64,000 nt of DNA, from contig NC_004432.1 of assembly GCF_000011225.1 (NCBI RefSeq), positions 744,001-808,000 of the forward strand, written 5' to 3'. Positions 1 through 64,000 of this stretch are shown one piece after another. The stretch comes from Malacoplasma penetrans HF-2. GTDB taxonomy: Bacteria; Bacillota_I; Bacilli_A; Mycoplasmatales; Mycoplasmoidaceae. Numbering within the stretch: position 1 is the first letter of the stretch; the number at the start of each line of letters is the position of its first letter. Below the pieces are notes generated by a model that worked only from the letters and a program-made list of their open reading frames with translations, did no database searches and was not told the DNA's origin. Made by a program: the position numbers and the translations under genes.

Positions 1-991
1 AATCATTTACACTTGGTACTATTTTTCTACCAACCATTAATTCAGCCATCTTTTCAACAGAAGTGTCTTTAACTTTTATATGATCAATGTATTTACCTTT
101 TCTAATAATAGTTGCTTCATCTGCAATTTCTTTAATCTCATGAAGCTTATGAGAAATAATAATAATTGTTTTTCCATCTTCTTTGAATTTTTTCAAGATA
201 TCTAAAAATGCTACTATTTCACTATCTGATAAAACTGCTGTTGGTTCATCGAAAATCATAATTTCTGATTCTCTATATAAAACCTTTAAGATTTCTACTT
301 TTTGTTGTTGACCAACTGTTAAGTTTTTTACTTTATCATTTACATTAATATTGAATCCATATTTTTGGATTAACTCTGAAATGATTTTTTTAGATTTCAT
401 TCTATCAATGAAACCTTTGAAAGTTTTTTCACTTCCTAAAACTATGTTTTCTCAAACTGTATAGTTATCTACTAATTTGAAGTGTTGGTGAACCATTCCA
501 ATTTTATATATAGTTGCATCTTTTGAAGATTTGAATTTAATCTTTTCATTTTTAATTCAAATTTCTCCAATGTCTTGTTCATACATCCCAAACAAGATAG
601 ACATTAAAGTAGATTTACCTGCACCGTTTTCACCAATGATTGCATGGATTGAATTTTTTTTAACATATAAATTCATCCCTACATTTGCTTTAATGGTTCC
701 ATTATTAAATGATTTGTGAATGTTAACCATTTTTAATACATAATCAGCACCTTGTTCTTCTTTAAAAGGTACATATGTAAATTCACTGAAATTTTTAACT
801 TCTTTTTTCTCTGTTTTTTCTTCAGATACTTTTTCAGTAGTTGCTGCATTTACTGATGGTTTAACTGTGTCCTTTGTATTCTTAGTTTCTTTTTTATCAA
901 TCTTTGCCTCAGATACTTTTACAGCTGCAGTTGATTTTGTTGATGCTTTAACTGTACTAGTTTTTGTGTTTTTAGTTTTTTTCTTATCCAT
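1..991 (-). CDS. ABC transporter ATP-binding protein, nucleoside/BMP type (3' end outside window)
   Basis: Cytoplasmic ATPase of an importer of the YufO/NupA (RbsA-like) type, which takes up nucleosides or related solutes. Seen: Walker [10 protein letters not shown] near residues 120-128, signature [12 protein letters not shown] near 222, Walker B MIFDEP near 243, and the switch sequence [13 protein letters not shown] is read as Trp at 554-556. The start at 991 is chosen because AGAGG lies 7 bases before it; an ATG at 997 would be too close. The first ~70 residues are a Lys/Thr/Glu-rich, imperfectly repeated extension not usual in the family. The gene follows the substrate-binding lipoprotein and its ribosome site overlaps that gene's stop codon, so the two are probably translationally coupled. 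The second ATPase half and the permeases should lie beyond coordinate 1. Confidence 0.9.
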
Positions 992-1001
992 AATCATACC
1001 T

Positions 1002-2816
1002 CTAAGTTCTTCTGAAGAACACCTTTTTGACTTCATCTTGTAATGATTGAGGAATTACTTTAGTGCTTGCTACATACTTAGCTTCAGCATCTGGAACAGA
1101 ATAAGTAACAGCAACACCATTAGAAGTTATTGCTGGAATGTGTTTAGATAAGTTAGTGCTTATAAAATCATTTGCAGCACTGCTACCTGACCCTACATTA
1201 TTATAAATTTTTCAACTACCATCGTTTTTTGGGCCATTTTGACCTTGTGAAGATGTAAGCTTAGTTTCAATAATGCCTTTTGCCGTTGTATTCAAATCAC
1301 CTGTTGTTGTACCATTAGTGCCTGAACTCCCTGCTGTTCCAGAAGTTGTAGTTCCATTTTTAGTATTAAAGGTACCATTCAATAAAGCACTATACTGTTT
1401 AATAACTGCATCATCTGCAGATAATGAATTTGCAACATTTTTTTGTAATACATCAGTTAACTTTAAGCTTGTTAAGTCAGAACTTGTAATGCTAGTTGCT
1501 CCATCTGGTTTTTTTCATTCATTTCAGTTAGGATTCAACAAATATTTCAAACCTGCATTTGAAACACCAACACCTGCATTTGTTAGAGTACCAACATTAT
1601 TTCAACCTAATCCATAAAAACCATTGTATCCTTTGATATTGGAACTACTATCGCCATTAGAATTATTCTTTGCAGATTCACCATTGTACTTTCCACTTGA
1701 ATCAGTAATAGCACTTAATATATAGTTAGTTGAATCTTTTAGGTTTTTAACCGAAGAGAATTGGATGATTTTTCCAGTTCCAACACTACTACCATTACTA
1801 GGTAAATTAACACTAAGTGAATCAGTATTTTCTTGAGCTGTATCAACTCCTAACACAATTGCTTTAGAACCATCTGATGCAATTTTATTTACAACTAATG
1901 CAGTCTGAGGACCCGCAATAGGGAAAATTGCTGAAGCACCATTATTAGTCATATTACCTGTTAGTGCTGATGCAGCTGTTTCATTAGCATTAAAACTTCC
2001 AGATACAAAGTTTGAAAGATCATAGTTATTTGAAGGAGAAACTCAAGATATTGGTAATGTATTACGATTATCATCAACTTTAGGTATTAATGGTTGCATA
2101 ATTGTATTCCAATAGTGAATACCCAATCTGAAACCACTAAAGAAATTTAGAGTTGATGGTAGATCTAATCCAACAAATGAACTAACACCTAATGTTTGTT
2201 CACCAGATGAAGTTCTAGTAACAAAGTAATCTTGATGTAAATTTAAAAATACAGCAGTTGAAATACCCGCTAAAAAAGATCCATCATCTGCCCGATAAGA
2301 AACACTCGAAACATTATATGGATCTGAATCATATGAACCACTATCTGTATCAGCAGTCATTGCTCCATCAACAAAAACAAAAGCTCCATTTGCAAATGAA
2401 TCTTTAAATTGTTTGTTTTCAGCTGTTCTAGATGTAATTTGTTGTAAACCATCTTGTTGGTTGTAACCAGTTGCAACAATAACTTTTGAACCATCTTCAA
2501 AAGCATATTTATATGAAGCAATTCTAGAAATTGTGTCATATCCTGGTCTTTTTCAAAGCCCATTGTTTTCTTTAATAGATTTACTAGAAGCTGCAGGAAC
2601 TGTATCTTGGCTTTTTGATGCCATAAAATCTCTAATTCCATCAAAACTAGATTCACTAAAAGATTGGTCAGCAAGGGTTGAACTATTGTCTGAAACAATA
2701 AGTTGAACAGACGATTCAAAACTTAGTGGACTTCCACAAGAAGTAACAGAAACTGTAATAGCACTAGATACTGCTAGTAAAGATCCCACTTTTAGAAACT
2801 TTTTGCCTAAAATCAT
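1002..2816 (-). CDS. BMP-family substrate-binding lipoprotein of the ABC importer
   Basis: Surface lipoprotein that would bind a nucleoside-type solute and hand it to the adjacent ABC permease. 604 residues, read with UGA as Trp. Seen: N-terminal [15 protein letters not shown] signal ending in a lipobox VTSC (Cys near residue 28), and in the second half [17 protein letters not shown], typical of the BMP/PnrA core (IFPVAGP...). It is longer than a usual BMP protein (about 350 residues), with Ser/Thr/Asn/Gly-rich inserts. AAGGAT precedes the start. The stop TAG at 1002-1004 sits inside the ribosome site of the ATPase gene downstream. The product class is fairly sure; the ligand is not. Confidence 0.85.
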
Positions 2817-3029
2817 TGTTTTTTATCCTTAATTTATTAGTTTTCATTTGTTATTATAAATCTTTTGGATATTTGCCTAATTTTCAAGAAAATTAAAAAA
2901 AATTTATATAACACATAATAAAATTAATTTTTTTATATAAAGTATTTTCACAAAAAAGATTAACTGCTGTATTATTATTTTCAATTTCATTTTGTATTAA
3001 CATTTTTAACTAATTAGAAAATATTTTAA

Positions 3030-3057
3030 AAAAGTCAGAGATTGCTCTCTGACTTTT
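3030..3057 (-). terminator. Rho-independent terminator after the PTS gene
   Basis: Perfect 12-bp inverted repeat AAAAGTCAGAGA / TCTCTGACTTTT with a 4-base loop, followed on the minus strand by a short T-rich run. It lies 20 bp past the PTS stop codon. Confidence 0.8.
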
Positions 3058-3076
3058 AAATTATTATTTGAGATTA

Positions 3077-5386
3077 CTATTTTGCTTTCACTTCAAACAG
3101 TGGATCACCTTTGTTAACTTTTTGATTATTTTTAACTAATAGATTTAATTCATTGTTAACTAAATTTTCATTTAAAACAATAAATAAAGTTGTAGGATCA
3201 TATCCAAGTTTTTTAAGCTTAGCAAAATCTACTTTAATTATCTTTTCACCTTTTGAAATTTTATGATTCTTTTTATCGATTAATTTAGTAGAAAAGACTT
3301 CAAGTTTATCCCCTTCTTTTTTATCTGAATTTATTTTTACAGTATCAATCCCAATATGAACTAATACATCAAGATCTTTAATCTTTGCAATATAAGCATG
3401 TCCTGTTCAAAAGAAAGACTCAATCTCAAAATTGTCTTGTGCTATAAACTCATTTTCAGATGGGATTATAGCAACACCTTTGCCCATTAAAGAAAATGTT
3501 TCATCTTTAACATCTTCTAAAAATACTATAGTTCCACTAATTGGAGATTTAACTTTAACAGGTTTAGCTAATGCTAGTTTTTGTTTCTCTTTTTCTTTAA
3601 CTAAATTATTGTCATTATTTAAAGTTAAATCACTGTTTTTGTTATTAATAATTTCATCATTAACAAGTTCAGCTTCTGGCCCTAAAATTACATGAAGATG
3701 ATGATCTTGGAATTTCTTAGTTCCAATTGCTCCTCCTTCTTTTAGCAAAGCTTCATCTATCTTACTCATGTCTTTTACATCATATCTAAGTCTTGTTGTA
3801 CAGTTTTGATAATTTTCAATATTTTCTCATCCACCTAAACCTAAAACTAATTTCTTAGTTTTTTCAGATAACCCTTTTTTATTGTCTTTATTATTATCAG
3901 TATGATTGTCTTTTTTCACCATTGATTCAGTAATTAAATTTTGACCTCTTCCAGGTACTGATAAGTTAAGTTTTTTAACTAATAGATTGCCTACAAAAAT
4001 ATAAGATAATGCACACAATAATCCTATTACTCACAATCATCCTGGATTTGCAAATACTGCATCTATTCCAGTTCTATTAGCTTCTATAATTTGAAGAGAT
4101 TTTGGAATTGATAATAAGTAATCTATCAATCCTGCACTAAATCCAAATCCAATTTGGATTCCCATTGCTCCTGTAATAAATGAAAATATTCCTGTTAATA
4201 ATGCATGAACTCCATATAGTAATGGACTAACAAACATAAATGCAAATTCAATAGGTTCAGTAATTCCAGTTAAGAATGAAACTAAAGCAAGTGGTCCAAA
4301 AGTAGATAATACTCTTTGTTTTTGTTCTTTACTTTCTGCATTTCTATAAAACACATAAACCAATGCTGGTAAACCAAACATCATACTAGCAAAAAAACCT
4401 GACTGGAATGTACCTGCATTATTTCCTTGTGCTTGTCCATTTAAAAAGATATTAATATCACCATATACAAATTTACTAGGATCACTTGCATCTGGTGCTT
4501 GCCCTAATACAAATCAAAATAATGTATTTGGAATGTGGTGTAATCCAAACGGAATTAATAATCTATTTAAAAATGCATATACTCCTGAGATACTAGCATT
4601 ACTTCATCTATTACCAGTGGCAGAAGATAAACCAAGTGAAATTTGATATAGAATTCAACCTAATCAAGGGAAAATTACTGCATAAATAATTCCATAAAAC
4701 ATCATTCCTAAAATAATAAGAACTGGTAATAATCTTCTTCCTGAAAAGAATCCTAATACTTTTGGTAATTCTACATTGTTAAATCTGTTGTAAACTCAAG
4801 CAACAAATACTCCAGATAAAATACCATTTAAAACATTTTGTGAAAGTATTGAATCATATTTGTTTCCAAATAATGCTTGAAAACCTGTTGCATCTGCAGA
4901 GACAATTCCAGCATCAATCAAAGATTGATCAATTGGAAATTTAATTTTTCCATAAATTTGTTGGGGTAAGTCTGCACCAGTACTACTCATTAATAAACCA
5001 AGTAGGATAATTCCAACCAATGCAGTTAAAGCAGCTTCACCCCGATTATCTTTAGTTAATCCAAATCCTACACCTACTGCAAATAAAATGTGGAGGTTGT
5101 TAAATACAGTATTACCAGCTGCTGATAATAATGTTTGCACAAATTTAGCAAATTCAGGAGTATCGGCTGAATTTGGTAATTGTGCACCTAATCTATTTAA
5201 TATTGCTGCAATTGGTAAAACAGCAATAGGGAATAATAAAGCTTTCCCAAGTCTTCCTAAACTTTCAAAAGTCTTTTTGAAAGAGGAACCAATTTTTGCA
5301 AATACTTTATTGCTTTTAAAGCTAACTTTATGATCTTGTTTTACATCTTGAACTAAACCAAATGTTTTTAAATTACTAATGTACAT
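3077..5386 (-). CDS. PTS transporter EIICBA, glucose/N-acetylglucosamine type
   Basis: Imports and phosphorylates a hexose at the membrane, using phosphate from HPr. 769 residues in the order IIC-IIB-IIA. Seen: multi-span IIC with GTFQSGFFASMMFGLPA, GITEPIEFAFMF and GFSAGLIDYLL; IIB with the phosphocysteine motif NCTTRLRY (near residue 530); IIA with HIGIDTV carrying the phosphohistidine. The domain order and the FFxxMMFGLPA/SAGLIDY signatures resemble NagE more than E. coli PtsG, so GlcNAc or glucose are both possible. Four to five UGA Trp codons are read through. AGAAAGG lies 6 bases before the start, and the preceding small gene ends directly at it (TAA then ATG), implying coupled translation. 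Confidence 0.92.
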
Positions 5387-5719
5387 TTATTTGCCTTTCT
5401 TTTTCTTATAAGAAACTCAAGTAGTTGTAAAAATAGAAATAGCAAGTACAACAACAGTAGAGAATGTTACAGCAGCAATTACATTTTGTTGATATTTAGC
5501 AAGTTCAGTTAAATGTGTAGTTTGATCAATTGTCACAGTTTCTAATGAAGACTTTTGTCAAACAACAAACAATATAATAGTTGCAACTAATAATATTGCC
5601 GTAATGATTCATAAAGTAATATATATTTTTTGACCTATAGATAACCTTTTTATTCAAGAACAAAATTTATCATTAATATTTTTTGCTGTTGAAGAAAAAT
5701 TGTCTATAAAATTTTTCAT
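5387..5719 (-). CDS. small two-span membrane protein, unknown function
   Basis: I do not recognise this 110-residue protein. It shows two hydrophobic spans (about residues 40-55 and 83-103), a short extracytoplasmic-looking loop between them with two TTH/TEL turns, and a basic C-terminus ending KKKKGK. Four UGA Trp codons are needed, so standard-code ORF calling misses it. AAGGAATAT precedes the ATG. Its stop abuts the start of the PTS gene, so it is the first gene of that transcript; a role linked to the PTS is only inferred from this position. Confidence 0.7.
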
Positions 5720-5963
5720 ATATTCCTTTCCAAGATAAAAAATTAATATTTTATTTAACACTAGTCTAAATAACTTATTAAAGAGACATTGTTATCTTAT
5801 TTTTAATAAATTTACAAATTACATCTCCATTTTTCAGTTTATTACTGATGTGATTTTCAAATTAAAAGAGATAAAAGTGAAACAACAAAAAAATAACATT
5901 TATAAAATGTTGCATTATATCAAGTAGAAATTAGTGCCTAAATTTTTCTTTAAAATTAAAAGA

Positions 5964-6003
5964 AAAATAAAAAAACATAATCAATTTTGATAATCAATTA
6001 TGT
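5964..6003 (-). terminator. terminator after the phosphofructokinase gene
   Basis: On the minus strand ACATAATTGAT pairs with ATTGATTATGT (11 bp with two G-U pairs, 7-base loop), followed by a T-rich tail. It begins 28 bp after the stop codon. Confidence 0.7.
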
Positions 6004-6030
6004 CTTTTGCTTATATTTTATGAATCTTGC

Positions 6031-6999
6031 TTAGTTAAAGAATTTATCAATTAAATCTTTTCTGCTTGGGTTTTTCATATTGATAGCAGTTTCTAAATCA
6101 TAACTTACTACTTTAAATTCATCAACACCAATAATTTTGTTATATTGGTTTTCACTAATCATTTTTAAAGCATGTTCAGTCATTAAACTTGCTCTTATCA
6201 TATCCATTGCAGTTGGATTCCCACCACGTTGTAAATATCCTAAAATATTTTTCTTAACTGATTCTTTTGAATTTGCTTGAATATATTTAATGTATTCTTC
6301 AACTGTTGGAATATTTTCAGTACCTAATAATAGTTCAACATAAAGAATTATAATTCCTCTAGAATTAGTTTTTCTTTTTTCATTTATCTTAGCTAATAGT
6401 TGTTGTGGTGTATAAAAACTTTCAGGAGTAATTATGATATCAGCTTCAGTTGCAATTCCAGCAAATACAGTTAAATCAATACAATGTCTTCCCATGATTT
6501 CAATCATTGCAACATTTGCATGAGAATCCATACATGATTTAATTTCTTTAATTGAATTAACAATTGCATTTAATGATGTATCAAAACCAATTGAATAACT
6601 TGTTGAAGCTATATCATTATCAATTGTTCCTGGTAAACCAATAACCTTAATTCCTGATTTAGATAATAATCTAGCTCCTTTATAACTTCCATCTCCTCCA
6701 ATGACAACTAATGTATCAATCGAATTTTTATGTAAGTTATCAACCATTTGTTTTCTAACTTGTTCATCTAAGATTTCTGGAAATCTAGAAGAATAGATTT
6801 TTGTTCCTGGTAAACTTCATCAAGATTTAGTTTCAGTATAATCCGGTTTAACAAATTCATTATCGTAAATTCCTTTATAACCATTTTTTACAAATACAAC
6901 TTCACAATTGTATTTACTAGCATATGTAATAAATGTACTAAGACATTTATTCATAGTTGATGCATCACCACCAGATGTTAATATTGCGATTTTTTTCAT
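6031..6999 (-). CDS. pfkA: 6-phosphofructokinase family protein, divergent
   Basis: ATP-dependent PFK-A family, normally converting fructose 6-phosphate to fructose 1,6-bisphosphate in glycolysis. 322 residues, the usual length. Conserved: GGDGS, PGTIDNDI with the catalytic Asp, SSRFPE, IEIMGRH, and LQRGGNPTA. Changed relative to E. coli PfkA (numbering from memory): the GGDAPGMN loop reads GGDASTMN, the positions of Arg162, Arg243 and His249 (substrate contacts) read Asn, Lys and Tyr, and Arg21/Arg25/Arg154 (effector site) read Ser/Thr/Lys. The start uses AAGGAT 9 bases upstream. It may be the only PFK with altered regulation, or a paralogue with another substrate. No operon partner is apparent. 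Confidence 0.82.
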
Positions 7000-7076
7000 A
7001 TTTAAATATCCTTAAATAAATTTAATAATCTTTAAAATTATAAATTTAATATTCATATATTAATGAATTTGTTTAA

Positions 7077-7673
7077 TTATTTAATTGCACTCTTTCCACT
7101 CAATTGTTTAATAATTTCAGATTCATCCTTTTTAGAAATACCTAAAATTTCAGGATTTGTAGATAATTTATTCATTGCTTTTTTAACAATGAAATACATT
7201 AATCAAATGGTAACTGCACTAAAACAAATAAAATTAGCACCAGTAAAAAAGTAAACTAAACTAATTGTTTTAGTTTTTTTTAATTCTGGTAATTGATTAA
7301 TTTGTTCAAGATTAAATATTTTTTTAACCAATAAAAAAATCTTATAAAAAGACCAAGCAACATAGCAAGTAAAGATTGTTGCCAAAACTGTCAAACAAAC
7401 TGCAATTATTAAAACTTGCTTATTATCATTAAAGAATTTAGAAATTAACATGATCCACAATGCAATTGAAGCAATTCATGAACCTAGGTTGAATCCAGCA
7501 AAAGTAATTAAATTTGTAACTTTAATTTTTATTGTAATTAATGTTTCACAAAATTCTTTTGTATTACTATTCTCTGGAAAATTAAAAAATTTTAAATTTT
7601 CATAATGTTCATAGTTTTTTCCATACTTTGCAATGTTTTCATCATTTTCAAAAAGCTTATCCATTTTATTCAT
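7077..7673 (-). CDS. multi-span membrane protein, unknown function
   Basis: Not recognised. 198 residues with about four hydrophobic spans (near residues 55-78, 82-106, and two between 138 and 170), a hydrophilic N-terminus of about 45 residues and a charged C-terminus. UGA is read as Trp at two or more places. ATG at 7673 or 7664 could be the start; AAAGAG fits the second better in spacing. It lies 9 bp downstream of the MerR regulator on the same strand, so both are probably one transcript and it may be a target or partner of that regulator. Confidence 0.6.
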
Positions 7674-7682
7674 ACTCTTTAA

Positions 7683-8156
7683 TTATTTCCCTTGTTGTTT
7701 GTGTTCTTCTTTTTTCAATTCAATTGCTTGCTTAACGCTTATGACGTTTTTAGGTTTGACAGAAGAAAATATTTCCATTGCTTTTGTAAATGATCCTGTT
7801 TCTTTTGCTTTCTCATATAATCAAGTTTTATATTCAACAAACTCTAAGATTTCATTTAATTTTTTTATTTCATTTATAAGGTCTTTCTTTTTATTTAAAA
7901 AGATTTTGTATCTTTGTTCTATTGTTGAATCCCCTTGCTCTATTAAATAAATATATTTTTTAATATCTTTAATTGATAGTCCTGCTTTTTTTAAACAGTT
8001 GATTGAATATAAAATTTCAATATCTTTTTCTTGGAAAATTCTAATTCCACTTTCATTCTTTTCTAAGTTAGGTAATAAGCCTTGGTTATCATAGTATCTT
8101 AAAGTAGAAGCAGGGATGGATAACAACTTAGATATATCACTTACTCTATATTTCAC
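7683..8156 (-). CDS. MerR-family transcriptional regulator
   Basis: DNA-binding regulator, 157 residues. Seen: N-terminal winged helix YRVSDISKLLSIPASTLRYYDNQ followed by GIRIFQEKDIEIL and LKKAGLSIKDIKKY, the classic MerR wing; then a long dimerisation helix rich in Lys/Glu and a C-terminal segment ending YKTW-LYEKAKETG as in TipA/YyaN-like members. No metal-binding Cys pair is evident in the effector part. The GTG at 8156 is chosen as start because AAGGAG lies 5 bases before it; upstream in-frame ATGs have no ribosome site. It is divergent from the permease array, whose promoter region carries a MerR-like dyad (see 8211-8242). Confidence 0.85.
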
Positions 8157-8210
8157 AAAAACTCCTTGCAATAATAAAAATGCTAAATATTTTTTAAACA
8201 TTAAGTGTAT

Positions 8211-8242
8211 TTTACAATATGTAAATAAGAATTTTATATAAT
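8211..8242 (+). promoter_or_regulatory. MerR-type promoter/operator of the permease array
   Basis: TTTACA (8211-8216) and TATAAT (8237-8242) are separated by 20 bp, longer than the normal 17. A perfect 6+6 dyad TTTACA-ATA-TGTAAA (8211-8225) overlaps the -35 and enters the spacer. An elongated spacer with a dyad is the hallmark of promoters activated by MerR proteins. The start codon at 8264 has no ribosome site, so the leader would be only about 15 bases. Confidence 0.5.
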
Positions 8243-8263
8243 AAGTTAACATAACAGAGCAAA

Positions 8264-10365
8264 ATGAAAAAGCAATTAAACCAAAAAATTAGATTTATTA
8301 ACTTCAAAAAAACAAAATCAAATTTTTTGAATTTATTTAATAAAGAATGTTTTTTGTTTTTGTTTGTATTAAATATTAAAAAAATAAGTTACTATGCATC
8401 AATTGGTCTTTACCAAGTACTGTTGCTTGTTTTTATATGTTTATCATTACTTAGGGGTGATGAACCAACTTACTATTTATCTAATCCTATCACAATAACT
8501 TTTTTAATATTTTTATTAACTGTAATTGCTCATATATTACTATAGATATTTATAAGTCCCCAATTGAAGATGGTTCAGAACTATTAATAATTAGTAAACC
8601 ATTAAATAGGACAAATATCTTTTTATCCAAAATTCTTATGATTCTTTTATTTGGGTTAATGAATTCATTAATTTCATTAATTGTAACATCTACTATTTTT
8701 GCTTTTCCAAATTCAATATATGATTATTCTTTAATTGCCCTTTTTGGTGTTCCAATAGCTACATTAATAATATATATAGCTTTTTCTTCTCTTGCTTTGT
8801 TAATTTCTGTTTTCATGAAAAAGTCTTTATCATTAATTACTATTTCTGTAATTAATGTAATCTTATTATTTTTTACTATCTTCAATATCTTTGTAGTAGA
8901 TATAAGATTTAAAAATGATAATACATTTACTAATAGTTATAGAATCACTCATCCAATCACTCTTAATCAAAATAATCAATTAGATAAAAAAAGTGTTGTT
9001 TCAAATGTTAATGGTACAGATTTTTATGAAAGTTATCAAAATGAATCAAGCCAAAGACTATATCCTAAATTAAGTCCTATTAATTTTTATCAACAACTAA
9101 GTAATATGTATGGACTAAACAAACAATTTATGTATTTAGAAAATAGTTCATTAATGGGATATAGTACTTTGAACTATCCATTTCGTTTTGTATTTGATTT
9201 TAGTGAGAGTGCTTTAGAACCAAATAATTTAGATGTCTCTTTAAATTTAAATATCAATCAAAACTTAACAGTTCCTTTTTATTTTGGAGTAAGATACAGA
9301 TCTCTTTCATATATTACTATGCAAGATTATTCTTTTGAAAATTTGAATAATAATAACGGTCAAACAGGCAATCAAAATGATCAAAATAACGGAGAAGAAG
9401 GTTGAGGAGATTTTGATTATAAATTAATAATAGCAAGAAGCAGAAATACAGGAATTGAAGATTTTTCTGATTTTATAAATTCAAATAATAATTATTTTCA
9501 TCCATCTGAATTCACAAGTTTCATTGAAACTGCTGTTACTAATTATATAAAAAATAGCACAACACCTTTAGAAGATGAAGTTTGAACTCATACATCATTC
9601 CAAGGTGAAAACCACTTAAACTACTTAAAAACTTATGCTTTATTTTTTAATGTAGAAAAATTGTCTAAATATGCAATTTCATTATTTCTTTCATCTCCTA
9701 AATACTTTGGAACAAATATTAGAAATTCAGTTGTTTTAAGTGAACTAAATAGAATGGTATTACAATTCATTAACTCAGATTCAATAGATTTTAATATAGA
9801 TATACCAACAATTAAAACCATTGTAAAAGAGTGGGATGCTTTAAATAACAAAAGTTCTTCAGAAGAACAAAAAAGCCAAGCTAAAAGAACAGAATTTCTT
9901 CAAAAGCATTTAGATACAATAGTTAATCTAATTAAATTAAAAATGATAGGTTTTGATTTATCTTACTACTTTTATGGTTTATATGATTTAGTAATGAATG
10001 ATATTATTACAAATTTATCAGATGATGAAGATTCATTATGAAGTTACTTAAATCCAAATGGTGATGATGATCATAGAAATATTTATAATAGAATGATGAC
10101 AATCTATCTAAATCCATACTCTAATATAAATACTGGGTTTTGATATGATTCTATTTATAAACAAGAAAATGAAAATTATTCAGTCAGAGAATATCAATAC
10201 TTTTATAAATCAATGGCAATTCCATTAAACTCATTATCTAAAAGCTATTCTTTCACAACAGAAAGTTATTTTAGTACAAGTGGATTATTTGTGGGATGAA
10301 TTTCTTTTTCAGTCCTAGTTTATTACCTATCTTTTTTATTTTTTAGAAAAAAAGATATTTTTTAA
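8264..10365 (+). pseudogene. ABC-2-like permease paralogue 1, frameshifted
   Basis: First of three tandem paralogues. Read as one gene it would encode about 700 residues: five N-terminal membrane spans, the segment IYKSPIEDGSELLIISKPLNR typical of ABC-2 permeases (cytosolic loop after span 2), a large extracytoplasmic domain containing PINFYQQLSNMYGLNKQF, and a C-terminal span followed by LFFRKKDIF. Compared with paralogue 2, one base is missing near 8530-8545 (GCT CAT ATA TTA CTA TAG against GCC TCT TAT ATA ACT ATA GAT). The first frame therefore stops after 93 residues and the rest resumes in another frame. No ATPase is encoded nearby. Sequencing error, decay or phase switching are all possible. 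Confidence 0.75.
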
Positions 10366-10420
10366 TAAAAAATAAAATATTTGTGTATAATAAGAATTGT
10401 AAAAAAGACAAATTTACACT

Positions 10421-10456
10421 ACAGCAGAATAAGTTTCTTATTCTGCTGTTTTTATT
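10421..10456 (+). terminator. terminator between permease paralogues 1 and 2
   Basis: Perfect 12-bp stem ACAGCAGAATAA / TTATTCTGCTGT with a GTTTC loop and a T-rich tail. It lies 56 bp past the stop of paralogue 1 and before paralogue 2, which therefore needs its own promoter. A TATAAT at 10386-10391 lies just upstream of the hairpin. The remaining bases up to 10565 are A+T-rich with no gene. Confidence 0.8.
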
Positions 10457-10565
10457 TTGTCTTTAAATCTGTTATTAAAAACAAAAAATATTTTTTAAAT
10501 AAATCAGCAAAATATTTTAAAATGTTTAATTGATATTTTTATTAATTAACTTTTAAAACATAAAA

Positions 10566-12707
10566 ATGAAAAAACTTTTAAATTCAAAAATTAAACAAAT
10601 AAATATAGAATCAATCAAACATTCTTTATCCAATGTTTTTAATAAAGAATGTTTTACTTTCTTATTTGTTTTATATATTAAGAAAATTAGTTATTACATA
10701 GCTATAGCACTTTATCAATTACTGCTATTAGTATTTATATGTTTATCATTAATAATTGATGTTCAACCAACATACTTTTTTTCTAATCCAATAACTATTA
10801 CTTTTTTAATATTCTTATTAACAGTGGTTGCCTCTTATATAACTATAGATATTTATAAGACACCCATTGAAGATGGATCAGAACTTATAATAGTTAGTAA
10901 ACCACTTAATAGGTCAAGTATTTTTATTTCTAAGTTATTTATCATTTCAATATTTGGTTTGATTAATTCACTAATATCAATACCTATAGTTTCAATTGTT
11001 TTTTCTTTTCCAAATTCAGTTCATTCATATTCTTTAATTGCATTGTTAGGAATTCCTACAGCAAGTTTAGTAATCTATTTAGCATTTTCTTCAATTTCAT
11101 TATTTGCATCTATATTTTTTAAAAAAGCTATTGCACTAGTAATAGTTTCTGTTTTCAATGTAATTATGTTGTTCTTTTCTATAATTAATATCTTTGTAGT
11201 AGATATTCAATTAAAGAATGACAATACATTTGCTACAAGTTATAAAATCCAATATCCATTAGTTCTAGATAATCAAAATAAAATAGATGAAATAAAGGTT
11301 GTAAAAAGTTCAAATAACATTGATTTTAAAAATACCTATTTAACTTACTTTGATAAAAGAACATATCCAAAATTAACACCAATTAATTTTTACCAACAAC
11401 TAAGCAATATGTATGGTTTAAATAGAGAATTTGCTTATTTAACAGATGAAAGCTATATGGGGTATAGTACTTTAAATTACCCTTTCTATTATGAATTTGA
11501 TTTATCTAAAAATGCTTTAACAATAGATAAACTAAATCTACATTTAAATTTGAATGTTAATACAACTAATAATAATTTTTCAATTCCTTTTTATTTTGGT
11601 TTAAATTCATATTCATCTTCTTATTTATATTTAGGTGAATATATAGAAAAATCTTCAACTGAAGAGAATACTCAAAACAACAATGCTAATAATAATCAAA
11701 CTAACAACAATGGGACAACCAACCAAGATTCACAAGATGAAAGTAAGTTTGAATATAAATCTCAAATTTTTGATGTTCAAAATTTTTACAATACAACTTT
11801 TAAAAATTATATAAATCAAGAAAACAGATACTTTACTGAAAAAAGATGAAACACAGATATTGAAGAATCTATGTTGAATTATATTAAAAAGAAAAATACT
11901 CATTTATATACAGATACAAGTGAATCTGTAAGTAAATCTATTTATGGCAATACTACCAATAAAGATTTTCTAAATTACTATGGTTTCTTTTTAACATTAA
12001 CAAAGATTTCAAAAAGTGCACTATCTTATATGTTTGGTCAATACTATGACAAAAGCAATATGAGTCAAAGATTAGTTTTAGATGAAATAAATAGATTGTT
12101 TTTTAAATTTTTCTATTCTTCAGATTTTAATATCAATACTCAAGATATTGATAGAATCATAAATGAATGAACTCTTCTTTTAACAGAAGATAAAACTACA
12201 TCTACTCCAACTGACAACAAAGAATCAGAAAAAGAAAAATTCTTCAATGATAATAAAGATATATTAATTAACTTAATAAAGCTAAATCTAATAGGATTTG
12301 ACTTAGCTAGAATTTTTTATGGCTTTAATGATTTAAAAGAAAACAATGAAATAGATACTTTACCTAATGGTAGTACGGTTTGAAGTTATTTAAATCCACA
12401 AAATAACAAAGCCGATCTAAACAGCATTTATAATAAAATTATGAATAATTATTTAAATCCATATTCTAGTTTATATAAAAGTATTTTCTATGAATATTTA
12501 TCTGATAGTTCAATGAAATATGAAGTTACATACTTTAGAAATTTTTATAGCCCAACACCACTCCAATATGATGAATCATCTAACAGTTACTTTTTTACAT
12601 CAAGAAGTTATTTTGATACTGCTAGCTTATTTGTTGGTTGAGTTTTATTCCCAACAATTCTTTTTTATATCTCATTTTTATTTTTTAGAAAAAAAGATAT
12701 TTTTTAA
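10566..12707 (+). CDS. ABC-2-like permease paralogue 2, intact
   Basis: The one intact member of the three-copy array, 713 residues with UGA as Trp. Seen: spans near residues 40-60, 70-90, 115-140, 150-175 and 185-205; the ABC-2-type loop IYKTPIEDGSELIIVSKPLNR between spans 2 and 3; an extracytoplasmic domain of about 470 residues with an Asn/Gln/Thr-rich linker near 370-400; and a C-terminal span ending FLFFRKKDIF. Such proteins normally pair with an ABC ATPase to export lipids, peptides or drugs, but none is adjacent. The ATG at 10566 lacks a clear ribosome site, as do the other two copies. The family assignment rests on topology and the loop motif; the substrate is unknown. Confidence 0.7.
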
Positions 12708-12799
12708 ATATATAAAAAAATTAATTGTATAAATTTAAATATAATACTCTAAAATATAAAGACATTTTTATTGCTTTATATTTTTATTAAGAACTCAAA

Positions 12800-14852
12800 A
12801 TGAAAAAATATTTAAATTGAAATAAGAAACTAAGTTCATCAATGAACTATGTTAAAAATCATTTTAAGAACATGTTTAATAAACACTGTTTTATTTTTTT
12901 ATTTGTCTTATATATTAAAAAAGTAAGTTACTATGTTTCTATCTTACTTTACCAAGCAATAATAATATTGTTTATTTGTTTGTCATTAATTAGAGGTGAT
13001 GAACCTACATATTTTTTTGCTAACCCAATATCAATTACATTTTTAATTTTTTTACTAACAGTTATATCTTCTTATATTTCAACAGATATTTATAAAACAC
13101 CAATTGAAGATGGATCAGAGTTATTGATTGTTAGTAAACCATTAAATAGAGCAAATATCTTTATTTCAAAAATATCTATTATTTCTATGTTTGGATTAAT
13201 TAATGCATTAGTTGCTTTACCTGTAACTGCAATCTGTTTTGCTTTCCCTAATTCTGTTCATTCATATTCTTTAATTGCTTTATTTGGAATCCCTATAGCT
13301 TCACTAGTAATCTATTTAGCATTTGCTTCTATTTCATTATTTATCTCTATATTTTTGAAAAAGTCATTAGCAACTAATTACTGTTTCAATATTTAATATT
13401 ATTATGCTGTTCTTTTCAATTATTAATATCTTTGTAGTAGATATTAAATCAAAAAGTAATAGTTCTTTTTCATCAAGTTATAAAATCAGTAATGTTTTAA
13501 CAATGGATGAAGATAATGAAATTAAACAAACCAATGTAATATCAAGTAACAGTCAGAATGATTTTAAAGAAGATTATTTAAACAACTATAGCAAGAGGCT
13601 TTATCCAAAACTTATACCAATTAACTTTTATCAACAACTTAGTAATATGTATGGATTAAACAAACAATTCACTTATTTATCTGATGAAAGTTATATGGGT
13701 AATGCTGATTTTAACTACCCATTTCATTATAGTTTTGACTTTTCTAAAAATGCTTTGACTCCAGAAAATGTCACTCTTAAATTAAATTTAAATGAAGGTG
13801 TAGACAATGGTTTTTCAATACCCTTTTATTTCACTCTAAGTTCTTATGACTTTTCTTATCTTCAATTAGGTGAACACAAAACAATTAATTTTGGTGGCAT
13901 TGATTATGAAGCACTGGAGTGAGATTTTATTCAATCACAAAATAAAGGTGATAATAGTTTTTTAAATTTTATGAAAGAAGATAATAATTATTTCAATCAA
14001 TCAAACTGACTATCAAGTGCAGACAAAGCTATACACCAATATATCACAGATAAAACAAGTCCTTTATATGAAGACACTAGATGATATGTAGAGAATGCAA
14101 GTTTTGATAATGATATTAATTTTTTAAACTATTATGGTTTCTTTATTAATATCTCAAAGTTATCGAAATACACTTTATCTCATTTATTTGTAAACTATTA
14201 TGATAGTAAATCTATGAGTGAAAAAGATCTTTTAATTCAATTAAATAAATTAGTATTAAGTTTTCTAAATGAGAAATTATTTGAAGTTAATATAAAAGAA
14301 ATCAATGAAGCAGTACAAGAATGAGCTTCTTTATATCCACAAACTCCAGGAACTTATAAAGCAACAAGAAATGCAGAAAAAGAAGAATTTTATAATAAAC
14401 ATAAAGATACACTAATAAACTTAATAAAGCTAAATATGTTAGGTTTTGATCTAGTTAGATATTTTTATGGATTAGATGAAATGCTAGGTAATAAAGAAAT
14501 TTCTTCTTTACCTCAAACTGCAGCAATCTGAGAATATTTTGATCCAGTTAATCAAGCTAATGAAAATAGTGTTTATAACAAAGTTATGAATGATTATCTT
14601 AACCCTAATTCTAGTTTGTATAGAAACTTTATTTATTACTATGTTGATTCTTCAATAAAATATGTTGCCTCATATTATCAACTTTTTTATAAACCTGTTT
14701 CAACACCATTTTTAACAAACAAAGAAGATAATTATACTTTTACTATAGAAAGTTATTTTGATACTAGTTCATTGTTTATTGGATGAATCTTATTTCTGAT
14801 CTTATTAAACTATGTTTCTTTCTTACTGTTTAGAAGAAGAGATGTTATTTAA
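12800..14852 (+). pseudogene. ABC-2-like permease paralogue 3, frameshifted
   Basis: Third tandem copy, with the same architecture: IYKTPIEDGSELLIVSKPLNR, PINFYQQLSNMYGLNKQF in the outer domain, and a final LFRRRDVI. Start at 12800 (MKKYLNW), with UGA Trp codons throughout. An extra A near 13373 (GCA ACT AAT TAC against CTA ATT ACT in the siblings) ends the first frame at 13396; the rest is open in another frame from about 13376 to 14852. The lesion is a different event in a different place from that of copy 1. A -10-like TATAAT lies about 55 bases upstream. Confidence 0.75.
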
Positions 14853-14878
14853 AAATATTAATTAAACTATACTAATTT

Positions 14879-14911
14879 AAAAACTCTTTTGGTAATTCCA
14901 AAAGAGTTTTT
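14879..14911. terminator. bidirectional terminator between permease array and surface cluster
   Basis: Perfect 14-bp inverted repeat AAAAACTCTTTTGG / CCAAAAGAGTTTTT, loop TAATT. It lies between two convergent genes, 26 bp after the plus-strand stop and 42 bp after the minus-strand stop, and is A-rich and T-rich on both sides. Confidence 0.85.
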
Positions 14912-14953
14912 AAATACATAAACATTTTTATTTGACTTCTAAATTAGCAGTTA

Positions 14954-17509
14954 TTAGTTTATTTTAAATGAAGAATTGGCAGGTGCTAAATAATAATCTG
15001 CATTTGAAGAAAATACTGCAGTTCTAGAAATTGCTCAAGAAGATAACACATAATCTCCAGAATCTAAAAATGGTATTACATAGTTATTACTAGTTGATGA
15101 ACTTGTAGTAGTTAAACTATTGTAACTTGGTTCTAATAAGTATACTCTATCATCCGATACATCAGTGCTTTCAATATTAATCATAACTCTTCCTACATTA
15201 CCTCCATTTGCAGCTGAACCACCAATTGGTAAAGTTGCTAATCAAGCCTTAAGATCAGGAAGTCCTCAATTAGGACCATTACTTGTATTACCAGCAGCAA
15301 AATCAATTGATTTAGTAGTAGAACTTGAAAAAGGAGTTCCAGCTTTTACTTGATAGCTATCTAAATAACTATTCTCTACATTTACACCCAAAGATGATAA
15401 GAATGTCTTAGATTTAATTATGTTAGTGCTAATACTTGGATTAATTCCATCACTTCCCATGAATCAATTGTATTTATTATTGTTTGCATATAATCAAGGA
15501 TGTTGAGTTTTCACTTGATTTAAAATAGTGTAAACACTTTCATTATAGATAACGTTATTTTTATAGTTTGCTGATCCACTTCCACCACTAGTAGTAGAAT
15601 CACCAAATAAAGCTTTTAAATATCCATTGTATGTTGAAATATTATTAGCAGTTGTAGTAGTTCCATTAGGATTGATTGCATTAACTACAATGATTACTTC
15701 AGGATTTGCTTCTATTGCAGCATCTACTATTTTTTTAATATTACTTTCAAATGTATCTTTATTAGTATTAGTAGTTTGACCATTACTAGTTCCTGTAGTT
15801 AAATCATTTACACCCAGTCCAATTGATAAAACATCAGGAGCATATTTAGTAATTCTTGATTGAATTAAATAATCATCTGCTGCTCTATTAGTAAAGTCAC
15901 CACTCATTGCTGCATTAATGAAAATATCATCTCATCTACCTCAATCACTTTGAATGCTTTTTTGAGTTACTTCACTAAAACTATCAAAGCCAACATTGTA
16001 TTGAACACCTTGGTCAACATTATCTCCAACTCAAGCTCAAACCATTGGTTCATTCTTATTATTAAATTTTTCTATAAATCTTTTTTGAGCATCAGTTAAA
16101 TCAGTTGGAGTTGAATCTAATAATGTAGTTGAATCTGCTGAAGTATTTCCTAAAACCCCTGTAAGACGATCATATGGCTGATTATTAATATCAAATACAG
16201 TCAATTCAAATTTATTAGTATATGCTTGATTTGTAATTGGACTAGTACTTGTTGTTGGAAATGTTCCAATATTATCAATTGTAATAACTTTATTTGTTAC
16301 AAATGAATAGTCTTCTATTGTTAGTCCAGCATCAGGTATTTCTAAAATATATTTTAAATATTGTCCTTCAACTGCATTTGGAATTTCTACAGATAAATTA
16401 ACAACAGGTTGGTCACTATAAGAAGTTGTAGATTGTGTTGTAGTTTGAGTTACTGTTCCTAGTTGTAAATTGTTTTTAGTAGTATCTACTGCTCCATCAA
16501 GTGTAGTAGCTTCTATAAATTCTGTTTCATAACCATGTCAAGCAGATTCAGGATCTTCAATAGTTCCTTGAGTTCAAGCATTTCCTTCATCAAAAGCCAT
16601 TACTAATTCTTTTCCTAATAAACTGTTTGCTCATCTAGCAATAATGTTGTGGTTATCATCAAATGGTCATTCAGTTTGTGAATCAATATGGTTAATAAAT
16701 AAATCTGTTCAATCAATTACTTTAACCCTTGAAAGTGATTCACTTCATGTTTCATCAACTGACATATTGTATAAAACTTTATTTACTACATTATTGAACT
16801 TATCTACTTTGTTATTATAAGCAGTATCAGTATCAAAATCTTTAATAGGGGATTTTCAATGTTTAATAATAGTCACAGTAGATGATTGATCTCTTAACAT
16901 TAAAGAGTTTTTTACAAATGTAGTTAAATCATTTTCAAAAGACACTAAAGAATTATATTCATCACTTGCTTCTAAATACTCATTACCAACAATTGTGACA
17001 ACATTCTTAGGATCTAAATTACTAACTTTAGAATTAAACTTTTCATTTAATTCTTTAAGAGTTTGATTAGGTTTAGAAACATTTATAACAAATCTACCCA
17101 TTGTAGAATATAAACTTGCAGGATTGGATGTATTTAAAACTTTGTAATATCATCTGATATTTTCATCAAATAATCCTACTCAGTTTTTTCTACTTTTAGT
17201 TAAATCAAAATTAGAATAGAAATCACTTCCACCAGCAAATACTCAAGTGTTTTCAATAGCTTTTTGAAAACGTAAGTTCGCTTCTGCTCTATTAGAAATT
17301 CTATCTTCATTAACACCTCAAGTTGCAATAGAAGATGATACATCTTTCCCAGTTTCTGGTAATGGATAAACTACATCATAATCAATTGGTCCAGATCTTT
17401 GATTAGTTCAAAAAACTTTTGAAGCTACAAGTGGTGCTGCAATTACTAATCCACCAGTTAAAAACATTGTGGAGATAAAAGCTATTCATTTTATTTTTTT
17501 TGAAGCCAT
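14954..17509 (-). CDS. membrane-anchored SGNH-hydrolase-fold protein, catalytic Ser and His replaced
   Basis: 851 residues with many UGA Trp codons. Seen: N-terminal signal anchor (residues ~6-30, no lipobox Cys), a ~450-residue N-terminal region, then an SGNH/GDSL-type domain from about 490: VWAWVGDNVDQG (block I), AAMSGDFTNRA (block II), PDVLSIGLGVNDLT (block III) and GSDGINPS (block V). The block I Ser is Asn (GDN) and the block V His is Asn (DGIN), so hydrolase or transferase activity is probably lost while the fold is kept. It is closely related to the protein at 21413-24070, which keeps both residues. Last gene of the cluster; AGAAAGG precedes the start. It could act as a binding subunit. 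Confidence 0.78.
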
Positions 17510-17572
17510 TGTAAATACCTTTCTTTTAAAAAAATAATTTTGTATTTAAATTAATGATTGACCACTTTGAAA

Positions 17573-17800
17573 TTAATATGGTCTTTCATCTCCACCACCT
17601 GAAAAGTTTCCACCAGGTGAATTAGAATTTCCATTATTAGAGTTAGCACCATTATTTTGATTATCTTGTTCATTGTAGATATTGTTTCTTTGATCTAAAT
17701 CAAATAAAGCTGGATCTGCACAAGATGTTAAAACTAATGGAATACTAGCTGCTGTAACTATAGCTGGTATTAACAGCCAAAATTTTCATTTCTTTGACAT
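17573..17800 (-). CDS. small surface lipoprotein A with PGGNFSGGGDERPY tail
   Basis: 75 residues: basic N-terminus, hydrophobic signal, lipobox LTSC (Cys near 27), an Asn/Gln-rich linker, and the C-terminal tail PGGNFSGGGDERPY. The same 14-residue tail ends the lipoprotein at 24384-24605, whose linker differs. AAGGAG precedes the start. It sits between the SGNH lipoprotein and the Ser-less SGNH protein on the same strand. No known family; the shared tail suggests it is a recognition or attachment segment (inference). Confidence 0.8.
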
Positions 17801-17814
17801 AATGTTTCTCCTTA

Positions 17815-19509
17815 TTAATTTTTACCTTGTACAGAATCTAATATAGTTTCAATTCTTGAATTTAATGTAGTAGTTGTGCTTTCATCTTCAGTTTCTGATT
17901 TTGGAGGATCTGGAAAATTTTCTCCTAAAACTGTTAGTAAGTTCTTTGCAAATGTAACATATGCAGTGCTTTGATAATGTAGTAAATCAGAAGCATAAAT
18001 ATTTGATTGATAATTTGGATCTATTTCTAAAACTTTATCTACTACACTTGCTAAATCATTCAAGATTACTTTTGAGTTGCTTTTAGCAAAGTTTTTAATA
18101 GCAACATTTGCATTACCAATTGCTGTTTTAATTTCATTAGTTACTGTATCTGATTTTGGAGTAGGAATTGTAGAAACCACAATTCAAGCATTTTTATTAA
18201 CACTTTCTAAATCAGTTAAAGTTTTATTTAGATAATTACTAAAGTAAGTATTAGTAATTTTAGAAGCAGTTGATTCATAATAAATGTCATTAATCCCCAT
18301 TCATAAATGAACAACATCTGGAGCATATCCTAAAAAGTTATATCCATAGTTTTGACTACTATATTCTAATGAGTATTGGTTAGAGTGAATTCCCATGTTT
18401 ACTACCAAATCATCTGGTCTATTTCAGTCATGTTTTAAATATCACTTAAAGTATTCATATAATCCACTATAACCTCTAGTGAAATAACTTCCATTAGTTA
18501 ATGAGTCACCCACAAATGCTCATTTTAATTTTGAATTGTTACTTAAATAATTTTTAAAATTTATAACTTTAGTAGAATCTGCAGTTTGCAAATATGAAGT
18601 TTCTTTTGTAATTGTTTGGTTAATAACATCTGCTTTAATATCATCAACACTAGAAGTTCATTCAGCAATTGAAGTATGCTTTGGATACAAAGAATCTACA
18701 AATATATTTAGCAATTCTAAAGTTCCATATGGAGTTAATAAATTACTTGAATTTATTCCAATAGATTTAAAGTTAGCATTATCAGTATTTTTTGAAACAT
18801 CTACTAAACCAATTCTGCTAAACAGATCAGCATCATCTGCAAATGATAAAACTACTTTATCAATTATGCTGTTTATTAAATCTACAGAGTTATTAAAGCT
18901 AGAATCATTAGTCTTGTAGTGCTTTTGAATAATTACCATTCCTTTATTTTTATTTTGACTAGTTCCATTTAAAATAAATCTTTTTAGATTGGTTTCAAAT
19001 TCTGTTGTTGCACCTTCAGTACTTAAATTATTAATATCAGCTGAATCTACAACTAACACTGAAGTTTTAATATTATTGTCTTTTACTAAACCATTATAAT
19101 CATTCACAATTGTAGCTAATGTTTGATCTTTAGAACTTAAGTCAAATACAAATCTTGATCCAATTGTTCTTCTTTTAGAAGCAGTATCAAATTGATAAGG
19201 ACTACTATCTAATTTATAAGGCCCATTGTATCTCATGTAATCTGAGAATAAATCAACATAAGATCTGTAAGCATTATTTTGATAAATATCATAATTAAAT
19301 AAATCATTACCACCAAAGAATCCAAAGTTATTATTCATCTCACCACTTTGCATTGCACTTTGTATTTTTGTTCCTAAATTATTATTAAGTGAGTACAAAC
19401 CATCTTTTTTATAAACAGAAGTTTCTTCTTCAGTTTTAGTACAACTTGTTAAAACAATTGGAACCACTAAAAGAGGAGAACTTAATGCTAACAATCAATT
19501 CTTTTTCAT
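17815..19509 (-). CDS. SGNH/GDSL-hydrolase lipoprotein
   Basis: 564-residue lipoprotein (signal with lipobox VLTSC, Cys near 23) whose C-terminal part is an SGNH domain: WAFVGDSLTNG (block I, Ser near 334), VVNMGIHSN (block II), VVHLWMGINDIYY (block III) and ASDLLHYQST (block V Asp/His near 505). All expected catalytic and oxyanion residues are present, so an esterase or acyl-transferase acting outside the cell is likely. The first 270 residues repeat a similar layout with FGGNDLFN and are perhaps a second, degenerate SGNH-like lobe. The start at 19509 is one base from the stop of the acyltransferase gene upstream, implying coupling. The ribosome site is weak (AAAGAAA). Confidence 0.8.
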
Positions 19510-19510
19510 T

Positions 19511-21403
19511 TTATTTCTTTTGATCATCTACAAATAAAACCTCATATCTTTCTAGCATTAATAAAGACTTACTCATATTCACAAATGCATTTCAAGGTGG
19601 TAAAGCAGTAATCAATCTACTTAATAAATCATATATAAGAGACATCATAAATAGTGCTGTTGCTAATAATGCAAATATCAACAATACATGAACTGCTCAT
19701 AAGTTTGGTTCAGCTACCCAAGCTCCAGTCATAAACACAACTGGTTGTCTCATTAAAGTTCTCATAATGTAACTTAATCACATATCACCAAGATCAGAGT
19801 CTGCAGAACTATACATAATGAATGTTTTTCCTAATTGATTTCAGTGTAACAAGAAGATTAATAAAGTTAATGTAGATAAATAATTTACATATTCATTTTT
19901 CTTTTTTAATTTCATATTGTAGAACATTCCAAATAATGAAATTGCTGAAAGAATAACAAAAGGATTTGAATATTCATATAACATGTTTGAGTATGTTCAA
20001 ACAATCATTAAGTATTGAATTCCAAAAGTTACTAAATATGTAATTGTTCATCCATATCATTTAAATCTTCTAAAGAAGTCATGAACAATTAGTCATTGCA
20101 CAATTACATAAATTACTAAGAAGTTAATAACATTGTAACCTCTGTTTGTAACCGCATCTCTTATTCCATAATTTCCAAAAATTCCAAGAGAGCTATCTCA
20201 TAAACCTCTACCTGCAAACATAGCCAATAGTTTTCATAAAATGAAAACAATCATTACTACTAAGAATGCGATATTAACACCATTCTTTGTAAGTTTTTTA
20301 AACATATAGTTCACAAATGGAACTATCATTAAGAATGCAAAGTAAGCTGTAAAGTATCAAGGGTCTTCAATGAAGAATCAAATAATTGAATCAATCCAAT
20401 CTTCATAACTAATTTTAGTAGGTCACACAATCCACTTAAACACAGTCATCATTAATAAGATGAATGTAATTTGTAAATATAATTTAATTAATTTATAAAA
20501 CTTAATCTTGAGTGGTTTGTTCTCTAAAAAACAGGAGATAACCACAAATATATTTACACAAGGGATTGATAGAATTTGAAAGAAATGAAGATAATAGGCA
20601 TTATTTCCAATTATTGGATATAGCGCTTCAATTGACCCACCATTGTTAGAAGCTCATCCAAGAGGTGATTGAATAGTATGCGTTAATACTACTAATAGAA
20701 TTGCTAATATCTTTAATCAAGATAAATTAGTTTCCATTTTTCCATATTTAGTTAAATTGAAATTCTTTTGGATAGCATCTTTAAATTTTGGTATAGTGCT
20801 TACTTTTGTTTCTTTTTGATCTGTTAATTGGATTTGTGCAGTTGGTTTGTCAGGCTCTTTTATTAATTCAACATTAATATTGGAGGATCCACTTTTTTCT
20901 AAAACAATCTTTATATCAGGTTCAACTTCTGGTTCTGGTTTAACTGATTCAGATAAAGAATTAATTGGAATTTCACTTTTTGGTTCTTTTGATAATAAAG
21001 TTTCATTTTTATCAGAAACTTTTACTGGATCTATTTTTAAGCTATTTTTATTTCTTTTGTTTTTTAATATTTCATCTTCAACTTCTGTGCTTTTAAACAT
21101 AGTTCTTAAATCTTCATTTTCACTTGAAGATTCTTTATTTAATTTGGTTTTTAATAAACTAGGTTTTTCATTTTCCTTATTTTCAAGATTTAATGATTCA
21201 TCACTTTTTTTATCTTGTTTAGATACATCTAAAGAATCTGGTTTTATTAATGATGGTTCTGCTTTTTCATTTTTAGAATTTTTATCTTTTGATTTAATGT
21301 CTTTATTTTTATTTTCTTGACCATTCAACAAATAATCTTTTTCTATTTCATCAATGACATTTTTTCTTTGTTTACTATTAAATATTTTTTTATTGTTTGA
21401 CAT
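19511..21403 (-). CDS. acyltransferase-3 family membrane protein with long charged N-terminus
   Basis: 630 residues. Residues 1-225 are hydrophilic, Lys/Glu/Asp/Ser-rich and without membrane spans. From about 228 come about ten spans, beginning WLKILAILLVVLTHTIQ, which matches the AT3 (OatA/WecH/NodX) start R/K-xxAxxLVVxxH with its essential His near 241. AT3 proteins carry acyl groups across the membrane for O-acylation of glycans; in OatA the AT3 part is fused to an SGNH domain, whereas here separate SGNH proteins flank it (9 bp upstream, 1 bp downstream). AAGGAT precedes the ATG. The cytosolic extension could bind a donor or partner. The acceptor is unknown, since mollicutes lack peptidoglycan. 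Confidence 0.78.
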
Positions 21404-21412
21404 AGTTAATCC

Positions 21413-24070
21413 TTAATTAATTGTGAATGTAGTGTCAATTGCATCATAATAACCAGCAGAATTAAATGTATAAGTTATTAATCTTGAAATTGCTCAAGAA
21501 GACATTGTATAAGTTCCAGATTCTAGATAAGGTAATACATAGTTGTTTGGATTATTTGCTGTAGTTGCATTAACAGCTAAACTTTTATATCCTGGATGTA
21601 GGAAATATGTTCTATCATCTTCAACATCAGTTCTATATATTGTTGAATATAATGAACCTACATTGCCTTCACTTTTTGTATTACTATTACCACCCATTGG
21701 ATAACTAGACAGTCAAGTTTTTATATTTGGAACAGCATAGCTGCTTCCAGTTGATACTGTAACATCAATTTTTCCTGTTGATGCAGTTGTAGTTAAAGGG
21801 TTACCTGCTTTTATTTGATAACTATCCAAATAACTGTCTTCTACATTAATTCCAAGTGATGATAAAAATGTTTTTCCTTTAATAAGATTCACTCCTCCAC
21901 CTGGATGTAATTTATCTCTAGACATAAATCAGTTGTAATTAGTTGCAGTTACTTGAGCACCAGTATAAGTTAATCCATATAATCATGGATAGTTAGTTTT
22001 TATGCTTTCTAAAGCCTCAAAAACTTCTCCATTGTAAATAACATTATTTGGATATTGATTGTTTTCTCCATCAAAGATTTCTTTTAAATAATTATTATAT
22101 TCAGCAGGAACTCCAGTTCTTCCATTAAATCCTGTTGGGTTAATACCATTTATGACAACTATTACATCAGGATTAGAAGCAATTGCAGTTTCAACCAAAG
22201 TTTTCATATTATTTTGAAATTGTTCTTTACCTGAATATACTTGTTGTCCATTGTTAACAATGTTTTGTTTATCACTAATACCTAAACCAATTGACAAAAC
22301 ATCTGGAGCATATTTTGTAATTCTAGAATGAAGCATATAAGGATCTACTGCCCTGTTAGTGAAATCTCCACTTATTGCACCATTAACAAAAATGTCATCT
22401 CATCTACCTCAATCACTTTGAACTGATTTTTGAACAACTTCAGAGAAATTATCAAAACCATAATCAAATGCAACACCATGGTCTACACTATCACCAATTC
22501 AAGCTCAAACCATAGGCTTAGATTTATCATTAAATTTTTCTAAGAATCTTTGTTTAGCAACTGATATAGTAGAAGTTGTATCTTGTGAATTATTACTAGT
22601 TGATGCGCTTGTAGAAGCACTACTTGTTATTACAGTAGAATCACTTGATGAATTTGATTTATAAGAAGGATCATCTTCTGAACCAATATTATAAATACTT
22701 GCATCATCTCCTAAAGTTCCACCAACACGGTTATAAACTAATCCATCAATATCAAATACAGTTAAATCAAAACTATTTGTATAGTTAACTCCAGAATATG
22801 GACTTACAACAGTTGTGTCATATTTTGCAATGTTATCAATTGTAATTGCACCATTTGAAACATACGAATAGTCTTGAATAGTTAAACCAGAATCAGTAAT
22901 TTCTAAGCTATATTTTAAATATTGTCCTTCAATTGCATTTGGAACTTCTACTGTTAAATTTACTAGTGGTTGGTTTTTATATGTAACAGTACTAGTATTT
23001 TCAGTTTGAGTAATTTTACCTAATGATAAATGGTTTTTTCTAGTATCAACTGCAGCATCCATTGTAGTAGCTTCAGTATAAGAATTACTAAAATCACCAT
23101 AAGTATTACTCGAAGGATCTAACTGCCCTTGAGTTCAAGGAACCCCATTATCATATGCCAGCATAAATTGACGACCCAATTTATTGTGAGCAACAAGTGA
23201 TTTAATATTATTATCTTCATCAAATGGTCATTCACCTTGTGATGTAGAATTGTCCATAAACATATCTGTTCAATCAATTACTTTAACTCTGGTTAAACTG
23301 TCTCTATATTCATCATCAATATATAAGTTGTATAAAACTTTATTAACAACATTGTTGAATTTATCAACCTTAGTATTAAATGTTTTATCCTCTTTGTAAT
23401 CTCTTAAAGGAACCTTTCAATGTTTAATAATTGAAACTGTTGAAGTTGATTCTCTTAGTGTTAAAGAGTTTTTAATAAATGTTGTTAAATCATTTTCAAA
23501 TGCAACTAATGATTCATATTCATCAGCTGCTTCAATATATTCTTTACCAACTATTGTTACCACATTTTTAGGATCAACTCTGCTCACTTTATAAGCAAAC
23601 TTATCATTAAGTTCTTTAAGAGTTTGATTTGGTTTTGATACATTGATCACGAATCTAGCCATTGTTGAATATAAAGTAGATGGATCTGAATTTTGTCTAA
23701 TCTTAAAATTTCATCTTAAGTTTTCATCAAATAATCCAATTCAGTTTTTTCTACTTTTAAGAATGTCAAAGTTTGAATAAAAATCACTTCCACCTGCAAA
23801 CATTCATGTGTTTTCAATTGCTTCTTGAAATCTTAAGTTATCTTCAGGGTTTGAAGAAATTCTATCTTCATTTACTCCTCATGTAGCAATTGAAGTTGAA
23901 ACATCACTTCCAGTTTCTGGTAAGGGATATTCAATATCATAATTTGTATTTTTGGACTTATAATTTGCTCAAAAAATTTCTGTGGCTATTATTGGTGCAG
24001 GAATAACAATTCCACCAACTAATAAAATGGTTGAAACAAAAGCAGCTCATTTTACTTTTTTAGAAGCCAT
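21413..24070 (-). CDS. membrane-anchored SGNH-hydrolase-fold protein, catalytic Ser and His present
   Basis: 885 residues, related along its whole length to the protein at 14954-17509. Seen: signal anchor at 6-30, a conserved NVSKPNQTLKEL stretch near 140, a Ser/Thr-rich linker near 500, then the SGNH domain: VWAWIGDSVDHG (Ser near 527), NGAISGDFTNRA, PDVLSIGLGISD and MSRDKLHPGG (Asp/His near 720). Block III reads GISD where GxND is expected, so the oxyanion Asn is Ser. It is followed by the AT3 gene after 9 bp, whose ribosome site overlaps its stop. The strong ribosome site GGGAGG lies within a possible switching hairpin (see 24071-24191). Confidence 0.78.
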
Positions 24071-24191
24071 TTAAATGTCCTCCCTTCTAAAGAGGACATC
24101 TAGCACAAAAATAACTAATAGTTAAATTTTATATTTTTGCAAAATAGACTATAAAAAGAAGATACCTAATTTCTAATTATTGTCCTCTTTA
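24071..24191 (-). promoter_or_regulatory. leader with alternative pairings around the SGNH gene ribosome site
   Basis: Minus strand, 5' to 3': arm A TAAAGAGGACA (24191-24181), arm B TGTCCTCTTTA (24098-24088), arm C GAGGACATTT (24082-24073). A and B match over 11 bp. B, shifted to AGATGTCCTC (24101-24092), also pairs with C over 10 bp including one G-U, and C contains the GAGG of the ribosome site 8 bases before the ATG. B cannot pair with both, so A:B would expose and B:C would hide the site. The rest of the 313-bp gap (24192-24383) is A+T-rich without a gene. The trigger is unknown. Confidence 0.5.
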
Positions 24192-24383
24192 ATTTAATTA
24201 TTAATTAAACCAGCCTTTCTATCTAAATTAAAATAGCTCACACCTTCAAATATCTAACATTTATTAACAATAACAAGTTATAAAATATTATTAATTTTGA
24301 CGATTCAAAAAATCAAAATGTGGTATATTAAAAATACTTAAAACAACCTAATGCTTCAAGTATTTTCTTGATAATATAATTTA

Positions 24384-24605
24384 TTAATATGGTCTTTCAT
24401 CTCCACCACCAGAAAAATTGCCCCCTGGTTTATTATTGTTGTTTCCAGAACCACCACTAAAGTCTGGAAGTTGTGGGTTTGTTTCTTCTTTATTATTTGC
24501 AAAATAAGTTGCGGGGTCTGGTTTACAAGAAGTTAAAACAATTGGACCACCAATGGCAAAAATTCCTAAAGGTATAATAAATAATAATTTTCTTTTTTTA
24601 GACAT
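24384..24605 (-). CDS. small surface lipoprotein B with PGGNFSGGGDERPY tail
   Basis: 73 residues: KKRKLLFIIPLGIFAIGG signal, lipobox VLTSC (Cys near 27), a Pro/Asn/Gly linker and the C-terminal PGGNFSGGGDERPY, identical in its last 14 residues to the lipoprotein at 17573-17800. AGGAG precedes the start. It lies 9 bp after the gene at 24615-26519 and is probably co-transcribed with it. The pairing of one such lipoprotein with each of the two long SGNH proteins suggests a duplicated gene set. No known family. Confidence 0.8.
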   Translation of the reverse strand: MSKKRKLLFIIPLGIFAIGGPIVLTSCKPDPATYFANNKEETNPQLPDFSGGSGNNNNKPGGNFSGGGDERPY

Positions 24606-24614
24606 AGTAGACTC

Positions 24615-26519
24615 CTAATTAGAAGTTATCTCTTCAATTTTATTTATATTACTTTTTTTATTTTTTTGTTTTCTTTTCCTTACCAAAACTATAGATGTAG
24701 TTATTGCAATTAAAATTATGATTACACTTGGAACTAATACTCCTAAAATTATTTTGATGGTGTTATCTTCTTTTATTGGGTATTTATATGAAACTCCTAG
24801 ATTATTAGCAAAGTCTTTAATGCTTATAATATCTTGTTTATAGTTTGGAAAAACATTTAATTGATAAAAAGGTTCATGAGACTCTTCAATTCTTTTTAAA
24901 TTATTTGACAGTGTTTGAAGTGGTAAATAATCATAAGATTGAGTTGGTCTTACCACATTAAAAGTAGCAGGAACCGGAAAATTAGAAGCATTTACAGTTT
25001 CATAGGCTAAACTTTGATTTCACTTGTGAGTATTAGTTAAATAAAAATAAGTTGTTTCTATAACAGTACTTGAATACTGCAAACCTACCAAACTTGTTCT
25101 TAAATAAAAACTGCTTACTAAATCTTTATCAAAGAATGGAATATAATTTTGATTCGTTTGTTGTTGATAGTTATCTCAAGATAAAAACACTTCTCAAGGA
25201 AATGATTTAAATGTAATTGGATTAAAGTTATTCGGAAATATATAATCAATTAATGCTTCTTGATCTGATACTGAATATCTTGGGTGATGTTTTATGATTC
25301 AGTTGTACTCACTTGGTTTATATTTTTTTAGCATTGCAGTAGTTAGAGCCTGTAGTTCTTCTTGTCTTTGACTATACATTTCAGATGGATCTGTAATTAA
25401 AGAATCTCCTATTCAAATAATATTTTTCTTACTAGAACTATAACTGATTGCATTTCTTTCAAAAAAATCTGTAATTGAGTGAATTGAAGAAAAATTAAAG
25501 AATGATTGATATCTATTAATAAAACTATTAAATTTTGTTGCATCACTTCCAAAAAAAGTTTTTCCCATATTGTAATAATCATAATCAATTGGATAAACAT
25601 CATAAAAGACAGAATTGTTACCTAGCAGATAATATGGTGAATTTGAATATGATTCAACATTAAACATAGTTATAAAATCACTTGCTAATAAAAAATCATA
25701 AATCTTAGTGTTTTGAAATTTAGAATAGAGTGAATTATTAGTATCTGTTTGATATTGTTTTATTAAATTACTAGCTTCAGTTGAAGTTAGTTGTTTATAA
25801 TTTGATTCATTAGTTCTATCTTGGAAGTATTGTGCAAAAAAGATAGTTTGATAATTACCATCTGAAATTATGTTGATTTTATTAACATATTTTAAAAAAT
25901 TATAAAAGCTAACACTATTATCACCTTTTCATAAATCTTCAATATTAATATCTGAAACTCATAAATCGAATTTAACACTACTTGAAATTTTAGTAGTGTA
26001 ATAAGATACTAATTCATCTAACATTTGATCATCAATTCAATTAGAGTACTTTAAATCAGGTCCATTATTAAAATTAGTATTTGTAATTAATTTAACTTTG
26101 CTACTTGCAGGGGATAAATTATAAAAATCAAAATTCCATTTTTTATTATTAACATCTGTTTGATTTGCAAGTCATACAATTCTAGGTTCAGTATTTGAAT
26201 CACTTGTTGTGGCATTTTTGAAATTATCTTCTTCAATTCAGTAGTTAGTAAAAATTAAAGATTGTTGGTAAACCAAAGTTACATCTCTAGTAAAAACCAA
26301 TTGAATATTAGTGTTGTTAACAGGTTTTTTAATTTCTTCTATTCATTTTTCTGTAGAGTTTGTAGCTTTAGTATTTTTTAAAGAATTTGAATTTAAAGTG
26401 CTTTTATCATAATTAAAATTTTCATTTTTAACTGCTGTTAAAAATAATTGAGGAGTTAAAGTAATGATGGCTAAAGAGAAAGAACTTAGGCCAATTCATT
26501 TTAAGGATGATATTTTCAT
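24615..26519 (-). CDS. membrane-anchored surface protein with polysialyltransferase-like GT-B core
   Basis: 634 residues, UGA as Trp. An N-terminal signal (residues ~5-28) and a C-terminal span (~598-620) followed by RKRKQKNKK predict an anchored protein with most of its mass outside the cell. The core reads NIIWIGDSLITD (~365-376), then IIKHHPRYS about 40 residues later, FPWEVFLSW and SLVGLQYSSTVIETT. The order G-x-L, KxHPR, P-x-E, Ser-Ser resembles the GT-B domain of polysialyltransferase/GT52-type enzymes. A GDSL string is also present but lacks the other SGNH blocks in order. A paralogue at 58979-63235 is disrupted. It is the first gene of the minus-strand cluster; AAGGAG lies 10 bases before the ATG. 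Family assignment is by motif only. Confidence 0.6.
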
Positions 26520-26589
26520 GTCACTATTCTCCTTACTTAAATTCTATTAAAAACAACTAATCTTATTAATTTTTAATTTCTGGACAATA

Positions 26590-26622
26590 AAAAATCTTGA
26601 GTTTTATTTACTCAAGATTTTT
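26590..26622 (-). terminator. terminator after large lipoprotein 1
   Basis: 13-bp perfect inverted repeat AAAAATCTTGAGT / ACTCAAGATTTTT with a 7-base loop, T-rich on the minus strand afterwards. It separates the large lipoprotein gene from the downstream surface cluster, which must have its own promoter in 26520-26589. Confidence 0.8.
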
Positions 26623-26656
26623 ATTAAATAATTGCTAAAGATTAAAGTTAAACTAA

Positions 26657-29518
26657 CTAAACTCCACTTACACTGAATACAAAATCAGAATAATTCTTAG
26701 AAAAATTATTTACCAATCTCTTATTAGTTACATCATAGAAATTAACTGGTAAAAACAGATTAGATTTAAATAAGCCAGCACTTAAAGAAATTGTTGGATG
26801 AACATCAACACTAACTAAAGAAACTGTAACTTGAAATTCTAACTTGGTTGAAAAATTAAATAGTGTATTAAATGAATAATCCAAACCATATTCTAGATTT
26901 TTAAAGTTAGAATTTAAATCAGAGAAAGTAAACATTTTATCTTTCATAGTTTTTAAGTTTGTTAGGTTTGTAACTGGCATAATACCGTTTACAACTTCAG
27001 AATCTTTATTAGCTCACATTAATGTATTTGAATCTTTTACTTGCTCATCAGTAAATCTACTGTTTTCTTCCTTAAAATTTTCAGCTTTAGATAAGTCAAA
27101 CATAGTTTTAATTTCATTTACATTAACATTATTTACATTATTAACAAAAGATAAATTAGTGTAATAATAGTTAGGATTGTAACTTGAATAATCTGCAATT
27201 TTTGTAGAATAATCAGATATATAAAATCTAGAATTTATATCATAACTTCTCATTAATACATTTTGGAAAATTGATTTTCAAAAATCATAGTATCAAAATT
27301 TAAATTTAGCTGTTGCTATTAAAAGTATTCTCTTACTTGCCTCAAAAACACCTTTAACATAATTACTATTAGAAGCTATGGTTTTTCATAAGTTTGGATC
27401 ATCATAGAAAATATTTAAACCATATCCAACACTAAAACCTAAATAATAATCAGATCCTTTCTTTTCGGGACTAAATCATATTTCTTCATTATCACCACTG
27501 TATGTAAAAATTAATGCATTAGTATCTTTTCCATTCCCGCCAAACACAAAGTTATCAGGTAAAAAATTAAAAAGATATTTTTTTAAATCTGGATAAATAT
27601 TACTTTCAGCTAGTGATGCATTAGTTCCAGAAAGATTTGCTATTTTATTAATAAGAGTATTAAATGATTCTTGTGAAATAATATTTTTTAATGGAACCAT
27701 ATCTAAGGTTACAGCAGTTGAAATAGAGGCTTTAACTTCATATTTAAAAGTAGTTGTTATTAAATTGTTTTGCTTATTAACAACAGGATTATTAACTCAA
27801 GTTTTTGCAAAACTTAAATTTTTATATCTTTGATCAAATGATGTTTTATCAGTTGATTCTGTTTTATATTCAAACAAACCTTTAAAGAAGTTAGCAAAAG
27901 ATTGAATTATCTTTTGAAAGTTTGTTTTATCAAAACTTTTGTTATTAACAAACAAAATATCAATGTATTCACCAACATTAGCTGGTAACAAATTTTTAAT
28001 AGCATTAATTACTTTTTGTTTTGCTTCATCACTACCAAACATTGAATCATAAATTGATCCATATTCATTAGCTGATGAATCTTTTGTAAAGATTATTGTT
28101 AATAAATCAATTAATGAAGTTAAAGTTGGATTATTTTTAGTTGCTTCTTTAATTTTTGCTAAAATTGTATCTAAATTAGTTCATAAAATATCTAATAAAC
28201 TTTTTGCTTGTGAAGTAACTCCTAAAATATCTCCTGTAATCAAATTTCTAATAGGATCATCTTTACCCACAAATTGACCAACATATTCCATAATTAATTT
28301 GTAACTTGAATTGTCAGCTGTCATATTGGTTTCTAAGTTTTCTAATAGTGGTTGAACAATATCATATGCACTTCCTAAATAAGATTTAAGAATAGATAAA
28401 ATTTTGTTTTTATTATTAACAATTACTTGAATTAATGTGTTTGAATTTGATGAACCATTAGCTGTTATTGCTTCTTTTAAAATTGCATCAATACCATCAG
28501 GAATAATGCCTATCTTTGTAATGATATCAATTAAATATAAAGCAGACTTTTCTATTAGTTTATTAACAGGTTGATCAATTGCAATTTCATTAATTAAATT
28601 ATTTGCTAGATCCATATAGTCAAAATATAAAGAAGTTTCTCTATTAATTTTTTCTTCTAAATACTTTTTAATACTTTCACTATTAATGCTTTGTCCAAAA
28701 TCTTTTTGATATTTTTCTTTTAAATCAAAATATGTTTGTTTTTCTGATAGGTCATTAAATGAAAAATAAAATGCTTTAGAAAAAGAATTTTCTGTTGGTT
28801 TAAAATTTAAGATTTCAAAATCTTTATTGTTAAAAGAAACAAAAACTTTATCTAACACTCATCCAAGATAAAACTTTTGTCCATGCTTTTGAATAGTTGG
28901 TTTAAGAATTTGTTCATCAGCTTTAATAGTTAAAGTAAGACTAGTATCTTTTGGTAAAGAAAACTTTTCATCCCCTATTACAAAATCAGATAATTCTTTA
29001 GAACTTACTTTAGCTTCTAATTCGAAACTAATCTTAGTTTTGTTAAAAACAAGTTTATTATTTGAATCTAATTCTGTAAAACTTACTTTCTTAAGATTAG
29101 AGTTAGTGATAGAAACAGTTTTATTATTCACATAATATAAATGGTTTAAATAACCTAAAATATCCTCAGGGATTTTTGCTTTATCACCTAAATATTTTGA
29201 GAAATCACCATTAATTCCAAAATCATTATAGTTTTGAGTTAACCCATATTCATTGGGTTTTTCTTCAACTAAAACCATATTACTTTCAATCTTTTTAGAT
29301 TCAACAATACTTGCATCAAGTGTTCCAAAGCTATTCGAACCATTATTGTTATTATCACTATTTGTAGAATCATTAAAATCTTTAGGAGGAGTTTGACTTG
29401 CATCATAACTAAAATCATTATTGTTATAACTACATGAACTTAGTGGGATTGCAATAGTAGCTCCAGCTAGAAAAACAGAAAATAGTTTAATTAAAGATCT
29501 TTTATTTTTCAATTTCAC
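26657..29518 (-). CDS. large surface lipoprotein, paralogue 1
   Basis: 953 residues, not recognised beyond being a mollicute surface lipoprotein. Seen: KNKRSLIKLFSVFLAG signal with lipobox LSSC (Cys near 29), an Asn/Ser/Asp-rich linker (30-70), then a long mixed region with repeated conserved islands shared with its neighbour: DQPVNKLIEKSALYLIDI, LSILKSYLGSAYDIV, DPIRNLITGDILGVT, SFDQRYKNLSF, and RSYDINSRFYISDYSTKIAD. About nine UGA Trp codons. The tandem copy downstream in coordinates is alike over its whole length, so one arose by duplication. A third, decayed copy lies at 46078-48150. No enzymatic motif was seen; adhesion or antigenic roles are guesses. Confidence 0.8.
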
Positions 29519-29596
29519 TATGAAATCTCCTAAAAATAATTATTGGTAAATTAAAGTATAACTTAGGAATTTCATAAAACAAATATCACAATATAA

Positions 29597-29628
29597 AATC
29601 ACTCAAACATTGCTTAGTTTGAGTGATT
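29597..29628 (-). terminator. hairpin after large lipoprotein 2
   Basis: 12-bp inverted repeat AATCACTCAAAC / GTTTGAGTGATT, 8-base loop, followed on the minus strand by a short T run. It lies between the two tandem lipoprotein genes, so each may be transcribed separately. Confidence 0.65.
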
Positions 29629-29666
29629 ATCTATGTGTGTTCTAGATATCTTAGATATAAGATAAT

Positions 29667-32519
29667 TTATAATTGAGCATTAAATGAAATGTCAGAATAA
29701 GTTTTTTCAAAATTAGTAATTAATTTTTTATTAGTCTCATCATAAAAATTAACTGGAAAATATAAATTAGATTTAAACATTGAAATATTAAAAGAAATTA
29801 TAGGATGAACATCAACATTTCCAACACTTGCTTTAACCTGAAATTCTATTTTTGCTAAGAAATTAAATAAAGTATTAAAAGAATAATCAAGATTATATTT
29901 AGTTAAAATAAAACTAGAGTTGTTTGTAGTTAGTGAAAACATTTTTTCTTTGATAGTTTTTAAATTACTTTCACTTGTTAATGGAGTTATACCTTTTACT
30001 TCTTCAGTTGCTTTATTACCTCAATTTAAAGTATTAGGGTTTTGAACTTTATCATTTTTAATTGTGCTAACTTGGTCTTTAAAATTTCCAGTCTTTGATA
30101 AATCAAACAATGTTTTGATTTCACTAACATTTACTTGATTAGCATTATTAACAAAAGATAAATTAGTGTAATAATAGTTCTCATTATAGTTTGAGTAATC
30201 TGCAATTTTTGTAGAATAATCAGAGATATAAAATCTTGAATTTATATCATAACTTCTCATTAATACATTTTGTAAAATACTTTTCCAGAAGTTGTAATAT
30301 CAAAATTTGAAATTAACTTTTACAATAAGTGCAACAGTTTTTGTTGTCTCAAAAACTTCTTTATTAAAATTATTAGAACTTGCAATATTTTTTCATAATT
30401 GAGGATCATCATAAAAAATATTTAAATTGTATCCAATGCTTAATCCTAAGTAAAAATCAATTCCTTTTTTATCAAGGTTAAATCAAATCTGCTCATCTTT
30501 ACCACTATATGTGAAAATTAATGCATTTGTATTTTCTCCATTAGTTCCAAATTTAAAAACATCAGGAACATAATTTAAAAGGTGTTTCCTCAATTCAGGA
30601 TAAATCTGACTTTCAGCAACAGTTGCAACTACACCTGTAAGATTAGCTAATTTCTTTACAATTTTATTAAAAGCATCTTGTGTGATAATTTCTTTAATTG
30701 GTTTAATATCTAAATCAACTGCATTAATAATTGAAGCTTTAATTTCATAATTAAAAGTTGTTGTAATAACATCTTTTTTAGTAACAGTTGGTGAAGTTAC
30801 TCAAGTTTTAGTAAAACTTAAATTTTTATATCTTTGGTCAAATGATGTTGTATCATCAGCATCTGATTTATGCTCATATAATCCTTTGAAAAAATTAGCA
30901 AAAGATTTAGTTATTTTTAACATGAGTTCTTTATTAACTGCACTATTATCAATAATTAAAATATTTAAGTATTCACTAATATTTGCAGGTAATAAACTTA
31001 CTATTGAATTGATAAATTTTTGTTTTGTTTCTTTACTTTTAAATAATGAATCATAAATAGAAACAAATTGATTAGATGTTGAATCTTTTGTAAAAATAAT
31101 TGTTAGCAAGTTAATTAATGATGTTAATGTTTTATCATTTTGAGTAGCTTCTTTAATTTTATTTAAAATGGTTTCTATATTACTTCAAACAATATCAAAT
31201 AAACTTTTTGCACTAGAAGTAACTCCTAAAATATCACCTGTAATTAATTTTCTGATTGGGTCATCTTTACCAACAAATTGATTAACATATTCTAAAAGTA
31301 ATTTATAACTTGGATTGTCTTCTTTCATATTAATTTGTAAATTAATTAATAAAGGTTCTACAATGTCATAAGCACTGCCTAAATATGATTTAAGAATAGA
31401 TAAAATCTTTTCTTTATTATTAACAATTACTTCCAATAAAGTTAATGATTTGTTTGAACCATCTATCTTTATTGCCTCTTTTAAAATAGCATCAATTCCT
31501 TGAGGTATAATTCCTATTTTTGTCACTATATCAATTAAATACACAGATGCTTTTTGTACAAGATAATTCACTGGTTGATCAGTTGCAATTTCATTAATTA
31601 AATTATTTGCAATGTCCATATAATCAAAATACAAAGCAGTTTCTGAATTTATTTTTTCTTCTAAGTCTTTTTTAACACTTTCATTTGAAATTTGATTCTC
31701 AAAATCTTTTTGATATTTTTCTTTTAAATCAAAATATGATTGCTTATCTGATAAGTTATTAAAAGAAAAATAAAATGCTTTTGAAAATGAATTTGCAGTA
31801 GGTTTAAAATTTAAGATTTCAAAATCTTGATTGTTAAAAGAAACACTAACTTTATCTAAAAATCATCCTAAATAAAATTTTTCACCTTGCTTTTCTATAG
31901 TTGGTTTTAGGGTTTGATCTACTGATTTAATAATTAGAGTAGAACTATGATCTTTTGCTAAATTAAACTTTTTATCCCCTATTACAAATTCAGATAACTC
32001 ATTAGTAGAAACTGTAACAACAAGTTCAAAACTGATTTTACTTTTGTTTAAAATAAGTTTATTGCTAGCATCAACTTCTAAAAATTTAAGATCTTTAATG
32101 TTTGAATTAGTAAAAGAAATTTGCTTATTATTTTTATAATATAAGAAATTTAAGTACCCCAAGATATCTTCATAGATAATAGATTTATCTCCTAAGTATT
32201 TATTAAAACTACCATTGTTAGCAAAATCCAAATAATTTTGAGTTAGCCCAAAATCATTTGGATTTTCTTGTTGTAATGATAAATTATTTTGAACCTTTTT
32301 TGACTCAACAATACTAGCATCTAATATTCCAGAATTATTTGATGATCCATTATTATTGTTATTATTTTCATTATTAAAATCTTTTGATGGTGTTTGATTA
32401 GCATCATAATTAAAAGCATTATTACTATAACCACATGAGCTTAAAGGGATAGCAATTGTTATTCCAACTAGAGACAATGATAGCATTTTAATAATATTTT
32501 TCTTATTTTTAAAATTCAT
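29667..32519 (-). CDS. large surface lipoprotein, paralogue 2
   Basis: 950 residues, full-length paralogue of the preceding lipoprotein. Seen: signal ending in lipobox LSSC, an Asn-rich linker (about 12 Asn near residues 45-60), and the same islands: DQPVNYLVQKASVYLIDI, LSILKSYLGSAYDIV, DPIRKLITGDILGVT, SFDQRYKNLSF and RSYDINSRFYISDYSTKIAD. The central and RSYDINSRF blocks are nearly identical between copies, while the N-terminal third and the last ~100 residues diverge. No frameshift. It is divergent from the arcA operon, sharing the 32520-32815 intergenic region. Confidence 0.8.
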
Positions 32520-32815
32520 ATGAATTACCTGTTATTTAGTAAGATACCTTGTTACCCAAAGTATAACTTTACTAAATTAACAAACTTAATACATTTGATT
32601 TAACTTTTTATAATTAGTGCAAGATAAGATGCAAAATATTTCACAATTTAAGCATTGCAATTAATAAAAAATAAAAATAAATTAAAAACTTGGTTATTAC
32701 AATTGCACTAAATATTTTAAATAAGATTTATTTCAAACCCCAAAATAGGAGTATATTAAAATTGTATAGGTTGCCAAGCCTATGCACTCAAATTTCTATT
32801 TTTATAGGAGGCAAA
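32520..32815 (+). promoter_or_regulatory. intergenic region and arcA leader with hairpin
   Basis: A 296-bp A+T-rich gap between divergent genes, with no gene seen. Near arcA, GTATAGGTT (32764-32772) pairs with AGCCTATGC (32777-32785) around a GCCA loop (9 bp with G-U pairs), the only G+C-rich stem in the gap. The strong ribosome site AGGAGG follows at 32806-32811. I could not assign a confident -35/-10. The hairpin could be a regulatory or stabilising leader element. Confidence 0.4.
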
Positions 32816-34048
<1,233 letters not shown>

Positions 34049-34068
34049 ATATATAGGAGAAAAATAAA

Positions 34069-35097
34069 ATGCCAGTAAATTTAAAAGGAAGAAGTTTAGA
34101 TAGTTTATTAAACTTCACCACAGAAGAAGTACAACACTTAATTGATTTATCAATTGATCTTAAAAAAGCAAAATACCAAGGTCTTCACATCAACAACAGA
34201 CCATTAGTTGGTAAAAACATTGCTATCTTATTTCAAAAAGACTCAACTAGAACTAGATGTGCATTTGAAGTTGCTGCAAGTGATTTAGGAGCAGGAGTAA
34301 CTTACATAGGGCCAAGTGGATCTAACATGGGTAAAAAAGAATCTATTGAAGATACTGCAAAAGTATTAGGAAGATTCTATGATGGAATTGAATTTAGAGG
34401 ATTTGCACAAAGTGATGTTGATGCACTTGTAAAATACTCTGGAGTTCCAGTTTGAAATGGGTTAACAGATGATGAACACCCAACTCAAATCATTGCTGAC
34501 TTTATGACAATGAAAGAAAAATTTGGAAATTTAAAAAATAAAAAAATTGTTTTCATTGGTGATTATAAAAACAATGTTGGTGTTTCAACAATGATTGGTG
34601 CTGCATTCAATGGTATGCATGTTGTAATGTGTGGGCCAGACAACTATAAAAATGAAATAGACAAAAATGTATTAGCTAAATGTATTGAACTATTCAAAAG
34701 AAATGGTGGTTCATTAAGATTTAGCACTGATAAGATTTTAGCTGCACAAGATGCAGATGTAATCTATACAGACGTTTGAGTATCTCTTGGAGAACCATTT
34801 GAATTATTTGATAAAAGAATTGGTGAACTTAAAAACTTCCAAGTTGATATGAATATGATTAAAGCTGCAAAAAATGATGTTATTTTCTTACACTGTTTAC
34901 CAGCTTTCCATGATGACCACACATCATTCTCAAAAGAAGTTGCAACTACATTAGGTGCTAAATACCCAATTGTTGCAAAAGGTGAAATGGAAGTTACTGA
35001 TGAAGTTTTCCAATCACTTCACAACAAAGCATTTGACCAAGCAGAAAACAGAATGCACTCTATTAAAGCTATCATTCTGTCTACAATTGGTTACTAG
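34069..35097 (+). CDS. arcB: ornithine carbamoyltransferase, catabolic
   Basis: Converts citrulline and phosphate to ornithine and carbamoyl phosphate (catabolic direction in this operon). 342 residues. Seen: [16 protein letters not shown] (carbamoyl-phosphate site STRTR near residue 57), [12 protein letters not shown] (HPTQ), the ornithine-side DVWVSLGEP region, and [13 protein letters not shown] (HCLP Cys near 271). Two UGA Trp codons. AGGAG lies upstream of the ATG. It sits between arcA (20 bp gap) and arcC (25 bp gap). Confidence 0.97.
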
Positions 35098-35122
35098 TAT
35101 TTAATAATTTTGGAATTATATT

Positions 35123-36052
35123 ATGTCTAGAATTGTTATTGCTTTAGGTGGAAATGCTTTGGGAGATAACCCTAGTCAACAAAAAGAATTAGTAAAAATC
35201 CCTGCAGCTAAAATTGCTGCATTGATTCAAGAAGGTCATGAAGTAATAGTAGGTCATGGAAATGGCCCACAAGTTGGAATGATCTTTAATGCATTTGCTG
35301 ATGCTAAAAAAGCAAATGAAAAAACAGCACTAGTTCCATTTGCTGAAGCTGGTGGGATGTCTCAAGGATACATTGGATATCACATGTTAACAGCAATTAG
35401 TAATGAATTAAAAAAACTAAATATACAAAAAGATGTTTTATATTTTTTAACTCAAACTATTGTTGATGCAAATGATCCAGCTTTTAAAAATCCAACTAAA
35501 CCTGTTGGACCTTTCTATTCAAGTAAAGAAATTGCTGAAGCTAACAACCCAAATTCAGTAATTGTAGAAGATGCAGGCCGTGGATTTAGAAAAGTTGTAG
35601 CTAGCCCAATTCCAGTAGACTTTATTGGAATTGATGCTATTAAACAAAATGTAAACAATGGTTGTGTTTGTATAGTTGGCGGGGGTGGTGGAATTCCTAC
35701 AATTATTCAAGATAACCAATACATTGGAGTTGATGGAGTAATTGATAAAGACTTTGCACTTGCAAAAATTGCTGATGCTGTAAATGCAGATATCTTTGTT
35801 GTTTTAACTGCAGTTGATTATGTTTATGTAGATTTTAATAAACCTACTCAAAAAGCACTTAAAACTGTTGATGTTAAAGCTTTAAATAACTTTATTAACC
35901 AAGACCAATTTGCAAAAGGAAGTATGCTTCCTAAAATTAAAGCAGCTATGGGATTTGTAAATGGTCATCCAAACCGTAGTGCAATTATTGCTGATCTTTC
36001 AAAAGTTGAAGATGCTTTAAAAGGATTAAGTGGTACAAAAATAATTGCTTAA
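35123..36052 (+). CDS. arcC: carbamate kinase
   Basis: Transfers phosphate from carbamoyl phosphate to ADP, the ATP-yielding step of the pathway. 309 residues. Seen: IVIALGGNALG at the N-terminus, EVIVGHGNGPQVG, the substrate/nucleotide region VVASPIPVDFIG, and IVGGGGGIPTI, all characteristic of ArcC in the amino-acid kinase fold; FAKGSMLPKIKAA near the C-terminus. It has no Trp codon. The ribosome site is weak (TTTGGAATT), suggesting coupling with arcB. Confidence 0.97.
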   Translation: MSRIVIALGGNALGDNPSQQKELVKIPAAKIAALIQEGHEVIVGHGNGPQVGMIFNAFADAKKANEKTALVPFAEAGGMSQGYIGYHMLTAISNELKKLNIQKDVLYFLTQTIVDANDPAFKNPTKPVGPFYSSKEIAEANNPNSVIVEDAGRGFRKVVASPIPVDFIGIDAIKQNVNNGCVCIVGGGGGIPTIIQDNQYIGVDGVIDKDFALAKIADAVNADIFVVLTAVDYVYVDFNKPTQKALKTVDVKALNNFINQDQFAKGSMLPKIKAAMGFVNGHPNRSAIIADLSKVEDALKGLSGTKIIA

Positions 36053-36076
36053 TAATTTAAAAAGAAAGGAATAGAA

Positions 36077-37780
36077 ATGAAAAACAATTCTTCTAATAGT
36101 AGTACTGAAACAATTTCAGAAACTACATCATTTACTAAAGAAGAAAATGCTGGTGGAATTTCTCAAGCTCCAACAAGTAAGAAGATTTCATTCTTCTCTG
36201 CTATGTTGATAGTAATGGGTGGTTCTATTGGTGCTGGGATATTCTTTAAATCATCTAGTGTTTTATCACTATCTCAATCTTCATTAGTGCTAGCAATATT
36301 TTGTTGAGTTATTGCTGCAATTTCAGTTATTGCTATGGCCCTAGCTTTAGTTGAAATCTCTTCTGCTCGTAATGATAACTTATCATTAATTGGATGAGCA
36401 AAAGTATTCTGTGGAAAAACAATGTTCAAAGCCTCAAAGAACTTTATGTTCTATATCTATCTACCATTAACTTACTTCTTTATGCCTTTATATGTGATTA
36501 TGTCACTGCAAGATGGTTTGGGGGCATTAATTAATGTGAATACTGAGGGAGCAACTAATCCATTTACTTTTGGAACAGGTGCTGACTGAGTAATTTGAAC
36601 AATCATTTCATTAATGATTAGTGGATATTTTATTGTAATAAGTGGGCTTTCTTCAAAAGCTGGTAACATCCAAAATAAAGTTGTAACTTATATTAAATTC
36701 TTACCATTAGCATTTGTTGCTGTTGTAGGGTTTGTATTAGTTGGTTTAGCTGGTAGTTCAGCATCTGCAACTGTTGTAAGACCAACTACTGAAACAATCG
36801 CAAGTGGTGCTAGCTTACAAACATTTGCACCAGGATTAGGTTTATTCTTAGCAATAGGAGCAATTTTCTTTGCATATGATGGATTCTATGTAGCTGCTGG
36901 AATTCAATCAGAAATGAAAGAACCTAAGAAAACTCCAATGGCAATCTTAATTGGTTTAGGAATTACAACTGCAATTTATTTAATAATTGCAATTTCAATG
37001 TCAATCAATGGTGATGGTAGTTTCTATGGAATGCAAGAAACTATGCAAAACCAATTTGGAACACAGGTTGCTAATATCTTATTTGGTGTTATTAACTTAT
37101 GTATTGCAATTGGTGTATTAGGTATTATTAATGGTTTTTCAATGTGAGGACCAAGATTCACTGAAGATTTATTAAAAGAAGGTGAATTACCTTTTGCACA
37201 CAAATATTTAAACAAATTAAATGATAACAAACCAATAGTTGGTGTTTGTTATGCATTAGTAATTTCAGCACCAGTAGTTGTTGTATTTACTTTAATTGGA
37301 GCATTAGGGTATATAGATAACTATGGTGTAGGCTATGGAGCTGGAATGGATAAATTATATACATTTGCAGACCTTATGGCTAACTGAACTGCTTTATTCA
37401 CATTTGCATTCATTATGGTTTCTGTTTATGGTGGGTTAAAAAACAGAAAAACTAATAAAGTAGTAACTGATCAAAAATCATACTTTAAGCCAGCTGCTAT
37501 TATAACTATTATTACAGTTGGAATTTCATTAGGTGTAACAGTATTGTTACCAATTATTGATTTATTCTTATTATCTCATGTTGATCCTGCTGCTGTTGCA
37601 GCTGCAGGTGGTTCATACACTGATATAGTAGTATCTAGAATAATGTTAGTTGTTACTTTATTCTTATATGCTGGATTAACATTTGCTCCAATTTATATTG
37701 AAAACCATATCAATATTAAAAAATTTGGATCAATTGAAAAATATGAAGAATGACAAAAACAAACATTTGTTGTTAGTTAA
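36077..37780 (+). CDS. APC-family permease, probable arginine/ornithine antiporter
   Basis: Membrane exchanger that would bring in arginine and release ornithine. 567 residues with about 12-13 spans. Seen: a hydrophilic Ser/Thr-rich N-terminus (1-35), then [17 protein letters not shown], the APC signature in span 1, and a final basic/acidic tail. Several UGA Trp codons. AAAGGA lies before the ATG, 24 bp after arcC. It is of the general APC type and not of the classical ArcD sequence type, so substrate is assigned from operon position. The operon ends at the hairpin at 37808. Confidence 0.85.
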
Positions 37781-37807
37781 TATTTAAAAAATTCAAAGAA
37801 TAATTTT

Positions 37808-37836
37808 AAAACCATCCTGAAAAGGGTGGTTTTTTT
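37808..37836 (+). terminator. terminator of the arc operon
   Basis: AAAACCATCC pairs with GGGTGGTTTT (10 bp with one T-G), loop TGAAAA, followed by seven or more T. It begins 27 bp after the antiporter stop. Confidence 0.85.
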
Positions 37837-37996
37837 ATTGGTTTAAACCAAAATTCACTCTATATTTTTTAGCTATTGTGTAATAAAAAATTTAAGTCAA
37901 AGTAAAACAACAAATTAAGGACTGAGATTTTTGTTTATAATTTATATGTCTAAAAAAAGACTTATTTAAATTTATGAACCAAAAAAGGAGGATAAA

Positions 37997-39691
37997 ATGA
38001 TAAAAACCACGATAATAGCATCTATTAAAGATTTAATTAAAGATGCTGTAAAAGATAAATTTAAAATAACAATTGATTTAAATGACTTTGTAGTAGATAA
38101 AGCAAAAAGTATAGAGTTTGGTGATTTTTATTCAAATGTTGCAATGATCTTAGCTTCTAAATTAAAAAAGAACCCAATCTTAATAGCTGAAGAAATTTGT
38201 GAATATTTAAAAAATCATAAGACAAATTTATTTGAATCAACTGAAGCTGTAAAACCAGGATATATAAATGTTTTTTTATCAAACTCAGTTAAATCTGATT
38301 TATTTAAACAAATTAATAAAGATAAAGATACATATGGTATTTTTGAACCTAAAAAGGTTGCTTATAACATTGAGTTTGTAAGTGCAAACCCAACTGGTAG
38401 TTTACATATAGGACATGCTAGAAATGCAGCACTAGGACAAACTCTTGGAAATGTGTGAAAAGCATATGGATACACAATTGAACAAGAATACTATATTAAT
38501 GATGGTGGAAACCAAATTAATAACTTAGGGATGTCAGTATTTTACAGATACTTACAAAAATGTGGTAAAGATGTCCAAATGGAAGAAGACTTTTACCAAG
38601 GTAGTGAACCAATTGCAGTAGCTGAATTAATTTATAAAGAACATAAAGATAAATTTGTTAATGTTAAATATAGTGCAACAAAAATTGAAGATGAAAAAGT
38701 TTTTGATTTCTTTAGAGATTTCTCAAAAACTGAATTAATGAACATCATTAAAAAAGACTTAAAAGACTTTAGTGTTCATTTTGATAGATACTTTCCAGAA
38801 TCTAAAATTTATGAAATGAAACTAGTTGATCCTACTATTAAAAAATTAGGTAAATATGTTTATGAAAAAGATGGAGCTTTATGACTTAAAACTACTGAGT
38901 TTGGAGATGATAAAGACCGTGTAATTGTTAAGAGTGATAAATCATTTACTTATTTCATGCCAGATATTGCTTACCATGACATCAAAGCAACAAGAACTAT
39001 CAATGGATTAAAAACAGATAAAATCTTTAACATTTGAGGAGCAGACCATGCTTCTTATGTAGACCGTATGACTGTTGCTTTGCAATGTTTAGGGTTCAAA
39101 AAAGACATCATGCATGTAATTGTAATGCAAATGGTAAAACTAACTAAAAATGGTAAAGAATTCAAAATGTCAAAGCGTAGTGGTAATTCACTTACACTAA
39201 GAGATTTAATCAATGCAATTGGTGTTGATAACTCAAGATGAGAATTAATTTCTCAAGCTGCTGAATCCCATATTGAAATTGATGTTGAAAAATTCACTTC
39301 TGCTGATTCTACTTCTAATTTATCATATGTTCTATATGCATATAGTCGTATTCAAAAGATTCTAGAAAAGAATGAATCTTTATTAAAGGAAAGCAAATCT
39401 TACAATACTGACTTATTAACAAACTTAAAAGAAAAAGATATGATTGCAATGTTGTTCTATTATCCACAAACAATTGCAAATATCGCTAAAAGTTATGAAG
39501 TTCATAAAATTCCTATCTTCTTATACACTCTAGCAAACTTATTACACTCTTACTATAGTGAAGTAAAAATTATAGATGAATCAAACAAAGAATTACTTAT
39601 TCAAAGATTGCATCTATTACAATGTGTAAACCAAGTTATTAAAAATGGTTTAAAACTATTAGATATTGAAGCTAAAGTTTTAAATAAATAA
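37997..39691 (+). CDS. argS: arginyl-tRNA synthetase
   Basis: Charges tRNA-Arg with arginine. 564 residues, class I. Seen: N-terminal additional domain (1-115), the HIGH motif in [17 protein letters not shown] near residue 135, [11 protein letters not shown] (KMSKS-like) near 395, and an all-helical anticodon-binding C-terminus ([16 protein letters not shown]). UGA Trp codons at three sites. AGGAGG lies 6 bases before the ATG. It has its own TATAAT at 37936-37941. Its position directly after the arginine-breakdown operon places the two competing uses of arginine together. Confidence 0.95.
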
Positions 39692-39709
39692 TTTAAGTTA
39701 ATTAAATTT

Positions 39710-39739
39710 AAAAACACTAGATTAATCTCTAGTGTTTTT
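39710..39739 (+). terminator. terminator of argS
   Basis: 12-bp perfect stem AAAAACACTAGA / TCTAGTGTTTTT, 6-base loop, T-run. It starts 18 bp after the stop codon. Confidence 0.85.
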
Positions 39740-39740
39740 T

Positions 39741-40311
39741 GTTCTTAAAATGACTATTTATACTGCATTTAATCTATTGAATTTAATTCAAATAAAGCAA
39801 TTCAATATAATAGTAAATTCTTAGTCTCTTATTACATCCTTTAAATGAGATATAAGGGTAAAATAAATCAGTACCCTTTAAACTAAATATATTAATTAAA
39901 CTTTTTACTATTACCTATACTTTAAAAAACATCCATTAGATTTATTTTAAACTTTTGCAAATAAATCATTCTTTTGCATTGTTTGTAAGTCCTATATAAT
40001 TCCATACAATTACTCTAACTCTAATCTACATTTTTATTCTGTGCATGAAAATCATTTTAATAAATCAATTTACTTCTAGTTAATCTTAAAAGATCATTAA
40101 TAGATAGATGAAAAAGAGTGCAACCATATAAATTGAAAAAAATACTAACTTATTCTACCAACCCACAAACAGTCAATAACAGTTTTAGAAATCCATAAGA
40201 ACTTAAATAAAATAGATAAAATATCAAACTGTAAATTATCTTTATTTACAATTGATAAAACAATTTTGATTTATACCTAATCAAACTAAAAACTTAAATA
40301 AAGGAAAATAA
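39741..40311. other. 571-bp gap without supported gene
   Basis: A+T-rich, with many stops in all frames even with UGA as Trp. I see no gene, RNA fold or repeat that I can support. It could be decayed coding DNA between two terminators. Confidence 0.5.
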
Positions 40312-40347
40312 AAATAAGTAAGATTGTTGAATTAATCTTACTTATTT
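40312..40347 (-). terminator. terminator of the FtsX-type permease gene
   Basis: 14-bp perfect stem AAATAAGTAAGATT / AATCTTACTTATTT with an 8-base loop, T-rich on the minus strand afterwards, 4 bp after the stop codon. Confidence 0.85.
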
Positions 40348-40351
40348 AAAT

Positions 40352-43300
40352 TTAATCAATTGAATTTCTTAAGTTTTGCTTTTTGAATAAAACAGTAATA
40401 TATAGAATATTAAATATTAATATTGCTAATATTCCACTTGCACCAAAAACAAAAGGAATTCAACTTATTGCAGAAGTTAAGAATATTGAAGATAAATTAA
40501 ATATCAATAATTGGAAGACTGTTAGTAAACCAGCTAATAATCCAATTCCTATTCCTATTGATACCAATAGTATCAATAGGTAAGAAACTATAATTGAATT
40601 TAATATTTCTCTATCTTTATAGCCTAGTGTTTTTAAAACAGCTAACATCTTTCTAAAGTCATTTAATGTTGTAGAACTAATTATCATAATTGTGAAAATG
40701 ATAATTGGAACTATCAATATGATTAACATATTTTCAACAGTTAATAATGAATTAAAGATGGTAGTATATGTTCCAAATAGAATATCAAAATAAGTTAAAT
40801 TTTGAATTGCTACCATGTTGTTATTTCCAAATGTAGTTTGTAACAACTCTGCAAGTGAAGAAACAGAATTATATGTAGTTCTTAAATAACTTAATACTGT
40901 TGTTCTTCTATTTGTATCATCAACTGTAATTGAAGCAAAATAGTTGGGGTTAGCAGTTTTGAATTTTTCTATTAAAACACTAAGTGTTTTTTGATCATAA
41001 GGAATAACTGCATTTAATATATCACCAATAGATGAATCACCAGATACAAAGTAATTGTTGAATGAAGCATTTATAGCATCACCTCTTTTAAAGTAATTGT
41101 AGTTTCCTCAAATTCCACTAACCATTTCAAGTGTTAAACTTGAAGTTTGAAGAGGAGTTTCTTCTGCTGTGAAAATACCATTAAATGGAACATAGTTAGA
41201 TGGTGGTGCAACATAATTAACTTTAAATTTATGGTCACCATTACTTTCTATATTAACCTCTTCCTTTGCCATTAATGATTCATCACCTAAAATAGTTGCT
41301 TCTACTTGATTTCACTGTGTCTTCTTAGAAGTACCATAAATTATAGCACCTTGATCAAAGTTCAATCCTAATATTTTATTAGCATATTCTTGATTAGTAT
41401 AGAACTGAGCCCCAAATGAATCTGCACTAATACCAACAACTTTAAACTTAACATCAACAGAAGGATCTTCACCAGCTATCTTTTTAGTATATCTATCATA
41501 AGTGTTAGAAACTAATACATCAAACTCTTGTCCTACTTTTAAACCATATTTATAGGCTGAACCAACATTAATAATAACTGGATATACAGTATTGCCATCT
41601 GCACTAGCACTAGTTGTACTTAAAAGACTACTAATATTGTTTTCATCTTCATCAATTAATTTTACATATTTTGAATTTTCTTTAATTCCTAATATTTCAA
41701 CATCAATTCCAGATAGTTTTGAAATACCATCATTTTTAGAAGCTGGAATTGTAATGTTTGGACTATTAAAAGTTGAAGTTAAATAAGTATAAGTTTCAGT
41801 TTGATTATTTGATTCATCATTTAAGTTGTTAAAAGGAACAATTCCAAATGCCATTTTTGAATCAGCTGCACTTAATTCTTTATTACCATATACCATCCCA
41901 ATGAATTTTAAAAACTCATCATTGAATCTAATATCATCTACATTTGTAGCATTTAAACTAGACATTACATTGCTTGCATTTATTTGTCATATTCCATTTG
42001 TATCAAGAGATAAGAATGGTTTAGGGTTATCTACAGTACCATTACCAATTTCATTTTTCTCTGCTAAATAAGTGTTTCCATTTGCATCAGTTGCAGCCAT
42101 TATTTGATTAACAAAATCATTACTTAAAGCATCAATTCTAGAAATTAAATCACTTGAGAATGAACTACTAACAAAGTCTCAAATATTTAATGATAAAGAA
42201 GCAATGTTGATAGTATAGTCTAACAATCATTTAGTACCAACTGAATTTCTAAAGAAATGCGGATCTTTTTGAATACCAAACTGAGCAATATAACTTGGTA
42301 ACAATAAGTTAGTAAAGTATCTCTTATATTTTGTTCCATCAGAATTTGTATATTCAATAACATTACCTGAACTATCTCTTAAAGCTAATAAATCTTTTCC
42401 AGATGATCCCTCTTTCTCAAACAATGTCTGATATGGATCAGTATAACCTGTATAGTTTTTATTAGCATACATGCTATAAATTCCTAAAGATTCATCAGTT
42501 ATACCTAAATCTGCATAATCTTGAACTTTATATAATCCAGTTTGTTGAGTTGGAGTTTGTAAGTCAAAAGAATATTTGTAATTAATACTGTTTTGAGTAT
42601 CAGTTTGAGACTTAGTGAATTTTTGAGGAATAGAAACACCAGTCGAAATAAATGAAATACCAACAGAGCATAACAATACCAATAAGAAGAATCTACTCAT
42701 TTTTGTAAATGATAAACCAATTCTAAATCTACTAATAACACTAGCATTAGTAAATGATGATTTTAATAAATATAAGAATTTATTAATCTTTAATTCTGTA
42801 GTAATTGATAATAAATCATTAATTGGTTTTCTAAATGTTTTTCAAACACCTAAAGAAACAAACAATAAGAACGCAAGATAAATAATAGCAGTTCCTGAAA
42901 TAAATCCAATTGGAGAGAATAAGTGTTGAGAAATAGGAATAAATCAATAATTACCTATAACACCTAAGAAAATTGATTGTAAGAATAATGCAGATAGATA
43001 ACCTACAATTCCTGCAAAAACTGCAACAACTAAACCAAACATAGAAACTGCAAAAATAATTTTTAATGAACTTACACCATTAGCTTTTGCAATTGCTAGT
43101 GAAATTTGGTTTTTCTCAATGTAAATCTTAATTAATAAATAACATAAGTAAACACCAATTATAGAAATAACAACAATCAAAATACTTGTAAAGATTTGAA
43201 TGTATGTTGTCATCATTTTTGGAACACCAATTCTCATTGTTAATAAATTATTATTGTTAACAATATCATTTGAAGAATATGGTGTTGAAACTAAATTTCT

Positions 43301-45808
43301 TACTGCACTTTGAACACTAGCTAAGTTATCACTATTGTTAGTACTTGCTACTGCAAAATAACTATCTTCAGTAATTAAAGAAGAAGTAGCTAAAATTGTT
43401 CTATAACCTTGATCATTTAAATAAATTAAACTCTCAGTGCTAAAGTTTGGTAAAGGGTTAGTAATAGAAGTTACAGGATACGCATTTTCAGCTGAAATAC
43501 CTGTCCCTATAATTGCAAAACTCTTAGAGTTAATAACAATCTTTTTATCATCACTTAAATTATTTAATCATTCTACATAGTCTGCAGAATCCATATAAAC
43601 TGCTTTAGCTCATTCTTGTGGATCAACAATTGATTTTTTATTTAATTCCAATCATTTTTGAGTGGTTACAACAGCACTTCCATACGGTGTAACATATGTA
43701 ACACTTCCTGGGAAGTGGGCAGGTGCTCCCCCTCATTTAACTTGAATAGATAAACTTATATTTTGATCATTAGTAGTAACAATATTATCCTTACTAAAAT
43801 CAGGAGATACTATAGAAAATAAATGATAGTAGTCATTTGCATTTACAGAAGGTGCAGTAGTTGATGGAGTATCACCAATTCCATATTGGTTTAAAATATT
43901 GGCTGCTAAATTTCTAACAGTTTGATAATCACTTGCCATTCCATCAATGATTGGTACATCAGTAATCCCAGCTACAATTGATTCATTTGTGAATTTCACT
44001 AAATTCATTAAATAGTTACCATTTGCATTTAATGCATAACTATTAATTTCTTTGTTATCTGGTTCAACTGCTGGAATTCTACTAGTAGTATCCTCTACAG
44101 TATTAAAGAGTGAATTTGCTGCATCTAAGTATTTATAACTATTTTCTAGTCTAGTACCACTAGTCATAACCAATTTATTAACATTGTTAGATTGGTATTT
44201 ATCGTTTGTAGGGTCATAGTCTTTTCTAGAAACTAAATAAGTAATAGAAGATTTAGAATCAGATATTGTATAAGATCTTTGATTATTAAATTCAATATTT
44301 GATACTGTACTTAACTTACTTGCAATATATTCTTTTTCATAAGTTAAAAGACTACTAGAAAGTTCAGATAGTTTTGATTCTGAATAATTTCTAATTCATG
44401 CTTTAACAATATCTTTAGCAGATATCTTTTCTTTGTCATTACTTCTTAATGTATACTGAGTGTTTAAATCACTAAGAGTTTCAAAACTATTATTATCAAC
44501 ATTTGTTGTTTGTGAAGAATCTACATTCTCTTTTAACTTACTCTTAATTCATGATCCATTAACAGTATAAACAAATGAAACTAAGTCATTATAAGTTTTT
44601 GCACCATAAGTTGATTTAACATAGTTTAATGTTTCTCTCTCTAGTTGAGATAAATTATTCATATTTAAATGAACATTAAAAACATAATCTTTAAACTGGA
44701 TAATATCATTGCCATTTGTTGGTTTGTTATCCGTATTTGAGTTACCATTTTTAGTAAGATATCTTCCATCTCTTAATATTTTTAAATATTCATAGTATGG
44801 TGAAAATACTGCTAAGTCTCAATTTATATTAGGTGAAAGAGATATAGTGTTTTTAATGTTTTTAGACATACTAGGCAGTAAATTAAAAACATCTGCACCC
44901 TGTTGTAGCATTTGTAAAATTCAGTCTCAACCTTGTGCAAGGTCTCAACTAAAATCATTTACTCATCAGTCATCTTTTGATGAAAAGAAAGGAGTATAAT
45001 AATCTCCATTTTTATATCTATATGCTTTGTTGTTCCCAGTGATATCCGATGCTTTTGTAGCAGTAACATTTGAAGGATAAATCATATTACCTTCGCGTAC
45101 TGTCATTGTACTATTAAGATACCCATCATTAAAATAACCCATAGTAGTAGCCATTTGGTTACTATCTATTTGAGTTTCTCCAGTTAAAGGATCAACAGCA
45201 TATACAATATTTTGAAGATCAGAGTCATCTAAAAATAAACCTCAAGCTCTTCATTTACTTGATTCAGATGGAATAGAAGCAATTCCATAAGAGTACAATA
45301 CTCCTCTTGCTCTTTTAGTATAAAGTTGATTAGCATCATTAATCCCTGCTTGTGTAAAGAATGGGTTAGAGTCTTTATTAGTAGAACCATTATAATAAGC
45401 AAAAATATAATTCCTACTAGAAGTATCTTTTACAAATGATGAGTGATGTAAATATGTTGGAGTATAAGCAAAACTTTTATCCATGTTTTGAACTTTTTCT
45501 TCATATGAAGAAAAATAAACTGAACTTGTTTGGTTGTTATCGCTTGTTGGCTTTTGATACTCATTAAAAGCACCATCAATATCATAGGATAAACTTGAAC
45601 TATTTAAATCACTACTATTAGTAGATACAATTGAAGTTCCTAAGTTTGAAGCACTATTTAATGATGAAGAAGAATAATCAATATTACTTGTAAAATACAA
45701 AGAAGAGAAAAAGGCAAAAATAATAGCAAAACCAATAAATAGTAATCCTATTAGTAATACAACACTTCTTTTAAAAGATTTAAAAACCTGTTTAATTAAC
45801 TGAGTCAA
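40352..45808 (-). CDS. giant FtsX-type (MacB-like) ABC permease, 1818 residues
   Basis: One open frame with about 25 UGA Trp codons, normally fragmented by standard-code calling. Seen: N-terminal span (residues ~15-37), a very large extracytoplasmic Ser/Thr/Asn-rich region, a first FtsX block (~857-950) with IAKANGVSSLKIIFAVSM, further spans near 1000-1050, a second outer region, and a C-terminal FtsX block (~1670-1810) with LAVLKTLGYKDREILNSI. FtsX/MacB permeases work with a cytosolic ATPase, often in lipoprotein or peptide export; none lies adjacent. The start is TTG at 45808, preceded by AAAAGG 7 bases upstream; no ATG nearby has a site. Typical mollicute multi-domain permease of unknown substrate. 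Confidence 0.85.
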
Positions 45809-45884
45809 AATTGAACCTTTTCTCTTACCTTATATAAGTATGTGTTTATTGTTTTATTATTAAATTAAATATTTTATTTAATAA

Positions 45885-45955
45885 ATATTTATTGCCTATA
45901 CAGGCATCAAATTTATTGCCTTTAATTATTAGCAATAAATATCATATTAGATGCC
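45885..45955 (-). promoter_or_regulatory. interleaved inverted repeats upstream of the FtsX permease
   Basis: ATATTTATTGC (45885-45895) matches GCAATAAATAT (45932-45942), and GGCATC (45903-45908) matches GATGCC (45950-45955). The two pairs interleave as in an H-type pseudoknot; a second TTTATTGC lies at 45912-45919. It sits 77 bp upstream of the TTG start, in a 269-bp gap. It could be a leader structure or a protein site; in A+T-rich DNA the first pair alone would be weak evidence. Confidence 0.35.
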
Positions 45956-46077
45956 ATTTCTATTTGCAATGATATTATTGTATCTTTTTTCCTAATTTTG
46001 GATTAATTTTTTATTACTTATATCATAAAACCTAATCAGGAAGTAAATATTAGTATAATAACTTGAAATATTTAGTT

Positions 46078-48150
46078 TCAAGTTAAATGAAATATTTTGA
46101 AATTCTTCTTTTCATTTATAAATAAGAAAATTAATTCACCCCTTGCAATTAATTTAAAACTTAACTCTGATGTTAAGTTAACTAATGAATTAAAATTATA
46201 ATCATAATTATTGATAAGTTTCAAATTAATTAAACTTTTATTATTAGTATTTATATCAAATATTTTAGATAATGTATCTGATTTATTCTTATTGGTTGTA
46301 ATAACATTAGTTCCTGTTATCTTTTCTGTTTTATCTTTCCAAATAACATCATTTTTATTTTTATCTTTTAAAGAGATATTGCTATTCACTGTTTCAATAT
46401 TTCAGATTTTGATTTATCAAATAGTTTGTCAATTTCAGACACTGAAACTGAATCAGCTTTATTTGTAAAAGTTAAATTAGTGCAATAATAATTTTCATCA
46501 TATGTAGGTTTATCTGCAATTTTATTTTTGTAATTAGATAAAATAAAACCTTGAAGAAACAATATAGTTTTTTAATAAAACATTTTCTAGTATTGGTTTT
46601 CAAAAATTGTAGTAATTTATTGTGTAGTCAAAATATAAAGCTTTAATACTAGATGATAGAACTTTAACTTTATAAGATGATTGTCCTGTAACATTGTTGA
46701 CTGAGAAATTTTTAGCTATTGAATTTATCATTGCTGGATCATCATAAAATATGCTTAAATCATATCCAACACTAAATCCTAAATAATAAGAAGAGTCTTT
46801 AGTGTTAAAACTAGGATCAAATCATATTTCTTCTTCTGTTACTTTTAAATTAAAACTTAATAAGTTTTCATCTATTCCAAGTGAAATAAAATCGAGTAAA
46901 AATCAAAGAAATAATTTTTAATTTTTTCAAACTCATTATTAATCATTGTAGAAGCTTCAGTTTCTAAACTTATCTTTTGCCCTGCCACTTGAGTTCCATT
47001 AACTTTATCATTAATCATTTTAACAAATGAGTCTTTATTCATTTTTGTTAATTGCTCAATTATTAAATCAAAACTATTTTGCTAATTAAGTTTTTTATAA
47101 ATGATAAATTTATATCTATTTGTGTATTAATTTTAAAAGCTACTTTGTATTCAAATGAGACCAATATATTATTATCTTTCTTATTTAATTTAGGAGTTAA
47201 AACTCATTATTTGGTAAAAATTAAATTTTCATATTTCTCATAATATGGTTTATTGATATCCATATCTTTTTTATATGTAAACATTTTATTAATAGAATTT
47301 GAAACTGAAGATATCAAGGCCTTCAAATTATCTTTAGTAAAGTTTAGATTGTTGTTAATAAAAATACTTACATAATCTGCTTTGAAAAAGTTTTATCAAT
47401 GCATTAGCAAATTTTGTTTTATTTTCATCACTTGCAAATATTGAATGATAAATTGAAACAAATTCTTTTTTACCATTTTTTACAAACATTAAACTTATCA
47501 AAACTAGTAAAGAATTAAGTGTAGGATTGTTAGAAACAAACCCTTTAATCTTACATTATTAAAAAAATCAATGTTGTCTCAAATTACACTTCATAAATTT
47601 TTAGAATTTCCTGTAACCCCTAAAATATCTGCAGTAATAATATTTTTAAGTTATTGGTCATCTTTTGCACATTTATCTAGATAATCCAAAATTAATCTAT
47701 AACTTTCATTATCAGATTTCATATTTGGTTCTAAGTGTTGAATCAAAGAATTACCATGTCATATCCACTTCCTAAATATGATTTCAATAAACTCAAAATT
47801 TTATTTTTATTTTCATAAATTATATTTATTAGATTTTTACTATTATTTGTTGAAGCATTTGAATCTATATAAAAAACTTGTTTTAATATTTCACTAAATT
47901 CATTAGAGATTATTCCTAATTCAAAAATAAAATAAATAAATTGAAGATTTTTCAATAAGTTTGCTTATTGGTTGGTCACTTTTAATTTCTATAAATAAAT
48001 CTTTAATAGTGTCTAAACCATAAAAATACAATGACATTTCATTATTTGCTTTTTGTTCAACCAAATTTTGAATATTATTTTGATTTGCTTCTTGACTAAA
48101 TTCTTTTTCATATTCATTGTCTATTTAAAAAATACAAATCATTTTTTATA
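46078..48150 (-). pseudogene. decayed third copy of the large lipoprotein
   Basis: Scattered pieces in several frames match the lipoproteins at 26657-32519 in order: SDQPISKLIEKSSIYL (~47985), NKILSLLKSYLGSGYDMV (~47790), and LINNYDYNFNSLVNLTSELSFKL (~46190), corresponding to their DQPVNKLIEKS, LSILKSYLGSAYDIV and LDYSFNTLFNFSTKLEF islands. Many stops and frameshifts; the signal, lipobox and the first ~240 residues are missing. It is clearly non-functional as a whole. Confidence 0.85.
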
Positions 48151-48363
48151 ATTTCATTTTAAATAAAGCAAAAGCCAACAAAGATAATTACATAAAAAAA
48201 GTAAAAAATATAAATCAAAAATAACAATGCTATCTTAGATTTAAATTTATATTTAATAAGTATTTATTTAGTTCATTGATTAATAAGTTTTAAATAATAA
48301 AAAAGTAAATTAAAAATTAATATTTATATATATTATTTAGAAACTGAAAAGGAATAATACAAA

Positions 48364-48909
48364 ATGAAAGACTTTTACATAATTCATGGATATGGTGCTG
48401 ATAAAGACAGTAATTTCTTCCCTTGATTAAATGACCAAATAATAAGTAAATTAAATTACAAATGTAAAACATTAAATTTACCAAATACAAATAATCCAAA
48501 TTTAAAGGAATGAATTAATTTCTTAGATAACAATATTAAAGAACTTAATGAAAACACTTATTTTGTTTGTCATAGTTTAGGGTGTATTGCAACTCTAAAA
48601 TTTATAGAAAAGCAAAATAATATAAAAGTTGGAGGTATCTTTTTGGTATCAGGCTTTTATGAATCTTTATCTCTATTCCCCCAACTTAATGGGTTTACTC
48701 AAAAGCCAATTGATGAATCAAAAATCATAAATAAAATAATTAAAAGAGTTGTGATATCTTCAGACAATGATGATCTAGTCCCAATTCAATACTCTCAAAA
48801 CTTAGCAAATAAAATTAATGCCAAATTTTATTCTTTTTCTAATTATGGTCATTTTCTAGTTTATAAATCTGATGAATTATTTCAATTAATCAAACATGAA
48901 ATTAAATAA
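48364..48909 (+). CDS. RBBP9/YdeN-family alpha/beta hydrolase
   Basis: 181 residues, cytosolic serine hydrolase family with unknown substrate. Seen: FYIIHGYGADKDS at the N-terminus, the nucleophile motif VCHSLGCIATL (Ser71), SSDNDDLVP (Asp) near residue 130, and NYGHFL (His) near 163, forming the full triad in the family order. UGA is Trp at residues 21 and 50. The start at 48364 is preceded by AAAAGGA, somewhat far (about 11 bases). The flanks are A+T-rich; it is a single-gene unit. Confidence 0.87.
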
Positions 48910-49033
48910 TTCTTTGTATTTTTAACTTAATTTAAAACATAATATTTTTATCAAAAAGCCTTTTTTTATTTTTTAATAACAAACTTTTAATTTATAATGC
49001 TAATTAATAAGAAAAAACAAAATGGAGTTAGAA

Positions 49034-49309
49034 ATGAATAACAACAAAACAAATGATAAAGCTACTGAAAAAAAGGGACCAAAAGGTAGAAACATTTATT
49101 ACCTATCAGCTAGAAAAGATAAAGATGGAAAAAAAGAAGGCTGAGAAGTTAAAATGGAAAATTGTGAAAGAATTTCAGCATTAGTTGCTACTAAAGAAGA
49201 AGCAATTGAAAAAGCTAAAAGTTTAGCTGGAAAAAAATCAGCAACAATTATTATTAGAAGACTTGATGGTTCAATTCAAGACACAATTAAATATGCAGGA
49301 CAAAAATAA
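49034..49309 (+). CDS. DUF2188-family small protein
   Basis: 91 residues. Seen: a hydrophilic N-terminus (1-30), then GWEVKMENCERISALVATK, EEAIEKAKSLA and IIIRRLDGSIQDTIKYAG, matching DUF2188 (W-V-K ... T-K-x-E-A-I ... I-x-H/R-x-D-G-x-I-Q). The function of the family is unknown. GGAG lies 6 bases before the ATG at 49034, so an upstream in-frame ATG at 49022 is not the start. Followed at once by its terminator. Confidence 0.85.
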
Positions 49310-49333
49310 AAACCTTTTTAAATAAAGGTTTTT
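49308..49333 (+). terminator. terminator of the DUF2188 gene
   Basis: AAAAACCTTT pairs with AAAGGTTTTT (10 bp), loop TTAAAT, followed by further T. It overlaps the stop codon. Confidence 0.75.
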
Positions 49334-49739
49334 ATTTTTGTTAGTACTTTGTAATAAACATCTCATATTTTAGCTTCATTAATTTGGTTTTAAACTACAT
49401 GATTCAATAGCAAATAATAGATAAGGATTAAATTAAAGGTTTAATTCTTATTTTATTTTTTCCTATTTTTAAAATTAAAAATCCTAAATATTTTTTAATT
49501 TAATTAAAAATTTTAAAAAAATGACACTTTTTTTATGACATTAGCCCCCAAAATTTACATACATATAATAGAGAGGTAAAGTACGGGGATAAAAATTATT
49601 GATATTTTTTATTCAATTACTAAACTATAAAAAATTAATAATTTGTTTAAAAACAAACAAAACCCAAATTATCTAATAGATATAGTTAATTAATTTGCCA
49701 CTCATCAATAGATTTAATTTACGAAAGGAGCCAAAAATT
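49334..49739 (+). promoter_or_regulatory. gene-free region with TATAAT and a long leader
   Basis: 406 bp without a gene. A TATAAT box lies at 49564-49569 after a C-run (GCCCCC, 49544-49549) unusual for this DNA, with no good -35 at 17 bp. Transcription from there would give a leader of about 165 bases before the coiled-coil gene, containing TTTGTTT / AACAAA complementarity near 49640 and ending in AAAGGAG. No riboswitch family was recognised. Confidence 0.4.
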
Positions 49740-50237
49740 ATGGCTAATAAACATAATAACAACCAAAAAATAAATTCTGATTCAGGGTCTTTTACAGGTC
49801 CTTTAAAAGAAAAAGATTTTGTTAGAAAAATAAAAGGTTGTAAAATTATAAATGTTAGAGATTTTGAAGAATCATTTAATGTTTATGAAAATGAATCTGA
49901 AAATGAAATAACTGAAACAACTTATATCAAAGGATATGTAGAAATGGTAGTTAGTAGAAAATATCAAAAACCTATTATTTTAGGACCAACAGATGGTCGT
50001 GGTGGCGGTACTATTTGTGGAGGCGATGCCCATGCTGAAATTAATAAAAAACTAGATTATCTTATTGATGAAATAAAAGAAATGAAACAAGATATTAATT
50101 ATCTTAAACAAGACATGATAGAAGTTAAACAAGATATTAAAATTCTTAAAGAAAAAGTTTCAGTTCTTGAAACAGATATGGCAGATGTTAAAGCTGGCAA
50201 ATACTGCAAGAGCCATAATTCACCTGACTTTGTGTAA
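49740..50237 (+). CDS. small coiled-coil protein, unknown function
   Basis: 165 residues, not recognised. The N-terminal 100 residues are polar, with a glycine-rich turn (GRGGGTICGGD near 82-92). Residues ~95-155 form a strong predicted coiled coil with heptads such as LDYLIDEIKEMKQDINYLKQ, much like the coil repeats of mycoplasma DUF16-type proteins. There are no UGA codons. The start at 49740 follows AAAGGAG. It has its own terminator at 50268 and probably its own promoter. Confidence 0.65.
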   Translation: MANKHNNNQKINSDSGSFTGPLKEKDFVRKIKGCKIINVRDFEESFNVYENESENEITETTYIKGYVEMVVSRKYQKPIILGPTDGRGGGTICGGDAHAEINKKLDYLIDEIKEMKQDINYLKQDMIEVKQDIKILKEKVSVLETDMADVKAGKYCKSHNSPDFV

Positions 50238-50267
50238 TATATAAGTTTACAACCTTTGCAACCTTCT

Positions 50268-50298
50268 AAAACAACAACTAAAAAATAGTTGTTGTTTT
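50268..50298 (+). terminator. terminator of the coiled-coil gene
   Basis: Perfect 13-bp stem AAAACAACAACTA / TAGTTGTTGTTTT, loop AAAAA, T-run. It begins 31 bp after the stop. Confidence 0.85.
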
Positions 50299-50375
50299 TT
50301 GTTTATATTAAATTTAAATAATTTAAATTAACACTTGCCAAATGGTAACTAAAATAAATTTATTAATTAATATAA

Positions 50376-50406
50376 AAAATACTCCTTTCTTAAAAAGGAG
50401 TATTTT
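50376..50406 (-). terminator. terminator of the alcohol dehydrogenase gene
   Basis: Perfect 13-bp stem AAAATACTCCTTT / AAAGGAGTATTTT with a 5-base loop, T-rich on the minus strand afterwards, 19 bp after the stop codon. Confidence 0.8.
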
Positions 50407-50424
50407 CATTTTATTCACTATATT

Positions 50425-51591
50425 TTATTTAATTTTTGCTAATTCAGTAATAACCTTTCTAAAGAAGTCTTTACTAATATGTGGAGCAAAATTAAATTTA
50501 AAAGAGTGCTCAACCAAGAAATCAATATCTTTTTCTGTAATTTCTTTAATTTCACTAAATTGGCTTCAGTTAGTTGGTAAATAAATTGATTTAATTCAAT
50601 TTACTAAATATTCAATTGTTGCATCAAATCCATTTACACCAAATATTTCTTTACCAAATTCCACAATTTTGTCTTTAAATCAACTATCTTTTTCACTTCT
50701 TAACTTTCAGTAAGTTGGAGTAACAAATGCTAAACCTGCACCATGAGTTATATCTCACCTTCCTGAAAATGAGTGTTCAATTGTATGAACAGCTCAATCT
50801 GTTGATTCACATTGGAAATATGCTAATTGAGTTAAAGCCATTGTAGTTGTTCATAAAACATTACTTCTAGCCTCATAGTTTGTTGGATCATCAACTGCAG
50901 TTTTAGCATATTTTAATAATGTTTTTAAATTTGCAAATAAATAATTCTTAGTTCAACCAAAAGTACCAGTTCCTAAATATTGTTCTGTTAAATGTGAAAA
51001 ACAATCAAAAATTCCACTCGCTGTTTGTCACTTATTAACTGTAAAAGTATATGTTGGATCTTCTATTGCACAAACAGGAACAGCACTTGGTGTAAATACC
51101 CCATATTTTTCATTAGTTTTAGAATTACTAATAACACTACCAGAATTGTTTTCACTTGCAGTTCCAGCAAGTGTAGTAATAGCTATAATATCAATACTTG
51201 GATTAACTAATTTACTAGTATCTAAACAATATTCTCAAACATCATTAAGATGTGGATTTGCAGTTAAAGCTCCTATAACTTTAGAAGAATCAATTACACT
51301 TCCACCACCTATTGCAAAAATAACATCAACTTTATTTTCTCTAGCAAATAATATTGCTTTATAAACAGTATCAGTTTTTGGATTTGGTTCAATACCACCA
51401 AACTCAACATATCGTAAATTGATTTCTTTAAGTAAAGTGATGAGATCATTAAAACTACCATTAGTTTTAACTGATCCTCCACCATATAAAATTAAAGCTT
51501 TTTTATATTTTTTACTTGCTAATTCATCTTTTGCCTCAAAGATTGCACCTTTACCAAAAAAATATTTTGATTTTAAAAATACACTACTCAT
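50425..51591 (-). CDS. iron-containing alcohol dehydrogenase (butanol dehydrogenase type)
   Basis: NAD(P)H-dependent reduction of an aldehyde or related carbonyl, cytosolic. 388 residues, the usual length. Seen: nucleotide-binding AIGGGSVIDSSK near 95, the metal-site Asp and first His in GIFDCFSHLTEQYL near 190-200, the later His residues in HTIEHSFSG and DITHGAGLAF near 265-285. All four iron ligands of the BdhA/YqhD group are present. Start at 51591 because GGAG lies 6 bases before it; the ATG at 51603 has no site. Several UGA Trp codons. With the acetolactate decarboxylase nearby, a fermentative end-product role is likely. Confidence 0.92.
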
Positions 51592-51884
51592 TATCTTCTC
51601 CATAAATATAAATAATTTGTTTAGATAATTAGTTTACAACTTAAACCTAAGTTTAAGTCAATAGAAAATTTATTTAATTCTACAAATAATTATTTTAATG
51701 AAGAAATAAAGTAAAAAAATAGAAAATTATATTTGTCACATTCAAATACAAAACTTCATTTTATTTTTAATAATAAGATTCCTTTTTTATAAAAACAGAT
51801 TTATCTTAATTTAAAATAATAGATTTCTTTAATTTTGAGAATCAATAGGAATTAAAATATATTTATTGTGAAATTGAGGCTTAC

Positions 51885-53627
51885 ATGAAAAAAATATCTT
51901 GATTAAAAAAACTTTTTAATTGAAAAAAGAAAAAAAATAAAAATATTGATGAAAATACATTTTTAAAAAATAAAAATAACAAAAACCAATTATTACAAGA
52001 TAAAACTATTGAAAACAACAATATTCAGAAAAATACTGAAATATAGTTAGAGGAAGAAAGCACTAAAGAATTAAGTGTAGAAAATAACACCAGTAGTTCA
52101 ATAGATTCTAATTCAATAGAGTGAACTTTAAAAGAAAATGATATTGAAGAATCTTTTGAAGATAACAATATTGATAGTTCATACTTTGAATATTTGGAAG
52201 AAAAATTTTCAAAAGAATATGATACTGAAGAATATTATTATGAAGATGACTTAAGTAGTTTAATATATGATGATGATTTAGTAGAATTAACCTCAGAAGA
52301 AAATGAATATATATCAGAAATTCTTAAAAAAAGCTTAAATGAAGTAGAAAAAGAAATAGAAATAAAAAAAGTAGAAAACTCAAAACTTGACTATAAAGTT
52401 TTCTTCAATAATTTAATAAATTCAAAACAAAAATTTAGCAAATTCTATGAAAGAATTAATTTTCATTCCTTAAATGAAAAACGAAAAATATCTGAAAAAA
52501 TATTATTAGAAGTTGGTAAAGAAAAAAGTAGCTTTTTGAAGTCCTTGAGTGAAGATGTGTCAAATTTAATATCAGACAATTCTAAAGAAATTGTTGAAGA
52601 TTTTTTTAAATGTTTTATCCTTACACTTTTAGATAGAACTTCATTAAAAAATTTAAAAGAATATGTAATTTATTTATTTGAACTTGATTTCCCTAAAGAA
52701 AATAAATTACAAACTTGAACTGATTCTAATTTTAAAATCTCAAGAAAAAAAGAAAAAGAAAAATTGCAAATGATTTTTAAAAATGAAATTCATAATGAAA
52801 TACAAGAAAAATCACAAAAGACTTTGAAAGAGAAAATTTATAAAGAAATAAAAGAAAAATTCAAGGCCCAGATTGAAAATGAAATTTCTCGCAACAAAGA
52901 TGGAAATAGAAATAATAAAATCCAAGGAAGATGTGCAGAACATTCTCTTTTTATGAACTTTTTTTCAGAAAAATATGATAGTCAAAATTTTCAAAATACA
53001 AATTCATTCAAAGACCTAAAGTGTTTCATAGAAAAATATAATAGTAAAGAAAGGATGCAATTATTTGAAAATAATAGTAATAAAATTAACAAATGAAAAA
53101 AAGACATCAATTTAAAATGGTTTAATCTAGAAAAAGAAAACAGACATTTATCTGACATTTCTATTACTGTTCCTTGAATTTTGGCAGAAAATATTAAATA
53201 CAGTTCTAAAGCAGACATTTATATTGAAGTTAAATCCACTGTCAATCAGTTTAGACTCCTTAATCAACAATTTTTTATTAACTGGCTTGAAAGAAAATGT
53301 GAACCCAAAAAAGCTGATAAACCTTTTCAAGACACAATAAATATTTCAAAAAATGAGTTATTGGGAATTTGTAGCAATAAAAATTATAAATTATACAAGA
53401 TTTATGGTTATGACCTGATTGTCGACAATAAAAAAGAAGTTATAAGTAATGATAAAAAAGAAAATGGAAATTATGGAAGTGGAAATGGTGATAAAGAAAT
53501 TAAAGTGAAGATAGTGGATAATTTTTTTATTCTTTTGTTAGTAATATTTTATATTATTTCAAGTGATAATTTTAATTTGAATGATGAAGATATAAAAAAT
53601 GTAAAAAAGGCTTTCCATATAAAATAA
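51885..53627 (+). pseudogene. DUF3883-like PD-(D/E)XK protein interrupted by an in-frame TAG
   Basis: One frame of about 580 codons with UGA as Trp, open except for a TAG at 52044-52046 (codon 54). The ATG at 51885 has GAGG 5 bases upstream. Residues ~54-120 are strongly acidic, ~290-350 Lys/Glu-rich coils. The C-terminal domain reads ENIKYSSKADIYIEVKST, then FRLLNQQFFINWL and INISKNELLGI...YKLYKIYGYDLI, matching the DUF3883/NO-VEIN-type nuclease fold (D-x-E-x-K: Asp in ADIY, Glu and Lys in EVK). So a nuclease-like protein, possibly of defence, killed or regulated by one nonsense codon. No methylase or helicase partner is nearby. Confidence 0.55.
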
Positions 53628-53763
53628 AAAAATCTAATAAAAATCAATCATAAAATATTTTAAAGTTAATCTTTAGCTGAAAGAAAACTAAAAAGATAAT
53701 AGTGTAATAACTAATATCACCATAATTGAACTTCAAATAAATAATAATGTTATTATAAAAATA

Positions 53764-53797
53764 AAAAAATCCATTTAACTTAATAAATGGATTTTTT
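53764..53797. terminator. bidirectional terminator between nuclease-like gene and tRNA-Gly
   Basis: Perfect 14-bp stem AAAAAATCCATTTA / TAAATGGATTTTTT with a 6-base loop, A/T runs on both sides. It lies 10 bp beyond the tRNA 3' end on the minus strand. Confidence 0.8.
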
Positions 53798-53807
53798 TAT
53801 TTTTAAA

Positions 53808-53881
53808 TGGAGCAGATGACGAGAATCGAACTCGCGTCTCGACCTTGGCAAGGTTGCATTCTACCATTGAACTACATCTGC
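53808..53881 (-). tRNA. tRNA-Gly (anticodon GCC)
   Basis: 74 bases. Acceptor GCAGATG pairs with CATCTGC; D-arm with AGTTCAATGGTAGAAT; anticodon loop TTGCCAA gives GCC; T-arm GAGTTCGATTCTC; discriminator T and encoded CCA (53808-53810). The upstream minus strand carries TATAAT about 17 bases before the tRNA. Confidence 0.96.
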
Positions 53882-54210
53882 AACTAACATTTATTATTAT
53901 ATAATAATTTGGTTTTTTTGAATACTTAATTATTATATAAAAGTAATAAAAAGCCTATTAATTGATAACATACCAAACCAATAATTTTAATTATTAAATA
54001 TAGTCACACAGCAACTAAACTTGTTAAAACTTAAGAATTTTTAATTGCTAAAAATTTTAATAACTTAATTCTATAAAAAATAATTCAGCAAATTATTTGA
54101 TATTATCTAGAATATATTTTTTATAAGCAAATTCCTATGTTAGTTGAATTTTATAAACTCATAAAAAATAATCTAAATTTATAAATAAGGTTTTAATTAA
54201 GGAGAATATT
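53882..54210. other. 329-bp gap: tRNA-Gly promoter side and alsD leader
   Basis: No gene seen. On the minus strand a TATATAAT box (about 53896-53903) serves the tRNA. On the plus strand AAGGAG at 54199-54204 is the ribosome site of the decarboxylase gene. The remainder is A+T-rich without clear structure. Confidence 0.5.
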
Positions 54211-54891
54211 GTGTTTAAAAGTAAAGCACATGCATTTAGCTCTATTAATGCTTTAAGCAAAGGAAATTACTGTTCAAATTTTACTGCCCAAGAAATATTA
54301 AAAGAGGGTAATTTTGGAATTGGAGCTTTTGAATCTTTAAATGGTGAACTTATTATAGTTCATGGAAAAGCTTATCAAATCATTGATAATACCAATGTAA
54401 TTTTATGTAATTCAAATGTAAATATATCTTATGCATTTGTTTGTAACCATGACTATAAAGGATTTGGATACAAATTTGAAAACTTAACTAAACAATCTTT
54501 AGAAAATAAACTACTAAAGATTTTTGATACAAAAAACTTAATACAAGCTGTCTATGCTAAAGCTATAGTAAAGCAATTACATTCAAGAACTTTCATTAGG
54601 CAAGAAAAGCCATATGTTGAAATACAAAAAATTAAAGAATTACAATCAGAAATTTGGATTCAAAACAAAGAAATAGAATTAGTCGGTTTTTACACTCCTA
54701 GTTTATTTTCTAATTTTAATATTGAAGGTTTCCACTGACATTACATTAGTCAAGATAAAGACTATGGTGGTCATGTTATAGATATGGAATTAGAATCAAT
54801 CAGTTTAATTATTAAACCCATTCATGATCTTAACTATCATTCCCCAGTTTGTTTAGAATTTTTAGAATTAGACTTATCAGAAAATAAGTAA
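54211..54891 (+). CDS. alpha-acetolactate decarboxylase
   Basis: Converts 2-acetolactate to acetoin and CO2, cytosolic. 226 residues. Seen: GNFGIGAFESLNGELIIVHGKAYQI, the family N-terminal signature; the zinc ligands in GFH-W-HYISQDKDYGGHVID (His175, His177, His188, with UGA-coded Trp176); and HLSR-like HSRTFIRQEKPY. It matches AlsD/BudA throughout. The start is GTG at 54211, with AAGGAG 6-7 bases upstream. Unusual for mollicutes as far as I know. No acetolactate synthase is in the window; nearby are a redox enzyme and a broken short-chain dehydrogenase that might have been acetoin reductase. Confidence 0.92.
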
Positions 54892-54938
54892 TTAAATTAT
54901 CAAATTCTTAAAACTACATTAAAATTTTTATGATTGTT

Positions 54939-54944
54939 TATAAT
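54939..54944 (+). promoter_or_regulatory. -10 box of tRNA-Trp
   Basis: TATAAT ends 9 bases before the mature tRNA. No clear -35 was identified. Confidence 0.5.
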
Positions 54945-54953
54945 CATAAAAAT

Positions 54954-55028
54954 AGGGGTATAGTTCAATGGTAGAACAGCAGACTCCAAATCTGCGTGTT
55001 GTGGGTTCGAGTCCTGTTACCCCTGCCA
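54954..55028 (+). tRNA. tRNA-Trp (anticodon CCA)
   Basis: 75 bases. Acceptor AGGGGTA pairs with TACCCCT; D-arm AGTTCAATGGTAGAAC; anticodon stem GCAGA/TCTGC with loop CTCCAAA giving CCA; T-loop TTCGAGT; discriminator G and encoded CCA. It reads UGG. Most Trp codons in the window are UGA, which need a separate tRNA-Trp(UCA) that must lie elsewhere. Confidence 0.95.
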
Positions 55029-55037
55029 TTAAAATCT

Positions 55038-55073
55038 AAAATCTTATTGTGTTTTTTAATACAATAAGATTTT
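55038..55073 (+). terminator. terminator of tRNA-Trp
   Basis: 13-bp stem AAAATCTTATTGT / ACAATAAGATTTT, 10-base loop, T-run, starting 10 bp after the tRNA. Confidence 0.8.
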
Positions 55074-55159
55074 TTATTATTGAATTTTAATTTAGACTCA
55101 TTACTGAAGATTAAGTATTTCTATTAGAAAAAATACATATTTTTTAAGATGTAAAATAA

Positions 55160-55937
55160 ATGAATATTCATTTAAAGATAAAGCTGTTTTAGTGGTAGGT
55201 GAAGTTAGGAGAATAGGACTTGAAACTGTTAAAATTTTGCAACATCAAATACAACATTAGTAGTTGTTGGTTATAATAAAAAGTTATAAAAATAGTTGCA
55301 TATAAAGAACTTAGAGAATTCGATACACTATCAAATGTTATAAAAGTGATGTGTCAAATGAAGTTGGCATAAAAATCTTAATTAATGAAATTAGAAAGTC
55401 ATCGGAAAATTAGATGTATCATGTGTGCATGCTAGTAGTGATACAAAATTAGCAGATATAGTTAGAAAAGATTTTGATTGCATTGTTAATATTAACTTAG
55501 GTGGCATTTATAACTGTATAAAATATGAGATAGCACAAATGTTAAAACAATCTAATAAAGGTGTAATTGTTAATTGCTTTTCACAAAGTGGTGTTGTGGG
55601 GTTAGTAGGTGTTTCAGTTTATACTAAAAGTAAACATGCAGTATTTAGATTAACTAAATGTTCTGTTTTAAAATACTAGAAGCAGTATTAGAATAAATGT
55701 AACTATCTAGATAACAAATACTTCTATGGTTACTAATGTTGTTAAAATGGTACCTGAACACATGGATAAAGTAATTGATGATATCCTATTAGAAAAAAAT
55801 TGGAAAAGCAAATAAGATAGTTTCTTTAGCACTATGATTATCTAGTGAATATGATGGTTTTGCAATATGGTAAACCTTTATAGTAGATGGTGGATATACA
55901 ATAGTTTTGAATACCAAAGAAAAGGATAATCATTAAT
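55160..55937 (+). pseudogene. short-chain dehydrogenase/reductase, decayed
   Basis: Pieces in three frames follow the SDR fold in order: KDKAVLVVGEVRRIGLETVK (nucleotide-binding loop, TGxxxGIG degraded), VNINLGGIYNCIKYEIAQML, VNCFSQSGVVGLVGVSVYTKSKHAV (catalytic Ser and YxxxK), and VDGGYT at the end. Numerous stops and frameshifts. The closest type is the acetoin/alcohol reductase group of SDRs, which would suit the adjacent acetolactate decarboxylase, but this is inference. Confidence 0.85.
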
Positions 55938-56013
55938 TTTATTATCTTTTTATTTTTTGTAGTTAATGAAAATTCTATTATTCACTAATAACATATTGAT
56001 ATTATTTCCATCC

Positions 56014-56084
56014 AACTATATTTCCATATAGTTAAATTTCACTATACAAAAATATAGTTGTTTTTACTATATGAAAATATAGTT
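56014..56084. repeat. three tandem ACTATA...TATAGT palindromes
   Basis: AACTATATTTCCATATAGTT (56014-56033), ACTATACAAAAATATAGT (56041-56058) and ACTATATGAAAATATAGTT (56066-56084) repeat at about 26-bp steps. Each has ACTATA/TATAGT half-sites around a 6-8-base centre. They lie in a gene-free stretch between the SDR pseudogene and the terminator of the FNT gene. Multiple operator sites or hairpins are possible. Confidence 0.6.
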
Positions 56085-56111
56085 AAAACTTAAACAAATA
56101 ACATAATAGCA

Positions 56112-56141
56112 AAAAACACTCCATTTAACTGGAGTGTTTTT
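56112..56141 (-). terminator. terminator of the FNT channel gene
   Basis: Perfect 12-bp stem AAAAACACTCCA / TGGAGTGTTTTT with a 6-base loop, T-rich afterwards on the minus strand, 25 bp after the stop codon. Confidence 0.85.
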
Positions 56142-56166
56142 GTTGCTTTATTAATGATTCAATTTA

Positions 56167-57246
56167 CTATAATGCAATTGATGAATGAAGTTTAGAAACT
56201 AATTCTTTAGCTGAATCTGCAATTGATTCAGAAGATAATTCTTTTGATATTTTTTGAATTTTATCTTTATAAATCAAGTACACAATTCCAGGAATTAAAA
56301 TTCCACCACCAATAAAGTTACCTAAGATTGAAGGAATTATATTAACCCCTAAAAATAAGTATGGTGTTTCTACAGGTAAAAAAGTTTGCCCACTTTGAGC
56401 TAATATATTAGCAGAATCCATTCCAGATGAAACAACTAATGATTGTGAAATATTACAGAAAAACAATATTAAGTTAGCTACACAGTGTGGTGTTCCACTG
56501 ATTACAAAAACAAATATTGTAAGTCATAACATTATTACAACTGCTGCTATATTTTTTGTTGAGAATGTAATATATAAAGTTACACAAACAAAAACATTAC
56601 AAATAATACCAGAGAAGAAATTAGAAAAGAAAGTTCCAATTACTAATCCTGCTGAAATGCTTTCACCCGTTCTTAATGCAGTTCCTAACTCTCCAATTTT
56701 TTTAAGTGTAAAATCAGCTGCTAATTGAGTAAAAGCACCATGGTCTGTATATGCATTATTCCCATTAGAATCTTTTAAGTATGGTACTAAAACCCCCATA
56801 GCTAACAGAATTAAAAAGACAACTAAAGATCCTACAATATTTCCACCATAGCAAATTGCTAGGTTCTTAAAGAATTTATTAAATTTAACATCTTTAACAC
56901 AGGCATTTGTAAAACCTAAACAATTAGTTGTAAATAAACTCCCACCAACAAATGTTATTAATAAAATTGCTACTGGGAACATTGCACCAATCAGTACTGT
57001 TTGCACTCCAGCATCTGCAAATTTAGATGCCCCATATAATGCAACATAATATCCTATTGCTACAAAAAAACCTGCCAACATTCCTTCTAGAAAGGTTTTT
57101 AAATATTTCTTGTTAGCTTTATAATTACTAGCTACAAAAACACCAACTACAGATCTTTCTGCAAGTGATGGGAAATTGGCTTTAATATTTGAAATTGCAC
57201 CTAATTCATTTTTTGGTACATTTATATTTAAAGTTTTATCTTCCAT
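56167..57246 (-). CDS. formate/nitrite transporter (FNT) family channel
   Basis: Pentameric membrane channel for formate or a similar small monoacid. 359 residues, about 80 more than typical FNT, with an insertion around 155-180. Seen: FLEGMLAGFFVAIGYYVALY in span 1, FVGGSLFTTNCLGF (the first constriction loop), and GTPHCVANLILF with the conserved channel His near 250. Six or more spans; an amphipathic C-terminus. One UGA Trp codon. AAGGAAAATAA precedes the ATG. Formate release fits a mixed fermentation with pyruvate formate-lyase encoded elsewhere; lactate is another possible substrate in the family. Confidence 0.92.
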
Positions 57247-57421
57247 TTATTTTCCTTTAATTTGAAACTTATATAATTTTAATATTTAAATTAAAAGAAT
57301 ATCAAAATAAAACAAAAAGTTTTTGTAATTTTATGAATTAAATTTTAATCAAATGATAACAACTAAAGTATCATTTTATAAATAGTAATTTTATTTAAAA
57401 ACTAATTAAATATATAAAGAT

Positions 57422-58168
57422 ATGAAAATATTAATTTCACCTTCAAAAACTCAAAATAAGAATATAGATAGTTTTTCTAATAATGAAGAAAACATTTTAT
57501 TTACTAACAAAACAAATGAATTAAATGATCTGTTAATAAAATCTATAAATAATGAAAAGTTTAATTCATGACTAGAATTAAAAAACAATTCCTTAATAGA
57601 AGAAACAATTAAAGATATAAAAGAATTCAAAAATAATAAAGCATATAAAGCAATTGAATTTTATGATGGATTACAATTCAAAAATATTTTGTATTCTCAA
57701 TTGTCTGAAACACAAAAGACAAAACTTAATGAATCACTAATTATCATTTCTGGGTTTTATGGAATAGTTTTTCCTAACTCTTATATAAAACCATATAGAT
57801 TAATGCTAGGTTCTAAAATTAATATCCCAAATTATAAAAATTTATATGACTTTTGATTTAAAGAATTTAATCAAAAATTAGAGGAACTAAATCCAGATAA
57901 ATTAATAATAAATTTAGCAAGTGGTGAATATAGCAAATTGATAGATAACTCAATCTTTAATGTTATTAATGTTGATTTTAAATTGTTTAAATCAAATAAA
58001 TATGTTTCATTATCTACATTTTCTAAACAATGTAGAGGTTATTTTATTAATCAATTTCTAAACATTAATTTAGATATTAATAAAATTAAAGATTTAGATA
58101 TACTAGGATTTAAATTCAATAATGAACTTTCATATAAAAATAACTATATTTTTACCAAAGCCTATTAA
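57422..58168 (+). CDS. yaaA: YaaA family protein
   Basis: 248 residues. In other bacteria YaaA lowers free iron under peroxide stress and binds DNA. Seen: MKILISPSKTQ at the N-terminus, AIEFYDGLQFKNI, LIIISGFYGIVFPNSYIKPYR near 120, INLASGEYSKLI near 165, and SLSTFSKQCRGYFINQ near 200, the family blocks in order. UGA is Trp at two sites. The ribosome site is weak. It is transcribed alone, divergent from the FNT gene across a 175-bp A+T-rich gap. Confidence 0.92.
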
Positions 58169-58978
58169 TTAATAAGTATTAAATATATTGTTTTTAATAA
58201 ACAGTTAAAAGTCTTTGAACCTGTAATTTTTGCTATACAAAAACTTTTTTATATAAATAGTTTTTAATTTTTATAAGTCATTTATATATACAAAATTTTT
58301 AAAAATTTTAAATACTGTAAAAAAATAAAAACCCCTAACAGTACATGTTAAGGGCAAGGAATTAAAATGAATAGAAATTATATCTATTAATTTTATATAA
58401 AGAATATCATATTCATATAATAAAAAACAAAATCAAATCATTAAAAAAGAATTATATGAATACTATGAATAAATTCATTTTGTACACTTCTTTAAATAGT
58501 TATGTAAATCATAACAAGTTGCAAATAGAAGTATGAAGATTTTGCAACAATATTATTGTATCTAATAAATCAATTTTTTTTAACAAAAATTTACTAAATT
58601 CATAATCAATGTTGATTCCACAAGACTTTCTTCCTAAAAAAGACTAATCAATTATTTGTGATTTTGTCCCTCTTGGAGGCAAATCAATAATGCTTTTTAT
58701 GAAAGAATTAATAAAAACAATTTAACAAAATTTTGAATTTAATTGAATTAATAATAGTCAAAAAATTAAATCTTAAAAAGTTATGCTAACAAAAAAATCT
58801 ATTAAGTTAAACTGTATATAATTTTATGAAAAGTTTCAAAAACTTTTCTCAATCATTAATCAAAATATAGGAATATCTTAAGGTTAATAAAAGTAATATT
58901 TCAAATTTTAATTTTTATAATTTATGTATCTCTAGAACGTTATATAAATTTATGGTTTATATACAAGGAAAAAAATAA
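58169..58978. other. 810-bp region without supported gene
   Basis: Mostly A+T-rich. A bulged inverted repeat CCCTAACA/TGTTAAGGG at 58333-58354 is followed by AAGGA and a 7-codon ATG frame (58368-58391). A 46-codon frame at 58465-58605 with one UGA and a G+C-richer stretch (58650-58690) that could encode VPLGGKSIML look like remnants of a gene I cannot name. TATATAAA/TTTATATA (58940-58962) lies before the next gene. Confidence 0.4.
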
Positions 58979-60012
58979 ATGAAAAAATATTTTATCAACA
59001 CATTTTGTTTAACTGGTGTTAATTTTATTTTCTTACCCAACTTCCAATTTGAAATTTCTTTCTCAAATAATTTGATTTCTGCTTCCATTGAAAACACAAT
59101 ATATGAAAACAAATGAATTGATTCCATTAAAGAATCATCTAAAACTACTAACCCAAAATTATTCTTTAATAGAAATGCTACTTTAGCATATCAACAAGCT
59201 ATTTTAGTTTCTGAATATATGCTACTAGAAAAAGAAAATAGAGCAGGCAATGATGATATTTTGTTTTTCTATAATAATTCAATATATGAAAGTAACACAT
59301 GAGCTTCACAAGAATGAGAAAGTAAATTTTTAAAAAATAATCAATCATTTAACAATTGAAATTTTAAATTAGTTAATAACACTTCTAAAATTGATAGTAG
59401 TTTTGGAAGCTATAAATATGAACAATACCCTGATGAAAATATAACTAATTACTTATTGAACTACTATACTAAAAAAGATTCAAATATCATGTTTGATGTT
59501 TGAATTGTAGATGGTGGTTTAGAAGATTTATTCAATTACAATAAAAGTAGTTATGAATTTATAAAACATGTCAATAAAATCTATGTTTTAACAGATGGTA
59601 ATTATCAACCATATTATTTTGTTAACAATGCAATTAAAGAATATAAGACAAACAATTATAAACAACTTACATCACAAGAAGTTGCTGAAAAATTTAATAC
59701 ATATAAAAGTGACAGTTCCAATTCTTTAAAATCTGATTTTAATAAATACAAATTATATGATTTTATTCACAACTCAGATATTTTTACTTTTTTTCCACAC
59801 TAACCCTTATACAGAATCAAGTTATTACACTCAAACTTTTAATTTACAGAATATTGAATTATATAAAACTTACAAAATTAATTATAACTACTATGATTTA
59901 GCAAATAAGTTATTTGACAAAAATAGTCAATCTTCACTAATTTCTGAGTTTATTGAAGATTATGAAAAATTTTTTAAAATTTATAATTTCAATAATTTAT
60001 CTGATTTTATTT

Positions 60013-60064
60013 TGTTATCGGTAAAGTTAAATCCCCACCTTTCGGCAAAGTTAATTCCCCACCC
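60013..60064 (+). repeat. IS21 left terminal inverted repeat with two internal units
   Basis: Unit 1 reads CGGTAAAGTTAAATCCCCACC, broken here as CGGTAAAGTT + AAATCCCCACC (60019-60039); unit 2 is CGGCAAAGTT + AATTCCCCACC (about 60043-60063). Unit 1 and 2 differ at two positions. They are matched by the right end in inverted orientation. Confidence 0.85.
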
Positions 60065-60123
60065 CCCGTGAGGACTTAACTAAAGAAATGGGGATTTTTA
60101 TAATTTCTCTAATAGGGGGAATT

Positions 60124-61500
60124 ATGAAAAAAATTAACAAAATAAGAATGATAGATAAAATTAAAGAATTGTTAAAAAATCAACAAGTAGTAAACATTAA
60201 GGCTTTATCTAGAGATTTACAAATAGACAGAAAAACTGTTAGGAAGTATTTAAGAATTTTAAGTAATAACCCAGAATTAAAATCTTGTGACTTCAAAAGA
60301 AAATATAAAAAACCATCTAAGAATTTTTTATCACAAATTGAACATATTATAGAAGAGAGAATTGAATCTTATAAAGAAAAAACCAATGGAACTAAACCAT
60401 CAATATTTTCAATTTATGAACATCTCTTGGATTACTTACCTTCAAAGCTTGAAATATCTAAAACTGAATTTAAAAATAAAATTTCCTATTCTACTTTTAA
60501 ATCATTTTTAAAAGAAAATTATGATTATTCTTCAAGAGCTATTACTCCTCCAAAAAAAATAATAAAGGAAACCTATCCTGGAAAAATTTTGGAAATAGAC
60601 TGGGCTGAAAATATTGTCATTCATACAAAGGAAGATGGAAAGTTAAAAATTAATATTTTGGTTACAAAGTTCTCGTATTCTAGATATATGAAGTTATTTG
60701 TTTCTTATGAAAAGAGTTCTCAAACTGTATTGAAGTTTTTAGTCTCTGCATTGGCAGAATTCCAAGGCAGCCCTCTTTATTTAGTTTGCGACAACATGAA
60801 ATCTATTATTTCTAAAAACCAAAACTATTTAAACAAAAAGCCAATTTTAGAAAAACATTGAAATGATTTTGAAAGAGATTTTGGTATAGAGATTATTCCA
60901 TGTGATCCAGCTTCACCAGAACAAAAAGCTAAGGTTGAAAGTGCTGTAAGAATTGCAAAAAAAATAAAAGCTTGAACTGGAGTAATTGAAAACAAAAATC
61001 ACTTAATAGAAATTGTTAAAAACATAGAATCTAAATACAACAACAGTGAGAATGGTGTGGGGTTTAAACCAATTCAATCTTTTTTAAAACAAGAATTGCA
61101 TACACTTCAACCTTTACCTAACAAAAAAATTATTGAAGGTTATTTAAATTCAAAAGAAACAAGAATGGTAAAAAATGACTATAAAATAGCATTTTTAAGC
61201 AATTTTTACTACTTACCACCTTTATATCTAAATGAATATGTGCAAATATATCAAGATGATTCTAATGTCTACATAGAACATAATGGAACAATAATTGCAA
61301 CATATGAAAACAGTTTAAAAGTAGCTAAGCATTCTTTTACTACAACAGAAATTCATTCAGAAATTTTAAAGTATGAATTTTTAAAAAGAGGTGACAATAT
61401 TTCAGAAGAAGTCATTAGGAAAATGGCAAAAGAAACTGTTGAGTCATTAGACTTGCAGTATAAACTAAAAGTTTTTAATCAGAAAAATCAGGAGACCTAA
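60124..61500 (+). CDS. istA: IS21 transposase IstA
   Basis: 458 residues. N-terminal helix-turn-helix (NIKALSRDLQIDRKTVRKYL, residues ~22-42) followed by the DDE integrase core: EIDWAE near 160, LVCDNMKS near 227 and PEQKAKVESAVR near 270 supply the two Asp and the Glu. The start follows GGGGGAATT. One UGA Trp (61-residue spacing after 246) and others; it also uses TGG, rarer in the chromosome. It ends one base before istB. Complete, so probably active. Confidence 0.93.
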
Positions 61501-61501
61501 A

Positions 61502-62263
61502 ATGAAAGAAATTGAAAATTTGTTAAATGAAGTTAAATGAACAACAAATGAAAAGGTATTTAATCTTTTAATGGATCAAAGATATTCTAGTCCTTTAATT
61601 GTTGAATTTTTAAAATCAATTTTAAGAGAGGAGGTAAACTTCAAAACTAAAAGAAGAAAATATTTAAAAGTTAAAACAGGAGGATTTGGAATAATAAAAA
61701 CTATAGAAGAATTTGATTTCACTTTTCAACCACAAATAAATCAAAATCAAATTAATTATTTTTTAAATTTTGATTTTATAAAAAATAAACAAAATATAAT
61801 TTTTCAAGGTACTTCAGGGGTTGGAAAAACTCATCTTGCCACAGCTATTGGGATTGCTGCTGCAGAGTCAAAATATAGTGTTTATTTTATTGACTGCAAT
61901 AGGTTGTTAAATAATTTACAAGAAGCAAAATTTAAAAACCAACTTGCTCAAAGAATTAAACACTATTCTAAGTACAAGTTACTGATAATTGATGAATTGG
62001 GATTTCTTCCCATGGATCAAGAAAAAGCAAATATATTTTTTCAATTGGTTAATAGTAGATATTTAAAAAGCTCAACAATTATTACAACAAATAAACTATT
62101 TTCAGAATGGGGAAAACTATTCCAAGATGAAGTTATAGCAAGTGCAATATTGGATAGATTATTACATAAATCCCATGTTGTTAGCATTGCTGGAAAATCT
62201 TATAGAAACTATGAGTCTTTAAAATTAAAAGAAGAAATTGAATGAAAGGATAATGTTAAATAA
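61502..62263 (+). CDS. istB: IS21 helper ATPase IstB
   Basis: 253 residues, AAA+ protein assisting IstA in target choice. Seen: Walker A GTSGVGKTHLATAIG near 105, Walker B LLIIDELGFLPMD near 162, the sensor TTNKLFSEW near 199, and the arginine-finger region ILDRLLHKSHVV. UGA Trp at residue 14 and near 249. AGGAG lies a few bases before the ATG, overlapping the end of istA. Complete. Confidence 0.93.
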
Positions 62264-62306
62264 AACCCTTTTAAATAAAAAAAGTTAAGTCCCACATTTA
62301 TACTAA

Positions 62307-62360
62307 GGGGTGGGGAATTAACTTTACCGAAAGGGTGGGGAATTAACTTTACCAAAAACA
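62307..62360 (-). repeat. IS21 right terminal inverted repeat with two internal units
   Basis: Read on the minus strand from 62360: TGTTTTTGGTAAAGTT, then AATTCCCCACC, then CGGTAAAGTT and AATTCCCCACCCC. It matches the left end with about 4 differences in 50 positions. Confidence 0.85.
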
Positions 62361-63240
62361 TATTTGAAAAAACTTAGATAAATACAATCCAAAAAAGAAA
62401 AACTTAATTTGATTAGGTGATTCTTTAATCACAAGCAGAGATCACACCTATCCTCAATGATTAAAGGAAATGAGAGATGTTATGCAATCATGGTTAAAAA
62501 TTTTTCCTTCTAATGAGTACAATTTCTTTGCCAAAAAACCATCCTTATTATAATGAAGATGAAGATACTGAGTGAACCAATAAAATTCCAAACAATATAA
62601 GTGGGCAAGTCCAACTATCTAATTTGATAATTAATAATGAAGATCAAGCTTCACAAGTAATATATTTTCAAAAGGTTCCTTGAGAAATATTTTTGTCTTG
62701 AGATTACAAGCAGCAAATGACAAATAAGAACTATGTGCCTTTTTTTAATTTAGAACCATCTTTAAGTAATACTTCTTTTATAGGATTCCAATATACTACT
62801 ACATCTATTCAGACAACAGCTTTCTTTTTAAAAGATGCTTATAATTATTCTTTAGAAGATATTAATAAAGTATTAAATTCATTTTATTTCCCTATACCTG
62901 AAACTTTTGATGTCATTATTAGAACAAATAAAGATTCATTTTCTGCTGATGATAGTTTAAATGGAATTTATGCTAAAAATAATATTTTAAAAATTAAAAA
63001 TATTTATGATCCATTTGTTTTTTTACATAGCTTTCCAGAATATGAAAAAAATCAAATTTTAGCATCTTCATTTATCAATCAAAATTATGATCCAAATTAT
63101 TCTGTTAATAATGAATATAATTTCTCTGATGTTGATAAGTCATTTTTTATTATTGGATTAATTGCAGTAATAACCTTTTCATTTCTAATTTTTATGTCTT
63201 TAAAAATATTTAAAAAAGAAAGTATAAATAAATAATTTTT

Positions 63241-64000
63241 TTAAGATCACTTTACATTTAATTTAAAAACTAATATTTTAGGATATTGTCAAGATTCTTT
63301 CCCTACATCCAAATAAGTCACAGAATTACCAGTGTCATTTTTTTCTTTCTCATTTCCTGCTGCCAATTTTAAATCTATTGCAAAGTATAGATTATCATTT
63401 GTATTGTTATTATTGAAAATATCTTTTAACCCATCATTAGGTCATTCATATTTTTCATTATTAAGTTTACTAATTTCAGTTGAGTTTTCATTTACATAAA
63501 TCTTATCAGTTTTTAAAATTGCTCAGTTGCTATATCTATTTTTGCTATTGATTTCATCATACAACCACAAACCACTAGAAAAGTCTTGATTTGATATACC
63601 TCCTTTTAAATTAAAGTATTTTCAAATAGTTTGATCTAAATTAAAACTGTTTTTATTATCTTGTGAATTAATAAATTCAAATATTTTGGATGCTCAATTT
63701 GTGTCAGACTTTTCTATTGAAATTTCTTCATTTGATAAGTCAACTGATTTTGATCAATAATCTTTTATATTAATCACAATATTTGCTATTCCAAAATAAT
63801 AGAAAGAATTGTTAGTGTCTATTTCAACTTTATAAGAGTTATTAATTGAATCATATGAAATATTGCTTATTGTTAAATCATTCCACATAATTCTTTTGTA
63901 AGTTTTCTTAACTAATAACATTATTTCATCATTAGATAATTCTTTACTTAAATCACTCGTGAAATAATCTATATGATTTGAAAAACTACCATCATAATCT
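63241..64000 (-). CDS. unknown protein, C-terminal part (5' end outside window)
   Basis: About 250 codons, open with UGA as Trp, ending at TAA 63241-63243. Polar, Asn/Lys/Ser/Asp-rich with many aromatic residues and no membrane span in the visible part; it reads like the outer domain of a mollicute surface lipoprotein (islands WNDLTISNISYDSINNSYKV, YWSKSVDLSNEEISIEKS, NLYFAIDLKLAAGNE). The end matches none of the lipoprotein families in this window, and the signal is not visible. Convergent with the disrupted gene to its left, with only 5 bp between the stops and no terminator seen. Confidence 0.7.

Follow-up and report, generated by a model that had tools for sequence, protein, structure and literature searches.

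Malacoplasma (Mycoplasma) penetrans is a human mycoplasma without a cell wall. In a 64,000-nt stretch of its genome (the window), a gene for an AT3-like acyltransferase stands together with those for three SGNH-type proteins of two domains each, a pair of small lipoproteins and an anchored "GT-B-like" protein, and the locus raises the question of what such a set of genes would acylate and how the acyl group would reach the SGNH proteins. The field has yet to settle how AT3 proteins unfused to an SGNH domain hand over the acyl group and if a partner is required for this step (PMC9558356). The M. penetrans cluster is a natural case of AT3 and SGNH parts kept apart, it includes a candidate for the hand-over role, and its host is wall-less. 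We consider it moderately probable that the cluster encodes a split AT3/SGNH machine for surface acylation.

The seven ORFs, all on the minus strand between 14954 and 26519, were read under code 4 (TGA = Trp) and contained 22, 1, 7, 15, 18, 0 and 12 in-frame TGA codons from P0001 to P0007. Their strand, coordinates and order agreed with a first-pass annotation of the window, while the gaps, described there as mostly 1–15 bp, were corrected to 9, 313, 9, –17, 14 and 63 nt in the gene order P0007 to P0001 (Table 1). Given the 313-nt gap and the terminator-like hairpin after lipoprotein B, the cluster is likely to form two transcription units. Upstream lie two P116-family genes, and the hairpin at the boundary divides the P116-type transcription unit from that of the cluster. 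Invertible promoters are known in M. penetrans. The 11-nt inverted repeat pair before P0005 is present in a single copy in the genome, leaving a family of invertible-promoter switches unsupported; the region 24060–24240 had an RNA fold z of –3.0, and an RNA hairpin is as likely an explanation for the repeat as an invertible promoter. Rfam gave zero matches in 14000–33000, and PADLOC no phage-defence match.

Table 1. Features of the cluster and its boundaries, in window coordinates
Feature	Position	Strand	Basis
Perfect 13-nt hairpin, boundary of P116-type gene and cluster	26590..26622	.	Inverted repeat, sequence
P0007, 634 aa, "GT-B-like" family	24615..26519	-	ORF, TM-like segment, alignment, relatives
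Lipoprotein B (P0006), 73 aa, C-terminal end ...GGNFSGGGDERPY	24384..24605	-	Lipobox LTSC; Pro-Tyr end invariant
Terminator-like hairpin 3' of lipoprotein B, 15-nt arms, 87% complementary, then T run	24331..24366	-	Inverted repeat, sequence
Perfect 11-nt inverted repeat, 82 nt between arms, P0005 leader	24088..24191	.	Repeat search, RNA fold
P0005, 885 aa, anchored two-domain SGNH protein	21413..24070	-	Pfam, fold, residues
P0004, 630 aa, AT3-like membrane acyltransferase	19511..21403	-	Pfam above cut-off, invariant residues
P0003, 570 aa, SGNH lipoprotein	17815..19527	-	Pfam above cut-off, alignment, residues
Lipoprotein A (P0002), 75 aa	17573..17800	-	Tail alignment
P0001, 851 aa, P0005 paralog without nucleophile and His	14954..17509	-	Alignment, residue positions
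Perfect 18-nt hairpin, cluster 3' end, common to convergent gene	14875..14915	.	Inverted repeat

The AT3 assignment of P0004 was borne out by a match to Pfam Acyl_transf_3 (PF01757; E 1e-10, 41.7 bits against a curated cut-off of 31). The protein has a charged N-terminal extension of ~210 aa, and its hydropathy profile shows nine overlapping peaks, the AT3 family having about ten TM helices. The histidine of the R-x10-H motif in TMH1 (K231-x10-H242 in P0004) is kept in all five AT3 homologs, and the same five carry Lys for Arg at both AT3 signatures (K231; K304 and K307 of the TMH3 RxxR motif, here K304xxK307). The Arg signatures are described as essential in AT3 proteins. We counted their replacement against the split machine and, because both motifs have Lys, use the label "AT3-like" for P0004; two further families of the AT3 clan usually have Lys where the TMH1 Arg would stand (PMC12423673). 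A search of solved structures with the AT3 profile returned nothing useful, and no AT3 homologs were found on plasmids. MBOAT proteins had no detectable match in 10 Malacoplasma genomes, and the AT3 protein is therefore the sole partner of a known type found. Given its family membership and the conserved TMH1 His, P0004 would pick up the acyl group (acetyl being the likeliest) from acyl-CoA in the cytoplasm and present it at the outer face.

For the SGNH proteins, the earlier assignment was upheld by matches to Pfam Lipase_GDSL_2, with P0001 (38.5 bits) and P0003 above the cut-off and P0005 slightly under it (31.4 vs. 32.9), and by family matches in all members of both SGNH families (11/11 and 7/7). 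Structure comparison found the SGNH fold for one domain, residues 502–742 of P0005 (Z 17.5, rmsd 2.5 over 194 residues against 4q9a). Complete Ser-Asp-His sets are present in two proteins, P0005 (S528, G568, S599, D719 and H722) and P0003 (S342 in block I, S382 in block II, N413 in block III, D514 and H517 in block V), the latter also carrying a lipobox. The block II position of P0003, Ser382, is Gly in its six relatives; a block II Ser is present in Streptococcus pneumoniae OatA too (PMC9487903). P0005 has Ser599 in place of the block III Asn, with Ser or Thr there in 7 of 11 homologs, and we counted the missing Asn against the split machine. Known O-acetyltransferases likewise depart from it (PMC9487903): AlgX/AlgJ and PatB1, whose oxyanion holes are unusual, are also without the Asn, and by analogy with the block III hydroxyl on which AlgX/AlgJ rely (PMC9487903), Ser599 might serve as one. 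Unlike AlgX, which is circularly permuted, P0005 has the normal order, and its block II residue is Gly, not the Arg employed by PatB1.

P0001 shares 58% identity with P0005 and, described earlier as "Ser-less," indeed has Asn497 in place of the nucleophile and additionally Asn690 in place of the catalytic His; judged by these residues, it is a catalytically dead SGNH homolog. The N and C halves of the SGNH proteins show weak co-linear similarity (E 1.9e-4 in the P0003 family, 0.021 in the P0005 family), and we took this as a sign of a putative second, degenerate SGNH domain. Beyond the residues and fold observed, we infer a reaction in which the anchored P0003 and P0005 would accept the acyl group on Ser and then pass it to the acceptor or strip it off again, while the dead paralog may bind or organise the substrate.

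A serious rival to the split machine has the SGNH proteins working at the surface as esterases or phospholipases that take host lipids or acyl esters alongside the P116-type proteins, with the AT3 protein acting separately on something unrelated. Esterase is the commonest role of SGNH/GDSL proteins, the top fold matches were to GDSL lipases and acetylxylan esterases, and phospholipase A1 activity has been recorded for M. penetrans (PMC7954426). The P116 family is one of lipid acquisition; however, a hairpin lies between its two genes and the cluster, no P116 gene was observed next to the cluster in the relatives examined, and it is the adjacency of AT3 and SGNH genes that is conserved there. 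On balance, we regard the esterase explanation as unlikely.

For P0007, we found a signal-like N terminus, a C-terminal TM helix and a basic tail, with a TM-like segment at 588–606. Its "GT-B" label was not confirmed: Pfam gave no useful match, a distant relative had one weak match to a polysialyltransferase family (A-2_8-polyST; E 0.023, below cut-off), the AlphaFold model, built from four sequences, was poor (pLDDT 42), and a profile search against the sequences of solved structures returned nothing useful. Of the extracytoplasmic assembly proposed earlier, the AT3 and SGNH parts found support in family matches, in the fold obtained for one SGNH domain, in catalytic residues and in conserved gene order; the GT-B fold is a putative one. 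The gene for a P0007 paralog lies in an exopolysaccharide-type operon of the M. penetrans genome, with the gene for a GT2 membrane synthase on one side and that for a GH53 lipoprotein on the other, and because of this placement, a capsular or secreted polysaccharide would be the most likely acceptor of the acyl group.

Both small lipoproteins have the lipobox expected from the first-pass annotation and share an identical tail of 13 residues. Among the six homologs, the middle, of low complexity and rich in Ser, Asn and Gly, is unconserved in sequence and length and the stretch before the end varies freely, and all six terminate in Pro-Tyr, an ending seen in 0 of 255 other ORFs. This invariant end, absent from the earlier annotation, is the most telling feature of the cluster. 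The small lipoprotein genes were found solely inside clusters of the AT3/SGNH type; in five of six cases they follow the GTB-like gene, and this position, mostly 3' of the GTB-like and not the AT3 gene, was counted against the split machine.

The C-terminal tyrosine of DltX or PatA serves as an acyl shuttle in MBOAT systems, and DltX, PatA and OatA are established cases of an acyl-tyrosine relay (PMC12148441). Like DltX, the small lipoproteins are small and membrane-anchored and have an invariant C-terminal Tyr. Their tail (...PY) lacks the FxYxxF motif, which also counted against the split machine, and because of this and the missing MBOAT partner we did not file them as DltX members. By analogy, the lipoproteins could nevertheless position a flexible, lipid-tethered, Tyr-tipped arm beside the enzymes and ferry the acyl group in a DltX-like relay, as a shuttle of a new type with the terminal Tyr loaded by the AT3-like protein and unloaded by the separate SGNH proteins, a tentative model that we consider unlikely.

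Alternatively, the small lipoproteins may be the acceptor and not the carrier, as Ser/Asn-rich surface proteins that are modified by the GTB-like protein together with the enzymes of acylation. Their low-complexity middle and their place after the GTB-like gene would fit; however, a variable middle set against two invariant last residues fits a functional tip better, and a GT-B enzyme outside the cell would be missing its nucleotide-sugar donors. We find an acceptor role quite improbable.

The split machine resembles known systems in part. As in the AT3–SGNH fusions OatA and OafB, a membrane AT3 part with a conserved TMH1 His is combined with an extracytoplasmic SGNH part, but in M. penetrans the two are unfused, the SGNH proteins are several, Lys replaces Arg in both motifs, and peptidoglycan and O-antigen are lacking as targets for acylation. 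In PatA–PatB–Ape1 (MBOAT, SGNH transferase and SGNH esterase), the membrane and SGNH proteins are likewise separate within one cluster, and the fold of P0005 matches PatB (Z 13.7–14.1) and Ape1, a peptidoglycan O-acetylesterase (Z 15.0); this pair, which transfers and removes acyl groups on peptidoglycan, offers a model for the role of P0003 and P0005. The M. penetrans membrane protein differs in being AT3-like, not MBOAT, and without a C-terminal FxYxxF, and again peptidoglycan is lacking. DltB–DltX–DltD, which D-alanylates teichoic acid, shares an anchored microprotein with an invariant near-C-terminal Tyr, its gene accompanied by those for a membrane acyltransferase and an SGNH protein, whereas the candidate carrier here is a lipoprotein, not a TM peptide, and its Tyr is the very last residue.

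We found no report in the literature of acyl transfer by the M. penetrans cluster. To our knowledge, and according to our literature search, there is no earlier indication that a surface polymer of a mycoplasma is O-acylated enzymatically, and the cluster would be the first if the acylation and tyrosine-arm reading is true. If the arm is real, an acyl-tyrosine relay on a separate microprotein also arose in the other acyltransferase superfamily.

The proposed comparison of gene order with relatives held within Malacoplasma: the parts of the cluster are adjacent in other members of the genus at 30–64% protein identity, though in rearranged blocks, and AT3 and SGNH are separate ORFs in M. penetrans and in the relatives read. 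One genome (G024) has AT3 and P0005-type SGNH proteins without a small lipoprotein or GTB-like gene, and was counted against the split machine. In an order-wide scan, which also missed P0004 itself, AT3 matches were found in at least 44 of 320 genomes; none of 30 AT3 loci outside the cluster type had a relative of the P0003/P0005-type SGNH proteins within 1.5 kb, the neighbour profile being one that would miss other SGNH types. That the genes are mere neighbours, surface-protein genes gathered by duplication and rearrangement with no common task, is very improbable: although the genomes are few, of one genus throughout and several of them fragmented MAGs, and SGNH and GTB-like paralogs are present elsewhere too, adjacency is maintained at this protein divergence despite the rearranged blocks and the small lipoprotein is confined to the cluster. 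Relatives of P0007 were found in 9 of the 10 Malacoplasma genomes.

We found all seven cluster genes, translated with TGA as Trp, on the minus strand of the single 1,358,633-bp contig that contains the window (744001–808000), in the order that the first-pass annotation had given. Its observations otherwise held as a whole, with two exceptions: the GT-B label of P0007 and the intergenic gaps, which had been described as mostly 1–15 bp and measured 9, 313, 9, –17, 14, and 63 nt from P0007 to P0001. Because the cluster lies between two perfect hairpins and an imperfect one comes after lipoprotein B, the genes likely form two transcription units in this genome. The P0005 leader, which contains a perfect 11-nt inverted repeat, gave a better fold than 199 of 200 shuffled sequences.

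Features of the cluster and its surroundings (window positions unless noted; cluster genes in order of transcription)
Feature	Position	Strand	Remark
Cluster	26519–14954	–	seven genes
P0007		–	anchored, "GT-B-like"
Lipoprotein B		–
P0005		–	SGNH
P0004		–	AT3-like
P0003		–	SGNH lipoprotein
Lipoprotein A		–
P0001		–	dead SGNH
Perfect hairpin	26590–26622		flanks cluster
Perfect hairpin	14875–14915		flanks cluster
P0005 leader	24060–24240
P116-family genes	26657–32519		two in tandem
Large membrane proteins	8638–14852		three, related
Third of these	12800–13396, 13404–14852		two ORFs
GTB-like paralog	58979–63235	+	disrupted
IstA-like	60088–61500		IS21-type element
IstB	61502–62263		IS21-type element
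GT2–GTB-like–GH53	L055:7242–13086 (genome 807241–813085)		from window 63241
GTB-like paralog	genome 809543–811339
G022 HGSNAT-type/GTB-like genes	L056:2614–3894, L056:5413–7422

We interpret the cluster as a split system of AT3 and SGNH parts in a bacterium that lacks a cell wall; acylation is the best-supported reading and a reasonably probable one, within which we infer the acyl donor and the reaction direction, as well as the shuttle and the acceptor. P0004 exceeded the Pfam cut-off for Acyl_transf_3, in agreement with its earlier assignment, and its TMH1 histidine is invariant. The arginines of the AT3 signatures R-x10-H and RxxR (PMC9833829) are replaced by lysines in all five homologs, a substitution that conserves the charge.

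Among the SGNH proteins, P0003 has a complete Ser342–Asp514–His517 set plus Asn413, and P0005 has Ser528–Asp719–His722 with Ser599 at the block III position, which is Ser or Thr in 7 of 11 P0005-family homologs. P0001, previously labeled Ser-less, has indeed lost the nucleophile Ser and also the catalytic His. In the predicted P0005 model (mean pLDDT 50, confident in parts only), residues 502–742 clearly take the expected SGNH fold, with Z of 17.5 to 4q9a, 15.5 and 15.0 to peptidoglycan O-acetylesterases, and 14.1 and 13.8 to PatB. The P0003 and P0005 families are both built in two parts. Their N halves are homologous to each other (hhalign probability 99.7%) and catalytically degenerate, and show only weak similarity to the C half. 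As S. pneumoniae OatA has a Ser at block II, like P0003, and S. aureus OatA retains Gly and Asn (PMC9487903), the known transferase marks do not decide the function of these proteins.

The AT3 search matched 5 of the 10 Malacoplasma genomes and, at the sensitivity used, none of the family's 85 remaining genomes; the P0005 family and strong SGNH lipoprotein matches (E < 1e-90) each occurred in 6 of the 10. Strong matches to the small lipoproteins (E ≤ 4e-24) were confined to copies within these clusters, two in M. penetrans and one each in the relatives G023, G027, G028, and G029. The gene order is GTB–lipoprotein–SGNH fragment–SGNH–AT3–SGNH lipoprotein in G029, SGNH–AT3–SGNH lipoprotein–GTB in G025, AT3–SGNH lipoprotein–GTB–lipoprotein–SGNH lipoprotein in G023, and, at contig ends, SGNH lipoprotein–GTB–lipoprotein in G027 and G028. 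One G028 contig stops within the SGNH gene and another starts within the SGNH lipoprotein gene, and its AT3 would fall in the break. The gene-order comparison suggested in the first pass found the parts adjacent, the blocks being rearranged yet kept together at 30–64% identity. The distant G024 (loci L014, L065, and L066) encodes a single AT3 alongside several SGNH proteins of the P0005 type; neither a GTB-like gene nor a small lipoprotein was found there.

All six small lipoproteins have a lipobox, D-P-A right after the lipidated Cys, and an invariant final Pro-Tyr, with length and composition varying between these ends. A final Pro-Tyr is absent from all 255 other ORFs of at least 200 aa in the loci, 13 of which have Tyr as their last residue. 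The six lipoproteins do not represent six independent events, but the two of M. penetrans are well separated from the remaining four. Lipoproteins A and B have a 13-residue tail in common, and the last 27 nt of their genes match exactly, whereas the codons immediately upstream differ silently. In Dlt and PatAB, the SGNH serine receives the acyl group from the membrane enzyme by way of a C-terminal tyrosine, and in OatA the carrier is a tyrosine within the AT3 part (PMC12148441). A comparable shuttle would fit here because a lipid-anchored, flexible, tyrosine-tipped arm is encoded among AT3 and SGNH genes, but we consider such a carrier role rather unlikely: the tail motif is not FxYxxF, G024 has an AT3 without the small lipoprotein, and the small-lipoprotein gene mostly follows the GTB-like gene and not AT3.

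P0007-like proteins are more widespread than the cluster itself, and the small lipoprotein adjoins cluster-type GTB-like genes only. One paralog in the M. penetrans genome follows a GT2 membrane synthase gene at a distance of ~33 nt and shares 17 nt with a GH53 lipoprotein gene, and another, in the genome G083, has a GT2 gene nearby. These neighbors tie the family to exopolysaccharide assembly, and the acceptor would therefore most likely be a capsular polysaccharide. M. penetrans appears in a list of mycoplasmas known to form a biofilm or a capsule whose composition is unknown (PMC11658790). Other possible acceptors are glycolipids, lipoproteins, and host lipids, given the phospholipase A1 activity recorded for M. 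penetrans (PMC7954426) and the P116-type lipid-acquisition surface-protein genes adjoining the cluster.

The operon-like GT2–GTB-like–GH53 arrangement, GH53 being the endo-beta-1,4-galactanase family, is a candidate exopolysaccharide locus, and the GTB-like paralog within the window is disrupted by an IS21-type element. In G022, a genome without the AT3 cluster, a gene for an HGSNAT-type transmembrane acyltransferase lies near the sole GTB-like gene, by chance or otherwise. The three large membrane proteins at 8638–14852 have ABC2-permease-like segments and long outside domains, and the third is split into two ORFs, probably by a frameshift.
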